Shown here piece after piece: positions 1 to 64,000 of a stretch of DNA of 64,000 nucleotides. Source of the DNA: Rhodovulum strictum. GTDB lineage: Bacteria > Pseudomonadota > Alphaproteobacteria > Rhodobacterales > Rhodobacteraceae. The stretch spans positions 186,001 to 250,000 of the forward strand of contig NZ_WJPO01000002.1 in NCBI RefSeq assembly GCF_009649175.1, written 5' to 3'. The notes under the pieces were generated by a model. It made no database searches. It saw only the letters and a list, made by a program, of their open reading frames with translations, and was not told the DNA's origin. Made by a program: the position numbers and the translations under genes. Position 1 is the first letter of the stretch. Every line of letters begins with the position of its first letter.

Positions 1-97
1 TCAGGCCGGTGGCGGCAAGGGTTTCGCCGGGCGCGGGCAGATGCGGGACCGCATAGACATGGTCCGCATTGATCGAGCCCAGGCAATAGAGTGTCAC
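1..97 (-). CDS. Ribokinase-like PfkB sugar kinase, 5' fragment
   Basis: Only the first 32 codons are inside the window; the gene continues off the left edge. The N-terminus reads [20 protein letters not shown] and then PAPGET, the first beta strand and substrate-binding loop (GSINAD, PxPGET) of PfkB-family kinases, closest in my recollection to ribokinase. The start is GTG and shares one base with the TAG stop of maeB (sequence TAGTG), so translation is probably coupled to maeB on the same leftward transcript. The exact sugar substrate cannot be told from 32 residues; adenosine, fructose or other PfkB kinases remain possible. Confidence 0.75.
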   Translation of the reverse strand, partial: MTLYCLGSINADHVYAVPHLPAPGETLAATGL

Positions 98-2355
98 TAG
101 CCGACCTCGCAGGCCGCCAGCAGCGCCATGTTCAGGATGTCGTTCACCGTCGAGCCGGTCGAACAGATCTGGATCGGCTTGTCGACACCCGCAAGGATCG
201 GGCCGATCACCGTGGCCCCCGCCATTTCCTGCATCAGCTTGACCGAGATCGAGGCCGAATGCCGCGCGGGCACGACCAGGATATTGGCCGGGCCGGAAAG
301 ACGGCAGAACGGGTATTTCGCCATCGCCGCCGGGTTCAGCGCGACATCCACGGTCATCTCGCCATCATACTCGAAATCCACCCCGCGCCGGTCCAGAACC
401 CGCGCCGCAAGGTGCATCTTGGTCGCCCGTTCCGACACCGGATAGCCAAAGGTCGAGAAGGACAGGAAGGCCACGCGCGGCTCCAGCCCCAGGCTGCGAG
501 CGACCCCGACGGCGCGTTCGGCGATGGTGGCCAGTTCCTCTTCCTCGGGCCATTCATGCACCAGCGTATCGGCGACGAAGACGATCTTGCCCTTGTTCAA
601 CAGCGCGGTCACGCCGACCGCACCATCCTCGGCCCTTGCGTCGAAGACATGGTTGATGAGGTTCAGCACATGGGCCGATTTCCGCGTCGCGCCCGTGACC
701 AGCGCATCGCCATGGCCATGCGCCAGCATCAGCGCCGAGAACACGTGCCGGTCGCGCTGGGCCAGCCTGTTGATGTCGTGAACGTCGAAACCCTTGCGTT
801 GCAGCCGCTGGTACAGGAACGAACGATAGGCCTCCAGGTGGCGGGTATTGGCGGCGTTCACGATCTCAAGCTCGCGATAGGCGTCACCCAGCCCGGCCTG
901 TTCCAGCTTTTCCTTCACATCGCTTTCGCGGCCCACGACCAGCGCCTTGCCATAGCCCGCGCGCTGATAGCTGACGGCGGCGCGCAGCACGCGCTCGTCA
1001 TCGCCCTCGGCAAAGATCATCCGCGCCTGCGCCGCCTTGGCCCGTGCTGCGATGCCCGACAGCACCGACGCGGTCGGATCCATCCGCGCCTTGAGGTTGT
1101 GGCGATAGGCGTCCATGTCCACGATCGGCCGCCGCGCGGCGCCGGTATCCATACCCGCACGGGCCACCGCAGGCGGGATGGTGTAGATCAGCCGCGGATC
1201 GAAAGGCGTCGGGATGATGTAGTCGCGGCCAAAGCTGAGCTTCTTGCCATAGGCCATGGCAACCTCGTCGGGCACATCCTCGCGGGCGAGTTCTGCCAGC
1301 GCCTCGGCGCAGGCGATCTTCATCTCGTCATTGATGGCGCGGGCATGGATGTCCAGCGCACCGCGGAAAAGATAGGGAAAGCCCAGGACGTTGTTCACCT
1401 GGTTGGGATAGTCGGACCGCCCTGTGGCCACGATGGCATCGGGCCGGATCGCGTGCGCCTCTTCGGGCGTGATCTCGGGATCGGGGTTCGCCATGGCGAA
1501 GATCACCGGGTTGTCGGCCATCGCGGCCAGCATCTCGGGCGTGACCGCACCCTTGACGCTGACGCCCAGGAAGACATCGGCGCCCACCATCGCCTCTTCC
1601 AGCGTGCGGGCCTCGGTGCGGGCGGCATGGGCCGATTTCCACTGGTTCATGCCCTCGGTGCGGCCCTGCCAGATCACGCCCTTGGTGTCGCAGGCGATGC
1701 AGTTGTCGTGCCTGGCCCCCATCGCCTTGATCAGTTCCAGACAGGCGATCCCGGCCGCACCTGCCCCGTTCAGCACGATCTTGCAGTCTTCCAGCTTCTT
1801 GCCGGTCAGGTGCAGCGCGTTGATCAGCCCCGCCGCACAGATCACCGCCGTTCCATGCTGGTCGTCATGGAAGACGGGGATATCCATCTCTTCCTTGAGC
1901 CGCTGCTCGATGATGAAGCATTCCGGCGCCTTGATATCCTCGAGGTTGATCCCGCCAAAGGTCGGCCCCATCAGCTTGATGGCGCGGATCAGTTCCTCGG
2001 GGTCTTCGCTGTCCAGTTCGATGTCGATGGCGTTCACGTCGGCGAACCGCTTGAACAGGACCGCCTTGCCCTCCATCACGGGCTTGGCGGCCAGCGCGCC
2101 CAGATTGCCCATGCCAAGGATCGCCGTCCCGTTCGAGATCACCGCCACCATGTTGCCCTTGGTGGTGTAGTCATAGGCGGTTCCGGGCGCGTCCGCGATC
2201 GCCTGCACCGGCACCGCGACGCCGGGGGAATAGGCCAGGCTCAGATCGCGCTGCGTGGTCATCGGCTTGGTGGCCACGATCTCGTATTTTCCCGGAACGG
2301 GCTCGATATGGTAGCTCAGCGCCTCTTCGGGGGTGATCTTCGACTTCTCGGCCAT
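97..2355 (-). CDS. maeB: NADP-dependent malic enzyme with C-terminal phosphotransacetylase-like domain (MaeB type)
   Basis: Oxidatively decarboxylates malate to pyruvate and CO2 in the cytoplasm, linking the TCA cycle to pyruvate and NADPH supply. The 752-residue protein has the N-terminal malic enzyme fold ([14 protein letters not shown] and the dinucleotide-binding stretch [11 protein letters not shown]) in roughly residues 20-420. A C-terminal phosphate acetyl/butyryltransferase-like domain covers about residues 430-750 ([34 protein letters not shown]). This two-domain layout and length are standard for proteobacterial MaeB; the second domain is regulatory (acetyl-CoA inhibition in studied members) rather than an active transacetylase. 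The ATG at 2355 is preceded by AGGAGGAG; longer readings have no such site. It is divergent from mutS and followed by a ribokinase-like gene. Confidence 0.95.
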
Positions 2356-2485
2356 TCCGGGCGTCTCCTCCTGCTGGTTCTGCCTCTTATCCCTCTGCGG
2401 GCCGCGTCTCAATAGACGAGGTTTTCCGGCTTTCGTGGCGGGGGCGGGGTTTGTAAGGTCCGGGTTCGACAGACCGGGGGACAAG

Positions 2486-5143
2486 GTGAGCGCAGAGGCC
2501 GAAACCGTCACGCCGATGATGGCGCAATATCTGGAAATCAAGGCCGCCCATCCCGGGGCGCTGCTGTTCTACCGGATGGGCGATTTCTACGAGATGTTCT
2601 TTGACGATGCCGTGGCCGCGGCCGAGGCGCTGGATATCGCGCTGACCAAACGCGGCAAGCATCAGGGACAGGATATCCCGATGTGCGGGGTGCCGGTCCA
2701 TTCGTCGGAAAACTACCTGCTGACACTGATCCGCAAGGGGTTTCGCGTGGCGGTCTGCGAGCAACTGGAGGATCCGGCCGAGGCGAAGAAGCGAGGGTCC
2801 AAGGCCGTCGTGAAACGCGACGTGGTGCGGCTGGTCACGCCCGGCACGCTGACCGAAGAGTCGCTGCTGGAAGCGCGGCGGCACAACTTTCTTGCCGCCT
2901 TTGCCGGGGTGCGCGATGCGGGCGCGCTGGCTTGGGTGGACATCTCGACCGGCGCCTTCCGGGTGACGGACTGCCCCCCTGTCCGGTTGGGTCCGGAACT
3001 GGCCCGGCTGGCCCCCCGCGAGGTGCTGTTGAGCGATCCGTTCGAGCCGGGTTGGGCCGAGATAGTGACTGAATCCGGCGCCGCGCTGACGCCGCTCTCA
3101 CGCGCGAGCTTTGACAGCATGTCGGCCGAAAAGCGGCTGGCGGCGCTGTTCGGGGTGGATACGCTGGACGGCTTTGGCAGCTTTGGCCGGGCCGAATTGT
3201 CGGCGATGGGGGCGCTGGTCGACTATCTGGAGATCACGCAAAAGGGCAAGCTGCCCCTGCTGCGCCCGCCGGTGCGTGAAACCGCGGGCGGCAGCGTCCA
3301 GATCGACGCGGCGACGCGGCGCAACCTGGAACTGACGGCCAGCCTGTCGGGCGGGCGCGACGGCAGCCTGCTGCACGCCATCGACCGCACCGTGACCGCC
3401 CCCGGCGCGCGGCTGCTGGAACGCCGCATTTCCAGCCCCTCGCGCGATCTGACGACGATCCACGCCCGGCTGGCGGCGCTGCGGGCGCTGGTCGATGATG
3501 CGGGGCTTTGCAATGCGCTGCGCGATGCGCTGCGGAAATGTCCCGACATGGACCGCGCGCTGTCGCGCCTTGCGCTGGACCGGGGCGGCCCGCGCGATCT
3601 GGCGGCGATCCGCAACGGGTTGGCCCAGGCCGGGGCGGTGGCCGGGCACCTGTCAGGGGAGCTGCCGGGGTTGCTGGCCGGGGCGCGGGCGGCGCTTCTG
3701 GGCCATGACGCGCTGCACGATCTGCTGGACGCAGCGCTTGTCGCCGAACCGCCGCTGCTGGCCCGCGATGGGGGCTTCATCGCGCCCGGCCATGATGCCG
3801 AACTGGACGACGCGCGCCGGCTGCGCGACGAGGGACGCGGGGTGATCGCGGCGATGCAGGCCGATTTCGTACGCGAAACCGGCATCGGATCGCTGAAGGT
3901 CCGGCACAACAATGTGCTGGGCTATTTCATCGAGGTGACCGCCACCCATGCCGAGCGGATGCTGTCGCCGCCCCTGTCGGACCGTTTCATCCACCGCCAG
4001 ACCACGGCGAACGCGGTGCGTTTCACGACGGTCGCGCTGTCCGAACTGGAAACGCGGATCCTGAATTCGGGCAACCGGGCGCTGGAGATCGAGAAAAGGC
4101 TCTATGACGGCCTGAAAGCCGCCATTCTGGCCAAGGCCGGGCCCGTCGGTCAGGCCGCCGCAGCGCTGGCCGAGATCGACCTTGCGGCGGCGCTGGCCGA
4201 TCTTGCCCGGGGCGAGGACTGGTGCGAGCCCAAGGTGGACGACAGCCGCGCCTTCGAGATCGCGGGCGGGCGCCATCCGGTCGTGGAACGTGCCCTGCGC
4301 CGTCAGGGCGGTGCGCCCTTCGTGGCCAATGATTGCGCGCTTTCGGACGGCGCGGGGGGCGCGGCGATCTGGCTGCTGACCGGGCCGAACATGGCGGGGA
4401 AATCGACCTTCCTGCGCCAGAACGCACTGATCGCCCTGTTGGCGCAGGCGGGCAGTTTCGTCCCTGCCGTGCGCGCCCATATCGGGCTTGTCTCGCAACT
4501 GTTCAGCCGGGTGGGCGCCTCGGACGATCTGGCGCGGGGGCGGTCGACCTTCATGGTCGAGATGGTGGAAACCGCGGCGATCCTGAACCAGGCCGATGAC
4601 CGCGCGCTGGTGATCCTGGACGAGATCGGCCGCGGCACCGCGACCTGGGACGGGCTGTCGATCGCCTGGGCCACGCTGGAACATCTGCATGACGCGAACC
4701 GCTGCCGCGCGCTTTTCGCGACGCATTACCATGAACTGACCGCGCTGGCGCATCGGCTGGCCGGGGTCGAGAATGCGACCGTGGCGGTCAAGGAATGGCA
4801 GGGGGATGTGATCTTCCTGCACGAGGTCCGCAAGGGCGCGGCGGACCGGTCCTATGGCGTGCAGGTCGCGCGCCTGGCCGGGCTGCCCGAAGCCGTGATC
4901 GAGCGCGCCCGCACCGTGCTGGACACGCTGGAACGCGGCGAGCGGGAGGGCGGGCGGCCGCAGAAGGCGCTGATCGACGATCTGCCGCTGTTCTCGGCCA
5001 TGCGCAGCGCGCCACCCGCTGCTGCCCCGAAAGGCCCCTCGCCCCTCGAAGAAAAGCTCGCCGGGGTACATCCCGACGAGCTGACACCGAAACAGGCGCT
5101 GGAGCTGATCTACGAACTGAAGGCGCTGGCCCGCGGCGATTAG
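2486..5143 (+). CDS. mutS: DNA mismatch repair ATPase MutS
   Basis: Recognises base mismatches and small loops and starts methyl-independent mismatch repair with MutL. The 885-residue protein carries the mismatch-reading Phe-X-Glu motif (GDFYE, Phe34 and Glu36), the connector, core and clamp domains. The C-terminal ABC-type ATPase has Walker A GPNMAGKS at 633-640, Walker [11 protein letters not shown] around residue 712 and the ATHYHEL switch. The Walker A has Ala where many bacteria have Gly (GPNMGGKS), a common alphaproteobacterial variant. I chose the GTG at 2486 because it places [18 protein letters not shown] at the position of the short MutS leader; readings that start further upstream add an unrelated tail. 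The gene ends overlapping grpE tail to tail by four bases. Confidence 0.95.
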
Positions 5144-5685
5144 GACGCGGGCGTAGAGGACACGCCGACCTGCGCCGGACGCAACAGCCGGTCATGCAGC
5201 ATGAAGCCGACGGTCATCACCTGAATGATCTCGCCCGCCTTTGTGCCCGGCACCGGCGCCTCGAACATGGCCTGATGCTGCTGCGGGTCGAACATGTCGC
5301 CGGGTTCGGGCGCGATACGCTCGATCCCGTGCTTGGAAAACACGTTCGAAAGCTCGCGCAGCGTCAGTTCGACCCCTTCAAGGAAAGCCTTCTGCGCCTC
5401 GCGCTGTTCCTCGGTCACGATATCCAGCGCGCGCGACAGGTGGTCATAGACCGGCAGGATGTCGCGGGCGAACTTGGCGCCCCCGTAATTCTCGGCCTCG
5501 CGCCGGTCGCGGTCGGCACGCTTGCGCGAATTCTCGGCATCCGCCAAGGCGCGCATGAAGCGGTCGCGCAACTCGTCGCGCTCGGCGCGCAGGGCCTCGA
5601 TCTCGGCCTCGGGCGACAGCGTCCCGGCCGCGCCGCTCTCGGGGGTCTCGTCGATCTCGATTTCGGTCTTCTCTGCTTCAGCCAT
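5140..5685 (-). CDS. grpE: Heat-shock nucleotide-exchange factor GrpE
   Basis: Exchanges ADP for ATP on DnaK in the cytoplasmic chaperone cycle. The 181-residue protein has an acidic disordered N-terminus (about 1-28), a long helical coiled-coil segment ([17 protein letters not shown]) and the C-terminal beta-wing domain with the signature [19 protein letters not shown]. Length is typical. It starts three bases after the stop of hrcA, so the two heat-shock genes form an operon read leftward; dnaK and dnaJ are not in the window. Its stop overlaps that of the convergent mutS. No CIRCE element is seen upstream. Confidence 0.95.
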
Positions 5686-5688
5686 GCC

Positions 5689-6759
5689 TTATCCCTTGCC
5701 CCGATCGGAAATCAGCTTTCCGACCAGCTGTGCCGTATAATCCACGATGGGCACGATCCGCCCGTAGTTCAGCCGGGTCGGCCCGATCACGCCAACGGCG
5801 CCGATGATCTTCCGGTCAGCGTTCATATATGGAGAGACAACCAGAGAGGAACCCGAAAGTGAAAAAAGCTTGTTTTCGGATCCGATGAAGATGCGCACGC
5901 CCTCGCCTTCTTCGGCGAGGTGCAGGAACTCGATGATGTCGCGCTTGCGTTCCAGATCGTCGAACAGCGTGCGGATGCGGTCCAGTTCCTCGGCCTCGGC
6001 GCTGTCGGCCAGCAGGTTCGCCCGGCCGCGCACGATCAGCCGCTCATGCGGCTCGCCCGCATTCTCCCAGACGGCCAGCCCGGCCTCGACCATGGTGCGG
6101 GCCAGTTCGTTCAGCTCGCGGCGGCGACGCGCGATCTCGACCTGCATCACCTCGCGCAATTCGCTGAGCGTCTTGCCCGCAGCCAGGGCGTTCAGGAAAT
6201 TCGCCGCCTCGCGCATGGAGGAGGGCGTCTGACCCGGCGCGGGCTGGAAGATGCGGTTCTCGACATGGCCATCGGCAAAGACCAGAACCGTCAGGGCGCG
6301 GTCCGGGGCAAGGCTGACGAACTCGATATGCTTGATCGGCGCCTCGTGCTTGGGCGCCAGAACAAGCGAGGCCCCCCGCGTCACACCCGACAGCGCCGCC
6401 CCGATCCGGTCCAGCATCACGCCGACATCGCGTTCATTGCTGCCCAGCGTCGCGTCGATCTTTTCTCGGTCCTCGGTCTCGAGCTCGCGCATTTCCAGCA
6501 GGCCATCGACGAACATGCGCAGGCCAAGCTGCGTCGGCACCCGCCCGGCCGAGACATGCGGGCTGTCCAGCAGGCCCAGGAATTCCAGATCCTGCATCAC
6601 GTTGCGGATGGTGGCCGCGCTGACCTTTTCGGTCATGGTTCGGGTCAGCGTGCGCGAGCCGACCGGATCGCCGGTTTCCAGATAGCCCTCGACCACCCGG
6701 CGGAACACCTCGCGCGAGCGGTCGTTCATCTCGTCGAACAGGCTCTGGGTTTGGGTCAA
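5689..6759 (-). CDS. hrcA: Heat-inducible transcription repressor HrcA
   Basis: Represses groESL and other heat-shock genes by binding CIRCE operators, with GroEL as corepressor in studied bacteria. The 356-residue protein begins with a winged helix-turn-helix ([33 protein letters not shown]) and ends with the HrcA dimerisation/GAF-like fold ([16 protein letters not shown]). I place the start at a TTG (6759) because AGGAGA sits about ten bases upstream and no ATG or GTG fits; the next in-frame ATG (6729, MNDRSREV) would give 346 residues and is the alternative. It is the first gene of hrcA-grpE and divergent from rph. Confidence 0.9.
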
Positions 6760-6787
6760 TTCGGCAGATCTCCTGCGGGGCGGAGCA

Positions 6788-6815
6788 ATTACAGGACAGG
6801 TCGGCTCGGCGTCAA
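6788..6815 (-). promoter_or_regulatory. Putative sigma-70 promoter for hrcA-grpE
   Basis: Read on the minus strand, TTGACG (6815-6810), a 16-base spacer and TGTAAT (6793-6788) resemble a housekeeping promoter and lie about 30 bases upstream of the hrcA start. Position and spacing fit; there is no experimental support. No inverted repeat of the CIRCE type overlaps it. Confidence 0.4.
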
Positions 6816-6877
6816 TCGGGCTTGCATCAAGGCCCCTCTCATGTGAGCTAGGCGCCAAACCGATGAAAGGACATCCC

Positions 6878-7594
6878 ATGCGCCCGTCTGGCCGTGATGT
6901 AAGCGAAATGCGCCCCGTTTCAATCGAGACCGGGGTGACGAAACATGCCGAAGGCTCGTGCCTGATCCGGATCGGCGATACCCATGTCCTGTGCACCGCC
7001 TCGCTGGAAGAGCGTGTGCCGCCGTTTCTGAAGAATTCGGGCCTTGGCTGGGTGACGGCGGAATACGGGATGCTGCCGCGCGCGACCACGACCCGGATGC
7101 GGCGCGAGGCATCGGCGGGCAAGCAAGGCGGGCGCACCGTCGAAATCCAGCGGCTGATCGGGCGCAGCCTGCGGGCGGGCGTAGACCGCGTGGCGCTGGG
7201 CGAGCGGCAGATCACCGTCGATTGCGATGTGATCCAGGCCGATGGCGGCACCCGCTGCGCGGCGATCACCGGCGGCTGGGTCGCGCTGCGGCTGGCGGTG
7301 AACAAGCTGATGAAGACCGGCGAGGTCATCTCGGACCCGATGACCGATCCGGTCGCGGCGGTGTCCTGCGGGATCTATGCCGGGCAACCGGTGCTGGATC
7401 TGGACTATCCCGAGGACAGCGAGGCGGGCGTTGACGGGAATTTCGTGATGACCGGCTCGGGCCGGCTGATCGAGGTGCAGATGTCGGCCGAGGGTGCCAC
7501 CTTCTCGCGCGAGCAGATGGAAAAACTGCTGGGTCTGGCCGAACGCGGCGTTGCCGATCTGGTGGCGGCGCAAAGGGCCGCGATCGGGGGCTGA
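6878..7594 (+). CDS. rph: Ribonuclease PH
   Basis: Phosphorolytic 3'-5' exoribonuclease that trims tRNA precursors. The 238-residue length matches the family. Visible motifs are MRPSGR and the N-terminal RPVSIETG strand, the phosphate-binding arginine region [15 protein letters not shown] and the catalytic aspartate segment [18 protein letters not shown]. The ATG at 6878 is preferred to one five codons upstream because it gives the family-typical MRPSGR start and has GAAAGGA upstream. rdgB follows after three bases, so rph-rdgB-hemW form a rightward operon. Confidence 0.95.
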
Positions 7595-7597
7595 GCG

Positions 7598-8206
7598 ATG
7601 CGCCGCTTCACGGGCGACCGGCTTCTGGTGGCGACCCATAACCGGGGCAAGCTGGACGAAATCGCGCATCTGCTGGCGCCGCACGGCATTTCCGTGGTCG
7701 GCGCGGCCGAGATGTCCCTGCCCGAACCCGACGAGACCGAGGACAGTTTCGTCGGCAATGCCCGGATCAAGGCCCATGCCGCCGCCAGGGCAACCGCCCT
7801 GCCCGCCCTGGCCGACGACAGCGGGCTGTCGGTCGATGCGCTGGGCGGTGCGCCGGGGGTGCATACGGCGGATTGGGCCGAAACAGGGTCTGGTCGCGAC
7901 TTCGGGATGGCGATGGAACGGGTCTGGCGCGAGCTTCAGGCAACCGGGACGCCAGCGCCCTACTCCGCGCGGTTTTCCTGTACCTTCGTCCTCGCCTGGC
8001 CCGACGGGCATGACGAGGTATTCGTGGGCGAAGTCCCCGGCCGCATCGTCTGGCCGGGCCGCGGCGATCAGGGCCACGGCTATGACCCGATCTTTCAGCC
8101 GGACGGGTTCGACGTGACGTTTGCCCAGATGGACCGCTGGGAAAAGAACCGGATCAGCCATCGCGGCCGCGCCTTTGAAAAGCTGGTGCAGGCCATTGGC
8201 GATTGA
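7598..8206 (+). CDS. rdgB: XTP/dITP pyrophosphatase (non-canonical purine NTPase)
   Basis: Hydrolyses ITP, dITP and XTP to monophosphates so that deaminated purines are not incorporated into nucleic acids. The 202-residue protein has the N-terminal ATHNRGKLDEI (THNxxKxxE) nucleotide-binding motif, the metal-binding ALADDSGLSVDAL segment and the C-terminal GHGYDPIFQPDG specificity loop. It sits between rph and hemW; its last 11 bases overlap the proposed TTG start of hemW, so translation is probably coupled. Confidence 0.95.
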   Translation: MRRFTGDRLLVATHNRGKLDEIAHLLAPHGISVVGAAEMSLPEPDETEDSFVGNARIKAHAAARATALPALADDSGLSVDALGGAPGVHTADWAETGSGRDFGMAMERVWRELQATGTPAPYSARFSCTFVLAWPDGHDEVFVGEVPGRIVWPGRGDQGHGYDPIFQPDGFDVTFAQMDRWEKNRISHRGRAFEKLVQAIGD

Positions 8207-9359
8207 GGACTGGCAGGCAGGCGGTTTCGGGCTTTACGTCCACTGGCCGTTCTGCCTGTCGAAATGCCCCTATTGCGACTTCAATTCCCATGTCGCGGCC
8301 AGCATCGACATGGGCGCATGGCAGCGCGCCTACCTGTCCGAAATCCGCCGCATCGGCGCAGAAACAGGCCCGCGCAGCCTGAACAGTGTCTTTTTCGGCG
8401 GCGGCACGCCCAGCCTGATGGCGCCGGATCTGGTGGCCGCGATCCTGGAAACCGTGCGCGCGACATGGCCCTGCGCGAACGACATGGAAGTGACGCTGGA
8501 GGCCAATCCAGGTTCGGTCGAGGCGGGCCGCTTCGCCGGCTATCGCGATGCGGGCGTGACACGGGTTTCGCTGGGCGTTCAGGCGCTGAACGATGCCGAC
8601 CTGCGCCGCCTGGGCCGCCTGCATTCCGCCGCCGAGGCGCGCGCCGCATTCGACATCGCGCGCAATACCTTCGAGCGGGTCAGTTTCGACCTGATCTATG
8701 CAAGGCAGGACCAGTCGCTGGCCGATTGGCAGGCCGAACTTGGTCAGGCGCTGGCGATGGCAGTCGATCACCTGTCGCTTTATCAACTGACCATCGAGCC
8801 CGGCACTGCCTTTGGCGACCGCCATGCACGGGGCGGATTGCGCGGCCTGCCGGATGACGACCGCGCCGCCGACATGTATCTGGCAACGCAGGAGATCTGC
8901 GCCGCCGCCGGGATGCCCGCCTATGAGGTGTCGAACCACGCCCGCCCCGGCGCGGAATCGCGGCACAACCTGATCTATTGGCGCTATGGCGATTATGCCG
9001 GGATCGGCCCCGGCGCGCATGGGCGGCTGACGCTGGGCGGGCGGCGCCTTGCGACAGAAACGCCGTTATCCCCCACGGACTGGCTGGCGCGGGTTGCCCG
9101 CGACGGAAATGGCGAGGCGGCGCGGACCGCGCTTTCGCCGCAGGAACAGGCAACCGAATACCTCATGATGGGGTTGCGGCTGACAGAGGGGCTATCCCTT
9201 GTGCGCTATCAGCACCTTGCCGGGCGGCACCTGGATCGCGGGGCGATTGCGGAGATGGAAGGGCTTGGGCTGATCCGCCGCGACGGTGACATTCTGCGCG
9301 CCACCGATGCCGGGCGAGCGGTGCTGAACGCGGTGATCCGCGATCTTCTGCCCGACTGA
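8196..9359 (+). CDS. hemW: Radical-SAM heme chaperone HemW
   Basis: Binds heme and a 4Fe-4S cluster and delivers heme to respiratory enzymes; formerly annotated as oxygen-independent coproporphyrinogen oxidase. The cluster motif C20-LSK-C24-PY-C27 is the CxxxCxxC arrangement; as in HemW rather than HemN, I see no extra N-terminal cysteine motif. The GGGTPS SAM-binding strand and a C-terminal HemN_C-like domain follow. At 387 residues it has the usual HemW length. I chose TTG at 8196, inside the end of rdgB, because it gives a short leader before GFGLYVHWPFC; the ribosome-binding site is weak and the true start could be elsewhere within about ten codons. Confidence 0.9.
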   Translation: MAIEDWQAGGFGLYVHWPFCLSKCPYCDFNSHVAASIDMGAWQRAYLSEIRRIGAETGPRSLNSVFFGGGTPSLMAPDLVAAILETVRATWPCANDMEVTLEANPGSVEAGRFAGYRDAGVTRVSLGVQALNDADLRRLGRLHSAAEARAAFDIARNTFERVSFDLIYARQDQSLADWQAELGQALAMAVDHLSLYQLTIEPGTAFGDRHARGGLRGLPDDDRAADMYLATQEICAAAGMPAYEVSNHARPGAESRHNLIYWRYGDYAGIGPGAHGRLTLGGRRLATETPLSPTDWLARVARDGNGEAARTALSPQEQATEYLMMGLRLTEGLSLVRYQHLAGRHLDRGAIAEMEGLGLIRRDGDILRATDAGRAVLNAVIRDLLPD

Positions 9360-9365
9360 CCTGCC

Positions 9366-10280
9366 CTATTCGAAATCGCTTCCGCGCGCCGAACTCAGCG
9401 CCCCGCAAAGCCGGTCCAGATCGTCGAGATTGCGATAGCCGATCACCAGCCGCCCCGATCCGTCGGCGGAATGCTCGATGGACACCTTCATCCCCAGATT
9501 GGCCGACAGATCCTGTTCCAGCGCGCGAGTATCGGCATCCTTTTCCGCCGCGCCGCCCGCCTTGCGCGGCGCAGCGCGCGGTTCGGTCGCGCGTTTCGCC
9601 AGCTTCTCGGTCTCGCGTACCGACATCGCGCCGGCGATCACCTCGCGCGCCATCCGCGCCGGATCCTCGGTCGTGATCAGCGCCCGCGCATGACCCGCGC
9701 TCAACCGCCCCTGCCGCACATGGTCCAGAACCTCGTCGGGCAGTTGCAGCAGCCGCAACAGGTTGGCGATATGGCTGCGGCTCTTGCCCAATGCCTCGGC
9801 CACCTTGTCCTGGGTGTGGCCGAACCGATCCATCAACTGCCGATAGCCCATCGCCTCTTCGACGGCGTTCAGATCCGCGCGCTGGATGTTCTCGATGATC
9901 GCGATTTCCAGCACCTCGATATCGTCGAGATCGCGCACGATCACCGGAACCTCGTGGGTCTGCGCCATCTGGCAGGCCCGCCAGCGCCGTTCGCCCGCCA
10001 CGATCTCGAATCGCCCCTCGGTCCGCTTGCTGGGCCGGACGATAAGCGGCTGAATCACGCCCTTTTCGCGAATCGAGGCCGCCAGTTCCTGCAACGCCTC
10101 GTCCGAGAATTGCCGCCGCGGCTGATCGGGATTCGGCTCCAGCAGGTCGAGCGTCACGATCTGGTCGGGCTTTCCGCGCGGCGCCTCCCCCCGCTCGGGG
10201 ACCGATTCGATCTGCACATCCGCCATCAGCGCCGATAGCCCCCGGCCGAGGCCACGCTTGCCCGTGTTCTTCAGGGTCAT
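9366..10280 (-). CDS. parB: Chromosome partitioning protein ParB
   Basis: CTP-dependent DNA clamp that loads at parS, spreads, and partners ParA for origin segregation. The 304-residue protein has the N-terminal GLGRGLSALM ParA-contact segment, the CTP-binding region with GERRWRA and ENIQRADLNAVEEA, the helix-turn-helix (HTQDKVAEALGKSRSHIANLLRL, broken here as HTQDKVAEALGKS then RSHIANLLRL) and a C-terminal dimer domain. Two in-frame ATGs lie six bases apart; I chose the second (10280) because GGGAGG ends six bases before it but abuts the first. Two perfect parS sites lie upstream in rsmG and mnmG. It follows parA by 16 bases. Confidence 0.95.
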   Translation of the reverse strand: MTLKNTGKRGLGRGLSALMADVQIESVPERGEAPRGKPDQIVTLDLLEPNPDQPRRQFSDEALQELAASIREKGVIQPLIVRPSKRTEGRFEIVAGERRWRACQMAQTHEVPVIVRDLDDIEVLEIAIIENIQRADLNAVEEAMGYRQLMDRFGHTQDKVAEALGKSRSHIANLLRLLQLPDEVLDHVRQGRLSAGHARALITTEDPARMAREVIAGAMSVRETEKLAKRATEPRAAPRKAGGAAEKDADTRALEQDLSANLGMKVSIEHSADGSGRLVIGYRNLDDLDRLCGALSSARGSDFE

Positions 10281-10296
10281 CGGCATCCTCCCAACA

Positions 10297-11106
10297 TCAT
10301 GCGGTCATGGCAGGTTTAGATCCCAACATCTCGCGTGCCAAGGCCCGATACGCCTGGGCGCCTTTCGACATCGGATCGTAGTCCAGCACCGGCATCGCAT
10401 AGGACGGTGCCTCGCTGACCCGAACGTTGCGCGGAATGACGGTCTGGAACACCAGCTCGCCCAGATAGGCACGCGCATCATTCTCGACCTGCTGGGACAG
10501 GTTGTTGCGCCGGTCGGTCATCGTCAACACCACGCCCTCGATTCGCAGCGCGGGGTTGGCGGTCTGGCGAAGCTCGCGAATCGTCAGCATCAGTTGCGAC
10601 AACCCCTCAAGCGCAAAGAACTCGCTTTGCAGCGGCACCAGCACCGAATGAGCCGCGACCATCGCGTTGACGGTCAGCAGGTTCAGCGAGGGCGGGCAGT
10701 CGATCAGCACGAAATCCAACCCGAACGCGTCGATCGCGGGCTGGCGCAGCGCGTCATGCAGCAGGAAACTGCGCTTTTCGTTCGAGACCATCTCGATATC
10801 GGCCGAGCTGAGATCGGTCGTTCCGGGGGCGATCAGCAGCCCGTCGATGCTGGTCTCAAGCACGATCTCGTTCAGCGGCGCTTCTTCCAGCAGCAGGTCA
10901 TAGGTGGTGCGCGTCCGCCGTTCGGCCTCGATCCCCAGCCCGGTCGAGGCATTGCCCTGGGGGTCGATATCGACGATCAGAACCTTGCGCCCCTCCTCGA
11001 CCAGGGCGGCGGCCAGGTTGATCGCGGTCGTGGTCTTGCCGACGCCGCCCTTCTGGTTGGCCACGGCGATGATCTTCGGGCCTTTGGGTCGCGTGGGGTC
11101 AGACAC
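10297..11106 (-). CDS. parA: Chromosome partitioning ATPase ParA
   Basis: DNA-associated Walker-type ATPase that forms the gradient moving ParB-parS complexes and the replicated origin. The deviant Walker A KGGVGKT lies at residues 19-25, followed by [12 protein letters not shown] and [16 protein letters not shown]. At 269 residues it is a normal chromosomal ParA (Soj type). The start is GTG at 11106, overlapping the last eight bases of rsmG (GTGTCTGA), so rsmG, parA and parB are read together leftward. Confidence 0.95.
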
Positions 11107-11719
11107 GGGCGATGCCTCCGATTTTCAGGATGACGGCCTGGGGGTCGGTCGTGCTGGGAATCTTCTGAACGTCGAACCGCCAGGATGCAAGCGCCGCGTC
11201 CAGTTCTTCGCCATGCCGGGCGCCCTTGGGGAAAAGTGCGATGCCGTCTTCGGCAAGATGGCGTTCCGCATGGTCCAGAAGCTCGGTCAGCGGCGCGAGC
11301 GCGCGGGCCGAGATCACATCGGCGTGCCGCGGCGGCAGCGATTCGATTCGCTCGGCAAGCACGGTGACATTGCCGAGACCAAGCTCCCGTGCGGCCGTGC
11401 GCAGGAAGGTGGCCTTGCGCTGGTCGCTTTCGATCAGCTCGACCGTCAGATCCGGCGCTTGTTCGGCGGCCAGAATGGCGATGACCAGACCCGGAAAACC
11501 GCCGCCGCTGCCCAGATCGGCCCAGCGCCGGGCGGACGGCGGCAAATGCTGGAAAAGTTGCGCGGAATCAACGAGATGTCGCTCCTCAAGCGCGTCGAGA
11601 GTCGAGCGCGCAACCAGATTGATCACGGGATTCCACTTTCGCAGCAGCGCCGCGAAGCCCGCAAGACGCTCGGATGTTTCACGTGAAACATCCGCAAATA
11701 CCCCGGTCGAAGACGTCAT
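11099..11719 (-). CDS. rsmG: 16S rRNA (guanine-N7)-methyltransferase RsmG
   Basis: Methylates G527 of 16S rRNA (E. coli numbering) using SAM; loss gives low-level streptomycin resistance in studied species. The 206-residue protein has the SAM-binding motif [11 protein letters not shown] and the GidB fold. The ATG at 11719 overlaps the mnmG stop as ATGA. Codons 11-16 (VSRETS) are written over a perfect parS palindrome, so this part of the protein is constrained by the DNA site as well as by its own function. Confidence 0.95.
11675..11690. promoter_or_regulatory. parS: parS centromere site 1 (inside rsmG)
   Basis: The 16-mer TGTTTCACGTGAAACA is the canonical ParB-binding palindrome, with no mismatch; symmetry extends outward to GGATG...CATCC (11672-11693). 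It lies in the rsmG coding region and is read there as VSRET. Position about 0.6 kb upstream of parA and 5 kb from the candidate origin is as expected for an origin-proximal centromere. Confidence 0.95.
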
Positions 11720-13590
11720 GCCAGGCGCCGCTCGGCCTGCCGCAGCCGGGCAAGGATCAGCGTCAGGGCCGCGGGCGTCATGCCCTCGATTCGCGCGGCC
11801 TGCGCCAACGTTTCCGGGCGCGCGGCGGCGAGCTTGGCTTTCAACTCGTTCGACAACCCCTCGATTCGCGCATAGGGGAAATCCGCCGGCAAAGCCTGCG
11901 CCTCGTCCCGGCGCATCGCCTGCACATCCTGTTCCTGCCGACGAATGTAATTCGCATAAAGCGCGTCGCGTTCGAGCTGGGCGGAAACCTCCGGGTCGAC
12001 CTCGGCCAGATGAGGGTCAAGCGGCACAAGATCGGGGAAAGTCACGTCGGGAAAGGCCAGCAGGTCAAAGCCGCTGCGCCGGGTGCCATCGGCGTTCACC
12101 CTGATCCCGGCTGCCGAAATCTCGCGCGGAGTCAGGGACATGGCGTCCAGCCGCGCCCGGGCCCGGGCCATCCGGTCCATCTTGTCGGCGAACACCCGCG
12201 CGCGCTCTGTCCCGACGCAGCCAAGGTCCAGCCCCATCGAGGTCAGGCGCTGATCCGCGTTGTCGGCCCGCAGCGACAGGCGGAACTCGGCGCGCGAGGT
12301 GAACATCCTGTAGGGTTCGCTGACGCCCCGAGTTACAAGATCGTCGATCATCACGCCGATATAGCTGCTCGTGCGGGTGAATTGCGCAGGCCCCTCGCCG
12401 CGCACCTGAAGCGCCGCGTTCAGCCCGGCAACCAGCCCCTGCGCGGCAGCCTCTTCATAGCCCGTGGTGCCGTTGATCTGCCCGGCAAGGAACAGGCCCG
12501 GCACATCGCGCAATTCCAGCGTGCTGCGCAGCGCGCGGGGATCGACGTAATCATATTCGATCGCGTAGCCGGGTTGCAGGATCGCGACATTCTCAAGGCC
12601 GGTGATCGACCGCACATAGGCATGCTGCACCTCCTCGGGCAACGAGGTCGAGATGCCGTTGGGATACACGGTCGGATCATCCAGCCCCTCGGGTTCGAGG
12701 AAGATCTGGTGCGAGTCCTTGTCGGCGAATCGCACGATCTTGTCCTCGATCGAGGGGCAATAGCGCGGCCCGACGCCTTCGATATGCCCGCCATACATCG
12801 CCGAGCGCGACAGGTTCTGGCGGATGATCTCGTGCGTCGCGGGATTGGTGTGGGTGATCCCGCAGGCGATCTGCGGAAGGTGCAGGCCATTGGAAAGAAA
12901 CGAGAAAAGAACGGGGTCGTCGTCGCCGGGCTGACGCTCCAGCCGGTCCCAGTCGATGGTGCGGCCATCCAGGCGCGGCGGCGTGCCGGTCTTGAGCCGA
13001 CCCAGCGGAAGGCCGAATCCGTCGATCCGCTCGGCCAGCGCCACGGACGGCCGGTCGCCCATCCGGCCCCCGGGGAATTGCCGGTCGCCGATATGGATCA
13101 CCCCGCGCAGGAAGGTACCGGCGGTCAGCACCACGGCACCGGCGGCAATCTCGGCTCCATCGGAGAGCCGCAGGCCGGTGATCTGCCCGGCGGTCTCGAT
13201 CAGGTCGGCCACTTCGGCCTCGATGATCGTCAGATTGGGAACCGTCGCCAGCGCCGCCTGAACCGCTTCGCGATAGGCGCGGCGGTCGGCCTGGGCGCGC
13301 GGCCCCTGCACGGCGGGGCCCTTGCGCCGGTTCAACAGCCGAAACTGGATGCCCGCCCGATCCGTCGCCTGCCCCATGACGCCATCCAGCGCATCGACCT
13401 CGCGCACCAGATGGCCCTTGCCCAGCCCGCCGATGGCCGGGTTGCAGGACATCACGCCGATTGCATCCCGCCGCAACGTGATCAGCGCGACGCGGACGCC
13501 AAGGCGCGCGGCGGCGTGCGCGGCCTCGGCCCCTGCATGGCCGCCGCCCACCACGACAACATCAAAGTCGCGATGTTTCACGTGAAACAC
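11716..13590 (-). CDS. mnmG: tRNA uridine-5-carboxymethylaminomethyl modification enzyme MnmG (GidA)
   Basis: FAD-dependent partner of MnmE that adds the (carboxymethyl)aminomethyl group at wobble U34 of several tRNAs. The 624-residue protein starts with the FAD-binding strand [14 protein letters not shown] and contains the GidA signatures [17 protein letters not shown] and GRMGDRPS. The start I give is GTG at 13590, reading MFHVKH; the internal GTG at 13581 is an alternative because AGGAG then has an eight-base spacing instead of almost none. Either way the first codons coincide with a parS site. It starts three bases after the mnmE stop and overlaps rsmG by four bases. Confidence 0.95.
13574..13589. 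promoter_or_regulatory. parS: parS centromere site 2 (mnmG start)
   Basis: A second perfect TGTTTCACGTGAAACA palindrome, 1.9 kb from the first. It covers the proposed first codons of mnmG, where it is read in another frame from site 1, as FHVKH. Only these two perfect sites were seen in the window. Confidence 0.95.
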
Positions 13591-13593
13591 TCC

Positions 13594-14883
13594 TCACTTG
13601 CCCAGGCAGAACCGCGCAAAGATTTCGTCCAGCACATGCTCCACATCGACACGGCCGACAAGGGAATCAAGGGCCCGGATCGCGCTGCGCAGCTCCTCGG
13701 CAGCCAGTTCCGCCGCCTCTAGGCCCAGCGATAGCCGATTCTGCGCCTCGGCGATAGCCGCCTGCGCCCGGATCATCGCCAGCCGGTGCCGCTCGCGCGT
13801 GGCGGTTTCGGCCCGCGCGGCCCTGGTTTCAAGACGCGCGGTGATCCGCGCCACCAGCTCGGCCACCCCTTCCCCGGTCTTGCCCGAAACGGCGAATTCC
13901 GCTTTCCCGCCGATATCCGCCTTGCCCCGAACGACGATATCCTCTGGCGCCGGTTCCAGCCCCAGGGTCTGCCCGGTCGCGTCCAGCAGGAACACCCGCA
14001 GATCGGCCGACCGCGCCCGCGCAATCGCGCGTTCGATGCCGATGGTCTCGACCGCGTCCCCGCTTTCGCGCAGCCCGGCGGTGTCGAGGATGGTCACGGG
14101 CAGGCCGTGCAGGTCCATCCGGACCTCGATCACGTCGCGCGTGGTTCCCGCGTGTTCCGAGGTGATCGCGGCCTCGCGCCCCGCCAAGTGGTTGAGAAGC
14201 GTCGATTTCCCTGCATTCGGCGGGCCGACGATGGCAACCTCGAAGCCCTCGCGGATACGTTCGGCCGCCGCGACCCCGGCGATTTCCGCCTCCAGCGACC
14301 GGGCGACCCCCTGCAACAGATCGGCGACCTCGGGCGTCACATCGACCGGCACATCCTCGTCGGCGAAGTCGATCACCGCCTCCAGCAGCGCCGCGGCGCG
14401 GATCAGGGCGGATCGCCATTCTTCGGCCCTAGCACCCAGCGCACCGGACAGAACGCGCAGGGCCTGCCGCCGCTGGGCTTCGGTCTCGGCCTCCAGCAGG
14501 TCGCCCAGACCTTCGACCTGCGCAAGATCCAGCACCCCGTTTTCCAGCGCGCGGCGGGTGAATTCGCCGGGCTCGGCCAGGCGCAAACCGTCGATGTCGC
14601 CGAGCGTTCGCAGCAGTGCGGTCACCGTCGCGGGGCTGCCATGGCAATGCAGTTCGACCACGTCTTCGCCGGTGAAGCTGGCGCCCTTTTCGAAGCGCAG
14701 AACCAGCGCCTCGTCCAGCACCTCGCCGCCGCTTTCTTTCAGCCGACGCAACCCGGCGCGACGCGGCGGCGGCAGAACGCCCGTCAGCGCAGCCCCTGCT
14801 TCAACGGCTTTCGGGCCGGAGATGCGGACGACAGCAACGCCCGCTTTTCCGCGCGCCGTCGCGAGGGCGAAGATCGTGTCCAC
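13594..14883 (-). CDS. mnmE: tRNA modification GTPase MnmE (TrmE)
   Basis: GTPase that with MnmG modifies wobble U34 of tRNA. The 429-residue protein has the tetrahydrofolate-binding N-domain, helical domain with an embedded G domain, G1 GPPNAGKST (220-228), G2 GTTRD, G3 DTAGLRES, and the C-terminal catalytic cysteine motif FCLGK at the very end. The G4 motif, normally NK[ST]D, reads GKAD at 320-323, so the guanine-contacting Asn is missing (see finding). Start is GTG at 14883. It lies between rho and mnmG on the leftward transcript. Confidence 0.95.
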
Positions 14884-14905
14884 GGCTCACCTCCGGGCGC
14901 GGCCC

Positions 14906-16177
14906 TCAGGTGTTCATCGAATCGAAGAATTCGGAATTGGTCTTGGTCTGCTTGAGCTTGGAAATCAGGAACTCGATGGCATCGGTGGTGCCCATCGGGT
15001 TCAGGATGCGGCGCAGGACAAAGGTCTTTTGCAGATCCTTCTGATCGACCAGCAGATCCTCTTTCCGCGTGCCGGATTTCAGGATGTCCATGGCCGGGAA
15101 GACCCGCTTGTCCGCCACCTTGCGGTCGAGCACGAGTTCCGAGTTACCCGTGCCCTTGAATTCTTCGAAGATCACCTCGTCCATCCGGCTGCCGGTGTCG
15201 ATCAGGGCGGTCGCGATGATGGTCAGCGACCCCCCTTCCTCGATGTTCCGGGCGGCGCCGAAGAACCGCTTGGGCCGTTGCAGGGCGTTGGCATCGACAC
15301 CACCGGTCAGCACCTTGCCCGAGGACGGCACCACGGTATTGTATGCTCGCCCAAGTCTTGTGATCGAGTCAAGAAGGATCACAACATCTCGCTTGTGCTC
15401 GACCAGCCGCTTGGCCTTTTCGATTACCATCTCGGCCACCGCGACGTGCCGGGTTGCCGGTTCGTCGAAGGTCGAGGAAATCACCTCGCCCTTCACGCTG
15501 CGCTGCATGTCGGTCACCTCTTCGGGGCGCTCGTCGATCAGCAGCACGATCAGGTAGCATTCGGGATGGTTGGTCTCGATCGAATGGGCGATGTTCTGCA
15601 ACAGGACCGTCTTGCCGGTTCGCGGCGGCGCGACGATCAGCGCGCGCTGGCCCTTGCCAATGGGCGCCACCAGATCGATGATCCGGGCCGAACGGTCCTT
15701 GATCGTCGGATCCTCGATTTCCATCTTCAGCCGCTCGTCAGGATAAAGCGGCGTCAGGTTGTCGAAGTTGATCTTGTGCCGCGCCCGGTCGGGATCCTCG
15801 AAATTGATCCGCGTGACCTTGGTGATCGCAAAGTAGCGTTCGTTCTCGCGCGGGGCGACCATCACCCCGTCGACCGTGTCGCCGGTGCGCAAGGAATGCA
15901 TCCGGATCATGTCGGGCGACACATAGATGTCGTCCGGGCCGGGCAGATAGTTTGCCTCGGGCGAGCGGAGGAAACCGAACCCGTCCTGCAACACCTCCAG
16001 CACGCCCTGGCCCGCGATCTCCCACCCTTCCTCGGCCCGCTCCTTCAGGATCGAGAACATCATCTCGCCCTTGCGCATGGTCGAGGCGTTCTCGATCTCC
16101 AGCTCCTCGGCCATGGCGAGAAGATCCTTGGGGCTCTTGGCCTTGAGATCGGCGAGGTTGAGGCTTTCCTGGGTCAT
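14906..16177 (-). CDS. rho: Transcription termination factor Rho
   Basis: Hexameric RNA-dependent ATPase helicase that ends transcription at rut sites. The 423-residue protein has the N-terminal Rho helix bundle, the cold-shock-like RNA-binding fold with GFGFLRS, Walker [13 protein letters not shown], Walker [17 protein letters not shown], and the Q-loop region [20 protein letters not shown] (20 residues). The ATG at 16177 gives the family-typical start [12 protein letters not shown]; a longer reading adds a proline-rich tail. It is the first leftward gene after hemJ and has a promoter-like sequence and a long leader of its own. Confidence 0.97.
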
Positions 16178-16260
16178 GGGGAATATCGCATAAATGGCAC
16201 CCGGCGGGTGCGGCCTGCAAAAAGGGGGAGCGCGCATGGCCGGACGGCCCGCTAGCGCGG

Positions 16261-16289
16261 CTCATAAGCCCACGGACCGCGTGAGTCAA
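16261..16289 (-). promoter_or_regulatory. Putative sigma-70 promoter for rho
   Basis: On the minus strand TTGACT (16289-16284), a 17-base spacer and TATGAG (16266-16261) form a good housekeeping promoter just after the hemJ stop. It leaves a leader of about 80 bases before rho. That leader contains GGCCGTCCGGCC (a small hairpin) and then a C/T-rich run ending in five T, which could take part in the attenuation-type autoregulation known for rho, but I cannot confirm this. Confidence 0.5.
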
Positions 16290-16293
16290 TCGT

Positions 16294-16743
16294 TCAGAAT
16301 TTCAGGACGACCGCGAAGACGATGACAAGCATCAGAAGCGTGGGGACTTCGTTCATCATCCGGTAGCTGCGCCCGGACCGGGTATTGAGCCCCGCCAGAA
16401 ATTCCTTTCGACGCAGGCCAAGCCACATGTGAAACCAGGTCATCGCGATCACCGCGGCGGCCTTGGCATAGGGCCAGACCAGACCCCAGTCCACGATCCC
16501 GGGCGTGAAGACCAGCGCAAGGCCGAACACCCAGACCAGGATGATCGAGGGGTTCATTATGTAGCGGTAAAGCTTCATCTCCATGACCTTGAAGATCTCG
16601 TCCGTCTCGCTGCCCACCGCCGCGCGCTCGGCATGATAGACGAAGATCCGCGGGAGGTAGAAGATGCCAGCCATCCAGGTCAGCACCGCGATGATGTGCA
16701 GCGACTTCGTCCAGAAATAGTAGGACGCGAGGAACTCACCCAT
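16294..16743 (-). CDS. hemJ: Protoporphyrinogen IX oxidase HemJ
   Basis: Membrane enzyme that oxidises protoporphyrinogen IX to protoporphyrin IX in heme (and, where present, bacteriochlorophyll) synthesis; it replaces HemG/HemY in most alphaproteobacteria. The 149-residue protein has four predicted membrane helices, with the conserved Lys13 and His16 in WTKSLHIIAVLTWMAG and the segment FHMWLGLRRKEF. I start at the ATG at 16743 (MGEFLASYYFW), with GTGGAAAGA upstream. It borders the candidate origin and reads away from it. Confidence 0.93.
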   Translation of the reverse strand: MGEFLASYYFWTKSLHIIAVLTWMAGIFYLPRIFVYHAERAAVGSETDEIFKVMEMKLYRYIMNPSIILVWVFGLALVFTPGIVDWGLVWPYAKAAAVIAMTWFHMWLGLRRKEFLAGLNTRSGRSYRMMNEVPTLLMLVIVFAVVLKF

Positions 16744-17169
16744 TCTTTCCACTCCAGCGCAGGATCGATCTTGGGCTCCTTCTAAGAGATTAAGGAAAGA
16801 AAAGAAAAGATGATGTTGTTTGTGGGGGCTGTGGATCATGGGGATTATCGGTCCGTCCCCGGTTTTCTCCACAGGGCGGCCGATGTTGATAATTGTGTTG
16901 GAATCCTTCGAATATCCGGCAGGCCGTCAGAAACGCATTTGCTTTCAGTGTCTTGTCCGGGCGTCGCCGGGTTGCGGCCTGTGGATGGCCGGGGATGATT
17001 TCGCCAGAGCCGAGTCCCGCACAGCCCCGGGATGCGACGATCCACCGTGGAGGGGGATGTGCCCTGACTTGACTTTTTCCCCACTGACCGGCACCCCGGG
17101 GGCTCTGGCGCGGCTTGTTCCACCACATGCGAAAGCTGTACCCCCGCTTTTCCACAGGGTTCTGCCCGT
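16744..17169. other. oriC: 426-base non-coding gap, candidate chromosomal origin (oriC)
   Basis: No plausible gene is present. Left of the gap seven consecutive genes read left and to the right four read right. DnaA-box-like 9-mers (TTATCCACA or complement) with one mismatch lie at 16830-16838 (TGTGGATCA), 16865-16873 (TTCTCCACA) and 17148-17156 (TTTTCCACA); a weaker one with two mismatches is at 16980-16988 (TGTGGATGG). A purine-rich, relatively AT-rich stretch at about 16785-16825 is the best candidate for the unwinding element. Maf, coaE, dnaQ, rho and parAB neighbours are those seen at origins in this order. The call rests on context and by-eye motifs, without a skew plot. Confidence 0.7.
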
Positions 17170-17769
17170 ATGAATGAACGTGTGATCCTTGCTTCCGGCT
17201 CGCCGATCCGGCGAGAGCTGCTCGAACGGGCCGGTCTGGTCTTCGAGGTGATGCCGGTCGCCGTGGACGAGGCCGCGATCCGGGCCGGGCTGGAGGCCGA
17301 GCGCGCCCCGCCAGACGAGATTGCCGAGACACTGGCCGCCTTCAAGGCCGAGCGCGCGGCGGCCAAGGCGCCCGATGCGCTGGTGATCGGCTGCGATCAG
17401 GTTCTGGCGCATCGCGGCCGGGTGCTGGGCAAACCCGGCTCGCCGGACGAGGCGCGCGCGCAGTTGCGGGCCTTGCGTGGGGGGCCGCACGAGCTGTTGT
17501 CGGCCGTCGTCGTCTATGACGATCTCAAGCCGCTCTGGCGCCATGTCGGCAAGGTGACGCTGACCATGCGCTCTTTTTCCGATGCCTTTCTGGACGATTA
17601 TCTTGACCGGAACTGGGAGAGCGTGCGCGATGCCGTCGGCGCCTACAAGATCGAGGACGAGGGGATCCGCCTGTTCTCGGGCATCGAGGGGGACTATTTC
17701 GATATCCTGGGGCTGCCCCTTCTGCCGCTTCTGACCTTTCTGACCACCCGCGGAGCGTTGATGGCATGA
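17170..17769 (+). CDS. maf: Maf/YceF nucleoside triphosphate pyrophosphatase
   Basis: House-cleaning enzyme that hydrolyses modified or excess nucleoside triphosphates; paralogues differ in base preference. The 199-residue protein begins ILASGSPIRRELLERAG (family ASxSxRRxxLL motif), then VIGCDQVLAHRGRVLGKPG and ESVRDAVGAYKIEDEG, the catalytic Asp/Gln and Gly-Ala-Tyr segments. It opens the rightward maf-aroE-coaE-dnaQ operon (ATGA overlap with aroE) directly beside the candidate origin. No clear ribosome-binding site precedes the ATG; a near-leaderless message is possible. Confidence 0.92.
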   Translation: MNERVILASGSPIRRELLERAGLVFEVMPVAVDEAAIRAGLEAERAPPDEIAETLAAFKAERAAAKAPDALVIGCDQVLAHRGRVLGKPGSPDEARAQLRALRGGPHELLSAVVVYDDLKPLWRHVGKVTLTMRSFSDAFLDDYLDRNWESVRDAVGAYKIEDEGIRLFSGIEGDYFDILGLPLLPLLTFLTTRGALMA

Positions 17770-18599
17770 GTGAAAAGATACCGCTGGCCGGGGTGATCGG
17801 CTCGCCGGTCGCACATTCCAAGTCGCCGCTGCTGCACCGGCACTGGCTGGAGCGTTACGGCATCCGTGGCTATTATGTCCCGATGGATGTCGCGCAGGTC
17901 GATCTGAAATCGGTGCTGGCCGCGCTGCCGCGCATGGGGTTCGTCGGCGTGAACGTGACCATCCCGCACAAGGAGACGATCCTTGGCCTTGCCGATCTGG
18001 TTTCCGACCGGGCGGCGCTGATCGGGGCGGCGAATACGCTGATCTTCCGAGCCGATGGCAAGGTGCATGCCGACAATACAGACGGCATCGGCTTCATCGA
18101 GAACCTGCGCCAGGGTGCGCCGGGCTGGGATCCGGCGGCGGGGCCTGCGGCGGTTCTGGGGGCCGGTGGCGCGGCGCGGGCGGTGATCGCGGCGCTGTCC
18201 GAACAGGGTGTGCGCGAGATCCGGGTCAGCAACCGCACCCGTTCGCGTGCCGAGGCGCTGCGGGCCGAGTTCGGGCCCAAGATCGTCGTACATGACTGGG
18301 TACAGGCGGGCGGCATGATCGAGGGCGCGGCGACCGTGGTGAACACAACGTCGCTGGGCATGGTGGGCAAGTCCGAATTTCGCGTGCCGCTTGATGCCCT
18401 GCGCCCCGGCATGGTGGTGTCCGATCTGGTCTATACGCCGCTTGAAACCGCCTTTCTGGCCGAGGCGCGCGCGCGGGGCTGCATCGCGGTCGACGGGTTG
18501 GGGATGCTGCTGCATCAGGCAGCGCCCGGTTTCGAACGCTGGTTCGGCCGCCGCCCCGAAGTGGACCATGCCGCGCGCGCCGTGTTGCTGGCCGGATGA
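17766..18599 (+). CDS. aroE: Shikimate dehydrogenase (NADP+)
   Basis: Reduces 3-dehydroshikimate to shikimate in aromatic amino acid synthesis. The 277-residue protein shows the substrate-binding GSPVAHSKSPLLH, the catalytic Lys in NVTIPHKET, NTDGIGF, the NADP-binding GAGGAARAVIAAL and NRTRSRAE, and a C-terminal GMLLHQA. All expected residues are present. It overlaps maf and coaE by four bases each. Confidence 0.95.
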   Translation: MSEKIPLAGVIGSPVAHSKSPLLHRHWLERYGIRGYYVPMDVAQVDLKSVLAALPRMGFVGVNVTIPHKETILGLADLVSDRAALIGAANTLIFRADGKVHADNTDGIGFIENLRQGAPGWDPAAGPAAVLGAGGAARAVIAALSEQGVREIRVSNRTRSRAEALRAEFGPKIVVHDWVQAGGMIEGAATVVNTTSLGMVGKSEFRVPLDALRPGMVVSDLVYTPLETAFLAEARARGCIAVDGLGMLLHQAAPGFERWFGRRPEVDHAARAVLLAG

Positions 18600-19195
18600 C
18601 CGGGCAGCCGTTTCTGCTGGGCCTGACCGGCTCGATCGGGATGGGCAAATCGACAACCGCCGAGATGTTTCGCGCGCTGGGCGTGCCGGTCTGGGATGCC
18701 GATGCGGCGGTTCACCGGCTTTATGCGCCCGGCGGTGCCGCCATGCCTGCGATTGCCGCGCTCTGCCCCGAGGCGGTTGGGGTGGATGGCGTGGACCGCG
18801 CCGCGCTGAAAGCCTGGATCGCGCGTGATCCGACGGCGCTGGCCCGTATCGAGGCCGCGGTTCATCCGCTGGTTGCCGCCGACCGGGCGGAGTTCATCGC
18901 CGCGCAACCTGACGCCCCGCTTCTGCTGCTGGACATCCCGCTTCTGTTCGAGACCGGCGCCGAGGCGTGGCTTGACGCCGTGCTTGTCGTCACCGCCCCG
19001 CCCGAGGCGCAGCGCACCCGCGTCCTGTCCCGCCCGGGTATGACCGAAGCGCAGTTCCAGATGCTTCTGGCCAAGCAGATGCCCGACGCCGAAAAGCGCG
19101 CCCGCGCCGATCATGTCATCGAGACATGCAGCCTTGAACAGACCCGGGCCGCGGTGCAAGCCTTGGTCGACAAGCTGAGGGCCGCCCATGCGTGA
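18596..19195 (+). CDS. coaE: Dephospho-CoA kinase
   Basis: Phosphorylates dephospho-CoA in the last step of coenzyme A synthesis. The 199-residue P-loop kinase has [17 protein letters not shown] at residues 9-25, the [10 protein letters not shown] substrate motif and [11 protein letters not shown]. It overlaps aroE (ATGA) and, by eight bases, dnaQ (ATGCGTGA), so the four genes are probably translated in a coupled manner. Confidence 0.95.
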
Positions 19196-19886
19196 GATCG
19201 TTCTGGATACCGAGACCACCGGCTTCGAGCCGACCGAAGGCCATCGGATCGTCGAGATCGGTGCGGTCGAACTGTGGAACCACCTGCCCACGGGCCGGAC
19301 CTATCACCAATACATCAACCCCGAACGCCCCATGCCGCCCGAGGCGTTCGAGGTACACGGGTTGGGCGACGACTTCCTGCGCGACAAGCCGGTGTTCCGG
19401 CTGGTGGCTGCCGAATTCGTCGAATTTGTCGCCGATGCGCGGCTGGTGATCCACAATGCCGCCTTCGACATGAAGTTTCTCAATGCCGAACTGGGCTGGA
19501 TCGGCCTGCCACTGATCCCGTGGGAACGCGCCATCGACACGCTGGCTATGGCCCGGAAGAAGTTTCCCGGCTCGCCCGCCTCGCTTGACGCGCTGTGCCG
19601 CCGGTTCGGGGTCGACAACTCGGCGCGCGAAAAGCACGGGGCGCTGCTGGACTCCGAGATCCTGGCAGAGGTTTATCTGGAACTGATCGGCGGGCGGCAA
19701 CCGGATCTGGTTCTGTCCGCGCATCCGGCGGGCGCCGGGTCCGCCGCTGGCGGGGCAGATGAGCCGTGGCGCCCCCGCCCCCGGGCCAATCCGCTGCCCC
19801 CCCGCCTGACCGAAGACGAGGCGGCGGCGCATGCCGCCTTCGTCGCGGGGTTGGGCGAAGCGGCCCTTTGGAACCGCTTCACCTGA
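19188..19886 (+). CDS. dnaQ: DNA polymerase III epsilon subunit (3'-5' proofreading exonuclease)
   Basis: Proofreading subunit of the replicative polymerase. The 232-residue protein has Exo [10 protein letters not shown] (Asp7, Glu9), Exo [12 protein letters not shown] and Exo III with [10 protein letters not shown], i.e. the DEDDh set. A proline-rich C-terminal linker (about 185-210) precedes a short tail that in E. coli-type epsilon contacts the alpha subunit. Last gene of the maf operon; it is convergent with secB, four bases apart. Confidence 0.95.
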
Positions 19887-19890
19887 AATC

Positions 19891-20403
19891 TCAGGCGGTT
19901 CCGCCGTTGCCGGGCTGTTTCAGCGCACCTTCCTGGGCGCGGCGCGCGATTTCCTGACGGTAAAGCGCCACGAAATCGACCGGCTCTAGGTTCAGCGGCG
20001 GGAAACCGCCATCGCGGGTCATGTCGGATACGATGCGGCGGATGAAGGGGAACAGCATCCGCGGGCATTCGATCAGAAGGAACGGGTGAAGCTGGTCTTC
20101 GGGCACGTTCTCGACATGGAACACCCCGCCGTAATCGAGTTCCAGCAGGAACATCGACGCGCCGTCATTCTTGTTCTTCGAGTTGATCGTGAACTTGCAG
20201 ATGATCTCGTACTGATGTTCGACGGCACGCTTGCGCGCGTCCAGCCCGACCTGAACGCTGATATCGGGCGTCACCTCTCCCTGAACGCCCTTCTGGACAA
20301 GGATGTTCTCGAACGACAGGTCCCGGATGTACTGGCCGAGGATCTGCATCCGCACCTGCGGCGGTTGCTGCGCACCCGCGCCGTTGCCTTCGGTCTCGCT
20401 CAT
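19891..20403 (-). CDS. secB: Protein-export chaperone SecB
   Basis: Tetrameric chaperone that keeps preproteins unfolded and hands them to SecA. The 170-residue protein has the typical acidic N-terminus, then QILGQYIRDLSFENI and a conserved LLIECPRMLFPFIRRIVSD region, followed by a Pro-rich, low-complexity tail. Length is normal for alphaproteobacteria. It is transcribed leftward, with fxsA upstream on the same strand after 58 bases. Confidence 0.95.
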   Translation of the reverse strand: MSETEGNGAGAQQPPQVRMQILGQYIRDLSFENILVQKGVQGEVTPDISVQVGLDARKRAVEHQYEIICKFTINSKNKNDGASMFLLELDYGGVFHVENVPEDQLHPFLLIECPRMLFPFIRRIVSDMTRDGGFPPLNLEPVDFVALYRQEIARRAQEGALKQPGNGGTA

Positions 20404-20461
20404 GCTGTGCTCCTGGCGAATGTTGTGTTGAAAAGCGACTTATCAGCTTGGGCGCTCGGGC

Positions 20462-20953
20462 TCAATGGCGCGTCCAGCCGGAGCTGCCGGGGCGCGGGTT
20501 GCCCTGTGGCGCGATCTCCTCGAAATCGCCTTCGATCACCTCGGATTGCGCATCTGTGTTCCTGCGCGTCCGGGCGTAAGGGTCGGGTCCATAGCTCATG
20601 CCCTGAACGACAATCCGTTTCGCAAGCCAGCGGTAAGCCGTGGCGCGCACCGGCGGCATCAGCAGCGCGAAACCCACCGCATCGGTAAAGAATCCGGGTG
20701 TCAGCAGCAGCGCCCCGGCAAAGAGAATCATCGCGCCATGGGCCAGCGGTTCGGCCGGATCGCGCAATTCCCTGAACGAATTCCTGAGCTGCGACAGCGC
20801 CAGTGCGCCTTGCAGCCGGATCAGCCAGGTGCCGATGGCCGCGGTCAGAAGCACGATTCCCAGCGTCGGCCACAGCCCGATCAGGCCGCCGACCTGAATG
20901 AACAGGGCGATCTCGATCAGCGGGACGGCAAGAAAGATCAGAAAGAGCCACAT
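20462..20953 (-). CDS. fxsA: FxsA family inner-membrane protein
   Basis: Small integral membrane protein; in E. coli overexpression relieves F-plasmid exclusion of phage T7, but its cellular role is not known. The 163-residue protein has an N-terminal hydrophobic hairpin (LFLIFLAVPLIEIALFIQVG), a second pair including ILFAGALLLTPGFFTDAVGF with the family GxLLxxPGFxTD motif, and a hydrophilic C-terminal tail. Start at the ATG at 20953. In alphaproteobacteria it is usually found between secB and the Tim44-like gene, as here. Confidence 0.9.
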   Translation of the reverse strand: MWLFLIFLAVPLIEIALFIQVGGLIGLWPTLGIVLLTAAIGTWLIRLQGALALSQLRNSFRELRDPAEPLAHGAMILFAGALLLTPGFFTDAVGFALLMPPVRATAYRWLAKRIVVQGMSYGPDPYARTRRNTDAQSEVIEGDFEEIAPQGNPRPGSSGWTRH

Positions 20954-21063
20954 GGCGAAACCTCGAACAGCCGGACCGGGCAGGTGGACTTGACCCGGCA
21001 CGTGCCTTACATATGTCCGGAAACGATACGATACAAAGCCTGACGGCACGCTGCGAGGTCTAC

Positions 21064-21732
21064 ATGGGCTCTGCCATAATCCAACTTCTGGTTCTCGCGG
21101 GAATTGCCGTGTTCCTGATCCTGCGCCTGCGATCGGTGCTCGGCACGCGCGAGGGTTTCGAGAAGCCGCCCTTGTCGATGCCCGACCCGGCATCGCGCCG
21201 GTCCGACGCCCGCCGCGAATTCGAGGTGATCCAGGGCGGTGTTGACAGCGACATCACCGACCATGTCCCCGATGGCAGCCCCGCGGCCAAGGCGCTTGCC
21301 GCCATGAAGATGGCCGAGCCGGGCTTTTCGGTGGGCGAGTTCCTGCATGGCGCCCGCGGTGCCTATGAGATGATCCTGATGGCGTTCGAGCGCGGCGAGC
21401 TTGAGGAAGTCGAGGACTTCCTTGCGCCCGAGGTGCAGGACAGCTTTGCCGAGGTGGTCGCGCTGCGCGACGATCAGGGCCTGACGGTCGAGGCCAATTT
21501 CGTCGGCGTGCGCGAACTGGCGCTGAAGGACGCGACCTTCGACCGCGATACCGGCGAGGCCGAGCTGACGGTGAAATTTGTCGGCGAACTGACCTCTGTG
21601 GTGCGCAATGCCGAGGGTGATGTGGTCGAGGGCAGCCCGAACGAGATCAAGCGCCAGCGCGATGTCTGGACCTTTGCCCGCCGGATGGGGGTCGACGATC
21701 CGAACTGGCAGCTCGTCGCCACGGGCGAATGA
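21064..21732 (+). CDS. Tim44-like (TimA) domain membrane-associated protein
   Basis: Bacterial relative of mitochondrial Tim44. One N-terminal membrane helix (IIQLLVLAGIAVFLILRL) is followed by a short linker and the Tim44-like NTF2-fold domain (about 80-222; FLHGARGAYEMILMAFERGE). The 222-residue protein likely binds at the inner membrane; function in bacteria is unsettled. I start at the ATG at 21064 with GAGGT six bases upstream; an in-frame ATG at 21013 would add 17 residues. It is divergent from fxsA and overlaps mltA by four bases. Confidence 0.88.
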   Translation: MGSAIIQLLVLAGIAVFLILRLRSVLGTREGFEKPPLSMPDPASRRSDARREFEVIQGGVDSDITDHVPDGSPAAKALAAMKMAEPGFSVGEFLHGARGAYEMILMAFERGELEEVEDFLAPEVQDSFAEVVALRDDQGLTVEANFVGVRELALKDATFDRDTGEAELTVKFVGELTSVVRNAEGDVVEGSPNEIKRQRDVWTFARRMGVDDPNWQLVATGE

Positions 21733-22760
21733 TCCGTGGGCTCGGCGCTGCGGCCTGCCTGGCGCTGGTGATGGGCGCCGGACAGGCGCAGCCCGATACG
21801 ACTGTCGAAATCCTGCGCTTTTCCGACCTCAAGGGCTGGGACAAGGACGACCACGCCACCGCGCTGGCCGTCTTTCGCGAAACCTGCACCGATCTGCCCG
21901 ATCCGGTCTGGTCCTCGCTTTGTGCGGTGGCCATGCACCAGCAGGATGCGCGCCGCTTTTTCGAGCTGTTCTTCCGCCCTGTCCTGATCGGCGGCAACAA
22001 CCCGGCGCTGTTCACCGGCTATTTCGAGCCTGAACTGGACGGCGCGCGCCGCCCCGACGGGCGTTTCCGCTTTCCGGTCTACCGCACCCCGCCCGATCTG
22101 GTGTCCGGCGAGCCGTGGCATTCCCGCCGCGAGATCGAGGAAGACGGCATCCTGCGCGGTCGCGGGCTTGAAATCGCCTGGCTCGACGATCCGGTGGATG
22201 TGTTCTTCCTTCAGGTGCAGGGCTCGGGCCGCATCCGGCTGAACGATGGGGCGACGCTGCGGATCGGCTATGGCGGCAAGAACGGCCATCAGTACCGCTC
22301 GATCGGGCAGGAACTGGTGCGCCGCGGCGTCTATGAACCGCATCAGGTATCGGCCCAGGTGATCCGGTCCTGGGTGCGCCGCAACCCCGAGGAAGGGCGC
22401 GCGCTGCTGCATCACAACCCCTCCTTCGTGTTCTTCCGCGAACTGGACGACCTGCCCGCCGACAAGGGGCCGCTGGGGGCGATGAACCGCTCGATCACGG
22501 CGATGCGCACCATTGCCGTCGATCCCGCCTTTGTGCCGCTGGGCGCGCCGGTCTGGATCGAAAAGGGCGGCCGCGCGCCGCTGCACAGGCTGATGGTGGC
22601 GCAGGACACCGGTTCTGCGATCAAGGGGGCGCAGCGGGCCGACATCTTTTATGGAACGGGCAAGGCGGCGGGCGAAAAGGCCGGGCGCATCCGTGACCGC
22701 GGGCGCATGGTCGTGCTTCTGCCGATCGAAACCGCGCTTGCCATGCTGCCCGAGGGCTAG
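21729..22760 (+). CDS. mltA: Membrane-bound lytic murein transglycosylase A
   Basis: Cleaves the MurNAc-GlcNAc bond of peptidoglycan, forming 1,6-anhydro ends, in the periplasm. The 343-residue protein has a signal peptide (cleavage likely near GAGQAQ; no lipobox cysteine, unlike E. coli MltA), the MltA domain with FTGYFEPELDG and VFFLQVQGSGRI, and the C-terminal 3D domain with the conserved aspartates (DTGSAIKGAQRADIFYG). Second gene of the Tim44-mltA-smr operon. Confidence 0.93.
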   Translation: MIRGLGAAACLALVMGAGQAQPDTTVEILRFSDLKGWDKDDHATALAVFRETCTDLPDPVWSSLCAVAMHQQDARRFFELFFRPVLIGGNNPALFTGYFEPELDGARRPDGRFRFPVYRTPPDLVSGEPWHSRREIEEDGILRGRGLEIAWLDDPVDVFFLQVQGSGRIRLNDGATLRIGYGGKNGHQYRSIGQELVRRGVYEPHQVSAQVIRSWVRRNPEEGRALLHHNPSFVFFRELDDLPADKGPLGAMNRSITAMRTIAVDPAFVPLGAPVWIEKGGRAPLHRLMVAQDTGSAIKGAQRADIFYGTGKAAGEKAGRIRDRGRMVVLLPIETALAMLPEG

Positions 22761-22764
22761 GCCG

Positions 22765-23343
22765 ATGCCCCGTCGCCGTTCCGGCCAGTTGACGGGCGAA
22801 GACCGCGCGCTCTGGGATAACGTTGCCCGGCGCATCCGGCCCCTGCCGGGCAAGCGGCCCTTGCCCCAGCCGGAACCGGAACCGCCGCCCACCCCGCCCC
22901 AGATCGCGCCGCCGCCCACCACGCCCATCGCCCCCTTCCGCATCGGATCGCGCGCCAACGGCGCCGCCATCCCTGCCCCCGACCCCGGCGCCGAGATCCG
23001 CATGGACCGCAAGGCCCATACCCGGCTCAAGGGCGGCAAGCTGTCACCCGAGGCGCGCATCGACCTGCACGGCATGACCCTGGCCGAGGCGCATCCCGCG
23101 CTGATCCGCTTTGTCCTGCGCGCCCAGTCCGAGGGGCGGCGGCTGGTGCTGGTCATCACCGGCAAGGGCGCGGGGCCGGATGGCGACGGGCCGATCCCGG
23201 AACGGCGCGGCGTCCTGAAACGCCAGGTGCCGCACTGGCTGCACCAGCCGCCGCTGGCCGCTGCCGTGTTGCAGGTTGCCCAGGCGCATCGCCGGCATGG
23301 CGGCGAAGGCGCGCTTTACATCTATCTGCGCCGCCCGCGCTGA
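22765..23343 (+). CDS. Smr-domain protein
   Basis: The 192-residue protein has a proline-rich, probably disordered region (about 30-80) and a C-terminal Smr domain (about 95-192) with DLHGMTLAEAHPAL and the VITGKG nucleic-acid-binding loop. Smr domains nick or bind branched DNA or, in other members, cleave RNA at stalled ribosomes; which applies here cannot be told. It starts four bases after mltA. This Tim44-mltA-smr order is common in Rhodobacterales. Confidence 0.88.
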   Translation: MPRRRSGQLTGEDRALWDNVARRIRPLPGKRPLPQPEPEPPPTPPQIAPPPTTPIAPFRIGSRANGAAIPAPDPGAEIRMDRKAHTRLKGGKLSPEARIDLHGMTLAEAHPALIRFVLRAQSEGRRLVLVITGKGAGPDGDGPIPERRGVLKRQVPHWLHQPPLAAAVLQVAQAHRRHGGEGALYIYLRRPR

Positions 23344-23347
23344 GCGG

Positions 23348-24451
23348 TCATTGCCCCGCCAGCGCCGTCAGCGGCGACAGGATGATGCCGGTTGCGTTCT
23401 GCACGGTGATGACCGTGCCCGGCAAAAGCCCCGGCCGCCCGGCCGCACCCTCGTCAAAGGATTGTTGCAGGGTCGGCACGTTGCGCAACAGCCGGATCAG
23501 GTCGGGCGAGCTTCCGGCGGTGAAATGGCCCATGCCCGTCGAAAACCCCGTCACATCCAGCACCGTGACCCTGAGATCGGCCAGTTCGCCGACGCTCTGG
23601 ATATTGCCCAGCCGCTCGCGCTGGCCCGACAGCCGCGCCGACAGCAGCAGCGCCCGGTCGCGTTGCGAGGTGAAGACAACCACATTCGGCGGCATCGCAC
23701 CGATATCGCGCACCTGCGCGCGGAACACATCGACGTCGATATCGGGCGACAACAGGATCAGCCCGTCAATCTCGCGCGCAACGCGGCCGGGGCTGGTCAG
23801 CGCCATCTGGCGCAGGGCTTCCATGCTGAGCAGTGCGCCCATCGAATGGGCCACGATCAGCACCTCGTCGGGCCGGGCCGCGATGACCGCGTCCAGCAAT
23901 TCGGTAAATCCCTTGCGGGCGAACAGCGCGCTGTCGCGGTCATGGGCATAGCCAAAGGGGCTGGCCGCGCTGGGCCAGGAATAATGCAGCGCGACGCCCT
24001 CGATCCCGAAATCATGGGCAAGCTGGGCGGATCGGTACAGACCTTCGGTGAAATTGGTGTTGAAGCCGTGGACAAAGATGACCGCCGCCCGCTTGCCGCG
24101 GGGCCGCGCAGCAAGATCGCGCGCCAGTGCAGCGGTAAAGGTCGGCGCGCGGTCGAACAGCCGGGCCGAGGTCATCACGAACTGGCGCCCGGGATCGGGC
24201 TGCCCCTTGGGATAGGCGATTTCCCCGGGCGCGCGGTCGGGCGGAACTGCCACCGTGAACGCCCCGAAACCGACCGTTTCCGAGCGCGTATTGCCGAACA
24301 ATCCGCCCGGGGTCCGCTCGCGCGTCGTTCCGACAAAGACCTGACGTTCGACCGCACCCGTCGCCGGTTCGCGCATGACGGCCAACGTGCCCCGCGCCGC
24401 ACAACCCGCCAGCGCGACAAGGCACAGAAGGAACGCGATCTGTCGCAGCAC
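23348..24451 (-). CDS. DUF900 alpha/beta-hydrolase lipoprotein
   Basis: Predicted lipoprotein (lipobox LAGC, Cys17) with an alpha/beta-hydrolase domain of the DUF900 esterase/lipase group. Visible are the oxyanion strand VIFVHGFNTNF, the nucleophile elbow AHSMG (Ser203, with Ala in place of the first Gly), and a later DVTGFSTGMGHF segment that may hold the His. I chose GTG at 24451, which gives MLRQIAFLL and a compact signal; a TTG at 24469 would add six residues. Substrate is unknown. It begins 21 bases after the hslU stop on the same strand, so it may be cotranscribed with hslVU. Confidence 0.8.
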   Translation of the reverse strand: MLRQIAFLLCLVALAGCAARGTLAVMREPATGAVERQVFVGTTRERTPGGLFGNTRSETVGFGAFTVAVPPDRAPGEIAYPKGQPDPGRQFVMTSARLFDRAPTFTAALARDLAARPRGKRAAVIFVHGFNTNFTEGLYRSAQLAHDFGIEGVALHYSWPSAASPFGYAHDRDSALFARKGFTELLDAVIAARPDEVLIVAHSMGALLSMEALRQMALTSPGRVAREIDGLILLSPDIDVDVFRAQVRDIGAMPPNVVVFTSQRDRALLLSARLSGQRERLGNIQSVGELADLRVTVLDVTGFSTGMGHFTAGSSPDLIRLLRNVPTLQQSFDEGAAGRPGLLPGTVITVQNATGIILSPLTALAGQ

Positions 24452-24472
24452 GGGCGGCCCCTGCGGCAATTC

Positions 24473-25783
24473 CTACAGAATGTAGCGGGTCACATCCATC
24501 GAACGTGTCAGCGCACCCAGGTTCTTCTCGACGAAGGCGGCATCCACCACGACCGCGTCGCCGCCGCGATCCGGGGCGGTGAAGCTCAGCTCCTCGAACA
24601 CCCGCTCCATCACCGTGTAAAGCCGCCGCGCGCCGATATTCTCGACGCTTTCATTCACCTCGGCCGCGATCCGCGCCAGCGCCGCGATGCCATCCTCGGT
24701 GAAGGTGACGTTGACCTTCTCGGTTTCCATCAGCGCGGCATATTGCCGGGTCAGCGCGTTTTCGGTCTCGGTCAGGATGCGCACGAAATCGGCCTCGGTC
24801 AGCGCGCGCAATTCCACCCGGATCGGCAACCGCCCCTGCAATTCAGGCAAAAGGTCGGACGGTTTGGCGATGTGGAAGGCGCCCGAGGCGATGAACAGGA
24901 TATGGTCGGTCTTGACCGGGCCGTGCTTGGTGGAAACCGTCGTGCCCTCGATCAGCGGCAGCAGGTCGCGCTGCACGCCCTCGCGGCTGACATCGGCGCC
25001 GCGCGTGTCGGACCGGGCACAGACCTTGTCGATCTCGTCCAGGAACACGATGCCGTTTTCCTGCACCGCCTCCAGCGCGGTGCGCGTCACCGCCTCGTCA
25101 TCCAGAAGCTTGTCGGCCTCTTCCGAGATCAGGATCTCGTAGCTGTCGCGCACCGTCATCCGGCGCCGGACCCGCCGCCCGCCGAATGCCTTGCCGAACA
25201 GATCGCCCAGCGACATCATCCCCCCGCCCTGGCCGGGCGGCATGCCGGGGATCTCCATCATCGGCAGCGGGTTCGAGGTATCGGCCACCTCAAGCTCGAT
25301 CATCGTCTCGTCAAGTTCGCCGCGCTTCAGCTTGCCGCGGAACATCTCGCGCGTCTGCTGGCGGGCATCGGTCCCGGCGATGGCCTCGATCACCCGTTCC
25401 TCGGCGGCCTGATGCGCCGCGGCCTTGACCTCGTCGCGCATCCAGTCCCGGGTCTGGGCAATGGCGCTGTCCACCAGATCGCGGATGATCTGTTCCACGT
25501 CGCGCCCGACATAGCCGACTTCGGTAAACTTGGTCGCCTCGACCTTGATGAAGGGCGCACGTGCCAGCCGCGCAAGGCGGCGCGAGATCTCGGTCTTGCC
25601 GACGCCGGTGGGGCCGATCATCAGGATGTTCTTGGGATACACCTCTTCGCGCAGGTCGTCGGACAATTGCTTGCGCCGCCAGCGATTGCGCAGCGCGACC
25701 GCCACGGCGCGCTTGGCGTCGTTCTGCCCGATGATGAAGCGATCCAGTTCCGAGACGATCTCGCGGGGGGTCAGGTCGGTCAT
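24473..25783 (-). CDS. hslU: HslUV protease ATPase subunit HslU
   Basis: AAA+ unfoldase that feeds substrates to the HslV peptidase during heat stress. The 436-residue protein has Walker A GPTGVGKT at residues 57-64, the pore GYVG motif ([10 protein letters not shown]), the I-domain (about 110-230), Walker [11 protein letters not shown], sensor 2 and the conserved C-terminal SMDVTRYIL that activates HslV. Translation is coupled to hslV by an ATGA overlap. Confidence 0.97.
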
Positions 25784-26340
25784 TTCGAAATCGTCTCCAC
25801 CGTCAGGTTGCCATTCGTGTAGACGCAGATATCCGCGGCGATCGCCATGGCCCTGCGGGCGATCTCCTCGGCCGAAAGCTGGGTGTTCTCGATCAGCCCG
25901 CGGGCGGCGGCCAGCGCGTAATTCCCGCCCGAGCCGATGGCCGCCACGTCATGTTCGGGTGACAGGACATCGCCCGCACCGGTCACGACATAGATCTCGG
26001 TGCCGTCGCTGACGATCAGCATGGCTTCGAGCTTTTGCAGATACTTGTCGGTGCGCCAGTCCTTGGCCAGTTCGACCGCCGCGCGCTGCAACTGGCCGGG
26101 GGTTGCTTCCAGCTTGGCCTCCAGCCGTTCGAGCAGGGTAAAGGCATCCGCGGTCGAGCCCGCGAACCCCGCCACCACGTCAAAGCCGCCGGGCGACAGG
26201 CGGCGCACCTTGCGCGCGGTGCCCTTGATGACGGTCTGGCCCAGGCTCACCTGCCCGTCGCCCGCAATCACCACCTGCCCGCCACGCTTGACGCCGATGA
26301 TCGTCGTGCCGTGCCAGCCGGGAAACTCGTCTCTTGCCAT
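25780..26340 (-). CDS. hslV: HslUV protease peptidase subunit HslV
   Basis: Threonine peptidase of the two-ring HslUV protease. The 186-residue protein has [11 protein letters not shown], in which Thr12 corresponds to the catalytic Thr1, so an 11-residue propeptide must be removed, and [19 protein letters not shown] and [12 protein letters not shown] place the start at the ATG at 26340 ([11 protein letters not shown]). A sequence upstream resembles an RpoH promoter (26371-26398), fitting the heat-shock role. Confidence 0.96.
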
Positions 26341-26370
26341 GGGCGCCCTCCGTGCCTCGCGCTTCGGCGC

Positions 26371-26398
26371 ATATATGTGCCCGATGCTGCCCCACAAG
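26371..26398 (-). promoter_or_regulatory. Putative RpoH (sigma-32) promoter for hslVU
   Basis: On the minus strand CTTG (26398-26395), a 17-base spacer and CATATAT (26377-26371) resemble the alphaproteobacterial heat-shock promoter (CTTG, about 17 bases, CYTATNT). The predicted transcript would start about 24 bases before hslV. The -10 differs from my recollection of the consensus at one position. Confidence 0.45.
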
Positions 26399-26409
26399 GC
26401 GCGCAACAG

Positions 26410-26433
26410 AAAGGGGCGCCGCAGCGCCCCTTT
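26410..26433 (-). terminator. Intrinsic terminator after trxA
   Basis: Perfect 9-bp stem AAAGGGGCG / CGCCCCTTT with a six-base loop, 24 bases past the trxA stop. Read leftward the 3' arm ends in T's, but only a short T tract follows. Confidence 0.65.
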
Positions 26434-26456
26434 GTCTCAGCCCCGGGCGGTCGAAA

Positions 26457-26777
26457 TCAGACCGACTCTTCGATCCAGCCTTTCAGCGCGGCCTTGGGGG
26501 CGGCGCCGATCTTGTTGGACACCACTTGCCCGTCCTTGAACAGGAACAGCGCCGGGATGCCGCGCACGCCCATCTGGGCGGGGGTGTTGGGGTTGTCGTC
26601 CACGTTGACCTTGACGATCTTGACCTTGCCCTCGTACTCGTCCGCCAGTTCTTCCAGCGCGGGGCCGATCTGCTTGCAGGGTCCGCACCACTCGGCCCAG
26701 AAATCCACCACCACGGGAATGTCGGACTGGCGCACCTCGGCGTCGAAGGTGTCGTCGGTGACGGAATGGGTCGGCAT
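26457..26777 (-). CDS. trxA: Thioredoxin 1
   Basis: Cytoplasmic dithiol reductant for ribonucleotide reductase, methionine sulfoxide reductase and others. The 106-residue protein has the active site WCGPC (Cys31, Cys34) in [16 protein letters not shown], the cis-proline region [12 protein letters not shown] and the normal length. AAGGAG lies seven bases before the ATG. It follows addA by 59 bases but has its own promoter-like sequence and a terminator, so it is probably partly independent of the addAB operon. Confidence 0.97.
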
Positions 26778-26811
26778 CGGGTCTCTCCTTGGAACCTGCG
26801 ATCGTTGCCGG

Positions 26812-26840
26812 ACAGTAAGAAGCGGGCCTTGGGGCGTCAA
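26812..26840 (-). promoter_or_regulatory. Putative sigma-70 promoter for trxA
   Basis: Minus-strand TTGACG (26840-26835), 17-base spacer, TACTGT (26817-26812), about 35 bases before the trxA start. The TGA inside the -35 hexamer is the addA stop codon, so the promoter is embedded at the end of addA. Confidence 0.5.
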
Positions 26841-29800
26841 GGCAGGGGCGCGCGGGCCAGCGCCGCTTTGCTGAGGGTGGCGGGGATGTCCATCAGCCGC
26901 CCCGTCCGCGTCCAGAGGATCGCGGTTTCGATCCGTTTCCCGGGATGGATCGCTGCCAAAGCATGACCATAGGCGCCCATCTGCCGCAAAAGCCCCTCGG
27001 GCACATCCTCGGGCCGGTCGGGGATCAGCGCGTTGGTCTTGAAATCGACCGCGCAAACGTGATCGGCGGTGACGATCAGCCGGTCGATGGTGCCGCGCAG
27101 GGGGCGGCCGTTCAGGTCGGCGGAAAACGGCACCTCGGCCAGCGTGCCGGGGGCAAAGACGGGGGCAAGCCGTGGATCGGCCAGCAGCGCCTCGGCCTCG
27201 GCGCGCAGGCTGTCGATCTCGGCCTCGGGGGTGGGCGGATCGCAGCGGGACAGCAGCGCGCGGGCCAGCGCCGGGCGGTTGGCGGGCGGGGCGTCGGGCA
27301 GATGTTCCAGCAGCAGATGCAGCCAGGTGCCCCGCGCCATCGCCGCCTCGGCCGCCATCCCCCCTGCCTCGCCCGGCATCACCTTGGCCCCGCCCAGATC
27401 GGACGGCGACAGCGGCTGCGGCGGGCGGGCCGGGCGCTGGGCCTCGCGCTTTGCCCAATCGGGCAGCGCCAGGGTCGGCGCCGGCGCCGGGCGCGCGTCG
27501 GCCGCTGCACCGCCCCAATTGCCCAATTCGTAGCGCAGCCCGGTTGCGAAGCCGAAATCGCAGGCCACTGGCCCCGCGCGGTCCAGCCCCGCCGCGATCC
27601 GGCTGTACCAGTCGCTGCCATCCCTGGTCAGCTTGCCCGCCGCCGCGACGATCAGCCATTGCTCGGCCCGCGTCATCGCAACATAAAGCAGCCTTGCGCG
27701 CTCCTCCTCCTCGCGCCGGACCCGCGCCTCATGCGCTGCCGCCAGCGCGGGCGGGCGGTCCTCGGCCGGGGTTTTCCAGGCGATGATGCCGTTTTCCAGC
27801 GGATAAAGCTGGTCGTGGATGCGCACCTGTCGCGCGGCCGTGTCGGGCAGGATCACCACTGGCGCCTCCAGCCCCTTGGCGCCATGCACCGTCATCACCC
27901 GCAGCCGGTTTCCCGCGGAATCGAGCTGGCGCTTGATCTCGACCTCGTCGCTTTCAAGCCAGCCAAGGAACCCGGTCAGCGAGGGCACCTCGGTCCGCTC
28001 ATAGGCCAGCGCCTGGGCCAGCAGCGCGTCGATGCCGTCTTCGGCCTCGTCGCCAAGCCGGGCAATCAGGCGGCGGCGGCCGTCATGGCGGGTCAGGATG
28101 CGTTCGAGCAATTCGTAGGGCCGCAGGAAATCGGCCTCGTCGCGCAGGGCGGTCAGCGTCAGTTTCGTCTCTGTCCCGGCCCAATCCGCGGATCTAAGCG
28201 CCTCCCACAGCCAGGCATGGCCGCGATAGGCCGCCAGCCGGTAAAGCGCCGCCTCGTCCCAGCCGAACAGAGGCGAGCGCAGCGCGCAGGCCAGCGACAG
28301 GTCGTCCTCTGGCAGCGCGAGGAAGGACAGAAGCGCGGTCAGATCGCGCACCGCCAGTTCGCCGCCGATCTTCAGCCGGTCGGCGCCCGCGACCTCCAGC
28401 CCCTCGGCCTTGCAGGCGCGAATGATCTCGTGAAACAGATCCGACCGCCGCTGCACCAGGATCAGGACATCGCCCTCGCGCAGCTTGCGCCGGGTAAAGC
28501 CGCCCTGCGTCTTGACCGCAATCGTCTCGCCCCGGTCGATCATCGCGCGGATCGACGCGGCCACCTGCCGGGCCAGCCGGACAGTGTGATGTTCCTCGGC
28601 CAGCGCATCGACAGGGTCGGCCCAATCGCCTGTCTCGGGTTTCTCGCTGTCCTCGACCACGGGCCACAGATCCACGCGCCCGGGCAGATCGGCATGGAAC
28701 GCCCGGTGCAGCATGTCGCGGTCCAGCCCCTGCCGCGCGCCTTCGGGAAAGGTCAGATCGACCACGTTCAGGATCGCGGGCGAGGACCGGAACGAATAGT
28801 CCAGCGTCAGATCGACCAGCGCGCGGTCGATCCCGCGCAACCGCTCGCCAAAGGCGGCCTTCATCCGGTCGAACCCGCCCGGATCGGCGCCTTGGAAGGA
28901 ATAGATCGACTGTTTCTTGTCGCCGACGACAAAGATCGTCCGCTCGACCCCTTCGCGCGCGCCGCGCCCGGCGGTGAACTCCTGCGCCAGCAACTCGATC
29001 ACCGCCCATTGCGCGGGGCTGGTGTCCTGCGCCTCGTCCACCAGGATGTGGTCCAGCCCGCCATCCAGCCGGAACAGCACCCATTGCGCGACGCCCGGAT
29101 CGGTCAGCAGTGCGCGCGCCTTCAGGATCAGGTCGTCGAAATCGAGCCAGCCATGGGCCTGTTTGCGCTGCGCATAGCGCGGCAGGAACGCGGCGGCAAA
29201 CCGATGCAGCGCCAGCGTCCGTTCGGCCGCGGCCAGCGCGACGCGGTGCGGGCGCGCGGCCTCTACCCTGGCCATCAGCGCGTGCAGATCGTCCAGCGCA
29301 GGGCCAAGGGCGGCCTGCGTCGCCTTGGTGGGAAAGGCGCCGATCTTTGCCGCAAAGGGCTGCTTGGCGCCTGAACCGTTCAGAAAAACAGCCTCAAGCC
29401 CCGCCAGAAGCGCCGGATCGCGCCGGGTCAGGTCCAGCGCGCCAAGGCGCACCGCATCCTTCTGATCGTTCGAGCTTCCCGCCCGCAGGGCGGGCAGCAG
29501 CCTCGCCATCAGATCGCCCTCGGTCCCCGTCAGAACCTGCGCCATCAACGCCGCAGCATCAAAGCCCGGCGCCAGACCGAACTGCCGCCAGATCGCATCC
29601 GCATCCCCTGCCCCGGAAAAGCGGTCGCGCTGCCCCGCGATCTCGGCGGTCAGCGCGTCAAGGTCTTCGTCCGTATGGAAGCGCGCGAGCCCGGCAAAGA
29701 CAGCGGACTCGGGGCCGTCGGCCAGTTCCTCGACAATCTCGGCCCGCAGACGCCGCGCCGCGCGGTCGTCCATCTCGGTGAATTGCGGCGAGACACCGGC

Positions 29801-30211
29801 CTCAAGCGGGAAGCGGCGCAACAAGGACGCGCAGAACGAATGGATCGTCTGGATCTTCAGCCCGCCGGGCGTCTCGATTGCGCGTGCGAAAAGCCGCCGC
29901 GCCTCGCGCAGCAGCGCCGTCTCGATCGGGCCGTCCACGCCCAACTCGCGCAGCGCGTGCCGCAGATCGGCATCGCCCAGCATCGCCCAGCCGCCCAGCC
30001 GGTCGAACAGGCGGTTCTGCATCTCGCTGGCGGCGGCCTTGGTATAGGTCAGGCACAGGATGCGCTGCGGCGGAACCCGGTTCAGCAACAGCCGCGCCAC
30101 CCGGTCGGTCAGCACCCGCGTCTTGCCCGACCCGGCATTCGCCCCCAGCCAGGTCGAGTTCGCCGGATCCGCCGCCTGAACCTGCCGCTCGGTCGCATCA
30201 TGGCGCGTCAT
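26837..30211 (-). CDS. addA: Double-strand break repair helicase-nuclease AddA
   Basis: UvrD-type 3'-5' helicase and nuclease subunit of AddAB, which resects double-strand ends for RecA loading. The 1124-residue protein has motif [10 protein letters not shown], motif II region [20 protein letters not shown], the helicase motif [25 protein letters not shown], and the C-terminal nuclease motif VDFKTN. It starts at 30211 by ATGA overlap with addB. Alphaproteobacteria use AddAB in place of RecBCD. Confidence 0.95.
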
Positions 30212-33150
30212 TCGCCCACCTCCATCGCGACGGGCGGGCTGGTCTCGTCCCACTCGCCGAAGCGCGACAGCAGGTCGTAATCGCTGCGATCCGTGCGCTT
30301 CTGCAATCGGCTGCGCGCCGTATAGCCCTGCCCGGCCCGCGCGTAATGTGCGATCAACCGGCCAAGCTCGGCCCAGGTGCGATCCACAAGCCCGTTTTCA
30401 AGCGGGTTCGTCACGGTTTTCGGCGGATTGCCCAGGCCCAGATAACTGACCTCATGCACGGGGGCGGCGGCGATGCCCTCGAACCCGCCGCGCTCGGCGA
30501 TACAGGCTTCCAGCAGCAATTGCTTGTCGAACACCTCCATCGCCTTCTGGCTGGGCGGCGTGCCGGTCTTGTAGTCGTAGATCACCAGCCGCCCGTCATC
30601 GCGCAGGTCGATCCGGTCGGCATTCGCGGTCAGGCGGAACCCGTCTGCCAGCGTGACCGCCCCCGCGCGTTCGCGGGCGATGCAGTGCGCCGCGGCCCGC
30701 CGCAGGGCCTCGTCCCGCACGAATACAGGCGCCACCCGGCCCAGCCGCGCCCGCCACAATGCGCGCGCCGCGGGCCAGGGCGCGTCCTCGGCCAGCACGG
30801 CATCGGCCAGCGCCATCAGGTGCGCCTCGGCCTGCGTCGGATCGGGGTCGAGAGGTTCGGCCAGGAAGCGTTCCAGAACCCTGTGCAGAACCGTGCCGCG
30901 CAATGGCGCATCCGCGCGATGGATCAGCGGATCAAGCGCTTTCAGGCGCAGGATGTGGCGGGCATAGACGGCATAGGGATCGCGGATCAGCCGCTCGACC
31001 GCGGTCACCGACAATTGCCTGGGCCGGTCCGCGACAGGCGGTCGGGGCGAGGGGCGCGGGGCGGCAGGCGCCGGCGCATCGGGCCGTTCCAGCGCGTCGG
31101 CAAGGCGCAGCCAATTTGCGCCGCGGTCCTGCATCGCCTTCAGCGCCACCTGGCCGCCATTGGCCTTTAGTCCCTCCAGCAGGTTGGTCAGCCGGTTCAG
31201 CCAGCGTGCGGGGACCGTTTGCGCCTCGGCATCGCGAACCGCGCGGCTCAGCACGACTTCGGGGGCACAGATCGCCTGCTGGAAATCATGCGCGGCCAAC
31301 CCGATCCGGCGTTCGGGCAGCAACAGGCCAAGCTGCGCCCGCATCTGCCGGTTGAGCCATGGATCGGGCGCGGGCGCCTCTGGCCAGGATCCCTCGTTCA
31401 GACCGGCCAGGATCACCAGATCGGCCCCCTGAACCCGCGCTTCGAGCGTGCCCCAGATCATGATGCCGGGATGCGGTTCGGGGGCCGAACGGACCTCGTG
31501 CTCGCGCAAGATGGCGTCGAACAGGGCAGCGTAATCGGCGGGCGACATCTCGCCCCCGGCGTCGGCCTCGGCCCGCAGGGTGTCGCACGCGGCAAGCGCA
31601 ACCTCGCCCGCAGCCTCGGCCCAAAGCGCGCCGCTGTTGGTGCCGTCATGTCCGCCGGCCAGTGCCTCGGCCAAAGCCAGATGGCGCGCGACATGGGGCG
31701 ATAAAGGCTCTGTTCCGGCCCGATCCAGCCCGTCAAGCGCCGCGCCAAGCCATGCGGCCCAGGCCACCCGCCCATCCGCGCGTCCCTTGCCCGCCCAGTC
31801 GCCCAGCGCGGTGCCATCGGGAAAGGCCGGGCCGTTGCGGCGCAGATGCAACTCAAGCTCGCGCGTCCAAAGCAGATGCTGCGCCCGCTGCCCCAGGCCT
31901 GAGGCGGTCAGCGGATGCTTGAGCAGCGCCAGCAGCCCCGCCACCGTCAGCCGCTGGCCGAACAGCGCCGCCACCTGCCGCAGGAACCGGCCCGGCGGCG
32001 ACAGTGGCAGCGGCATGCCCCCGCTATCGTCGGGCAGGATGCCCCAGCGGTCGAGCGCGGCGGCGACCTGCCGGGTCAGCGTCCGATCCGGGGTGATAAG
32101 CGCCGCCGTGCGCCCCGCCTCGGCCGCCGCGCGCAATCGCAGCGCAACCACCAGCGCCTCGGCCCGCGGCGAGGGCGCCTCGATCAGCGACATGCAGGCG
32201 GTGGCCTCCTCCAGATCGGTCAGGCGCGGGCCTTCGTCCATCCATTGATCCGTCACCGGCGCAGGCCGCAGCGCGAGCGAGACAAGCCGGTTGCGCGCCG
32301 GGCTTGGCGGCTGGGCATCGGCATCCCAGGGCTGCACCGCCGCCGCGTCCATCTCCAGCGCGTCCAGCAGTCGGCGAAAGCGGTATTGCGGATGATCCTC
32401 GGCCGCCAGCGCATCGTCCAGGCTGGCCCAGGTCGCGCCGGGCATGTCGAAATCGAAGCCGGGCAGCACCACCGCGCCCCGGGGCAGCCGCGCCACCGCT
32501 GCCATGAACAGCGCCGTCGCGCCCCGCGACCCGGTGCTGCCCGCAACGATCACCGGATGTTCGGGCGGATCGGTCCGCCACCGCGCGGCCAGCCGTTCCG
32601 CCGCCATCCGCTGGCGCGCGCCGTCATTGCCGCGCGCGGTCGGATCGGGGCCGAGATAGGCATCGACCAGACCCAGAAACCGCCGCGACCGCGCCCAATG
32701 CGCCGACAGATCGCCCATGTCGAGACGGTCCAGCGCCTGCGGATCCACGCCCTCGGCCAGCATCTCGTCCATCAGCCGCGCCAGGCTGTCGGCAAGGTCG
32801 AAGATCGAACTGCGCGGCGCGAGATCCGGTTCGATCTCAAGCAGTTTGCCCACAAGCGTCGCAAGTTCCAGCCTGCGGCGCAGCGGCGAGGGGGGCGTGG
32901 GCAGGTCGGCCAGCACCGGATGGCTGCCCAGTTCGGCCACCAGCCGGATGCGGGGCCAAAGCCGCGGCGGCCCGGCGGCCAGCAGATCCTGCAACCGCCG
33001 CCGCATGCGCTGGGTGTTCACCCAGATTTCCATCCGCGCCCAGGCATCGGGCGGGGCGTCGGCCATCCGGTTCCCAAGGCCGGCCAGAAAGGCGGCCGGG
33101 AAATCGGCGCCCGGCGGCAGGCCGAACAGGCGGGGTCCGCTGTCAGCCAT
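30208..33150 (-). CDS. addB: Double-strand break repair protein AddB
   Basis: Second subunit of AddAB, with a helicase-like fold that in characterised members scans for Chi and a C-terminal nuclease. The 980-residue protein ends with a PD-(D/E)XK nuclease domain (LTANADRIDLRDDG, VIYDYKTG around residue 850). I see no intact Walker A near the N-terminus, consistent with alphaproteobacterial AddB lacking ATPase activity. The ATG at 33150 overlaps murU by eight bases. Sequence divergence makes family assignment rest on position before addA, length and the nuclease motif. Confidence 0.93.
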   Translation of the reverse strand: MADSGPRLFGLPPGADFPAAFLAGLGNRMADAPPDAWARMEIWVNTQRMRRRLQDLLAAGPPRLWPRIRLVAELGSHPVLADLPTPPSPLRRRLELATLVGKLLEIEPDLAPRSSIFDLADSLARLMDEMLAEGVDPQALDRLDMGDLSAHWARSRRFLGLVDAYLGPDPTARGNDGARQRMAAERLAARWRTDPPEHPVIVAGSTGSRGATALFMAAVARLPRGAVVLPGFDFDMPGATWASLDDALAAEDHPQYRFRRLLDALEMDAAAVQPWDADAQPPSPARNRLVSLALRPAPVTDQWMDEGPRLTDLEEATACMSLIEAPSPRAEALVVALRLRAAAEAGRTAALITPDRTLTRQVAAALDRWGILPDDSGGMPLPLSPPGRFLRQVAALFGQRLTVAGLLALLKHPLTASGLGQRAQHLLWTRELELHLRRNGPAFPDGTALGDWAGKGRADGRVAWAAWLGAALDGLDRAGTEPLSPHVARHLALAEALAGGHDGTNSGALWAEAAGEVALAACDTLRAEADAGGEMSPADYAALFDAILREHEVRSAPEPHPGIMIWGTLEARVQGADLVILAGLNEGSWPEAPAPDPWLNRQMRAQLGLLLPERRIGLAAHDFQQAICAPEVVLSRAVRDAEAQTVPARWLNRLTNLLEGLKANGGQVALKAMQDRGANWLRLADALERPDAPAPAAPRPSPRPPVADRPRQLSVTAVERLIRDPYAVYARHILRLKALDPLIHRADAPLRGTVLHRVLERFLAEPLDPDPTQAEAHLMALADAVLAEDAPWPAARALWRARLGRVAPVFVRDEALRRAAAHCIARERAGAVTLADGFRLTANADRIDLRDDGRLVIYDYKTGTPPSQKAMEVFDKQLLLEACIAERGGFEGIAAAPVHEVSYLGLGNPPKTVTNPLENGLVDRTWAELGRLIAHYARAGQGYTARSRLQKRTDRSDYDLLSRFGEWDETSPPVAMEVGE

Positions 33151-33829
33151 CGTGCGCCCCGGCCAGCATTGCTTCTGCTTCGGCGATGCCGCCCGGATGG
33201 CCGACATCGCACCAGCCGCCCGCATGCAGGACGCCGAACAGCCGCCCCGCGGCAATCGCGCGGTCCCAGACGCGGTTGAGCGAGAATGCGTCTTCGGCGA
33301 TGCCGTCCAGCAGATGCGTCCTGACGATCTGCGCCCCGGTATAGACCGATGGTCCCGCGCGGCTGATCCGGCCTTCGGCGTCCAGCGCAAAATCGCCCGT
33401 GCCGCGATAGCCGCGCGCCGCGTCGGCCGCGACCAGCAGCAACAGCGCGTCCATGCGGCCCGGATCCCATGCCTCGGCCAGGCGGGCCAGCGGGTTCGGG
33501 CCGGTCCAGATTGCGTCACTGTTCAGCGTGAAAACGGTGTCCGAGCCCAAGAGCGGCAGCGCCTTGCGCAGCCCCCCGCCGGTGTCGAGGATCGCGCCCG
33601 CCTCGTGCGAGATCGCGACGCCGCGGCCCGACAGATGCGCGTGAAGCTGCTCGGCCCGGTAATGGGTGTTGACGACGATCCGGGCGATCCCGGCATCCGT
33701 TGCCAGGTCCAGCGCATGGTCGATCAGCGCGCGGCCTGCGATTTCGATCAGGGGTTTCGGCCGGTCAGCGGTCAGCGCGCCCATCCGCGTGCCGAACCCG
33801 GCGGCGAACAGCATCAGCGCGCCGGGCAT
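33143..33829 (-). CDS. murU: N-acetylmuramate alpha-1-phosphate uridylyltransferase MurU
   Basis: Transfers UMP to MurNAc-1-phosphate, making UDP-MurNAc and so bypassing de novo MurA/MurB during peptidoglycan recycling. The 228-residue protein is a sugar-nucleotidyltransferase with the signature FAAGFGTRM (G11-M16) and RPKPLIEIAG, the NTHYRAEQL and LNSDAIW metal-binding strands. The family covers several nucleotidyltransferases; the MurU call depends on the preceding amgK. It overlaps amgK by 16 bases and addB by eight. A second possible start (33814) directly overlaps the amgK stop, but MPGALMLFAAG fits the family better. Confidence 0.87.
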   Translation of the reverse strand: MPGALMLFAAGFGTRMGALTADRPKPLIEIAGRALIDHALDLATDAGIARIVVNTHYRAEQLHAHLSGRGVAISHEAGAILDTGGGLRKALPLLGSDTVFTLNSDAIWTGPNPLARLAEAWDPGRMDALLLLVAADAARGYRGTGDFALDAEGRISRAGPSVYTGAQIVRTHLLDGIAEDAFSLNRVWDRAIAAGRLFGVLHAGGWCDVGHPGGIAEAEAMLAGAHDG

Positions 33830-34824
33830 TTTCGGGCGATCCGGTCAAGGTGGTCGGGCTCGGGCGGCGGGATCAGGTCCAGCACCTGCGCCCGAAGGGG
33901 GGCAAGGTCGGGATGGGACAGGTCGCGCATCAGGTGGCCCCAGACCCGTGGCAGCAGCGGCAGATAACCGGGCTTGCCGTCGCGCAGGCAGAGTCGGGCA
34001 AAGACGCCCAGGATGCGCAGGTTTCGCTGTGCGCCCAGCAGCGCATAGGCGCGATCAAAGCTGTCTGGTGCCGTGCCGGTCGCCGCCACATAGCGCGTGC
34101 GCATCCGCGCTTGCAGCCCCTCGTCCACATCGCGCCGCGCGTCTTCCAGCAGGGATACCAGATCATAGGCCGGGTGCCCGCACAGCGCGTCCTGAAAGTC
34201 CAGAAGACCCACGCGCGCGGCGCCCTGGCGGTCGGGCAGCCAGATCAGGTTCTCGGCATGATAGTCACGCAGGATCAGCACAGAGGGCGGCGCGTGTTCG
34301 GCCAGAACAGTCTCTATTCCGGCCCGAAACGCCGCTGCCGCGCCATCGGGCGCGGGGGCGTCGATGCCGGGCAGATACCAGTCGAAGGGCAGGCGGGCGA
34401 GCCGGGCCATGATCGGCGCGTCATAGGCGCCAAGTCCCGAAGGGGGCGGCGCGCGGTGCAGGTCGGCCAGCAGATCGACCGCAGCGGCGTAAAGCGTTTC
34501 TTCCTGCGCCGGATCGCGGGCGGCAACGCGGGCGAACAGATCGTCGCCCAGATCCTCCAGCAGCAACAGGCCCGTCCCGGGATCCTCGGCCAGGATCGCG
34601 GGCGCCGACAGGCCCAGTCCCGACAGGTGCCGCGCGATGGCGAGGAAGGGGCGCACATCCTCGCCCCGCTCGGCGGGCGCGTCCATCAGCACGGCGGATC
34701 GCAGCCCGTCGGTCAGCCGTTCATAGCGGCGGTTCGAGGCATCGCCCGCCAGCGGACGGCGCGTTGCATCGCCCCAGCCAGCACCCGACAGGAAGGCGGC
34801 GATCACCTCGGCACGCTCAGGCAT
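33814..34824 (-). CDS. amgK: Anomeric MurNAc/GlcNAc kinase AmgK (aminoglycoside-phosphotransferase fold)
   Basis: Phosphorylates MurNAc (and GlcNAc) at the anomeric carbon, supplying MurU. The 336-residue kinase of the APH fold has the ATP-binding AGDASNRRYERL, the catalytic loop RDYHAENL (Asp187, Asn192) and the metal-binding LLDFQDALCGHPAYDL (Asp209). The catalytic loop has Leu where Pseudomonas AmgK, as I recall it, has His before RD. It starts within the tsaE stop (8-base overlap; ATG at 34824), preferred to an upstream ATG inside tsaE. The tandem amgK-murU pair strengthens both assignments. Confidence 0.87.
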   Translation of the reverse strand: MPERAEVIAAFLSGAGWGDATRRPLAGDASNRRYERLTDGLRSAVLMDAPAERGEDVRPFLAIARHLSGLGLSAPAILAEDPGTGLLLLEDLGDDLFARVAARDPAQEETLYAAAVDLLADLHRAPPPSGLGAYDAPIMARLARLPFDWYLPGIDAPAPDGAAAAFRAGIETVLAEHAPPSVLILRDYHAENLIWLPDRQGAARVGLLDFQDALCGHPAYDLVSLLEDARRDVDEGLQARMRTRYVAATGTAPDSFDRAYALLGAQRNLRILGVFARLCLRDGKPGYLPLLPRVWGHLMRDLSHPDLAPLRAQVLDLIPPPEPDHLDRIARKCPAR

Positions 34825-35332
34825 CGGCGGCCATTTCGGCAAGGGCCGTCGTCAGGCGGGCCGACCAGGCCGGATCGGCAAAGGACAGCACGGCCTCGCG
34901 GCTATCGTCGGCCGCGCCGGGCGCAAGGGCCAGCCGCAACGCGCCCTGGGGTGCCAGATCGCCCAGCCGGTCGGGCCATTCGATCAGGCAGAGCGCGGTG
35001 CCGAAAGCCTCGTCAAGGCCAAGCTCGATCACCTCGTCAGGATGGGACAGCCGGTACAGATCGGCGTGCCAGATCTCGACCGGCCCGGCCTGATAGACCT
35101 GAACCAGCGTGAATGTCGGCGAGGGCACATCCTCGGGCGGCAACCCGGCGCGCGACCGCATCGCCCCGATCAGTGCCCGGGCAAAGGCGGTCTTGCCCGC
35201 CCCGATCGGACCGTCCAGCAGGATCGTGTCGCCCGTACCCAGCAGCCCGGCCATGCGGTCGGCAAGGGCGCGGGTCTCGGCCTCGGAGCCAAGGCTCAGG
35301 TGAATGGCAAAGGGGTCGGGCGGTTGCGGCAT
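34817..35332 (-). CDS. tsaE: tRNA threonylcarbamoyladenosine biosynthesis ATPase TsaE
   Basis: ATPase that activates the TsaB-TsaD complex for t6A37 synthesis on ANN-decoding tRNAs. The 171-residue protein has Walker A GPIGAGKT (41-48), SPTFTLVQVY and HADLYRL, all typical. tsaD lies about 12 kb away in the same window but in another operon; tsaB is not here. First gene of the overlapping tsaE-amgK-murU-addB-addA set. Confidence 0.94.
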   Translation of the reverse strand: MPQPPDPFAIHLSLGSEAETRALADRMAGLLGTGDTILLDGPIGAGKTAFARALIGAMRSRAGLPPEDVPSPTFTLVQVYQAGPVEIWHADLYRLSHPDEVIELGLDEAFGTALCLIEWPDRLGDLAPQGALRLALAPGAADDSREAVLSFADPAWSARLTTALAEMAADA

Positions 35333-35374
35333 GGGCGCAGTCTTACGCCCACCGCCGCTGCCCGCAAGGGCGGA

Positions 35375-36919
35375 TCAGCCCGCCGCGCGCGAAACCGGGG
35401 ACTCGATGCTGGGGGCCAGGCAGTCGGGCCGAAAGCCGACCAGAACGGCCCCGCCGCCGACCGGCCGAAGACGGCAGGCCAGCCTGCGCCCGTCGCGATG
35501 CACCATGCTGCCCGCCCAGGGCTTCCTTTGCCGGATCAGGCGGGAAAGCTCGACCGCGGTGCCGGTTTCCTCGGGCATGCAGTTCTGTTGCCAGATCGCG
35601 GTCGCCCCGGCGATGTCGGTGGTGCCCATCACCAGCATCGGATCCTCGCCCCAAAGCTCGGCATAGGCGGCGTTGGACATGGTCAGCAGCCCGGCGCCCG
35701 AGAATACGGCAATGGCCTCGTCCAGACTGTCGATCACCGCCTGCCCGGTCTCGATCTCGCCCCGGAAGCGGCGGGTCAGGGACATCTCGGCGCTGATATC
35801 CTCGAACAGGAACGCGACCGCGCCATCGGGGTGGGGTCGCCCGGTCACGCGGTAGACATGGCCGGAGGGCAGCGTCCAGGTATCGGCATAGACCCCGTTC
35901 TGGGCGTCGCGCTCCAGCCGCACGATCTGTTCCCGCCAGGTGCGGTAATCCTTTGGCTCGGGCATCATCCGCGTTTCGCGCAGCCGGTCGAGCACGGCAA
36001 CCAGCGTGGGCCGGGCGGTCAGGAATTCGGGTTCCAGGTTGAACAGATCCAGCATGGCCGGGTTGAACAGCACCAGTTCGCGCGCCCGGTTGAACACCGC
36101 CAGGCCGATGGGCAGTTCGGCAAAGGTCTTGGTCAGGGTCTGGACGAAGTTGCGCAGCGCGGTTTCGGCGCGCACGGCGGCATCGGCGGGCAGGGCGAAC
36201 CGCAGCCGCGCGCCATCGGCCATGACCGAAACGCAATCGAACCAGCGCTCGGCCCCGTCGCGTGTCTGGATCACGTCGCGATGGGGCGCGTGCCCGCCCT
36301 CGTCGGGGGGCGAGAACAGCGCGGGCAGCGGCCAGTTCAGTTGCGTGCCCTCGCCCTGACATTGACGGACAAGCCCAAGATAGGCGCTGTTCGCCCAGGC
36401 AACGGCCCCCTCCTCGTCCTCTTGCCAGGCGGGGGTGGGCATCGCCTCGACAACATCGCGCAGGGTGGTCAGTTCCGCCGCCATCGCCGCCAGGCTTTGC
36501 GGATCGGGCGCGTCCAGCGCGCGTTCTTCTTCGGGCAGGTGCAGCGACAGGCGCACTACGCCGTCAAGCCATTTCGCAAAGATCTGCGCCCGCCCGCCCG
36601 CCTCGGTCATCAAGGTGCTGCCGTCGCGGTCGAGCCGTGCAATCCTGTCACGGAATTCCGGAAACCGGGGTCCGACCAGCGCGCAGAGCCGATGCCAGTC
36701 CGAAAGCCCCGAAGGACCGCCCGCAAGAAAGCGCCGCGCCTCGGGCGTGGCATCGACAAGTTGTTCCCCGTCGAACAGAAAGACCATGTCGATATCGCTG
36801 CGCGCCGCCTTTGCCGCGCGGCCCAGCCGGGGAACAAGCGGCAAAAGAGCCAGCGACAGCGCCGCCGTTGCCACCGACGTCACCCCGAGGATCAGCGCAA
36901 AAACCCAGTCGAACGTCAT
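35375..36919 (-). CDS. Membrane-anchored PAS-domain protein without kinase domain
   Basis: The 514-residue protein has one N-terminal membrane helix (WVFALILGVTSVATAALSLA), then a series of PAS-like segments: around 55-130, 150-220 (MPTPAWQEDEEGAVAWANSA), 265-380 (PIGLAVFNRARELVLFNPAM and a PAC-like VAFLFEDISAE) and 390-500 (DEAIAVFSGAGLLTMSNAAY). No H-box, N-box, GGDEF or other output domain is seen. It starts at the ATG at 36919, 84 bases after the regB stop, on the same strand. It may be a sensor or accessory protein for RegB or another kinase; that is inference from position. It could also be a kinase that lost its catalytic half. Confidence 0.8.
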   Translation of the reverse strand: MTFDWVFALILGVTSVATAALSLALLPLVPRLGRAAKAARSDIDMVFLFDGEQLVDATPEARRFLAGGPSGLSDWHRLCALVGPRFPEFRDRIARLDRDGSTLMTEAGGRAQIFAKWLDGVVRLSLHLPEEERALDAPDPQSLAAMAAELTTLRDVVEAMPTPAWQEDEEGAVAWANSAYLGLVRQCQGEGTQLNWPLPALFSPPDEGGHAPHRDVIQTRDGAERWFDCVSVMADGARLRFALPADAAVRAETALRNFVQTLTKTFAELPIGLAVFNRARELVLFNPAMLDLFNLEPEFLTARPTLVAVLDRLRETRMMPEPKDYRTWREQIVRLERDAQNGVYADTWTLPSGHVYRVTGRPHPDGAVAFLFEDISAEMSLTRRFRGEIETGQAVIDSLDEAIAVFSGAGLLTMSNAAYAELWGEDPMLVMGTTDIAGATAIWQQNCMPEETGTAVELSRLIRQRKPWAGSMVHRDGRRLACRLRPVGGGAVLVGFRPDCLAPSIESPVSRAAG

Positions 36920-37003
36920 GTTCTGTCCCGCAACCCGTCGCCTGCGGATCATGTTTTTGACATTAATGTTAATGTCAGGTTAATGCGTCGTGTGCGCGCG
37001 ACG

Positions 37004-38407
37004 TCAGGCCTCGATGGGCATGTTCTCGCCCAGCGCCGCCAGTTGGGATTCCGCGCTGACACCGATGGCCGAGATCGGCCATTTCACCTCGACCACCGCG
37101 CCGCGCGGGTCCGACCTGTCGGCATCGGTCAGGAACGGATCGGACCCGTTGGCAAAGATCACCTGCGCGCCCGAGCGTTCCAGAAGCGTCTTGGCGATGA
37201 ACAGGCCAAGCCCCATCCCTTCGTATTCCGGCCGCTTCTTCTGATGCAGCGGGTTCTTGCGCTGGCGCAGGAACGGATCGCCGATCCGGCCCAGAAGGTG
37301 CGGCGGATAGCCCGGCCCGTCATCCATGATGCGTATGGTGATCTCGGCGGGCGTCCATTGCGCCAGCACCCAGACCCGCGCATCGGCGAAATCGACGGCG
37401 TTCTGGATCAGGTTGCGCAGCCCGTGGATGATCTCGGGCCGGCGATGGACCATGGGCATGCGCGGCGCGCCGCCATGGATCGGCTCGGACCGGAAGATCA
37501 GTTCCTTGCCGCGGTTCACATGCGGCTCTGCGGCTTCTTCGACGATCGCCTCCAGCGGCGCGGTGCGCATGTGCAGGTCATCCTTCCCGGCCCGGCCCAT
37601 TGACCGCATGATGTCGCGGCAGCGGTCGGCCTGATCGCGGATCAGCTCCATGTCCTCGCGCAGTTCGGGGCGGTCGGAAAGCTCGTCGATCATCTCGGAA
37701 CTGACCAGCTTGATCGTGGCCAGCGGCGTGCCCAGCTCATGCGCCGCCGCCGCCACCACGCCCCCCAGATCGGTCAGCTTCTGTTCGCGCGCCAGCGCCA
37801 TCTGTGTCGCCAGAAGCGCATCCGACATCTTGTTCATCTCTGAAATCACCCGCTCGGCATAAAGCCCCAGGAACGAGATCCCGATCACCAGCGCCGCCCA
37901 GAACCCGAACAGGAAGATCGGCGGCAGGCTCTGCATGCTGCCATCCGCCGTTACCAGCGGCATGTGGTAGAAGGCCAGAACCGTGATCAGCGCAAAGGCC
38001 ACATGGGCCAGGAACAGGGTCGAACGCTGGCTGAGTGCCGTGGCCGAGATCGTGACCGGCGTCAGGATCAGCAGCGCAAACGGGTTATTCAGCCCCCCGG
38101 TCAGATAGAGCAGCGCGGCAAGCTGCACGATGTCGAACAGCAGCGTCAGCATCGTCTCGGTTTCAGACAGGCGCCTGTTCTCGGGGAAGACGGAAACCGC
38201 AATGATATTGGCCAGAACCGCGGTGCCGACCACAAGCAGGCAGAGCCCCAGATCAAGCTGGATCTGGAAATAGACCTCGGCAACGGCAATCGCGATCGCC
38301 TGTCCGGCAATCGCGGCCCAGCGCAACAGGATCAGCGTCCTGAGGCGGATCCAGTTGCTGCGCTCGGCGGGCGGCATGAGGCCGGGGGCGGAAACGGGCT
38401 CGGGCAT
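37004..38407 (-). CDS. regB: Redox-responsive sensor histidine kinase RegB (PrrB)
   Basis: Membrane kinase that phosphorylates RegA under low oxygen or reduced quinone pool, controlling photosynthesis, respiration, carbon and nitrogen fixation in Rhodobacter. The 467-residue protein has six predicted membrane helices, the quinone-sensing GGLNNPF (104-110), the phosphoacceptor His223 in AAAAHELGTPLATIKLV, and the redox-active Cys263 in DQADRCRDI, each two residues before the numbering I recall for Rhodobacter RegB. The N, G1 and G2 boxes (NLIQNAVDFA, DDGPGYP, GMGLGLFIAKTLLERSGA) follow. It is divergent from senC-regA, the classical arrangement. Confidence 0.96.
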   Translation of the reverse strand: MPEPVSAPGLMPPAERSNWIRLRTLILLRWAAIAGQAIAIAVAEVYFQIQLDLGLCLLVVGTAVLANIIAVSVFPENRRLSETETMLTLLFDIVQLAALLYLTGGLNNPFALLILTPVTISATALSQRSTLFLAHVAFALITVLAFYHMPLVTADGSMQSLPPIFLFGFWAALVIGISFLGLYAERVISEMNKMSDALLATQMALAREQKLTDLGGVVAAAAHELGTPLATIKLVSSEMIDELSDRPELREDMELIRDQADRCRDIMRSMGRAGKDDLHMRTAPLEAIVEEAAEPHVNRGKELIFRSEPIHGGAPRMPMVHRRPEIIHGLRNLIQNAVDFADARVWVLAQWTPAEITIRIMDDGPGYPPHLLGRIGDPFLRQRKNPLHQKKRPEYEGMGLGLFIAKTLLERSGAQVIFANGSDPFLTDADRSDPRGAVVEVKWPISAIGVSAESQLAALGENMPIEA

Positions 38408-38492
38408 GGTCTGTCCTGTTGCGGGCTTGGCCCTTGTTAATCCGCGCCGGAAGGCCGATCAATGTTCAACGGGCCGCATCGGGAGGACCGCC
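38408..38492. promoter_or_regulatory. regB/senC divergent promoter region
   Basis: This 85-base gap must carry the promoters for both regB and senC; in Rhodobacter the two are divergent and RegA regulates the region. On the minus strand TTGATC, a 16-base spacer and TTAACA (about 38455 to 38428) look promoter-like for regB. A GGGAGG at 38481-38486 is the senC ribosome-binding site. I could not identify a RegA site with confidence. Confidence 0.45.
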
Positions 38493-39116
38493 ATGAACCG
38501 CATTGCCCTTGCCACAATCGCCGCGCTTGCCCTTGCAGGCTTTGTCGGCGGCGGGCTTTACGTGATACAGAAAGGGCCGGGCGACGACCGGTTCGCCCAG
38601 TGCCGCAGCGGTCGCATCGGCGGCGATCCGGCGCACTTGGGCGGGCCGTTCACCCTGATCGACCAGACTGGCGCCACCGTGACCGATGGGGACGTCATCA
38701 CCGGGCCGACGCTGATCTATTTCGGCTACACCTTCTGCCCAGATGTCTGCCCGCTGGACAACGCCCGCAACGCGGAGGCGGTGTATCTGCTGGACGAGAG
38801 GGGCTATCAGGTGCTGCCGGTCTTCATCTCGGTCGATCCCGAACGCGACACGCCCGAATTGCTGGCCGAGTTCACCGGCTACATGCATCCCCGCATGCTG
38901 GGCCTGACCGGAACGCCCGAACAGGTGCGTGCCGCCAGCCGCGCCTATCGCACCTTCTACAGCGTGCAGGATACGGGCGATCCCTATTACCTGATCGACC
39001 ATTCCACCTTCACCTACCTCGCCTTTCCGGGGCTTGGCGTGGTCGAGGTGTTCGGGCGGGACATGACGCCCGAGGAAATGGCGGATCGGGTTGCCTGTTT
39101 CGTCGATTCGGTCTGA
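38493..39116 (+). CDS. senC: SCO1/SenC copper chaperone
   Basis: Membrane-anchored periplasmic thioredoxin-fold protein needed for Cu(A)/Cu(B) loading of cytochrome oxidases (SenC/PrrC). The 207-residue protein has an N-terminal membrane anchor (IALATIAALALAGFVGGGLY), the copper-binding Cys82-PDV-Cys86 and His170 (LIDHSTFTYL). Length is normal. It is the first gene of senC-regA, divergent from regB; GGGAGG lies seven bases before the ATG. Confidence 0.95.
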   Translation: MNRIALATIAALALAGFVGGGLYVIQKGPGDDRFAQCRSGRIGGDPAHLGGPFTLIDQTGATVTDGDVITGPTLIYFGYTFCPDVCPLDNARNAEAVYLLDERGYQVLPVFISVDPERDTPELLAEFTGYMHPRMLGLTGTPEQVRAASRAYRTFYSVQDTGDPYYLIDHSTFTYLAFPGLGVVEVFGRDMTPEEMADRVACFVDSV

Positions 39117-39122
39117 GTGAAA

Positions 39123-39151
39123 TTGACCCACCCGCGTTAACGTCTTACAAA
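39123..39151 (+). promoter_or_regulatory. Putative promoter for regA
   Basis: TTGACC (39123-39128), a 17-base spacer and TACAAA (39146-39151) lie in the 70-base gap between senC and regA, followed by AGGAGG before regA. This would allow regA (and the lipoprotein after it) to be made independently of senC, as reported for Rhodobacter reg loci. Confidence 0.5.
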
Positions 39152-39186
39152 GGCGAAAATGTCTGGCCCCATCAGGAGGTTGCCCT

Positions 39187-39741
39187 ATGGCCGACGGCGA
39201 ACTGAAGGATCTCGGCCCGGATCCGACCCTGCTTATCGTGGATGACGACGAACCGTTCCTGCGGCGTCTCGCCAAGGCCATGGAAAAGCGGGGCTTCCTG
39301 ACCGAGACCGCGGATTCCGTCGCGGCCGGAAAGGCCATCGCCACTGCCCGGCCCCCGGCCTATGCGGTGGTCGACCTGCGGCTTGAGGATGGCAATGGGC
39401 TCGACGTGGTCGAGGTGCTGCGCGAAAAGCGCCCCGACGCCAAGATCGTGGTGCTGACCGGCTATGGCGCCATCGCGACCGCCGTTGCCGCGGTCAAGAT
39501 CGGTGCGACAGATTACCTGTCGAAACCGGCCGACGCCAACGATGTCACCGCCGCGCTGCTGTCGGATGGCGAGGCGCTGCCGCCCCCGCCCGAAAACCCG
39601 ATGTCGGCCGATCGCGTGCGGTGGGAGCATATCCAGCGCGTCTATGAGCAATGCGACCGCAACGTGTCGGAAACCGCGCGGCGGTTGAACATGCACCGCC
39701 GGACGCTGCAACGCATCCTCGCCAAGCGCAGCCCGAGGTGA
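39187..39741 (+). CDS. regA: Global redox response regulator RegA (PrrA)
   Basis: Response regulator phosphorylated by RegB; activates or represses photosystem, cytochrome, hydrogenase and Calvin cycle genes in relatives. The 184-residue protein matches Rhodobacter RegA in length. The receiver has the acidic pocket IVDDDE, phosphoacceptor Asp63 (VVDLRLED), Thr/Lys switch residues (VVLTGYGA, YLSKPAD) and a linker of five prolines (PPPPENP). The Fis-type helix-turn-helix is VSETARRLNMHRRTLQRILA (20 residues). Its TGA overlaps the next gene (GTGA). Confidence 0.97.
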   Translation: MADGELKDLGPDPTLLIVDDDEPFLRRLAKAMEKRGFLTETADSVAAGKAIATARPPAYAVVDLRLEDGNGLDVVEVLREKRPDAKIVVLTGYGAIATAVAAVKIGATDYLSKPADANDVTAALLSDGEALPPPPENPMSADRVRWEHIQRVYEQCDRNVSETARRLNMHRRTLQRILAKRSPR

Positions 39742-40067
39742 GGGCGGGCGCAGTTGCGCTTGCCCTTGTGGCGGCTGGCTGCGTCGCGGCCCCGCCGCAG
39801 GACCGGGTTTCGACCCTGTTCCTGCCCGATGCCGGGGGTCTTGCCGTTTCCGGCAGCCCCCTGCGCGTCGATTTCGGCCGCGCGCCCGACGGCGTGATCG
39901 CGCCGCTCACGCGCGAATTGGGGCCACCCCGCGCCGTGCCGCTGACCGCCTGCCCGCCGGGGATTGTGCGGCAACTGGCCTGGGACGATCTTGTCCTGAG
40001 TTTCACCCGCGAACAGTTCGTCGGCTGGCGGCAGGCCGGGGCGGCAGCGGGGCAGACCTGCGCCTAA
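39738..40067 (+). CDS. Small predicted lipoprotein, translationally coupled to regA
   Basis: I do not recognise the family. The GTG at 39738 overlaps the regA stop as GTGA. The 109-residue product has a short charged start, a hydrophobic stretch AVALALVAAGC with an imperfect lipobox (AAGC, Cys15) and a mature domain with two further cysteines (TACPPGIVRQL and the last-but-one residue). No transmembrane segment or catalytic motif is seen. Codon use looks like that of its neighbours. It ends overlapping, tail to tail, the HD-domain gene by four bases. A lipoprotein linked to RegA production is an inference from overlap only. Confidence 0.7.
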   Translation: MRAGAVALALVAAGCVAAPPQDRVSTLFLPDAGGLAVSGSPLRVDFGRAPDGVIAPLTRELGPPRAVPLTACPPGIVRQLAWDDLVLSFTREQFVGWRQAGAAAGQTCA

Positions 40068-40654
40068 AGCTGCGCCAGCAATTCCGCATGCCGCGCCTTG
40101 TAGGCCGCGCGCACCTCGACCGGCGGGCGCAGATGCAGGCAAAGCCCGGCAATTACCTCTGGTTTCGGCGCCCCGAAGAAGCGGTCGGCTTCCGTCGCCG
40201 AGAACCCGGCAAGCTGCGTCGCCTCCAGCCAGGCCGAGACCTGATCGGCCTTCTTGATCTGCGCCTTGATCGATTTGGGCACCTCGACCGGCAGGCCGAA
40301 GCGGATATGGATCGCCGCCGCCAGCCGCTTGTCAAGCTCGCCATAGGCCGGCCCCACCGCCGCCTTGACCGGCGAGATCATGTCCCCGATCACATATTCC
40401 GGCGCGTCGTGCAGCAATGCCGCCAGCCGCCATTTCACCGCCGCCTCGGGCACCAGCCGGGCAAAGATCGCCTCGACCAGCAGCGAGTGTTCGGCCACCG
40501 AATAGGGCCAGTCGCCATGCGTCTGACCGTTCCAGCGTGCAACGAAGGCCAGGCCGTGGGCGATGTCCTCGATCTCGATATCCACGGGCGTCGGGTCCAG
40601 CAGGTCCAGCCGCCGCCCCGACAGCATCCGTTGCCATGCGCGCGGTTGCTTCAT
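40064..40654 (-). CDS. HD-domain phosphohydrolase (YfbR-like)
   Basis: Predicted metal-dependent nucleotidase/phosphohydrolase of the HD superfamily. Key residues are His in [10 protein letters not shown], the HD pair in [15 protein letters not shown] and Asp in [12 protein letters not shown]. The 196-residue length fits 5'-deoxynucleotidase YfbR or related small HD proteins; substrate is not known. Two ATGs lie six bases apart; the second (40654) has AAGAGGA at a good distance. It is divergent from ahcY. Confidence 0.8.
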
Positions 40655-40698
40655 CGGCATTCCTCTTTTTTCCGTCCGATTGCCACGCCCCGCGCGCA

Positions 40699-40727
40699 TT
40701 GTCGACAGGGGCCTGTGGTGCTATGTG
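40699..40727 (+). promoter_or_regulatory. Putative promoter for ahcY
   Basis: TTGTCG (40699-40704), 17-base spacer and TATGTG (40722-40727) lie about 35 bases before the ahcY start. The leader is too short for a known SAH or SAM/SAH riboswitch and I could not match one. Confidence 0.4.
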
Positions 40728-40761
40728 CGGCGCAACCTTTGATACACGAGGAGAACGCGCG

Positions 40762-42156
40762 ATGGCGCAGGACTATATCGTCAAGGATATTTCTCTGGCC
40801 GCGTTCGGCCGCAAGGAACTGGACATTGCCGAAACCGAGATGCCGGGCCTGATGGCGCTGCGCGCGGAATTCGGCGAAGCGAAACCGCTTGCGGGCGCGC
40901 GGATCGCGGGCAGCCTGCACATGACGATCCAGACCGCCGTGCTGATCGAGACGCTTGTGGCCCTTGGCGCCGATGTGCGCTGGGCGTCGTGCAACATTTT
41001 CTCGACCCAGGATCACGCCGCCGCCGCCATCGCCCAGGCGGGCGTGCCCGTCTTCGCCATCAAGGGCGAAACGCTGGTCGACTACTGGGCCTATACCGAC
41101 AAGATCTTCCAGTTCGCGGACGGCACCGCCAACATGATCCTCGACGATGGCGGGGATGCCACGCTTTACGTCCTGCTCGGCGCCCGCGTCGAGAATGGCG
41201 AGGCCGACCTGATCGCCGTGCCCCATTCCGAAGAGGAAGAGGCGCTGTTTGCCCAGATCCGCAAGCGCATGGCCGAAACGCCCGGCTGGTTCACCCGCCA
41301 GCGCGAGGCGATCCGCGGCGTGTCCGAGGAAACCACCACCGGCGTTCACCGGCTTTACGAACTGCACGCCAAGGGCCTGTTGCCCTTCCCGGCGATCAAC
41401 GTGAATGACAGCGTCACCAAGTCGAAATTCGACAACAAGTATGGCTGCAAGGAATCGCTGGTCGACGGCATCCGCCGCGCCACTGACACGATGATGGCGG
41501 GCAAGGTCGCCGTGGTCTGCGGCTATGGCGATGTCGGCAAGGGCTCTGCCGCTTCGCTGCGCGGTGCCGGGGCGCGCGTCAAGGTGACCGAGGTCGATCC
41601 GATCTGCGCGCTTCAGGCCGCGATGGACGGGTTCGAGGTCGTTCTGCTGGAGGATGTGGTTTCGACCGCCGACATCTTCATCACCACCACCGGCAACAAG
41701 GACGTGATCCGCATCGAGCATATGCGCGAGATGAAGGACATGGCGATCGTCGGCAATATCGGCCATTTCGACAACGAGATTCAGGTCGCCGCGCTGAAGA
41801 ACCACAAATGGACCAACATCAAGGACCAGGTGGACATGATCGAGATGCCCTCGGGCGCCCGCATCATCCTGCTGTCCGAAGGTCGCCTGCTGAACCTCGG
41901 CAATGCCACCGGCCATCCGTCCTTCGTGATGTCGGCCAGCTTCACCAACCAGGTGCTGGCGCAGATCGAGCTGTGGACCAAGGGCGACCAGTATCAGCCG
42001 GGCGTCTACATCCTGCCCAAGCATCTGGATGAAAAGGTCGCCCGCCTGCATCTGGACAGGATCGGCGTCAAGCTGACCCAGCTTTCGCCCGAACAGGCCG
42101 CCTATATCGGCGTCACGCCCGAAGGCCCGTTCAAGCCGGAACACTACCGCTACTGA
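40762..42156 (+). CDS. ahcY: Adenosylhomocysteinase
   Basis: Reversibly splits S-adenosylhomocysteine into adenosine and homocysteine, relieving product inhibition of methyltransferases. The 464-residue protein has the substrate-domain motifs [13 protein letters not shown] and [14 protein letters not shown], and the NAD-binding [12 protein letters not shown], and ends KPEHYRY as expected. The length includes the insertion common in proteobacterial SAHases. GAGGAG lies upstream of the ATG. Followed by a strong terminator. Confidence 0.97.
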
Positions 42157-42175
42157 CGCGGTAACCTTTTGCATC

Positions 42176-42205
42176 GGGGGCTGCGGCGATTGTGCCGCAG
42201 CCCCC
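42176..42205 (+). terminator. Intrinsic terminator of ahcY
   Basis: A perfect 12-bp stem GGGGGCTGCGGC / GCCGCAGCCCCC with a six-base loop (GATTGT), 20 bases after the ahcY stop, followed by GTCCGTTTT. It lies between ahcY and the convergent VPLPA-CTERM gene and may work for both. Confidence 0.9.
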
Positions 42206-42230
42206 GTCCGTTTTCAGGTCAAGCGGCCTT

Positions 42231-42971
42231 TCAGCGGTCCCGGCGCCGACGTGCGGCGAGTCCCGCCCCGGCCAATGCGGCGCCAAGCAGCAGGCCGCTT
42301 GCCGGCAGCGGTACGGCGGATATGTCCGTGCGGCTGACGCCGAACAGCGCCTGGTCCGCACAGCAGACCACGTTGCCCGTGACGGTCATCCCGTTGGCGT
42401 TGTTGAAGTAAAGCTGCGACACCCCGTCGAAGATCGTGTCGCCGGACATCGCCACATTGCCGGTCGGCCCGACATAGTTACCCACAAGTTGCAGGTTGTA
42501 GGCGCTCAGGAACGGGTTCCAGGCCGCCGCTTCGGCTGCCGCGCCGCCAACGCCCGTCCCGGCCGAGATATAGACATTGCCGCCGCCGGTGACATAGCTC
42601 GACAGCGTTGCCAGCTGTGTGCCGTCCAGATAGTTGCCGCCCAACAGGATCGCGTCAAAGGTGCTGAGCGTGGGCAAGTCGAAGGTGATTCCCAGCCCGG
42701 TCGTGTAGGTTGCCCCAGCCGCCGCCATCGACGCGGCGAGAGAAGCGCCCGTGTAGGCGAAGTTCGTGGAGTAGGCGTGGATCTTGGTGCCGAACTCGCT
42801 CACGAGGTTCGCCACGAACCGATCGACATTTGCCGCGCCTGCCTGTGCGAACCCCGTATCCGTGGTCGCCCATTCGTCGGCATTCACGATCACCGTGGCA
42901 GCCGACCCAAGGGACGGAAGCACTGCAAGAGCCAGCGCTGCCAGTCCGGCGCGAACGGAAAAATCACTCAT
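42231..42971 (-). CDS. Secreted VPLPA-CTERM sorting-domain protein
   Basis: The 246-residue protein has a signal peptide (LAALALAVLPSLGSA) and ends with VPLPASG, a hydrophobic helix and the basic tail RRRRDR (220-246), the VPLPA-CTERM sorting signal handled by exosortases in Rhodobacterales; no exosortase is in the window. The middle has DAILLGGNYLD and SSYVTGGGNVYISAGTG, reminiscent of a class-I glutamine-amidotransferase-like (ThuA/DUF4159-type) fold without a visible catalytic triad. A double cysteine (VVCCADQ) lies near the C-terminus. It is richer in Asn, Thr and Gly than its neighbours, as expected for a secreted protein. Start at the ATG at 42971. Confidence 0.85.
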   Translation of the reverse strand: MSDFSVRAGLAALALAVLPSLGSAATVIVNADEWATTDTGFAQAGAANVDRFVANLVSEFGTKIHAYSTNFAYTGASLAASMAAAGATYTTGLGITFDLPTLSTFDAILLGGNYLDGTQLATLSSYVTGGGNVYISAGTGVGGAAAEAAAWNPFLSAYNLQLVGNYVGPTGNVAMSGDTIFDGVSQLYFNNANGMTVTGNVVCCADQALFGVSRTDISAVPLPASGLLLGAALAGAGLAARRRRDR

Positions 42972-43143
42972 TTTTATACCCCCAGTTGCCGACAGGGACG
43001 GACGCCGTCCACTGCCTGCGATGACGATACATCGGAAAGGCAGATTCCCCAAACGGTCTTGGGCGGCGCACTCCGCTTGCCGGTCAGGGCAGAGACGGAC
43101 GGAATCGATACGCCCGTCCATCATTGGCGCCGACCGGCAGGAA

Positions 43144-43164
43144 GCCCCGGAACGAGCCCGGGGC
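43144..43164 (-). terminator. Weak hairpin after trpB
   Basis: GCCCCGG (43144-43150) pairs with CCGGGGC (43158-43164) around a seven-base loop, 14 bases beyond the trpB stop. No T tract follows on the minus strand, so Rho-independent termination is uncertain. Confidence 0.3.
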
Positions 43165-43177
43165 GGAGCCCTTCCGT

Positions 43178-44383
43178 TCAGGGCGTTTCGCCGAACCCAT
43201 AGGTCTGGGTGACATAGTCGATATCCTTGTCGCCCCGCCCCGACAGGTTGATCAGGATCGACTTGCCCGGATGGTTCTGCGCCTCGCGCATGGCAAAGGC
43301 CACCGCATGCGCGCTTTCCAGCGCCGGGATGATCCCCTCGTGGCGCGACAGTGCAAAGAAGGCCGCCAGCGCCTCCTTGTCGTCGGCCGCCGTGTAGGTG
43401 ACCCGCCCGGTGCGATGCAGATGCGCATGTTCCGGCCCCACGCCCGGATAGTCGAGCCCCGAGGCCACCGTATGCACCGGCGCCGGGTTGCCGTCTGCAT
43501 CCTTCAGGACCATCGTGCGGAAGCCGTGGATATCGCCATCCTCGCCATAGGTGATCGTCGCCGCGTGATCGCCCAGCCTGGACGAGGTGCCCAGCGGCTC
43601 GACCCCGAAAAGCGCCACGTCATCGTCAATGAACCCCGAGAACAGGCCCATCGCGTTCGATCCCCCACCGACACAGGCCGCCACCATGTCGGGCAGCTCG
43701 CCCGTCAGTTCCAGAAACTGCTCGCGCGCCTCGACGCCCACCACATGCTGGAAGTTCCGCACCATCATCGGAAAGGGATGCGGCCCCACCACGGATCCGA
43801 TGGCGAACAGCGCCGTGTCGGCCTGTCCCAGATAGCTCTGGAAGCAACTGTCTACCGCCTCTTTCAGCGACCGCCCGCCAAAGCCCACCGGCACCACCGT
43901 CGCGCCCAGCAGTTTCATGCGGGTGACGTTCGGCGCCTCCTTGGCGATGTCGATCTCGCCCATGTGGATTTCGCACTTCATGCCGAAATAGGCCGCCGCC
44001 GTGGCCAGCGCCACGCCATGCTGGCCCGCGCCGGTTTCGGCCATCAGCTTGGTCTTGCCCATGAAACGCGCCAGCAGACCCTCGGCCATGCAGTGGTTCA
44101 GCTTGTGCGCGCCGGTATGGTTCAGGTCCTCGCGCTTGGCATAGATCTGCGCGCCGCCGCACATGGCCGACAGGTTCTTCAGATGCGAAACCGGTGTCGG
44201 CCGACCCTGGAAATGCTTGCGGATGTAGCGCAGTTCGCGGATGAACTCGGCCGACTTGGATATCCGGTCATAGGCGTCGCGGATCTCCTTGAAATGCGGC
44301 TCCAGCGGCGGCGGCAGCATCGCGCCGCCATAGTCCCCGAACCATCCATCCCGCGTCGGCGTGGTCTTAAGATAGGACGCCAT
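43178..44383 (-). CDS. trpB: Tryptophan synthase beta chain, solitary divergent copy
   Basis: PLP-dependent enzyme of the TrpB family that condenses indole with serine. The 401-residue protein has the PLP lysine in [25 protein letters not shown], the phosphate loop [10 protein letters not shown] and SGRGDKD. It lacks the usual TrpB start; the strand before the COMM domain and [17 protein letters not shown] differ clearly from the canonical VEAAGHG region. No trpA or trpF is adjacent, so it may be a second, stand-alone copy working without TrpA or on another substrate. AGGAGG precedes the ATG at 44383. It is divergent from the DUF2853 gene. Confidence 0.88.
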
Positions 44384-44413
44384 CTCGTTTCCTCCTGGAC
44401 GTGACTGGCGCCG

Positions 44414-44442
44414 ATATGACAGCGCGCAGGCAGCGGCCTCAA
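44414..44442 (-). promoter_or_regulatory. Putative promoter for solitary trpB
   Basis: Minus-strand TTGAGG (44442-44437), 17-base spacer and TCATAT (44419-44414), about 30 bases upstream of the trpB start. Plausible by spacing only; no trp attenuator or leader peptide is seen. Confidence 0.35.
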
Positions 44443-44496
44443 GGCGTGAAAGCGCCACATCGCAGGGCCGCGCGCAGGCTTGGGGCTCTTTTCATT

Positions 44497-44524
44497 TTGT
44501 CCGGTCAGCCTTTGTGCCTAGGGT
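44497..44524 (+). promoter_or_regulatory. Putative promoter for the DUF2853 gene
   Basis: TTGTCC (44497-44502), 16-base spacer, TAGGGT (44519-44524), about 44 bases upstream of the gene, which itself has GGGAGGAG before its ATG. The -10 is poor. Confidence 0.3.
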
Positions 44525-44567
44525 TTGCTCATGGTGAGGACCCATTCTTCAAGCGGGAGGAGTTGAC

Positions 44568-44909
44568 ATGGGAAAGCGCGAAGACCTGATCGCCAGATAT
44601 GCCGAGGATCTGCGCACCAAATGCGGGATCGAGCCGGACATGGATTTGCTGACCAAGGTCACCATCGGCTGCGGTCCTGCGATCTATGACGCCGATGCGT
44701 CGACGGTCGCCGCCACCCAACCCGGCGAGATCGAGACGGTCCGGACCAACTTCCTGATCAAGAAGCTGGGCCTGCCCGATGGACCCGAACTGACCGAGGC
44801 GATCCATGCGGTGATCGAGACCTACGGCAAGTCCGAGCGCAACAAGTATCGCGCGGTGGTCTACTACATGCTGACCAAGCATTTCGGCAAGGAACAGATC
44901 TACGGCTGA
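44568..44909 (+). CDS. DUF2853 family protein
   Basis: I recognise the small all-helical DUF2853 family, of unknown function. The 113-residue protein has KREDLIARYAEDLRTKCG, then DMDLLTKVTIGCGPAIYDAD, NFLIKKLGL and the C-terminal NKYRAVVYYMLTKHFGKE, all strongly conserved as I recall. It has no signal, membrane helix or cofactor motif; two Cys are present. The ribosome-binding site is very strong, suggesting high expression. It is divergent from the solitary trpB and followed by a terminator. Confidence 0.88.
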   Translation: MGKREDLIARYAEDLRTKCGIEPDMDLLTKVTIGCGPAIYDADASTVAATQPGEIETVRTNFLIKKLGLPDGPELTEAIHAVIETYGKSERNKYRAVVYYMLTKHFGKEQIYG

Positions 44910-44929
44910 TCCTTGCAGCCGCGGACCGG

Positions 44930-44950
44930 GGGCGCCCCCGACGGGCGCCC
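44930..44950 (+). terminator. Terminator of the DUF2853 gene
   Basis: GGGCGCCC (44930-44937) pairs with GGGCGCCC (44943-44950) around a five-base loop, followed by TTTC. It starts 20 bases after the stop codon. Confidence 0.65.
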
Positions 44951-45097
44951 TTTCGCGTTCGGAAACAATCGTCTCAAATGATCGGTACTTGGTCTTTGCG
45001 CCGATCCGCCCGCCGGGGTACTGTTTCCTTATGGCCGCCAGTAAGGCATGGCCCTCCAGATTCAGTTCACGTGTGGTGCGACCGGGTGCACGTGGTG

Positions 45098-45130
45098 ATG
45101 GGGGGTTCTGCATCTGGCAGGGCCCCCCAT
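45098..45130. repeat. Perfect G/C hairpin in the 44910-45188 gap
   Basis: ATGGGGGG (45098-45105) and CCCCCCAT (45123-45130) flank a 17-base loop; CCTTTATT follows on the plus strand. No gene was found in this 279-base gap other than the DUF2853 terminator at its left end; the hairpin may be a second terminator between convergent genes. Confidence 0.4.
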
Positions 45131-45188
45131 CCTTTATTCGCGGCTGGGGATCCGTCCCATGCCCTGCCGGGACGCAGGCGCCGGGCCG

Positions 45189-45602
45189 TTACAGCCCGCC
45201 CATCTCGCAGATGATCCGCCATTCCTCGTCCGTCACGGGCTGCACCGACAGCCGCGAGTTGTTGACCAGCACCATGTCCGCCAGCCGCGGATCGGCCTTG
45301 CACATCTCCAGCGTCACGGGACGGGGCAGCGGCTGAACCGCCTTGATGTCCACACATTCCCAGCGCGGATCGTCGGCCTTGCTGTCGGGATGGGCTTCGG
45401 CGATCACCTCGACGATGCCCACGACCGCCTTTTCGCTGAGCGAGTGGTAGAAGAACCCTCGATCCCCCGGCTTCATCGCCCGCATGTTGTTGCGCGCCTG
45501 ATAATTGCGCACGCCGTCCCATTCCTCGCCCGCGGCGCCGCGGGCCACCTGCTGGTCCCAGCTCCAGGTGTTGGGCTCGGACTTGAACAGCCAGTACGCC
45601 AT
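45189..45602 (-). CDS. EVE domain protein
   Basis: PUA-like EVE-domain protein, thought to bind modified bases in RNA or DNA. The 137-residue protein has the family start YWLFKSEPNTWSWD, then WDGVRNYQARNNMR and GDRGFFYHSLSEKAVVGIVEV, covering the whole EVE fold; length is typical of stand-alone members. Its ATG overlaps the YciI stop (TGATG), last of the tsaD-gpsA-YciI-EVE set. Confidence 0.92.
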   Translation of the reverse strand: MAYWLFKSEPNTWSWDQQVARGAAGEEWDGVRNYQARNNMRAMKPGDRGFFYHSLSEKAVVGIVEVIAEAHPDSKADDPRWECVDIKAVQPLPRPVTLEMCKADPRLADMVLVNNSRLSVQPVTDEEWRIICEMGGL

Positions 45603-45877
45603 CAGCCGATCACCCGTTTCCATTCCTCGATCGTGACGCTGTCGAACAGCCCCGCCTGCGCATAGGGGTCGCCCGCCGCCCAAGCCTCGGCCGCCGCGCG
45701 GTTGGCGACGTCCAGGATCACCAGCGAGCCGCACATCTGCCCGGCACCGTCCAGAAACGGTCCGGCCTGCGCCACTGCGCCGGATTGCTCGATATAGCCC
45801 AGATGGGCGGCGCGGTTGTCCAGGCGGGTTTGCAGATGGCCGGGCCTGTCCCGGCAGATCAGCGCGAAAAGCGGCAT
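45602..45877 (-). CDS. YciI-like protein
   Basis: Small ferredoxin-like-fold protein of the YciI family (PF03795 as I recall), sometimes with a catalytic His-Asp pair; function here unknown. The 91-residue protein has FALICRDRPGHLQTRLDNR, HLGYI, and AGPFLDGAGQMCGSL, the family pattern. Two ATGs are possible; the second (45877) has AAGGAGG at seven bases while the first (45883, overlapping gpsA) leaves only one base. It couples to the EVE gene by one base. Confidence 0.88.
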   Translation of the reverse strand: MPLFALICRDRPGHLQTRLDNRAAHLGYIEQSGAVAQAGPFLDGAGQMCGSLVILDVANRAAAEAWAAGDPYAQAGLFDSVTIEEWKRVIG

Positions 45878-45879
45878 GC

Positions 45880-46845
45880 TCATTCCTCCTTCAGGGGGCG
45901 GCTCAAGAGGATCTTGACCGCCTCGGATATGCTGCGCCGGCCGTCGATCACATGGGCGACGCTATGGGTCACGGGCATGTCGATGCCGCGCGCGGTGGCG
46001 ATGGCGGCAACGGCGCGGGCGGTGGCCGCACCCTCGACCGTCACCTCGGGGTCGAAATACTGGCCCTTGCCCAGCGCCACACCAAAGCTGAAATTGCGCG
46101 ACTGCGCCGAGGTGCAGGTCAGCACCAGATCGCCAAAGCCCGACAGCCCCGCCAGCGTTTCGGGGTCAGCGCCATAGGCCCGCGCAAAGCGCTGCATCTC
46201 GGCAAAGCCGCGGGTGATCAGCGCGGCCCGCGCGCTTTCGCCGAGCCCGGTGCCGATCACGATGCCCGCGGCAATCGCCATCACGTTCTTCAGCGCGCCA
46301 CCCAGTTCCGCCCCCACCGTGTCGGTGGTGCGATAAAGCCGCAGCGTCGGTGTGGACAGTCGTTCCTGCAACGAGACGCCCATTGCGGGATCGGCGCAGG
46401 CCAGCGTCAGCGCGGTCGGTAGCCCGCGCGCGATGTCGGCGGCAAAGCTGGGTCCGGTCAGCACCGCGGGCACCGTCTCGGGGCAATTCTCGGCGATGAT
46501 CGCCACCGGCCCCCGCCCCGTCGCCAGATCGACCCCCTTGCAGCAGGCCACCATCGCCCGGGCCCGCAGCCGCGGACCATAGGTTTCCAGAACGCTTGCC
46601 AGCACCTGCATGGGCGTTGCCAGCAGAACCAGTTCCGAACCGCCGATCGCGTCGATATCGGACGTGATCGCCACATTCGGCGGCAGTTGTACGCCGGGCA
46701 GGCGCGGGTTTTCGTTACGCTGCCGGATTTCCTCGGCAAACGGTTCTTCATGCGCCCAGATCGCCACATCGCGCCCGGCCTCGGCCAGCACGACGCCCAT
46801 TGCCGTGCCGAAGGCGCCTGCGCCTGCAATCCCGATCACGCTCAT
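45880..46845 (-). CDS. gpsA: NAD(P)-dependent glycerol-3-phosphate dehydrogenase GpsA
   Basis: Makes sn-glycerol 3-phosphate from dihydroxyacetone phosphate for phospholipid synthesis. The 321-residue protein has the dinucleotide fold [17 protein letters not shown] at residues 7-23, the GPSFAADI region, the catalytic lysine in [12 protein letters not shown] and [11 protein letters not shown]. Start at the ATG at 46845 overlaps the tsaD stop (ATGA). Second gene of the tsaD operon. Confidence 0.95.
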
Positions 46846-47927
46846 GCCTTGGCTCCTTTCTTGCCCGCGCCGATCAGGGCGGGTTGTGTCTCGTCCAGCG
46901 GCCAGCGCGGCCGGGCGACCAGGTCCATCCCGTCGCGCCCGCCCAGCCGGAACCGCTCCAGCCCCGCCCAGGCGATCATCGCCGCATTGTCGGTGCATAA
47001 TGCAAGCGGCGGCGCGACAAAGCGCAGCCCCGCATCGGCGGCCACCTGTTCCAGCGCCGCGCGGATCGTGCGGTTCGCCGCCACGCCCCCCGCCACGGCC
47101 AGCGCGGTTGCGCCGGGGGCCGCGGCAATCGCCCGCGCCGCCTTGCCCGCCAGCACGTCGCGCACGGCAGCCTGAAACGCCGCGCACAGATCGGCGCGAT
47201 CCTGCAGCGTGATCCCGCCCTTTTCCGCGATCAGCGCGTCCCGCGCCCGCAGCAGCGCCGTCTTCAGCCCGGAAAACGACATGTCGCAGCCCGGCCGGTC
47301 CATCAGCGGGCGGGGAAAGGCGAAGCGCGCCGGATCGCCCGCCATCGCCGCGCGTTCGACCTCGGGTCCGCCCGGCTGGGGCAGCCCCAACAGCTTTGCC
47401 GTCTTGTCGAAGGCCTCGCCCGGCGCATCGTCGATCGTGCCCCCCAGCCGGGTAAAATCCTCGACCCCCTCGACCGACAGGAACTGGCAATGCCCGCCCG
47501 AGGCCAGCAGCATCAGATAGGGAAAGTCCAGCCCATCCGTCAGCCGCGGCGTCAGCGCGTGACCCGCAAGGTGGTTGACGCCCACCAGCGGCAGCCCGGT
47601 CGCCGCCGCGATCCCCTTGGCGCACATCACACCCGCCAGCACGCCGCCGATCAGCCCCGGCCCCGCCGTCACCGCCACCGCGTCCAGATCGCCCAGACCC
47701 AGACCGGCCGCGGCCAGCGCGTCGTCCACGCACAGGTCGATCTTTTCGGCATGCGCGCGGGCCGCGATCTCGGGCACCACACCGCCAAAGGGTGCATGCA
47801 GCGCCGTCTGCCCCCGCACGACCGAGGACAGGATTTCGGGCGGTCCGCCCGCACGCTGGCGCACCACGGCTGCGGCGGTATCGTCGCAGCTGCTTTCCAG
47901 TCCCAGCACCGTAAGGGTGTCGCCCAT
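46842..47927 (-). CDS. tsaD: tRNA N6-adenosine threonylcarbamoyltransferase TsaD
   Basis: Transfers the threonylcarbamoyl group to A37 of tRNA with TsaB and TsaE. The 361-residue protein of the ASKHA fold has [23 protein letters not shown], the metal-binding His119 and His123 ([14 protein letters not shown]), ASGGHCQFL and [11 protein letters not shown]-terminal Lys/Ala tail is ordinary. It is divergent from hemD over 75 bases. In several Rhodobacteraceae I would expect hemC in this gap, but it is absent here. Confidence 0.96.
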
Positions 47928-48002
47928 GGCTCTGCCGTTGCCTCGTCTGACCGGGGCAGGTAACACCAGCCCGACGACCGGCACAATCCCGCGAGGCCCG
48001 CC

Positions 48003-48725
48003 TTGCCCCATGAACGCCCCCTTCTGCTGCTGACCCGCCCCCGCGCGCAATCGGCCCGCTTTGCCGCGGATTTCGTCGCGCGCTTCGGCACCGGCTTCGA
48101 CATCCTGACCGCGCCCGCGATGGAAATCCTGCCCGAGCGTGATCCGATCCCGCTGGACGGGGTTTCGGCGCTGATCTTCACCTCGGAAAACGGGGTCGCC
48201 GCCTTTGCAGCCGTTCAGCCCGACCGCTCGCTTCATGCCTGGTGCGTGGGCGAGCGAACTGCCGATGCGGCGCGCGCGGCCGGTTTCACCGCCACCGCGT
48301 CCGAAGGCACCGCTGAAACCCTTGTGCGCGATCTTGCGGCGGCGGGGCCGAAGGGCAAGCTGCTGCATCTCAGGGGCGAACATGCCGCAGGCGATGTAAA
48401 GGGTGATCTGGCCGCGCTTGGCTTTGAGATCGAGAAGCGGGTGGTCTATCGGCAGGCCGCGCTGCCCTTCGGCACGGATGTTCTGGCCCGCGTGGCGCAG
48501 GCACCGCTGACCTTGCTGCCGCTTTTCTCGCCGCGCTCTGCCCGGTTGGTGGGGGCCGAATTGCACGACAGCCCCGGCCGGTTTGCACTGGTGCCGATGA
48601 GCCCGGCGGTCGCTGCCGCCTGGACCGGGCCCGCGCCGCTTGCGCAGGCCCAGGCCGAGCGGCCCGATGCCGATGCGATGCTTGATGCGCTTTCCCGGTT
48701 GATTGACGCATTCCCCGCGCCTTGA
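48003..48725 (+). CDS. hemD: Uroporphyrinogen-III synthase HemD
   Basis: Closes and inverts ring D of hydroxymethylbilane to uroporphyrinogen III, the branch point for heme, siroheme and other tetrapyrroles. The 240-residue protein has the low-conservation HemD fold: [50 protein letters not shown] and [10 protein letters not shown]. The only fitting start is TTG at 48003, with GAGG upstream. Catalytic residues are poorly conserved across HemD in general. First gene of hemD-mic60-hemY. Confidence 0.88.
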
Positions 48726-48803
48726 GGCGGTTCGGGCGAGCCAGTAAGGTCGCCCCGTCGCGCAGCGCGGCCCAAGGCGAAGCGAATCGAAAGGCGGTTT
48801 TCC

Positions 48804-50042
48804 GTGGCCAATACCCAAGACGACAAGGAACCCGTGGACCCCGGCAAGCTCGCGCAGCCCGGGCCCGACGCCGAGCCGACCCCCGCCGCGCAGGACGACA
48901 CGCCGCCCGAGCCGCGAGATCTGGCCGACACCATCGACGAGGCAACCGCAGCCTGGGAGGAACCCAAGCCTGCGGCCGCCCCGCCGAAACCCGCCAAGCC
49001 GGCCCCCGCGCCCCAGGCCAGGGGCGGCTTCCTGGTCCCGCTGTTCGGCGGCGTGCTGGCCGCGGGGCTTGGCTATGCCGCCGCCAATGTCATCAAGCCC
49101 GAGGGCTGGCCCTTCCCCGGCGCGGTCGCGGGTGTCGGGCCAGAGGTCCGCTCGGCGCTTGCTGCGTCCGATGCGCGGCTGGCCGAGACGCAGGCGCAGG
49201 TTGCCGAACTTCAGGTCCGGATCGCCGCGCTGGCCGAAACCGACAACGCCCCGGCCCAGGACTTTTCCCCGCAGATCGCCGCGCTGAGTGCGGACATGGC
49301 TGCGCTGTCGGGTCAGGCTGCGGATCTCGGCGACCGGCTCGCCGCGCTCGATACCCGGGTCGAGGAACTGGCCAAGGCGCAACTGGCTGTCGTGACCGAA
49401 GAGGCCGCCGCCGCCCTGTCCGCCTATGAGCGGGAAATCGCGGCGATGCGCGACGAACTTTTCAGCCAGCGCGACCAGAACGCAAGGTTGGCCGAGTCCG
49501 TTGCCGCCGTCGCCAATCAGGCCGAGGCCGAGATCGACGCCGCAATCGGCCGTGCTGTCCAGATCGAGGCGCGCGCCGCGCTGATGCGGATCGACGCGGC
49601 GCTGGCCAATGGTGCGCCCTTCGACACCGCGCTGGGCCAGTTCGGCGGGATCGACCTGCCCGAGGGACTGACCCGGGTCGCCGACCGCGGCGTGCCCACG
49701 CTTGCCGCGCTGCAACGCGATTTCCCGCATGCCGCGCGCGCCGCGCTGGATGCCGCGCTGCCGGTCGAGGCCGGGGCCAGCGCTGGCGACCGCTTCAATG
49801 CCTTCCTGCGCAGCCAGCTTGGCCTGCGCTCGCTCGCGCCGCGCGCGGGGGGCGATGCCGATGCCGTCCTGTCGCGCGCCGAGGCGGCGCTGCGTGACGG
49901 CGACCTGCGCGCCACGCTGGCCGAGCTGGACGCCCTGCCCGAGCCCGCCATGGCCCAGATGGCAGGCTGGATCGCGGCCGCCACCAACCGCGCCGATGCC
50001 GTCGAGGCCACCCGGGCGCTCGAGCGAAGCCTGAACCAGTAA
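48804..50042 (+). CDS. Mitofilin/Mic60-like inner-membrane protein
   Basis: Alphaproteobacterial relative of mitochondrial MICOS subunit Mic60, thought to shape intracytoplasmic membranes. The 412-residue protein has an acidic, proline-rich cytoplasmic N-terminus (about 1-70), one membrane helix ([21 protein letters not shown]), a long coiled-coil (about 115-245, repeated AxLxA pattern) and the conserved C-terminal mitofilin signature (roughly 290-400). Start is GTG at 48804. Position between hemD and hemY is conserved in this class. Confidence 0.88.
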
Positions 50043-50055
50043 GGACGCGCGACAC

Positions 50056-51453
50056 ATGCTCTGGTCCCTTCTCAAGATCCTCATTTTCGTCGCGATCGTC
50101 GCGGGTCTGACCTATGGCGCAGGCATCCTGATGGAAAACGCGCCGGGCCTGCATATCGCGGTGGCCGATGTCGAATTTGCCCTTGGCCCGCTTCAGGCCG
50201 TGATCCTTGCGCTGCTCTTGGTGGCCGTGGTCTGGCTGGTGCTCAAGCTGGCGGGTTTTCTGGTTGCTCTCCTGCGCTTTCTGAATGGCGACGAAACCGC
50301 GATCTCGCGCTATTTCAGCCGCTCGCGGGAACGGCGCGGCTTTCAGGCGCTGGCCGACGGGATGCTGGCGCTGGCCTCGGGCGAGGCACGGCTGGCAATG
50401 TCGAACGCCGCCAAGGCCGAACGCTACCTGCGCCGCCCCGAACTGACCAACCTGCTGAGCGCGCAGGCCGCCGAGATGACCGGCGACCGCGCCCGCGCGA
50501 CCGAGATCTACAAGAAACTGCTTCAGGATGACCGCACCCGCTTTGTCGGCATCCGCGGGCTGATGAAGCAGAAGCTTTCCGATGGCGATACCGACACCGC
50601 GATGCAGCTTGCCGAAAAGGCCTTTGCGCTGAAGCCCCGGCACGAGGAAACGCAGGACACGCTGTTGCAGTTGCAGGCCCGGGCCGAGGACTGGAAGGGC
50701 GCGCGCCAGACCCTGAACGCCAAGCTGCGCCATGGTTCGCTGCCGCGTGACGTGCACAAGCGGCGCGACGCGATCCTTGCCCTGTGCGAGGCGCGCGATC
50801 TGATGGTCGATGGCGAAGGTCCGCGGGCGCGCGACATGGCGATCGACGCGAACCGGCTGTCGCCCGACCTGATCCCCGCCGCGGCGCTGGCGGCCCGCGC
50901 GCTGAACGAACAGGACAAGCCGAAACAGGCGGTCAAGGTTCTGAAACGCGCCTGGGACGTCCAGCCCCATCCCGACCTCGCCGCCGCCTTTGCCGAGCTT
51001 GCGCCCGACGAAACCCCGGCCGAGCGGATCGCGCGGTTCGAGACCCTTGTCGCGGGCAAGCCCGACGATCCCGAGACCCGGATGCTGATGGCCGAGTTGC
51101 ACATCGCCGCCGAGGATTTCCCCGCCGCCCGCAAGGCGCTGGGTGATCTGGTCGAGACCGATCCGACCGCGCGCGGCCTGACGCTGATGGCCGCAATCGA
51201 GCGCGGCATGGGGGCCGATGACAGCCTGGTGCGCGGCTATCTGGCCCGCGCGCTCAGCGCGCCGCGGGGCTCGCAATGGGTCTGTGACAGTTGCGGTGCC
51301 GCGCATGAAACCTGGGTGCCGGTCTGCACCCGCTGCCACGGCTTCGACACGCTGGGCTGGAAACGCGCCCCCGCCCCGCAGATCGCGCTGCCCGGCGCAA
51401 CCGACATGCTGCCCCTGCTTGTCGGCGGCCCGTCGGGCGCCCGCGGCGCCTAG
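50056..51453 (+). CDS. hemY: HemY-like TPR membrane protein with C-terminal zinc-ribbon motif
   Basis: Not the protoporphyrinogen oxidase of the same name; this is the HemY_N/TPR protein found after hemD, of unclear role in heme homeostasis. The 465-residue protein has two membrane helices (about 5-25 and 48-76), then TPR-like repeats in the periplasm or cytoplasm up to about 400, and ends with a zinc-ribbon-like cluster [18 protein letters not shown]. This last feature resembles the rubredoxin-type tail of LapB and is a known but unexplained feature of alphaproteobacterial HemY. It follows the mitofilin gene by 13 bases. Confidence 0.88.
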
Positions 51454-51466
51454 CGTCGAACCAAGG

Positions 51467-51494
51467 TCTGGCGCGTCACACCTTGCGCGCCAGA
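51467..51494. terminator. Hairpin between hemY and DUF2783 genes
   Basis: TCTGGCGCG (51467-51475) pairs with CGCGCCAGA (51486-51494), ten-base loop; it lies just after hemY and overlaps the last codons of the convergent DUF2783 gene. No T tract is seen on either side. Confidence 0.4.
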
Positions 51495-51664
51495 TCCAGC
51501 GCCGCGCGCAGCACGGCGCGGTCGCCGATATGGTTGGCCAGGATCAGGATCAGCTGGGCGTTCAGCGCGTGGCTTTGCGACTCGGTCAGGCCGCGATGGG
51601 CGGCCAGAAGTTCGGCAAGAAAGCCGTCGGGATCGTCCAGATTGGGGGTGTCGATCAGCGTCAC
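51476..51664 (-). CDS. DUF2783 domain protein
   Basis: Short 62-residue protein of the DUF2783 family, which I recall almost always next to a class-A flavin monooxygenase, as here. It starts at GTG (51664), overlapping the FAD gene stop as GTGA, and contains DPDGFLAELLAAHRGL and LNAQLILILANHIGD. It is probably all-helical; no cofactor motif. Function unknown; a subunit or stabiliser of the oxidase is an inference. Confidence 0.83.
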   Translation of the reverse strand: MTLIDTPNLDDPDGFLAELLAAHRGLTESQSHALNAQLILILANHIGDRAVLRAALDLARKV

Positions 51665-53211
51665 GGCCGTCCCTCCCACAGCGCCGCCAGTGCCTTTCTG
51701 ATCTGCCGTGCATCGGCCTCGACCCAGCGCGCGGCGATCACCTGATCCGGCCGGACAAGGTACAGCGCCCGCCCCGCCCGCCCCAGATACCGCTCTGCCA
51801 CCAGATCATTCACCTCGGCCACCAGAACCGGCAGGTCCAGTCCGGTCGGCGGCTCGCAATTGACCGCCAGCAGCACAACCCCGCGGCCAAGCGCAGTCAG
51901 CAGCCAGCCCTCGCCCTGCGGCGCATCGGGCGCCACCGCACCGGGGCACGAGATTTCGGGCAGGCGCGCGTCGTCGGGGGCGCTGGTGGCATAGATGCAG
52001 GGCGTCGACAGCCGCCCGGCATTGACCCAGCCCCGGGCAAAGGGCGCCTTGCGCGCCAGCGCCAGAACCTGATCGCGGAACAGCCGTTCTGCGCCGTTTG
52101 CCGGGGTTATGAACCGGGTCGCGCGGCTGGAGTGCAGCAGGTTCTCGTCCGCGGCCTGCACCCGCTCGCGATTGTAGCTGTCGATCAGGCTGGCGGGCGC
52201 ATCGCCATGCAGCACCGCCGCCAGCTTCCAGCCCAGATTGTCGACATCCTGCAACCCGCTATTCCCGCCCCGTGCACCGAAGGGCGCGACGACATGGGCG
52301 CTGTCGCCGGCAAAGATCACCCGGCCATGAACGAAGTCGCGCAGCCGCCGGCACTGAAAGCTGAAGATGCTGACCCAATCCAGTTCGAAATCGGGGCCGA
52401 CGACCTTTTCGATCCGGGGGATCACCGTCTCGGGCTTGCACTCGTGCCCGGGATCGGCATGGGGGCCCAATTGCAGGTCGATCCGGTAGATGTTGTCTGC
52501 CTGCCGGTGCAGCAGTGCCGATTGCCCGTCATGGAAGCTGGGCTGGAACCAGAACCAGCGTTCCGGCGGGAAATCGGCCTCCATCTCGATATCGGCGATC
52601 AGGAAGCGTTCCTCGAACAGATCGCCCTCGAAATCGAGATCCAGCATCGCCCGGATCGTCGAGCGCGCGCCGTCGCAGGCGATCAGGTAATCGGCGCTCA
52701 GCCCATAGGTTCCGTCCGGCGTCCTGACCGTGACATGCGCGCCCGCATCGTCCTGATCGAGCCCGGTAACCCGGTTGCGGAACCGCAGGTCGATCTGCGG
52801 CTCGGCCAGCGCGCGTTCGGCCAGCAATTGTTCGACATGATATTGCTGGAGGTTCACGAAAGGCGGCATCCGGTGGCCGGGCTCGGCCGCAAGATCGAAG
52901 CTGAAGATCTCGTCATCGCCATGGCAGACGCGGCCGACGCTCCAGCTCATGCCCATTTGCAGAACCTTGTCGGCGATGCCCAGCCGGTCGAACAGTTCGA
53001 GGCTGCGCTTGGACCAGCACATCGCGCGCGAACCGGTCGAGACCACGTCACTGTCATCCAGCAGGACCGAGGCCACCCCCCGGTTCGCCAGTTCCAGCGC
53101 CATCGCCAGCCCGACCGGCCCCGCCCCGACGATGATCGCCTTGTGCCGCGGTTCGGACATGCTCAGGCCCGGCGGGGGGACATAGGCAAAGCGTTTGTAG
53201 TCATAGGCCAT
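51661..53211 (-). CDS. Class-A FAD-dependent aromatic monooxygenase
   Basis: Flavoprotein monooxygenase of the phenol hydroxylase/MhpA type, expected to hydroxylate an aromatic substrate with NAD(P)H and O2. The 516-residue protein has the N-terminal FAD motif GAGPVGLAMALELANRG (G29-x-G31-xx-G34), the DGARS second FAD/NAD(P)H motif, and GDSAHVVAPFGARGGNSGLQD, followed by a C-terminal thioredoxin-like domain. Unusual is the N-terminal extension MAYDYKRFAYVPPPG before the FAD strand. Substrate unknown. It is coupled to DUF2783 and divergent from bktB, suggesting degradation of an aromatic or fatty acid-derived compound. Confidence 0.86.
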   Translation of the reverse strand: MAYDYKRFAYVPPPGLSMSEPRHKAIIVGAGPVGLAMALELANRGVASVLLDDSDVVSTGSRAMCWSKRSLELFDRLGIADKVLQMGMSWSVGRVCHGDDEIFSFDLAAEPGHRMPPFVNLQQYHVEQLLAERALAEPQIDLRFRNRVTGLDQDDAGAHVTVRTPDGTYGLSADYLIACDGARSTIRAMLDLDFEGDLFEERFLIADIEMEADFPPERWFWFQPSFHDGQSALLHRQADNIYRIDLQLGPHADPGHECKPETVIPRIEKVVGPDFELDWVSIFSFQCRRLRDFVHGRVIFAGDSAHVVAPFGARGGNSGLQDVDNLGWKLAAVLHGDAPASLIDSYNRERVQAADENLLHSSRATRFITPANGAERLFRDQVLALARKAPFARGWVNAGRLSTPCIYATSAPDDARLPEISCPGAVAPDAPQGEGWLLTALGRGVVLLAVNCEPPTGLDLPVLVAEVNDLVAERYLGRAGRALYLVRPDQVIAARWVEADARQIRKALAALWEGRP

Positions 53212-53608
53212 TGCGCCGCCTCCCGCCGCGCCGGTCCGCTGTTGCCCGGCCTGGCCTGCGCGCGCGCGGCAGGTCGCCGTGCTGGCAGGGCCAAGGGCGG
53301 GGGTTGTTGCCCATGGCACTCTCCCACAGGGGTCGTCGATCCGGCCCGCCACCCGGCCGTTAACCTCTGCCACCCTGCGGCCCTCTGCAACCGCTTTTTT
53401 TATAGGCAGCGCAGAGCAGGCGGGCCGGGAAGCATCCCGGTATCGGGATCGTCGTCGAATCCCGGTCTGGCGGCCGGATTGTGTCCGCCAGAGCGGCGGC
53501 CTGCCGCATGTGCCAAAGGGTCAAGGACGCCCCGACGCTACGTCACGCTGCGCGTCGCGCGGCGGGCTGCGCTATCAAGGATGCCGGATCAGTGGGGAGG
53601 AAGAACAC
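53212..53608. other. 397-base divergent control region with nested palindromes
   Basis: No gene is visible. It separates the FAD monooxygenase (leftward) from the thiolase (rightward). Overlapping palindromes are CCGGGA-agca-TCCCGG (53425-53440) and ATCCCG-gtat-CGGGAT (53434-53449), sharing one arm; these look like operators or a hairpin. A T7-rich stretch (TTTTTTTATAGG, near 53396-53406) reads as CCTATAAAAAAA on the minus strand and may be a -10 region for the monooxygenase. SD GGGGAGGA is at 53594-53601 for the thiolase. No regulator gene is adjacent. Confidence 0.5.
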
Positions 53609-54784
53609 ATGACCGGCATCGTCATCCTGAGCGGCGCGCGCACCGCCATCGGCGCCTTTGGCGGCAGCCTTGCCGCCGTGCCGCCGACCGCGCTGGGCGC
53701 CCATGTCGCCCGCGCCGCGCTGGACCGGGCGGGGATCGAGGGCGCGCGCATCGGCCATGTCGCCTTTGGCCATGTCATCAATACCGAGCCGCGGGACATG
53801 TATCTGTCGCGCGTCGCGGCGCTGGAGGCCGGTATCCCCGACACGACCCCGGCGATGAACGTCAACCGGCTGTGCGGCTCGGGGGCGCAGGCCATCGTCT
53901 CGGTCGCGCAGGCGCTGATGCTGGGCGAGGCCGATTTCGGGCTGGCTGGCGGCGCCGAAAGCATGAGCCGTGCGCCCTATCTTCTGCCCGCCGCGCGCTG
54001 GGGTCAGAAGATGGGCGATGCGGGCGCGGTGGACATGATGCTGGGCGCGCTGAATTGCCCGTTCGGCACCGGCCATATGGGCGTGACGGCCGAGAACGTG
54101 GCCGCCGCGCATGGCGTGTCGCGCGCCGATCAGGACGCCTTTGCGCTGGAAAGCCAGACCCGCGCCGCCTGCGCCATCGCCGAGGGGCGGTTCACGGCCG
54201 AGATCGTGCCTGTCGAGGTCACAATCCGGCGCGAGACCCGCGGCTTTGCCGTGGACGAGCATCCCAAGCAGACGACGCCCGGGGCGCTGGCGGCGCTGCG
54301 CCCCGCGTTTCAGCGCGACGGCACGGTGACCGCGGGCAATGCAAGCGGCATCAATGACGGCGCGGCCGCACTGGTCCTGGCGCGTGAAGACGCCGCCCGG
54401 GCGGCGGGGCTGGAGCCGATTGCCCGTCTGGTCGGCTATGCCCATGCCGGGGTCGCGCCCGAGGTGATGGGTATCGGGCCGGTTCCGGCGGTCGAGGCGC
54501 TGCTGGCCAGGACGGGGTTGCGCGCCGGGGATTTCGACGTGGTCGAAAGCAACGAGGCCTTTGCGGCGCAGGCCATCGCGGTCACCCGCGCGCTCGGGCT
54601 CGATCCGGCCCGGGTCAACCCAAATGGCGGCGCCATCGCGCTGGGCCATCCGGTGGGCGCGACGGGGGCGATCATCACGGTCAAGGCGATCCACGAGCTT
54701 GCCCGCATCGGCGGCCGGCGGGCGCTTGTCACCATGTGCATCGGCGGCGGACAGGGGATTGCCCTGGCGCTGGAGCGGCCCTGA
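53609..54784 (+). CDS. bktB: Acetyl-CoA C-acyltransferase (BktB-type beta-ketothiolase)
   Basis: Thiolase that cleaves 3-ketoacyl-CoA or condenses acyl-CoA with acetyl-CoA; BktB in Cupriavidus serves longer substrates in PHA copolymer synthesis. The 391-residue protein has Cys89 in NRLCGSGAQAI, the NEAFAAQA, GHPVGATGA and CIGGGQGIA motifs (third His/Cys set complete). Overall pattern (VARAALDRAGIEG, HVINTEPRDMYLSRVAA) is close to BktB as I recall it; a benzoyl- or other degradation thiolase is possible. It is monocistronic, followed by pbpC tail to tail. Confidence 0.88.
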   Translation: MTGIVILSGARTAIGAFGGSLAAVPPTALGAHVARAALDRAGIEGARIGHVAFGHVINTEPRDMYLSRVAALEAGIPDTTPAMNVNRLCGSGAQAIVSVAQALMLGEADFGLAGGAESMSRAPYLLPAARWGQKMGDAGAVDMMLGALNCPFGTGHMGVTAENVAAAHGVSRADQDAFALESQTRAACAIAEGRFTAEIVPVEVTIRRETRGFAVDEHPKQTTPGALAALRPAFQRDGTVTAGNASGINDGAAALVLAREDAARAAGLEPIARLVGYAHAGVAPEVMGIGPVPAVEALLARTGLRAGDFDVVESNEAFAAQAIAVTRALGLDPARVNPNGGAIALGHPVGATGAIITVKAIHELARIGGRRALVTMCIGGGQGIALALERP

Positions 54785-54836
54785 GCGGAGAATGACGAGT
54801 CACCCCGACCGTATTGCGGTTTGCGGGCCGACCGAC

Positions 54837-54860
54837 ATGGGTATTTTTTCCAAGAAGAAG
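54837..54860. repeat. Short intergenic motif at convergent gene ends
   Basis: The sequence GGGTATTTTTTCC followed by AAGAAGAAG (54837-54860 including preceding AT) lies between the convergent bktB and pbpC genes, just past the pbpC stop. From memory, similar GTATTT-plus-AAGAAG stretches recur at gene ends in Rhodobacteraceae, but only one copy is seen here. On the minus strand it has no hairpin. Confidence 0.3.
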
Positions 54861-54861
54861 A

Positions 54862-56886
54862 TCAGGGCGCGAACTGGATGCTGGCGCGTGCGCCCTGACC
54901 GGTGGCATCGATCACCGACAGGGTTGCAAAGCCCGGGCCGGGAGCGGGCAGATGCGTTTCCCTTAGCCGTAATCCGGTGACGACCGGGGCACCGTCCAGA
55001 AGCAGGGTGAAGGGCGGCGTGCCGCCGTCCAGCCGCACCGGCAGCAGGCCGAGCCCCGGCGCCAGCGTGGCGCCATCCGGCGGAAAGGCCAGCCGCGGCC
55101 CGGTGGCTTGCGCAGGGGCAAAGCGGCGCAGCGGCTGGGGCAGGTCGGCATTGGCCGCGATCAGCGTGCCGGGCGGCGGGGGCGGCAGCGGGTGGGGGGC
55201 GGGTTTCAGCCGCGCGAAAGCCTCGAACAGCAGCGGCGCGGCACTGTCGGCACCAAAGGCGCCCGGCACAGGCGTCCCGTCCGGGCGGCCGATCCAGACC
55301 GCGATCACATGCGCGCCGTCGAAGCCCACCGCCCAGGCATCGCGGTGGCCATAGGAGGTGCCGGTCTTGAAGGCGATCCGCCCCTGGGCCGCGGCAGGCG
55401 GCGCAGGCGTGCCGCGCAGGATGTCGGCCACCTGCCAGGCGGCTTCGGACGGCAGGATGGCGGGGCCGGGGGTGGTTTGTGCGTCTGCGGTCTGCCAGTG
55501 CAGCCCGACCGCGCGCCCGCCATTCGCGATCCCCGCATAGAGACGGGCAAGGTCTTCGAGTGTCACGCCCAGCCCCCCCAGCGCGACGGCAAGACCCGGC
55601 ACCCCGCCGGGAATCGCAGGCGTGATTCCGGCGCGTTCCAGCCCGGCGACCAGCCGCGCAGGCCCCAGCGCCTCGGCCAGCGCCACGACGGGAATGTTGC
55701 GCGAGGATTGCAGCGCCGCGCGCGCCGTGATCGTGCCGCGGAAGGTGCCGTCGAAATTGGACGGCCGGTAGCTGCCGAAAGTGGCCGGGCGATCCTCGAT
55801 CAGCGTTTCGGGATGGGCCAGCCCCTCGGCGAAGGCAAGGCCATAGACCAGCGGCTTCAGGGTCGAACCGGGCGAGCGGGGCGCGATGGTCATGTCGACA
55901 TAGCCCGCCCGCGCGCTGTCGGTGAAATCGGGGCTGCCGAGATGGGCGAGGATCTCGCCCGTGCGGTGGTCGGCGACGATCAGCGCCGCCGACAGGCCGG
56001 GGCCAAGCGGGGCGACCGTGCGGCGCAACAGCGGCTCCAGCCGCGCCTGCAACCCGGCCTCCAGCGTCAGGTGGTGCAGCGCCGCGCCCGGATCGGCGGC
56101 GCGGGCGCGGTCGGCAAGATGCGGGGCCAGCGCGGGGAAGGGGTGGCGGGTCTCGGGCACCGGGGCGCGGGTGGTGGCGGCCAGATCCCCGGCCCCCAGC
56201 AGGCCCGCCTGTGCCATCCGCGCCAGCACCCGGTCGCGCCCGGCGCGCGCGGCGGCAGGATTGCGGTCGGGGCGGCGGTCCTCGGGCGCCTGGGGCAGGG
56301 CGACCAGCAGGGCGGCCTCGGCGGGGCTCAGCCGCCGCGGCGGCTTGCCGAACCAGGCCAGGCTGCCCGCGCGCAGCCCTTCGAGATTGCCCCCGAACGG
56401 CGCGCGGTTCAGGTACAGCGTCAGGATCTCGTCCTTGTCCAGCCGTCGTTCCAGCGCCAGCGCCACCCGCATCTGGCGCAGCTTGCCGCCCCAATGCCCG
56501 GTGCCGCTGTCCTCCAGCAGCCGTGCGACCTGCATCGTCAGCGTCGAGCCGCCCGAGACGACGCGGCCATGGCGCAGCGCCTGCCCCGCCGCGCGCGCCA
56601 GCGCCAGCGGGTCGATGCCCGGATGGCGGTAGAAGCGGCGATCCTCGCGCGCGATCAGCATCGCCAGATAGCCGGGATCCACGGCATCAAGGCTGGTCGC
56701 TAGCCGCCAGCGCCCATCCGCAGCCGTATAGGCGCGCAGAAGCACCCCGTTGCGGTCCAGCACCTCGGCCGAGCTTTCGGCCACCAGCACCGGCAGATCG
56801 GTTGCCGCGATCCAGCGATCCGTTGCATCCCGCGCCGCCGCGCCGATGAACAGCGCCGCGACAAGGACCAGCGGCAGCCGCCTCAT
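54862..56886 (-). CDS. pbpC: Penicillin-binding protein 1C
   Basis: Periplasmic murein glycosyltransferase with a transpeptidase-like domain. The 674-residue protein has an N-terminal anchor/signal, the transglycosylase domain with Glu81 (EDRRFYRHPG), GGSTLTMQVARLL, the transpeptidase SxxK (S341-TLK344), SRN (395-397) and KTGT (507-510), and a C-terminal PBP1C biPBP_C domain (about 580-674). It starts at the ATG overlapping the macroglobulin stop, so pbpC is read after the alpha-2-macroglobulin gene, the usual paired order. Confidence 0.95.
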   Translation of the reverse strand: MRRLPLVLVAALFIGAAARDATDRWIAATDLPVLVAESSAEVLDRNGVLLRAYTAADGRWRLATSLDAVDPGYLAMLIAREDRRFYRHPGIDPLALARAAGQALRHGRVVSGGSTLTMQVARLLEDSGTGHWGGKLRQMRVALALERRLDKDEILTLYLNRAPFGGNLEGLRAGSLAWFGKPPRRLSPAEAALLVALPQAPEDRRPDRNPAAARAGRDRVLARMAQAGLLGAGDLAATTRAPVPETRHPFPALAPHLADRARAADPGAALHHLTLEAGLQARLEPLLRRTVAPLGPGLSAALIVADHRTGEILAHLGSPDFTDSARAGYVDMTIAPRSPGSTLKPLVYGLAFAEGLAHPETLIEDRPATFGSYRPSNFDGTFRGTITARAALQSSRNIPVVALAEALGPARLVAGLERAGITPAIPGGVPGLAVALGGLGVTLEDLARLYAGIANGGRAVGLHWQTADAQTTPGPAILPSEAAWQVADILRGTPAPPAAAQGRIAFKTGTSYGHRDAWAVGFDGAHVIAVWIGRPDGTPVPGAFGADSAAPLLFEAFARLKPAPHPLPPPPPGTLIAANADLPQPLRRFAPAQATGPRLAFPPDGATLAPGLGLLPVRLDGGTPPFTLLLDGAPVVTGLRLRETHLPAPGPGFATLSVIDATGQGARASIQFAP

Positions 56887-59800
56887 TCGCTGACCGAGGC
56901 GCGGCCCGTATCGGTCCAGGCGCGGCGGTCGGGGCGATACATGTCCTCGACGCTGGCGGCGGGGTGACGATAGCTGCCCGGCGCGGTGGCGCGCAGGATA
57001 TAGGCCAGCCGGATCGGCGCATCCGATCGCAGATCGACCGCGGCCAGGAACCGGTCCTGCCGCGCCTCGGTATGGGCGGCGTCTTCGGTCACGTCCAGCC
57101 AGTCGAGCGCCCGGATATCGCCCGCGCGGATCAGGTTCGGGTTGTCGATCTCGAAGCCTGCGGGCAGCGGGTCGGCCACCATCAGGCGCGCCTCGGTCGG
57201 GGTGAAGGGCGTGACCTCGATCACCGTGACGAGCCGCGTTCCCGCGGGGACGGCGTCCAGCGTCGCGGGCGTGCCATCCAGCGTGTAGTGTCGGCGCGTG
57301 ATGGCAAAACCGTTGCCGCCTGCGGGCTCGGGCGTGTCGGGCACGCCGAAGGTGGTCAGCGTCAGGACCTCGTCCGCGCCGCTGCCGTTGCCGATCACCG
57401 CCGGGGCATCGCTGTCGCGCAAGAGCCGCACCAGCGGCCCGTCAAGCGGCGCACCGTTCAGGGTAAAGCCCGCCGCCCCCGGCCGGTCGATCAGCGCATG
57501 CGCGGCCAGAAGCGTCCAGACCGCCTCCTGGGTCGAGCGTGTCCGGCCTGGCGCGGCGACGTAATCGGCCAGAACCGTGCGATTGACCGCCGCGCTGCCA
57601 GCCTCGGCCGCCAGTGCCAGAAGTCCGGCGGCATCGCGCAGGTCGGTGCCGTAATCGGTGCGCCAGAGGGGTGGTTCGTCGGCGCCCATCCGCGCGCCCA
57701 TCCGGCCCGCGGCATGGGTGAACATCGCCTCGGCCCGCACCGGATCGCCGTAAGCCGCCAGCGCCGCGCCCAGTTGCCCGGCCGCCAGCGGGGTCGCAAA
57801 GGCGCGGCCCTTGACATCGGCATAGTAGCGCAGGTCCGCCATCGCCGCGGCCCCCTCGCGCGCCAGCACCATCAGCGCATAGGCGATATCCTCGCCGCCC
57901 TCGTCGAAATCGGGGGCATAGGCGATCCGGTTGCGCAGATTGTCCAGCGCCGCGCGGAAGGCATGGGCGGGAACCGCAAAGCCCTGCACGCGGGCGCGGC
58001 TCAGGAAATCGGTGACATAGGCATCAAGCCAGAAATCCCCCGCCTCGGGCCGCCAGAGCCCGAAACTGCCATTCGGCGCCTGATTGGCCAGCACTGCCGC
58101 GATGGCCTGATCCACGCGGGCGCGCAGGTCGTCGCGTGCCCCCAGCCCCATCGCCACCGCGATCTCATCCAGATAGACAAGCGGCAGCGCGGCCGAGGCC
58201 AGTTGTTCCGTGCAGCCATAGGGATAGCGGTCAAGCGCGGCCAGAAGCCCCGGCGCATCCAGCCGTGCGATGGGGCCGATGGCCAGCGTCGCGCGCCCCG
58301 TGCCGGGCTGGAAGCCGGTGAATATCGCCTGATCGGCGGTGAAACGGTCGCCATCGGCCAGCGTGAAGCGCGAGCTTCGCAGCACCTCGGGGTCGGTTAC
58401 CTCGACCGGCAGCGCCAGTCGCCGGCTCAGTGCCTGGCCATCGGGGGTGGTCAGCGTCACGTCGATCCCGGCAAGTCCGGGGTCGCCGGCCATCACGGGG
58501 ATCGACAGCGTGGCCTTGCCCCCCTCGGCCAGATCAAGCTCCGGCGGGATCGCCGCCGCATCAAGCGCCACGCCCGAGCCCGTCACCGACAGCCCCATCC
58601 GCCCCGCCGGACCGGTGGCATGCACGATTTCCAGCAGCAACCGGCTGCGGTCGCCGGGGGCGAGAAAGCGCGGCAGGCTGGCGGTCACCACGACCGGATC
58701 GCGCACAAGGATATCGGCCTCGGCCTGCCCCAGCCCGGTCCTGGACCACGCGACCGCCATCAGCCGCAGGGTGCCGTTGAAGGCGGGCAGGTCGAACCGG
58801 GCGCGGGCATACCCGTCCGGCCCCACCTGAACCGGCCCCGCGAACAGCGCGACAAGGTCTTCGGTCGGGGGCGGTGCCTGCATCCGCAGCCCGGCCCCGG
58901 CATCGCCACCCGAACGGACGCGGCCCATCTCGCCGCTCATCCCGTCGATCAGGCGGCCATAGACATCGCGCAGGCCCATCCCCAGCCGCCGCTGGCCGAA
59001 ATAATGGCCATCGGGATCGGGGCTGGCAAAGCCCGTCAGGTTCAGGATGCCCAGATCGACAGCGGCAATCGTGGCATGGGCGGTGTCGCCCGGCTGGAGG
59101 CCCTCGACCTTCAGCGCGACCTCAAGCGGGGCGCGCGGTCGGGCCTCGGCCGGCATCTCGAAATCTGCGCGCAGGCGGCGCGGGCCGGGATCGACCGTGG
59201 CATGGGCCAACCCCAGCGCGCGGGCCGGGTTCTGGCCCGCCGGGGCGTCCATCGGCCGGATCAGCGTCGCGGCGACATAGGCGCCCGCGCCCCATTCCTC
59301 GGTTACGGTCAGGGCAACGGTATTCTCGCCCGCGACCAGATCGACCGGCACCATGTCGATCAGCCGGTTCGACATGACCGTGACCAGCCCCTTGCCCGGC
59401 GCCCGCGGCACGATCCTGAGCGTTGCGGTCTCGCCCGGCGCATAGGCGGGCTTGTCCAGCGCGACCTCAAGCATGTCGGGGGTGCGGCTGGTATCGGCGG
59501 GGGCATACCAGCCCGCAAAGAATTCGGCCGATGCCTCGGCAAAGGGGCCGTCCGTGCGCGTGACGACCAGTTCGTAGTGGCCCCACTGAACCGGCAGGTC
59601 CAGCGACAGCCGCCCGCCCGCAAGCACCGCCGCGCCGCTGGTGACGCGGTTGCGGGTGGTCACCGGCTCCCACGCCCAGTCGCCATGCATCTGGTACCAT
59701 TGATAGCGCGTCTCGACCCGGTTCAGCGCCCAGTCGATGCGCATCTCCTGCGGTGTCCCGTCCGGGCCTAGTCCGAGCAATTCGAACCCGGCCTCTGTCC

Positions 59801-62321
59801 CCTCGCCCACGACGCCGTCGAAAAGCGGCCTGATGCCGATCAGCGGCGCATCGGGCGCCAGCGTGCGGGTCAGCCGGCGTTCGACCGGGCGGGCCGAGCC
59901 CTCGGCCAGCCGCACCACGATCTCGGTCTCCAGCGGCTTGCCCTCGGCCTCGATCCCGGGGAAGGCCAGCGGCAGTGCGGCGCGGCCCTCGGCATCGGTG
60001 CGGGGTGCGCCCTCGATCACCGCAAGCTCTGGCGCGATGCGGCTGTCATGGCGGCCGAAGCGGAAACCGGGATGGGCGGGCAGGCTGTCCACCGCCGCCA
60101 GCCGAACCTCGCCCTCGATGGCCAGATCGGCCCCGGCCGCGCCGAAAAGATAGCGCGCCGCGATGCCCAGAACCGGCCGGTCCGACAGGCGCAGCGGCCC
60201 CTCTGCCAGCGACAGGTCGAAGTCGATCCGCTCGGGCAGGAAATCCTCGACCAGCAGCTTTTGCGTGGCCAGCGGCGGGGCATCGGGTTCGGCATGGATG
60301 GCCAGTGTCCAGGTGCCGCGCGGGGCGGTTGCGGCGATACCAAGGGCAAAGACATGCCCGCCCGCCACGCCGCCCGGCGACAGCGCGCGGGTGTGTTCCA
60401 CCCCGTCGGGCCGGGTCAGGATCGCGGTCAGCGGCAGCCCCTCGACCGCCTCGGCCCGCCCGTCGCGGGCCAGTGCGGTGGCGCGCACTATCTCGCCCGC
60501 GCGATAGGCGCCGCGCTCGGTCGTCACGAAGATGTCGACGGGCGGCGCGGGCGGGCGCCCCTCTACGCCGCGGTCGGACAGATCGAATTCGGGCTCGGTC
60601 AGCGACAGGAAGGCCAGATCGGCCTCTCCCTCCTCGGCCGTCACCAGCGCGGGGGCCGCCCCGGCCTGTCCGCGCATCAGCCCCGCCGCAAAGGTCGCAT
60701 GGCCCGCCGCATCGGTCACCGCCGTTCCCAGAACCCGGTTCGCCCGCGACATCAGCGATACCGTGACCCCCGCCTTGGCCTCGGCGCTGGCCAGCGAGCG
60801 GACGAAGACATGCAGCCCGTCCGTCCCCGCCATCGTGGCCAGCCCCAGATCGGACAGCACGAACCATTGCGTCGCGGCCGGACGATCATAGGGATCGGCC
60901 CCCGGTATCGCCGCATGCAGCGCATAGACCCCCGCAGGCAACCCGGCGATCGCCTCGTCCAGCGGCAGGCGCGTGGTGACGTCGCGGTTCAGCTCCATCC
61001 CGACCTCGCCGGTGCCGGTCCAGACCTGTTCGGCCATGTCGGCCGAGAACGCATCCTCCTGCCAGGGCGAAAGCGGGCGGCCGAAATAGCCGTCCTGGAT
61101 CGCGCGCAGCAGGTTTCGGTCGGACATCCGGTGCAGCCGCAAGTCCAGCCGGTCGGTGTTCACGGTGACCACCGGCAGCGCGGCCTCGCCCGTGCGGGGC
61201 AGTACATAGGCCCGGCCGGGAAAGCGCACGGCGGGGCTGCGGTCGCGGACATACTGGGTCAGTTCCACCGGGTGGGCCAGAACCTCGCCGCTTTGGGCGG
61301 GCAGGCCCGGGCGCAGCATCAGTCGGTAGCTTTCGCCATGACGCAGGCCCGCGACGCAGAGCCGGTCATCCTCGGCCGTGACGGCAAGACCGGGCTGGGG
61401 AAGCTGGACGAAGGGCGCGAAATCCGCGCCACGGGCAAGCGGTTCGGAAAAGCGGGTACAGATGCGCGGGCTGGGGGCGTCGCTTTCCACGTCGGTCTCG
61501 ACCACGCGGAAGCCGTGTTTCGCAATCGCTGCGTCCAGCCGTTCGGCGATGTCGTCGCGCGGGGCCAGCGTCTGGGCCAGCCGCAGGGCCGGAACCGTTT
61601 CGCGCCCGCGGCCCACGGCCTCCAGCGCCTCGGCCATCACGACCAGCGCCTGCGCGCGGGTCGCAGGCGCGGGGCTGCGCAGATGGGCGTTGATCGCGGC
61701 CGACAGCGCACGGTTCTGCGCATTGCGCCGCGCCTCGGCGTTCTGGGTGGGCTGGGCCAGCGTGAGGCTGGCATATTCGATCCAGAGCGCGCCGGTATCG
61801 GCCAGCACCAGCGCCGCGCCGGTATGGCCCAGCGTCTCGGCGATCTGGCCTGCGGCGCGGGCCTCGGCGGCGGCCTGAAGCCAGTCTTCCAGCGGTCGTT
61901 CATTCACATGATGGCGCCGCGACAGGGCCTCGGCCGCGGTTCGCGCGGCTGACAGATCCTCGGGCCGCAGGAAATCCAGTTCGGCCACCCGCGCGGCCAC
62001 GCCGCCCAGAATCGTCGGATCGGTGCGCAGAACGCGGGCCGACAGGGCGCCCTGATAGGGCAGGCTGGCAGTGGCGGCGGCCTTGGGGAAACAGGCATTC
62101 GAGCGGGTGTTGAAGGTCAGCGCGGTGCAGGCGGGATCGGTCAGGCAGGCGCGCGCGCAGGCCTCGAAATCCGAATCGAACAGGTTGCGCAGATCGCCGC
62201 CGGGGAAATCCACATCGCGCGATATCGCCAGCCGCGTGTCGGGAACCGGGCCGGGCATGGGCTGGGCCAGCGCGGGAAGGGCAAGGAAGATCAGACAGAA
62301 AAGGGCGGCAAACCGGCGCAT
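56883..62321 (-). CDS. yfhM: Bacterial alpha-2-macroglobulin (YfhM type) with N-terminal PAN-like domain
   Basis: Large periplasmic protein thought to trap foreign proteases after bait cleavage, working with PBP1C. The 1812-residue protein has a Sec signal (RRFAALFCLIFLALPALA), a PAN/Apple-like segment at about 30-85 with Cys pairs (ACARACLTDPACTALTF), macroglobulin MG domains, the bait region, and the thioester motif YGCTEQ (Cys1370-Gln1373) in the terpenoid-cyclase-like domain. Unlike E. coli ECAM it has no lipobox, so it may be soluble. AAGGAG lies seven bases before the ATG. First of the yfhM-pbpC pair. Confidence 0.93.
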   Translation of the reverse strand: MRRFAALFCLIFLALPALAQPMPGPVPDTRLAISRDVDFPGGDLRNLFDSDFEACARACLTDPACTALTFNTRSNACFPKAAATASLPYQGALSARVLRTDPTILGGVAARVAELDFLRPEDLSAARTAAEALSRRHHVNERPLEDWLQAAAEARAAGQIAETLGHTGAALVLADTGALWIEYASLTLAQPTQNAEARRNAQNRALSAAINAHLRSPAPATRAQALVVMAEALEAVGRGRETVPALRLAQTLAPRDDIAERLDAAIAKHGFRVVETDVESDAPSPRICTRFSEPLARGADFAPFVQLPQPGLAVTAEDDRLCVAGLRHGESYRLMLRPGLPAQSGEVLAHPVELTQYVRDRSPAVRFPGRAYVLPRTGEAALPVVTVNTDRLDLRLHRMSDRNLLRAIQDGYFGRPLSPWQEDAFSADMAEQVWTGTGEVGMELNRDVTTRLPLDEAIAGLPAGVYALHAAIPGADPYDRPAATQWFVLSDLGLATMAGTDGLHVFVRSLASAEAKAGVTVSLMSRANRVLGTAVTDAAGHATFAAGLMRGQAGAAPALVTAEEGEADLAFLSLTEPEFDLSDRGVEGRPPAPPVDIFVTTERGAYRAGEIVRATALARDGRAEAVEGLPLTAILTRPDGVEHTRALSPGGVAGGHVFALGIAATAPRGTWTLAIHAEPDAPPLATQKLLVEDFLPERIDFDLSLAEGPLRLSDRPVLGIAARYLFGAAGADLAIEGEVRLAAVDSLPAHPGFRFGRHDSRIAPELAVIEGAPRTDAEGRAALPLAFPGIEAEGKPLETEIVVRLAEGSARPVERRLTRTLAPDAPLIGIRPLFDGVVGEGTEAGFELLGLGPDGTPQEMRIDWALNRVETRYQWYQMHGDWAWEPVTTRNRVTSGAAVLAGGRLSLDLPVQWGHYELVVTRTDGPFAEASAEFFAGWYAPADTSRTPDMLEVALDKPAYAPGETATLRIVPRAPGKGLVTVMSNRLIDMVPVDLVAGENTVALTVTEEWGAGAYVAATLIRPMDAPAGQNPARALGLAHATVDPGPRRLRADFEMPAEARPRAPLEVALKVEGLQPGDTAHATIAAVDLGILNLTGFASPDPDGHYFGQRRLGMGLRDVYGRLIDGMSGEMGRVRSGGDAGAGLRMQAPPPTEDLVALFAGPVQVGPDGYARARFDLPAFNGTLRLMAVAWSRTGLGQAEADILVRDPVVVTASLPRFLAPGDRSRLLLEIVHATGPAGRMGLSVTGSGVALDAAAIPPELDLAEGGKATLSIPVMAGDPGLAGIDVTLTTPDGQALSRRLALPVEVTDPEVLRSSRFTLADGDRFTADQAIFTGFQPGTGRATLAIGPIARLDAPGLLAALDRYPYGCTEQLASAALPLVYLDEIAVAMGLGARDDLRARVDQAIAAVLANQAPNGSFGLWRPEAGDFWLDAYVTDFLSRARVQGFAVPAHAFRAALDNLRNRIAYAPDFDEGGEDIAYALMVLAREGAAAMADLRYYADVKGRAFATPLAAGQLGAALAAYGDPVRAEAMFTHAAGRMGARMGADEPPLWRTDYGTDLRDAAGLLALAAEAGSAAVNRTVLADYVAAPGRTRSTQEAVWTLLAAHALIDRPGAAGFTLNGAPLDGPLVRLLRDSDAPAVIGNGSGADEVLTLTTFGVPDTPEPAGGNGFAITRRHYTLDGTPATLDAVPAGTRLVTVIEVTPFTPTEARLMVADPLPAGFEIDNPNLIRAGDIRALDWLDVTEDAAHTEARQDRFLAAVDLRSDAPIRLAYILRATAPGSYRHPAASVEDMYRPDRRAWTDTGRASVSE

Positions 62322-62461
62322 CGCGGTCTCCTTCTGCACGTCGCCTCGCGACGGGATGCTGGCACGGCCCGGCGGCGAATGGCAACGATTCCTCCGTTTG
62401 CGTTAATCGGCTGTTCACCCTGATCCGACCAGACTGCGGAAACCCCGTGGAGACCCCGCGC

Positions 62462-64000
62462 ATGGACATGACCGAGAGACTGGCGACCGAGCGGCGCAAG
62501 CGCCTTGCCGCCGAACGCCTGCTCGACCAGAAAAGCCGCGAGCTGTTCGAGGCGAACCGCCGGCTGTCGCAGCATGCCCTGACCCTGTCCGACGAGATCA
62601 TCGAGACCCGCCAGACCGCCGAGGATCTGCGCGGGCAGAATACCCAGGTGCTGTCCGAGCTTGCCGAGGTCTCGCTCGAGGCCGATGTGGCCAAGCAGCG
62701 GCTGTGGGATTCGCTGGAAACCGTCAAGGACGGCTTTGCACTGTTCGACGCGCAGAACCGGCTGGTGATCGCCAACCGGGCCTATCTGTCGGTGTTCGAC
62801 GGGCTGGAGGCGGTCGTTCCCGGCATCCGCTATGACGAGATCGTGCGCCTGAGCGTCGAGGAAGGGATCGTCGATATCGGCGCGCGCGCGGCTTCGGACT
62901 GGATCGAGGAATTCCTGACGCGCTGGCACCAGAACCCGGTGCCGACCCGCGTGGTCCGGCTGTGGAGCGGCGATTACATCAAGCTCGTGGATCGGCGCAC
63001 GCCCTCGGGCGACATGGTCTGCCTTTCGATGAACATCACCGACATGATGCGCATGTGGGCCGCGGTCGAGGCGATCCCCGACGGTTTCGTGCTGTATGAC
63101 CATGACGACCGGCTGGTGATGTGCAACGACCGCTACCGCGATTTCTACGCCGACAGCGCCCCGATCATGAAGCCGGGCAACAGTTTCGAGGAGATTCTGC
63201 GCTACGGCCTGGGCAATGGCCAGTATCCCGAGGCGCTGGGCCGTGAAGAGGACTGGCTGACCGAGCGGATGAACCGCCACCAGCGCCCCGAGGGCATGAT
63301 CGAGCAGCGTTTGCCCGATGGCCGCTGGCTGCGCATCCTAGAGGAACGCACCCCTGATGGCGGGCTTGTCGGGCTGCGTGTCGACATCACCGAACAGAAG
63401 CGCCAGCAGATGGCGCTGGACCGCGCCCGCGTTGCCGCCGAGGCAGCCAACCGCGCCAAGTCCGCCTTCCTCGCCAACATGAGCCACGAGTTGCGCACAC
63501 CGATGAACGGCGTGGTCGGCATGGCCGAACTGTTGTGCGAGACCGAGCTTTCCGAGGAACAGCGGCTTTACGCCCACACGATCCGGGAATCGGGCGAGGC
63601 GCTGCTGAGCCTGCTGAACGACGTGCTCGACTATTCCAAGATCGAGGCCGACAAGCTGCAACTTCACCCCGAGCCGTTTGATCTGGAGCGCACGATCTAC
63701 GAGATCGTGATGCTGTTGCAGGCCCCCGCGCGGGACAAGAACCTGGATGTCCTGATCGACTACGACCTGTTCCTGCCCACCCGCTTCGTCGGCGATCGCG
63801 GCCGCATCCGGCAGATCTTCACCAATCTCGTCGGCAATGCGATCAAGTTCACCGAGCGCGGTCATGTGCTGGTCCGTGTCGTCGGCTTCGAGGCCGAGGA
63901 AGGGGCGCTTCAGCAGATCAACGTCACCGTCGAGGATACCGGCATCGGCATTTCCCGCGACATGCAGGACCACATCTTCGGCGAGTTCAACCAGGTCGAG
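62462..64000 (+). CDS. PAS-domain (hybrid?) sensor histidine kinase, 3' end outside window
   Basis: 513 codons are visible and the gene continues past the edge. The N-terminal coiled-coil (about 1-75, [20 protein letters not shown]) is followed by two PAS-like segments (about 80-195, [20 protein letters not shown], and 200-315, [20 protein letters not shown]). The HisKA H-box has His342 in [20 protein letters not shown], then the N-box [11 protein letters not shown] and the start of the G1 box DTGIGI. There is no membrane helix, so it is probably cytoplasmic. A receiver and HPt domain may follow beyond 64000, as in other kinases with this H-box, but cannot be seen. It is divergent from the macroglobulin gene over 140 bases. 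Confidence 0.92.

What the first reader, a model, noticed from the sequence alone, without database searches (positions are those of the whole stretch)
16744..17169. Candidate chromosomal replication origin between hemJ and maf
A 426-base gap without a gene, with genes reading away on both sides, three one-mismatch DnaA-box-like 9-mers (16830, 16865, 17148) and a purine/AT-rich stretch (about 16785-16825), next to parAB/parS, maf, coaE and dnaQ. In a genome with such dense coding this is the largest non-coding gap and the only one with clustered DnaA-like sites. Boxes were identified by eye.
Basis: partly seen in the sequence, partly recalled or inferred. Interest (0 to 1): 0.7.

Follow-up and report, generated by a model that had tools for sequence, protein, structure and literature searches.

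The report
Ordinary chromosomal replication origin (oriC)
The gene-free gap between hemJ and maf is very probably the place where this Rhodovulum-type bacterium starts copying its chromosome, an expected version of the replication origin known from its relatives.

Summary
The 426-bp gap 16744-17169 is the window's largest non-coding gap. The gap is conserved in 90 distinct Rhodobacterales sequences (359-464 bp), with DnaA boxes recurring at the same aligned places beside an oriented purine-rich/GATGATG element. In other alphaproteobacteria the same gene string (parB-parA-rsmG-mnmG-mnmE-rho-hemJ ... maf-aroE-coaE-dnaQ) encloses hemE and often COG1806, with DnaA boxes between: the locus where Caulobacter's origin was found experimentally. 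Here hemE lies elsewhere and COG1806 is missing, leaving the origin between hemJ and maf. GC skew changes sign at the gap, within 20-47 kb, in three of four long-contig relatives. In the fourth the change is gradual, and on the window's own contig the minimum lies 43 kb to the maf side. I conclude it is oriC (confidence 0.95): a new member of a known kind, of low surprise. Strict Caulobacter-type CtrA sites are near chance level. A DnaA-trio-type unwinding element is suggested, not proven.

The parts
16744..17169 (.). oriC: intergenic region between hemJ and maf
   Evidence: 426 bp, largest non-coding gap of the window; orthologous gap 359-464 bp in 90 distinct sequences, the window's included
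16776..16825 (.). putative DNA unwinding element, purine-rich and AT-rich
   Evidence: least stable 50-bp stretch of the 64-kb window by nearest-neighbour energy (values recalled); the 30-bp and 80-bp minima start at 16781 and 16768
16806..16814 (-). DnaA-trio-like repeats (ATC ATC TTT read 5'->3' on the minus strand; GATGATG on plus at 16809-16815), 15-bp spacer from the box at 16830
   Evidence: meets the published BUS rule; GATGATG in 58 of 90 gaps in this orientation, 0 of 90 reversed, about 3-4% of shuffles
16830..16838 (-). DnaA box, TGATCCACA (1 mismatch)
   Evidence: a box with <=1 mismatch at this aligned position in 36 of 90 gaps
16839..16847 (-). weak DnaA box, TAATCCCCA (2 mismatches), in tandem with the one at 16830
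   Evidence: <=1-mismatch box here in 21 of 90 gaps
16865..16873 (+). DnaA box, TTCTCCACA (1 mismatch)
   Evidence: <=1-mismatch box here in 39 of 90 gaps
16884..16892 (-).
   Evidence: <=1-mismatch box here in 30 of 90 gaps
16943..16955 (+). IHF-like site TTTCAGTGTCTTG (1 mismatch from WATCARNNNNTTR, consensus recalled)
   Evidence: exact consensus matches in 22 of 90 gaps, mean 0.26 per gap against 0.03 in shuffles
16980..16988 (-). weak DnaA box, CCATCCACA (2 mismatches)
   Evidence: <=1-mismatch box here in 38 of 90 gaps
17075..17083 (+). weak DnaA-box-like site, TTTTCCCCA (2 mismatches)
   Evidence: not among the recurring aligned positions
17148..17156 (+). DnaA box, TTTTCCACA (1 mismatch), next to maf
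   Evidence: <=1-mismatch box here in 57 of 90 gaps
16294..16743 (-). hemJ (PF03653), left boundary gene
17170..17769 (+). maf (PF02545), right boundary gene
9366..11106 (-). parB and parA, origin-linked partition genes
11675..11690 (+). parS, perfect 16-bp palindrome
13574..13589 (+). parS, perfect 16-bp palindrome, inside the first codons of mnmG

Best explanation
The gap is oriC of the main chromosome. Inferred mechanism: DnaA (encoded elsewhere, on C1) binds the array of mostly imperfect boxes. IHF probably bends the middle of the gap and brings the maf-side boxes to the hemJ-side array. DnaA then extends from the tandem boxes at 16830/16839 towards hemJ over the GATGATG repeats and melts the purine/AT-rich stretch at about 16776-16825. 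The replicative helicase is loaded there, and forks leave in both directions. parS and ParAB, 3-8 kb away, segregate the new origins. Shown here: the sites, their clustering, their conservation, the locus homology, and the skew change near the gap in relatives. Inferred: DnaA binding, melting, helicase loading and the IHF role.
For: Four of the genome's 122 one-mismatch boxes lie in 327 bp of the gap. The 90 distinct orthologous gaps average 3.13 such boxes against 0.09 in shuffles, at shared aligned positions. The window's least stable 30-, 50- and 80-bp stretches start in the gap. Synteny: 14 stretches from other genera were read. In the 11 with flanks on both sides, one-mismatch boxes lie between hemE (or hemJ) and maf (or coaE) in 11 of 11, two or more in 9 of 11. 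PF03618 (COG1806) sits at that locus in the five genomes where its place was checked. The published Caulobacter origin lies between hemE and COG1806 (passages). GC skew: the sign changes between 20-kb stretches abutting or containing the gap in G001, G015 and G018. parAB and two parS are close by. The genome has one DnaA, with an intact C-terminal HTH domain.
Against: The own contig C22 has its cumulative GC-skew minimum at C22:246000, 43 kb to the maf side. In G013 the sign is mixed from the gap (2.674 Mb) to about 2.815 Mb. The boxes here are all imperfect, and 62 of 90 gaps have no perfect box; two of 90 have no one-mismatch box at all. One search left 22 of 122 box places unlisted. The genome is in 97 contigs, so no whole-chromosome skew could be drawn.
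Confidence: 0.95

Rival explanations
1. The gap is only a divergent promoter region for hemJ and maf that DnaA regulates as a transcription factor; the origin is elsewhere.
For: The flanking genes are divergent, and a gap with promoters could also be AT-rich.
Against: A gap of 359-464 bp is conserved across 90 distinct sequences with about three one-mismatch boxes each. Where hemE and COG1806 replace hemJ and maf as boundary genes, boxes stay between the flanks. The skew sign changes here in three of four relatives. No better box cluster is among the 100 of 122 places listed.
Confidence: 0.03
2. The true origin lies some tens of kb to the maf side, near window position 60000, where the own contig's cumulative GC skew is lowest.
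For: Cumulative minimum at C22:246000; in G013 the sign settles only at about 2.815 Mb.
Against: No cluster of DnaA boxes there: in the stretch read, the only one-mismatch site on C22 beyond 205.5 kb is at 228478. Called genes from 23348 to 38407 all lie on the minus strand, which can pull local skew. Window 17-51 kb is collinear with G015, whose skew changes at the gap.
Confidence: 0.02

Closest known systems
Caulobacter crescentus Cori (origin between hemE and COG1806) and its Rickettsia counterpart
   Same: Orthologous chromosomal locus by the gene string of class relatives; DnaA boxes, an IHF-like site and an AT-rich element, as described for Cori in the passages of PMC1914354
   Different: hemE is on another contig, C11, and PF03618 (COG1806) has no match in the 16 genomes of this genus searched, so the boundary genes are hemJ and maf. 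Strict CtrA sites TTAA-N7-TTAA occur in 3 of 90 gaps, near chance; Cori has five CtrA sites. The Caulobacter sequence itself was not fetched.
Rhodobacteraceae oriCs assigned by Ori-Finder (PMC6699656, 101 of 109 strains)
   Same: Same family; assigned by skew minimum, DnaA boxes, local GC minimum and parAB proximity (passages read)
   Different: The 12 of 30 passages shown do not name flanking genes; coordinates were not compared here.
Bacillus subtilis-type basal unwinding system (BUS: DnaA box, spacer, DnaA-trios)
   Same: Tandem boxes, GC-rich spacer, repeated trinucleotides, AT-rich stretch, in that order
   Different: Trios here read 3'-TAG-5' rather than the commonest 3'-GAT-5'. In the window my version of the published rule ranks another run of trios, at 16883-16900, higher.

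Membership tests
alphaproteobacterial oriC (Cori locus) | Locus homologous to hemE-COG1806 and its gene neighbourhood | tested here: met
   Same flanking gene string with hemE and/or COG1806 retained in relatives
alphaproteobacterial oriC (Cori locus) | Cluster of DnaA boxes unique in the genome | tested here: met
   4 of 122 one-mismatch sites in 426 bp; no other such cluster among the 100 places listed, 22 not listed
alphaproteobacterial oriC (Cori locus) | AT-rich, easily melted element | tested here: met
   Least stable 30/50/80-bp stretches of the window
alphaproteobacterial oriC (Cori locus) | IHF site | tested here: inconclusive
   One-mismatch site in the window; exact consensus match in 22 of 90 gaps, about eightfold over shuffles. 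Four IHF/HU-family matches in the genome
alphaproteobacterial oriC (Cori locus) | CtrA sites TTAA-N7-TTAA (five in Caulobacter; zero to seven in other alphas) | tested here: not met
   3 of 90 gaps (0.033 per gap against 0.013 in shuffles); the looser TTWW-N7-TTWW was not scanned. Not a defining feature across the class,
alphaproteobacterial oriC (Cori locus) | GC-skew minimum | tested here: inconclusive
   At the gap in G001, G015 and G018 at 20-47 kb resolution; gradual in G013; 43 kb off on own contig
alphaproteobacterial oriC (Cori locus) | Autonomous, DnaA-dependent replication; marker-frequency peak | not testable with these tools
   Needs bench work or reads
BUS | DnaA box (<=2 mismatches) within 16 bp of at least three NAN trios | tested here: met
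   Met in the window on both strands; 66 of 90 gaps against 22% of shuffles; stricter form 26 of 90 against 0.3%
BUS | Strand separation by DnaA that needs both box and trios | not testable with these tools
   Biochemical assay, described

The most novel reading that the evidence does not exclude
Rhodobacteraceae origins descend from the Cori locus but have shed hemE, COG1806 and the strict CtrA sites within the origin. They rely on an array of weak, position-conserved DnaA boxes and an oriented DnaA-trio-like GATGATG/purine-rich unwinding element of BUS type: a variant of the alphaproteobacterial origin that CtrA does not switch directly.
Probability: 0.4. Interest if true: 0.35.

Novelty: new member of a known kind. 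Interest (0 to 1): 0.2.

Why it matters
It places oriC in a Rhodovulum-type genome that is only in contigs. It gives a simple landmark, the hemJ-maf gap, for finding the origin in related Rhodobacteraceae where skew is weak and the usual hemE landmark is gone. It also offers a 90-sequence alignment in which the unwinding element and the role of CtrA could be tested.

Tried and rejected
Secondary or plasmid origin: rejected, because the gap lies in a conserved core-gene string with parAB and parS beside it. Origin at hemE or dnaA: the hemE end of C11 has no one-mismatch box in the 10 kb fetched and the dnaA region of C1 has one in the 20 kb fetched. RNA gene in the gap: no match. Strict CtrA and GANTC enrichment: none worth the name (CtrA 0.033 per gap against 0.013 in shuffles, GANTC 1.22 against 1.78). 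KOPS-like GGGNAGGG counts (motif recalled) were printed as a side check of replichore direction; by eye they mostly follow the skew, and they were not used further. Strand-corrected third-position skew was also printed; it is noisy and was not relied on. The DnaA-trio reading was kept as inference, because in the window my version of the published rule ranks a different run higher, 24 of 90 gaps fail the rule, and in 22 of the 58 gaps with GATGATG no TGTGGA follows within 60 bp. Unfinished: the 22 box places not listed; G003 skew.

Full report
What was checked. The window is G000:C22:186001-250000 of a 3.83-Mb genome in 97 contigs. The genus is Rhodovulum by inference: genome G008, listed as same genus, has the same gap sequence as the named record Rhodovulum tesquicola (L011 = L040). 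hemJ (16294-16743, minus) and maf (17170-17769, plus) are confirmed by Pfam, as are rho, parA, parB, aroE, coaE and a dnaQ-like exonuclease.

The observation. The gap is 426 bp, the largest in the window by a simple codon-model gene call (next: 397 bp). The whole genome has 122 one-mismatch sites (62+60) against 277 for the reversed control pattern. Four in this gap compare with 0.014 expected, and random placement gives any such cluster in 11 of 200,000 simulations. Only 100 of the 122 places were listed. The number of sites in the window as a whole, six, is only mildly high (3 of 100 shuffles). The gap holds the starts of the least stable 30-, 50- and 80-bp stretches of the 64 kb, at 16781, 16776 and 16768.

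Conservation. Of 120 sources searched, 100 had both hemJ and maf hits. Among the others that had a hemJ hit, L049 and L116 begin near hemJ and so miss the gap, and L030 and L032-L039 hold only about 3.4 kb with no maf hit. Two of the 100 were set aside, leaving 98 and 90 distinct gaps of 359-464 bp, median 417. They average 3.13 one-mismatch DnaA boxes (range 0-6) against 0.09 in dinucleotide shuffles. Two gaps have none, and 62 of 90 lack a perfect TTATCCACA. On the MAFFT alignment, boxes with at most one mismatch recur at window positions 16830 (36 of 90), 16839 (21), 16865 (39), 16884 (30), 16980 (38) and 17148 (57). GATGATG occurs in 58 of 90 gaps in this orientation and in none reversed, 51-78 bp from the hemJ start; TGTGGA follows within 60 bp in 36 of those 58, at 7 or 13 bp in 12 each. 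An exact IHF consensus match occurs in 22 of 90, about eight times the shuffled rate. Strict CtrA sites occur in 3 of 90.

Homology of the locus. Fourteen stretches of 7-20 kb around hemJ from other genera were read. hemE lies next to hemJ in 10 of 14. maf-aroE-coaE are present in 10 (dnaQ too in 9), and dnaQ-coaE without maf in an eleventh; L224, L225 and L228 show none of that side. In the 11 with both flanks, one-mismatch boxes lie between the flanks in all 11, two or more in 9. No chance expectation was computed for these stretches, and some (L227 above all, 16 boxes in 20 kb) are rich in boxes throughout. PF03618 (COG1806) lies between maf and the box region in G016 and G019 and in G025, G028 and G033 (coordinates set). 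One search found it in 4 of 25 genomes: in 0 of 16 of this genus and in 4 of 9 others of the class (G031's place was not checked; G029 and G032 keep hemE but lack it). hemE of the own genome is on C11. The Caulobacter origin lies experimentally between hemE and COG1806 (PMC1914354, passages read). A Sphingopyxis paper supports the same cluster for finding oriC in alphaproteobacteria (PMC4741004, passages read). The window's gap is therefore that locus after both boundary genes left; how and in which order they left is inference.

Skew. G018: ten of ten sampled stretches from 1.71 to 3.44 Mb are negative, and the stretch holding the gap (3.467-3.487 Mb) is positive; of the nine stretches on the other arm, three are slightly negative against expectation. 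G015: -0.020 at 46-66 kb, +0.022 at 66-86 kb, with the gap at about 66.1-66.6 kb; the stretch at 1-20 kb is positive against expectation. G001: -0.027 at 666-686 kb, +0.014 at 686-706 kb, with the gap starting at 686.1 kb; the stretch at 746-766 kb is slightly negative against expectation. G013: negative in all sampled stretches from 0.76 Mb up to the gap at 2.674 Mb, then mixed to about 2.815 Mb, positive beyond. Own contig C22: cumulative minimum at 246 kb, 43 kb to the maf side. The maf side is collinear between the window, G013 and G015 to about 51 kb, so the offset is not a large insertion; the called genes from 23348 to 38407, all on the minus strand, may contribute. Skew supports the region, not the base.

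Mechanism. DnaA is present once, with N-terminal, ATPase and HTH domains, and four IHF/HU-family matches exist. The hemJ-side array reads, on the minus strand: weak box 16839, box 16830, a GC-rich 15-bp spacer, ATC ATC TTT, then the purine-rich low-stability stretch. This matches the published BUS order (PMC8287927: section 13, the first of two parts of section 14, and passages). My version of the published rule is met in 66 of 90 gaps against 22% of shuffles, and a stricter form in 26 of 90 against 0.3%. In the window, however, it ranks another run (16883-16900, beside box 16865) higher, so which stretch melts first is open. Binding, melting and helicase loading are inferred, not shown.

What is known. 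Rhodobacteraceae origins were assigned genome-wide with Ori-Finder plus skew and parAB (PMC6699656, 101 of 109 strains; passages read), and Ori-Finder gave one unambiguous origin for 70 of 147 Rhodobacterales genomes in another study (PMC9836097, passages). Loss of CtrA is reported without effect on viability in the Rhodobacterales studied, although an influence of CtrA on replication is reported for some (PMC8116508, passages read). Rhodobacter sphaeroides origin regions were located by cumulative skew and partition loci (PMC6315104, passages read). PMC7901474 and PMC2877005 were seen in passages and added nothing on the gap. A whole-word search for papers with at least four of maf, hemE, oriC, coaE and dnaQ found none. 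I saw no printed description of the hemJ-maf gap as the origin in the listings or in the passages of the nine papers opened, but the other listed papers were not opened, and subscription papers and the DoriC database were not searched. The finding is correct, well supported and expected.

Noticed in passing
11675-11690 and 13574-13589: Two perfect parS palindromes; the second is built into the first codons of mnmG (protein begins MFHVKH).
   Followed up: partly
genome-wide (G000): One-mismatch DnaA boxes are about 2.3 times rarer in the genome than the reversed control pattern (122 against 277), perhaps avoidance outside the origin or a composition effect.
   Followed up: no
G000:C33:4964-5070: A perfect TTATCCACA and a one-mismatch box about 100 bp apart on another contig; possibly a plasmid or a DnaA-regulated site.
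   Followed up: no
genomes G000-G015: COG1806 (PF03618 kinase/pyrophosphorylase), an origin boundary gene in other alphaproteobacteria, has no match in the 16 genomes of this genus searched.
   Followed up: partly
window 22000-54000: GC skew is mostly negative on the maf side for about 30 kb although that arm should be positive; the called genes from 23348 to 38407 are all on the minus strand.
   Followed up: partly
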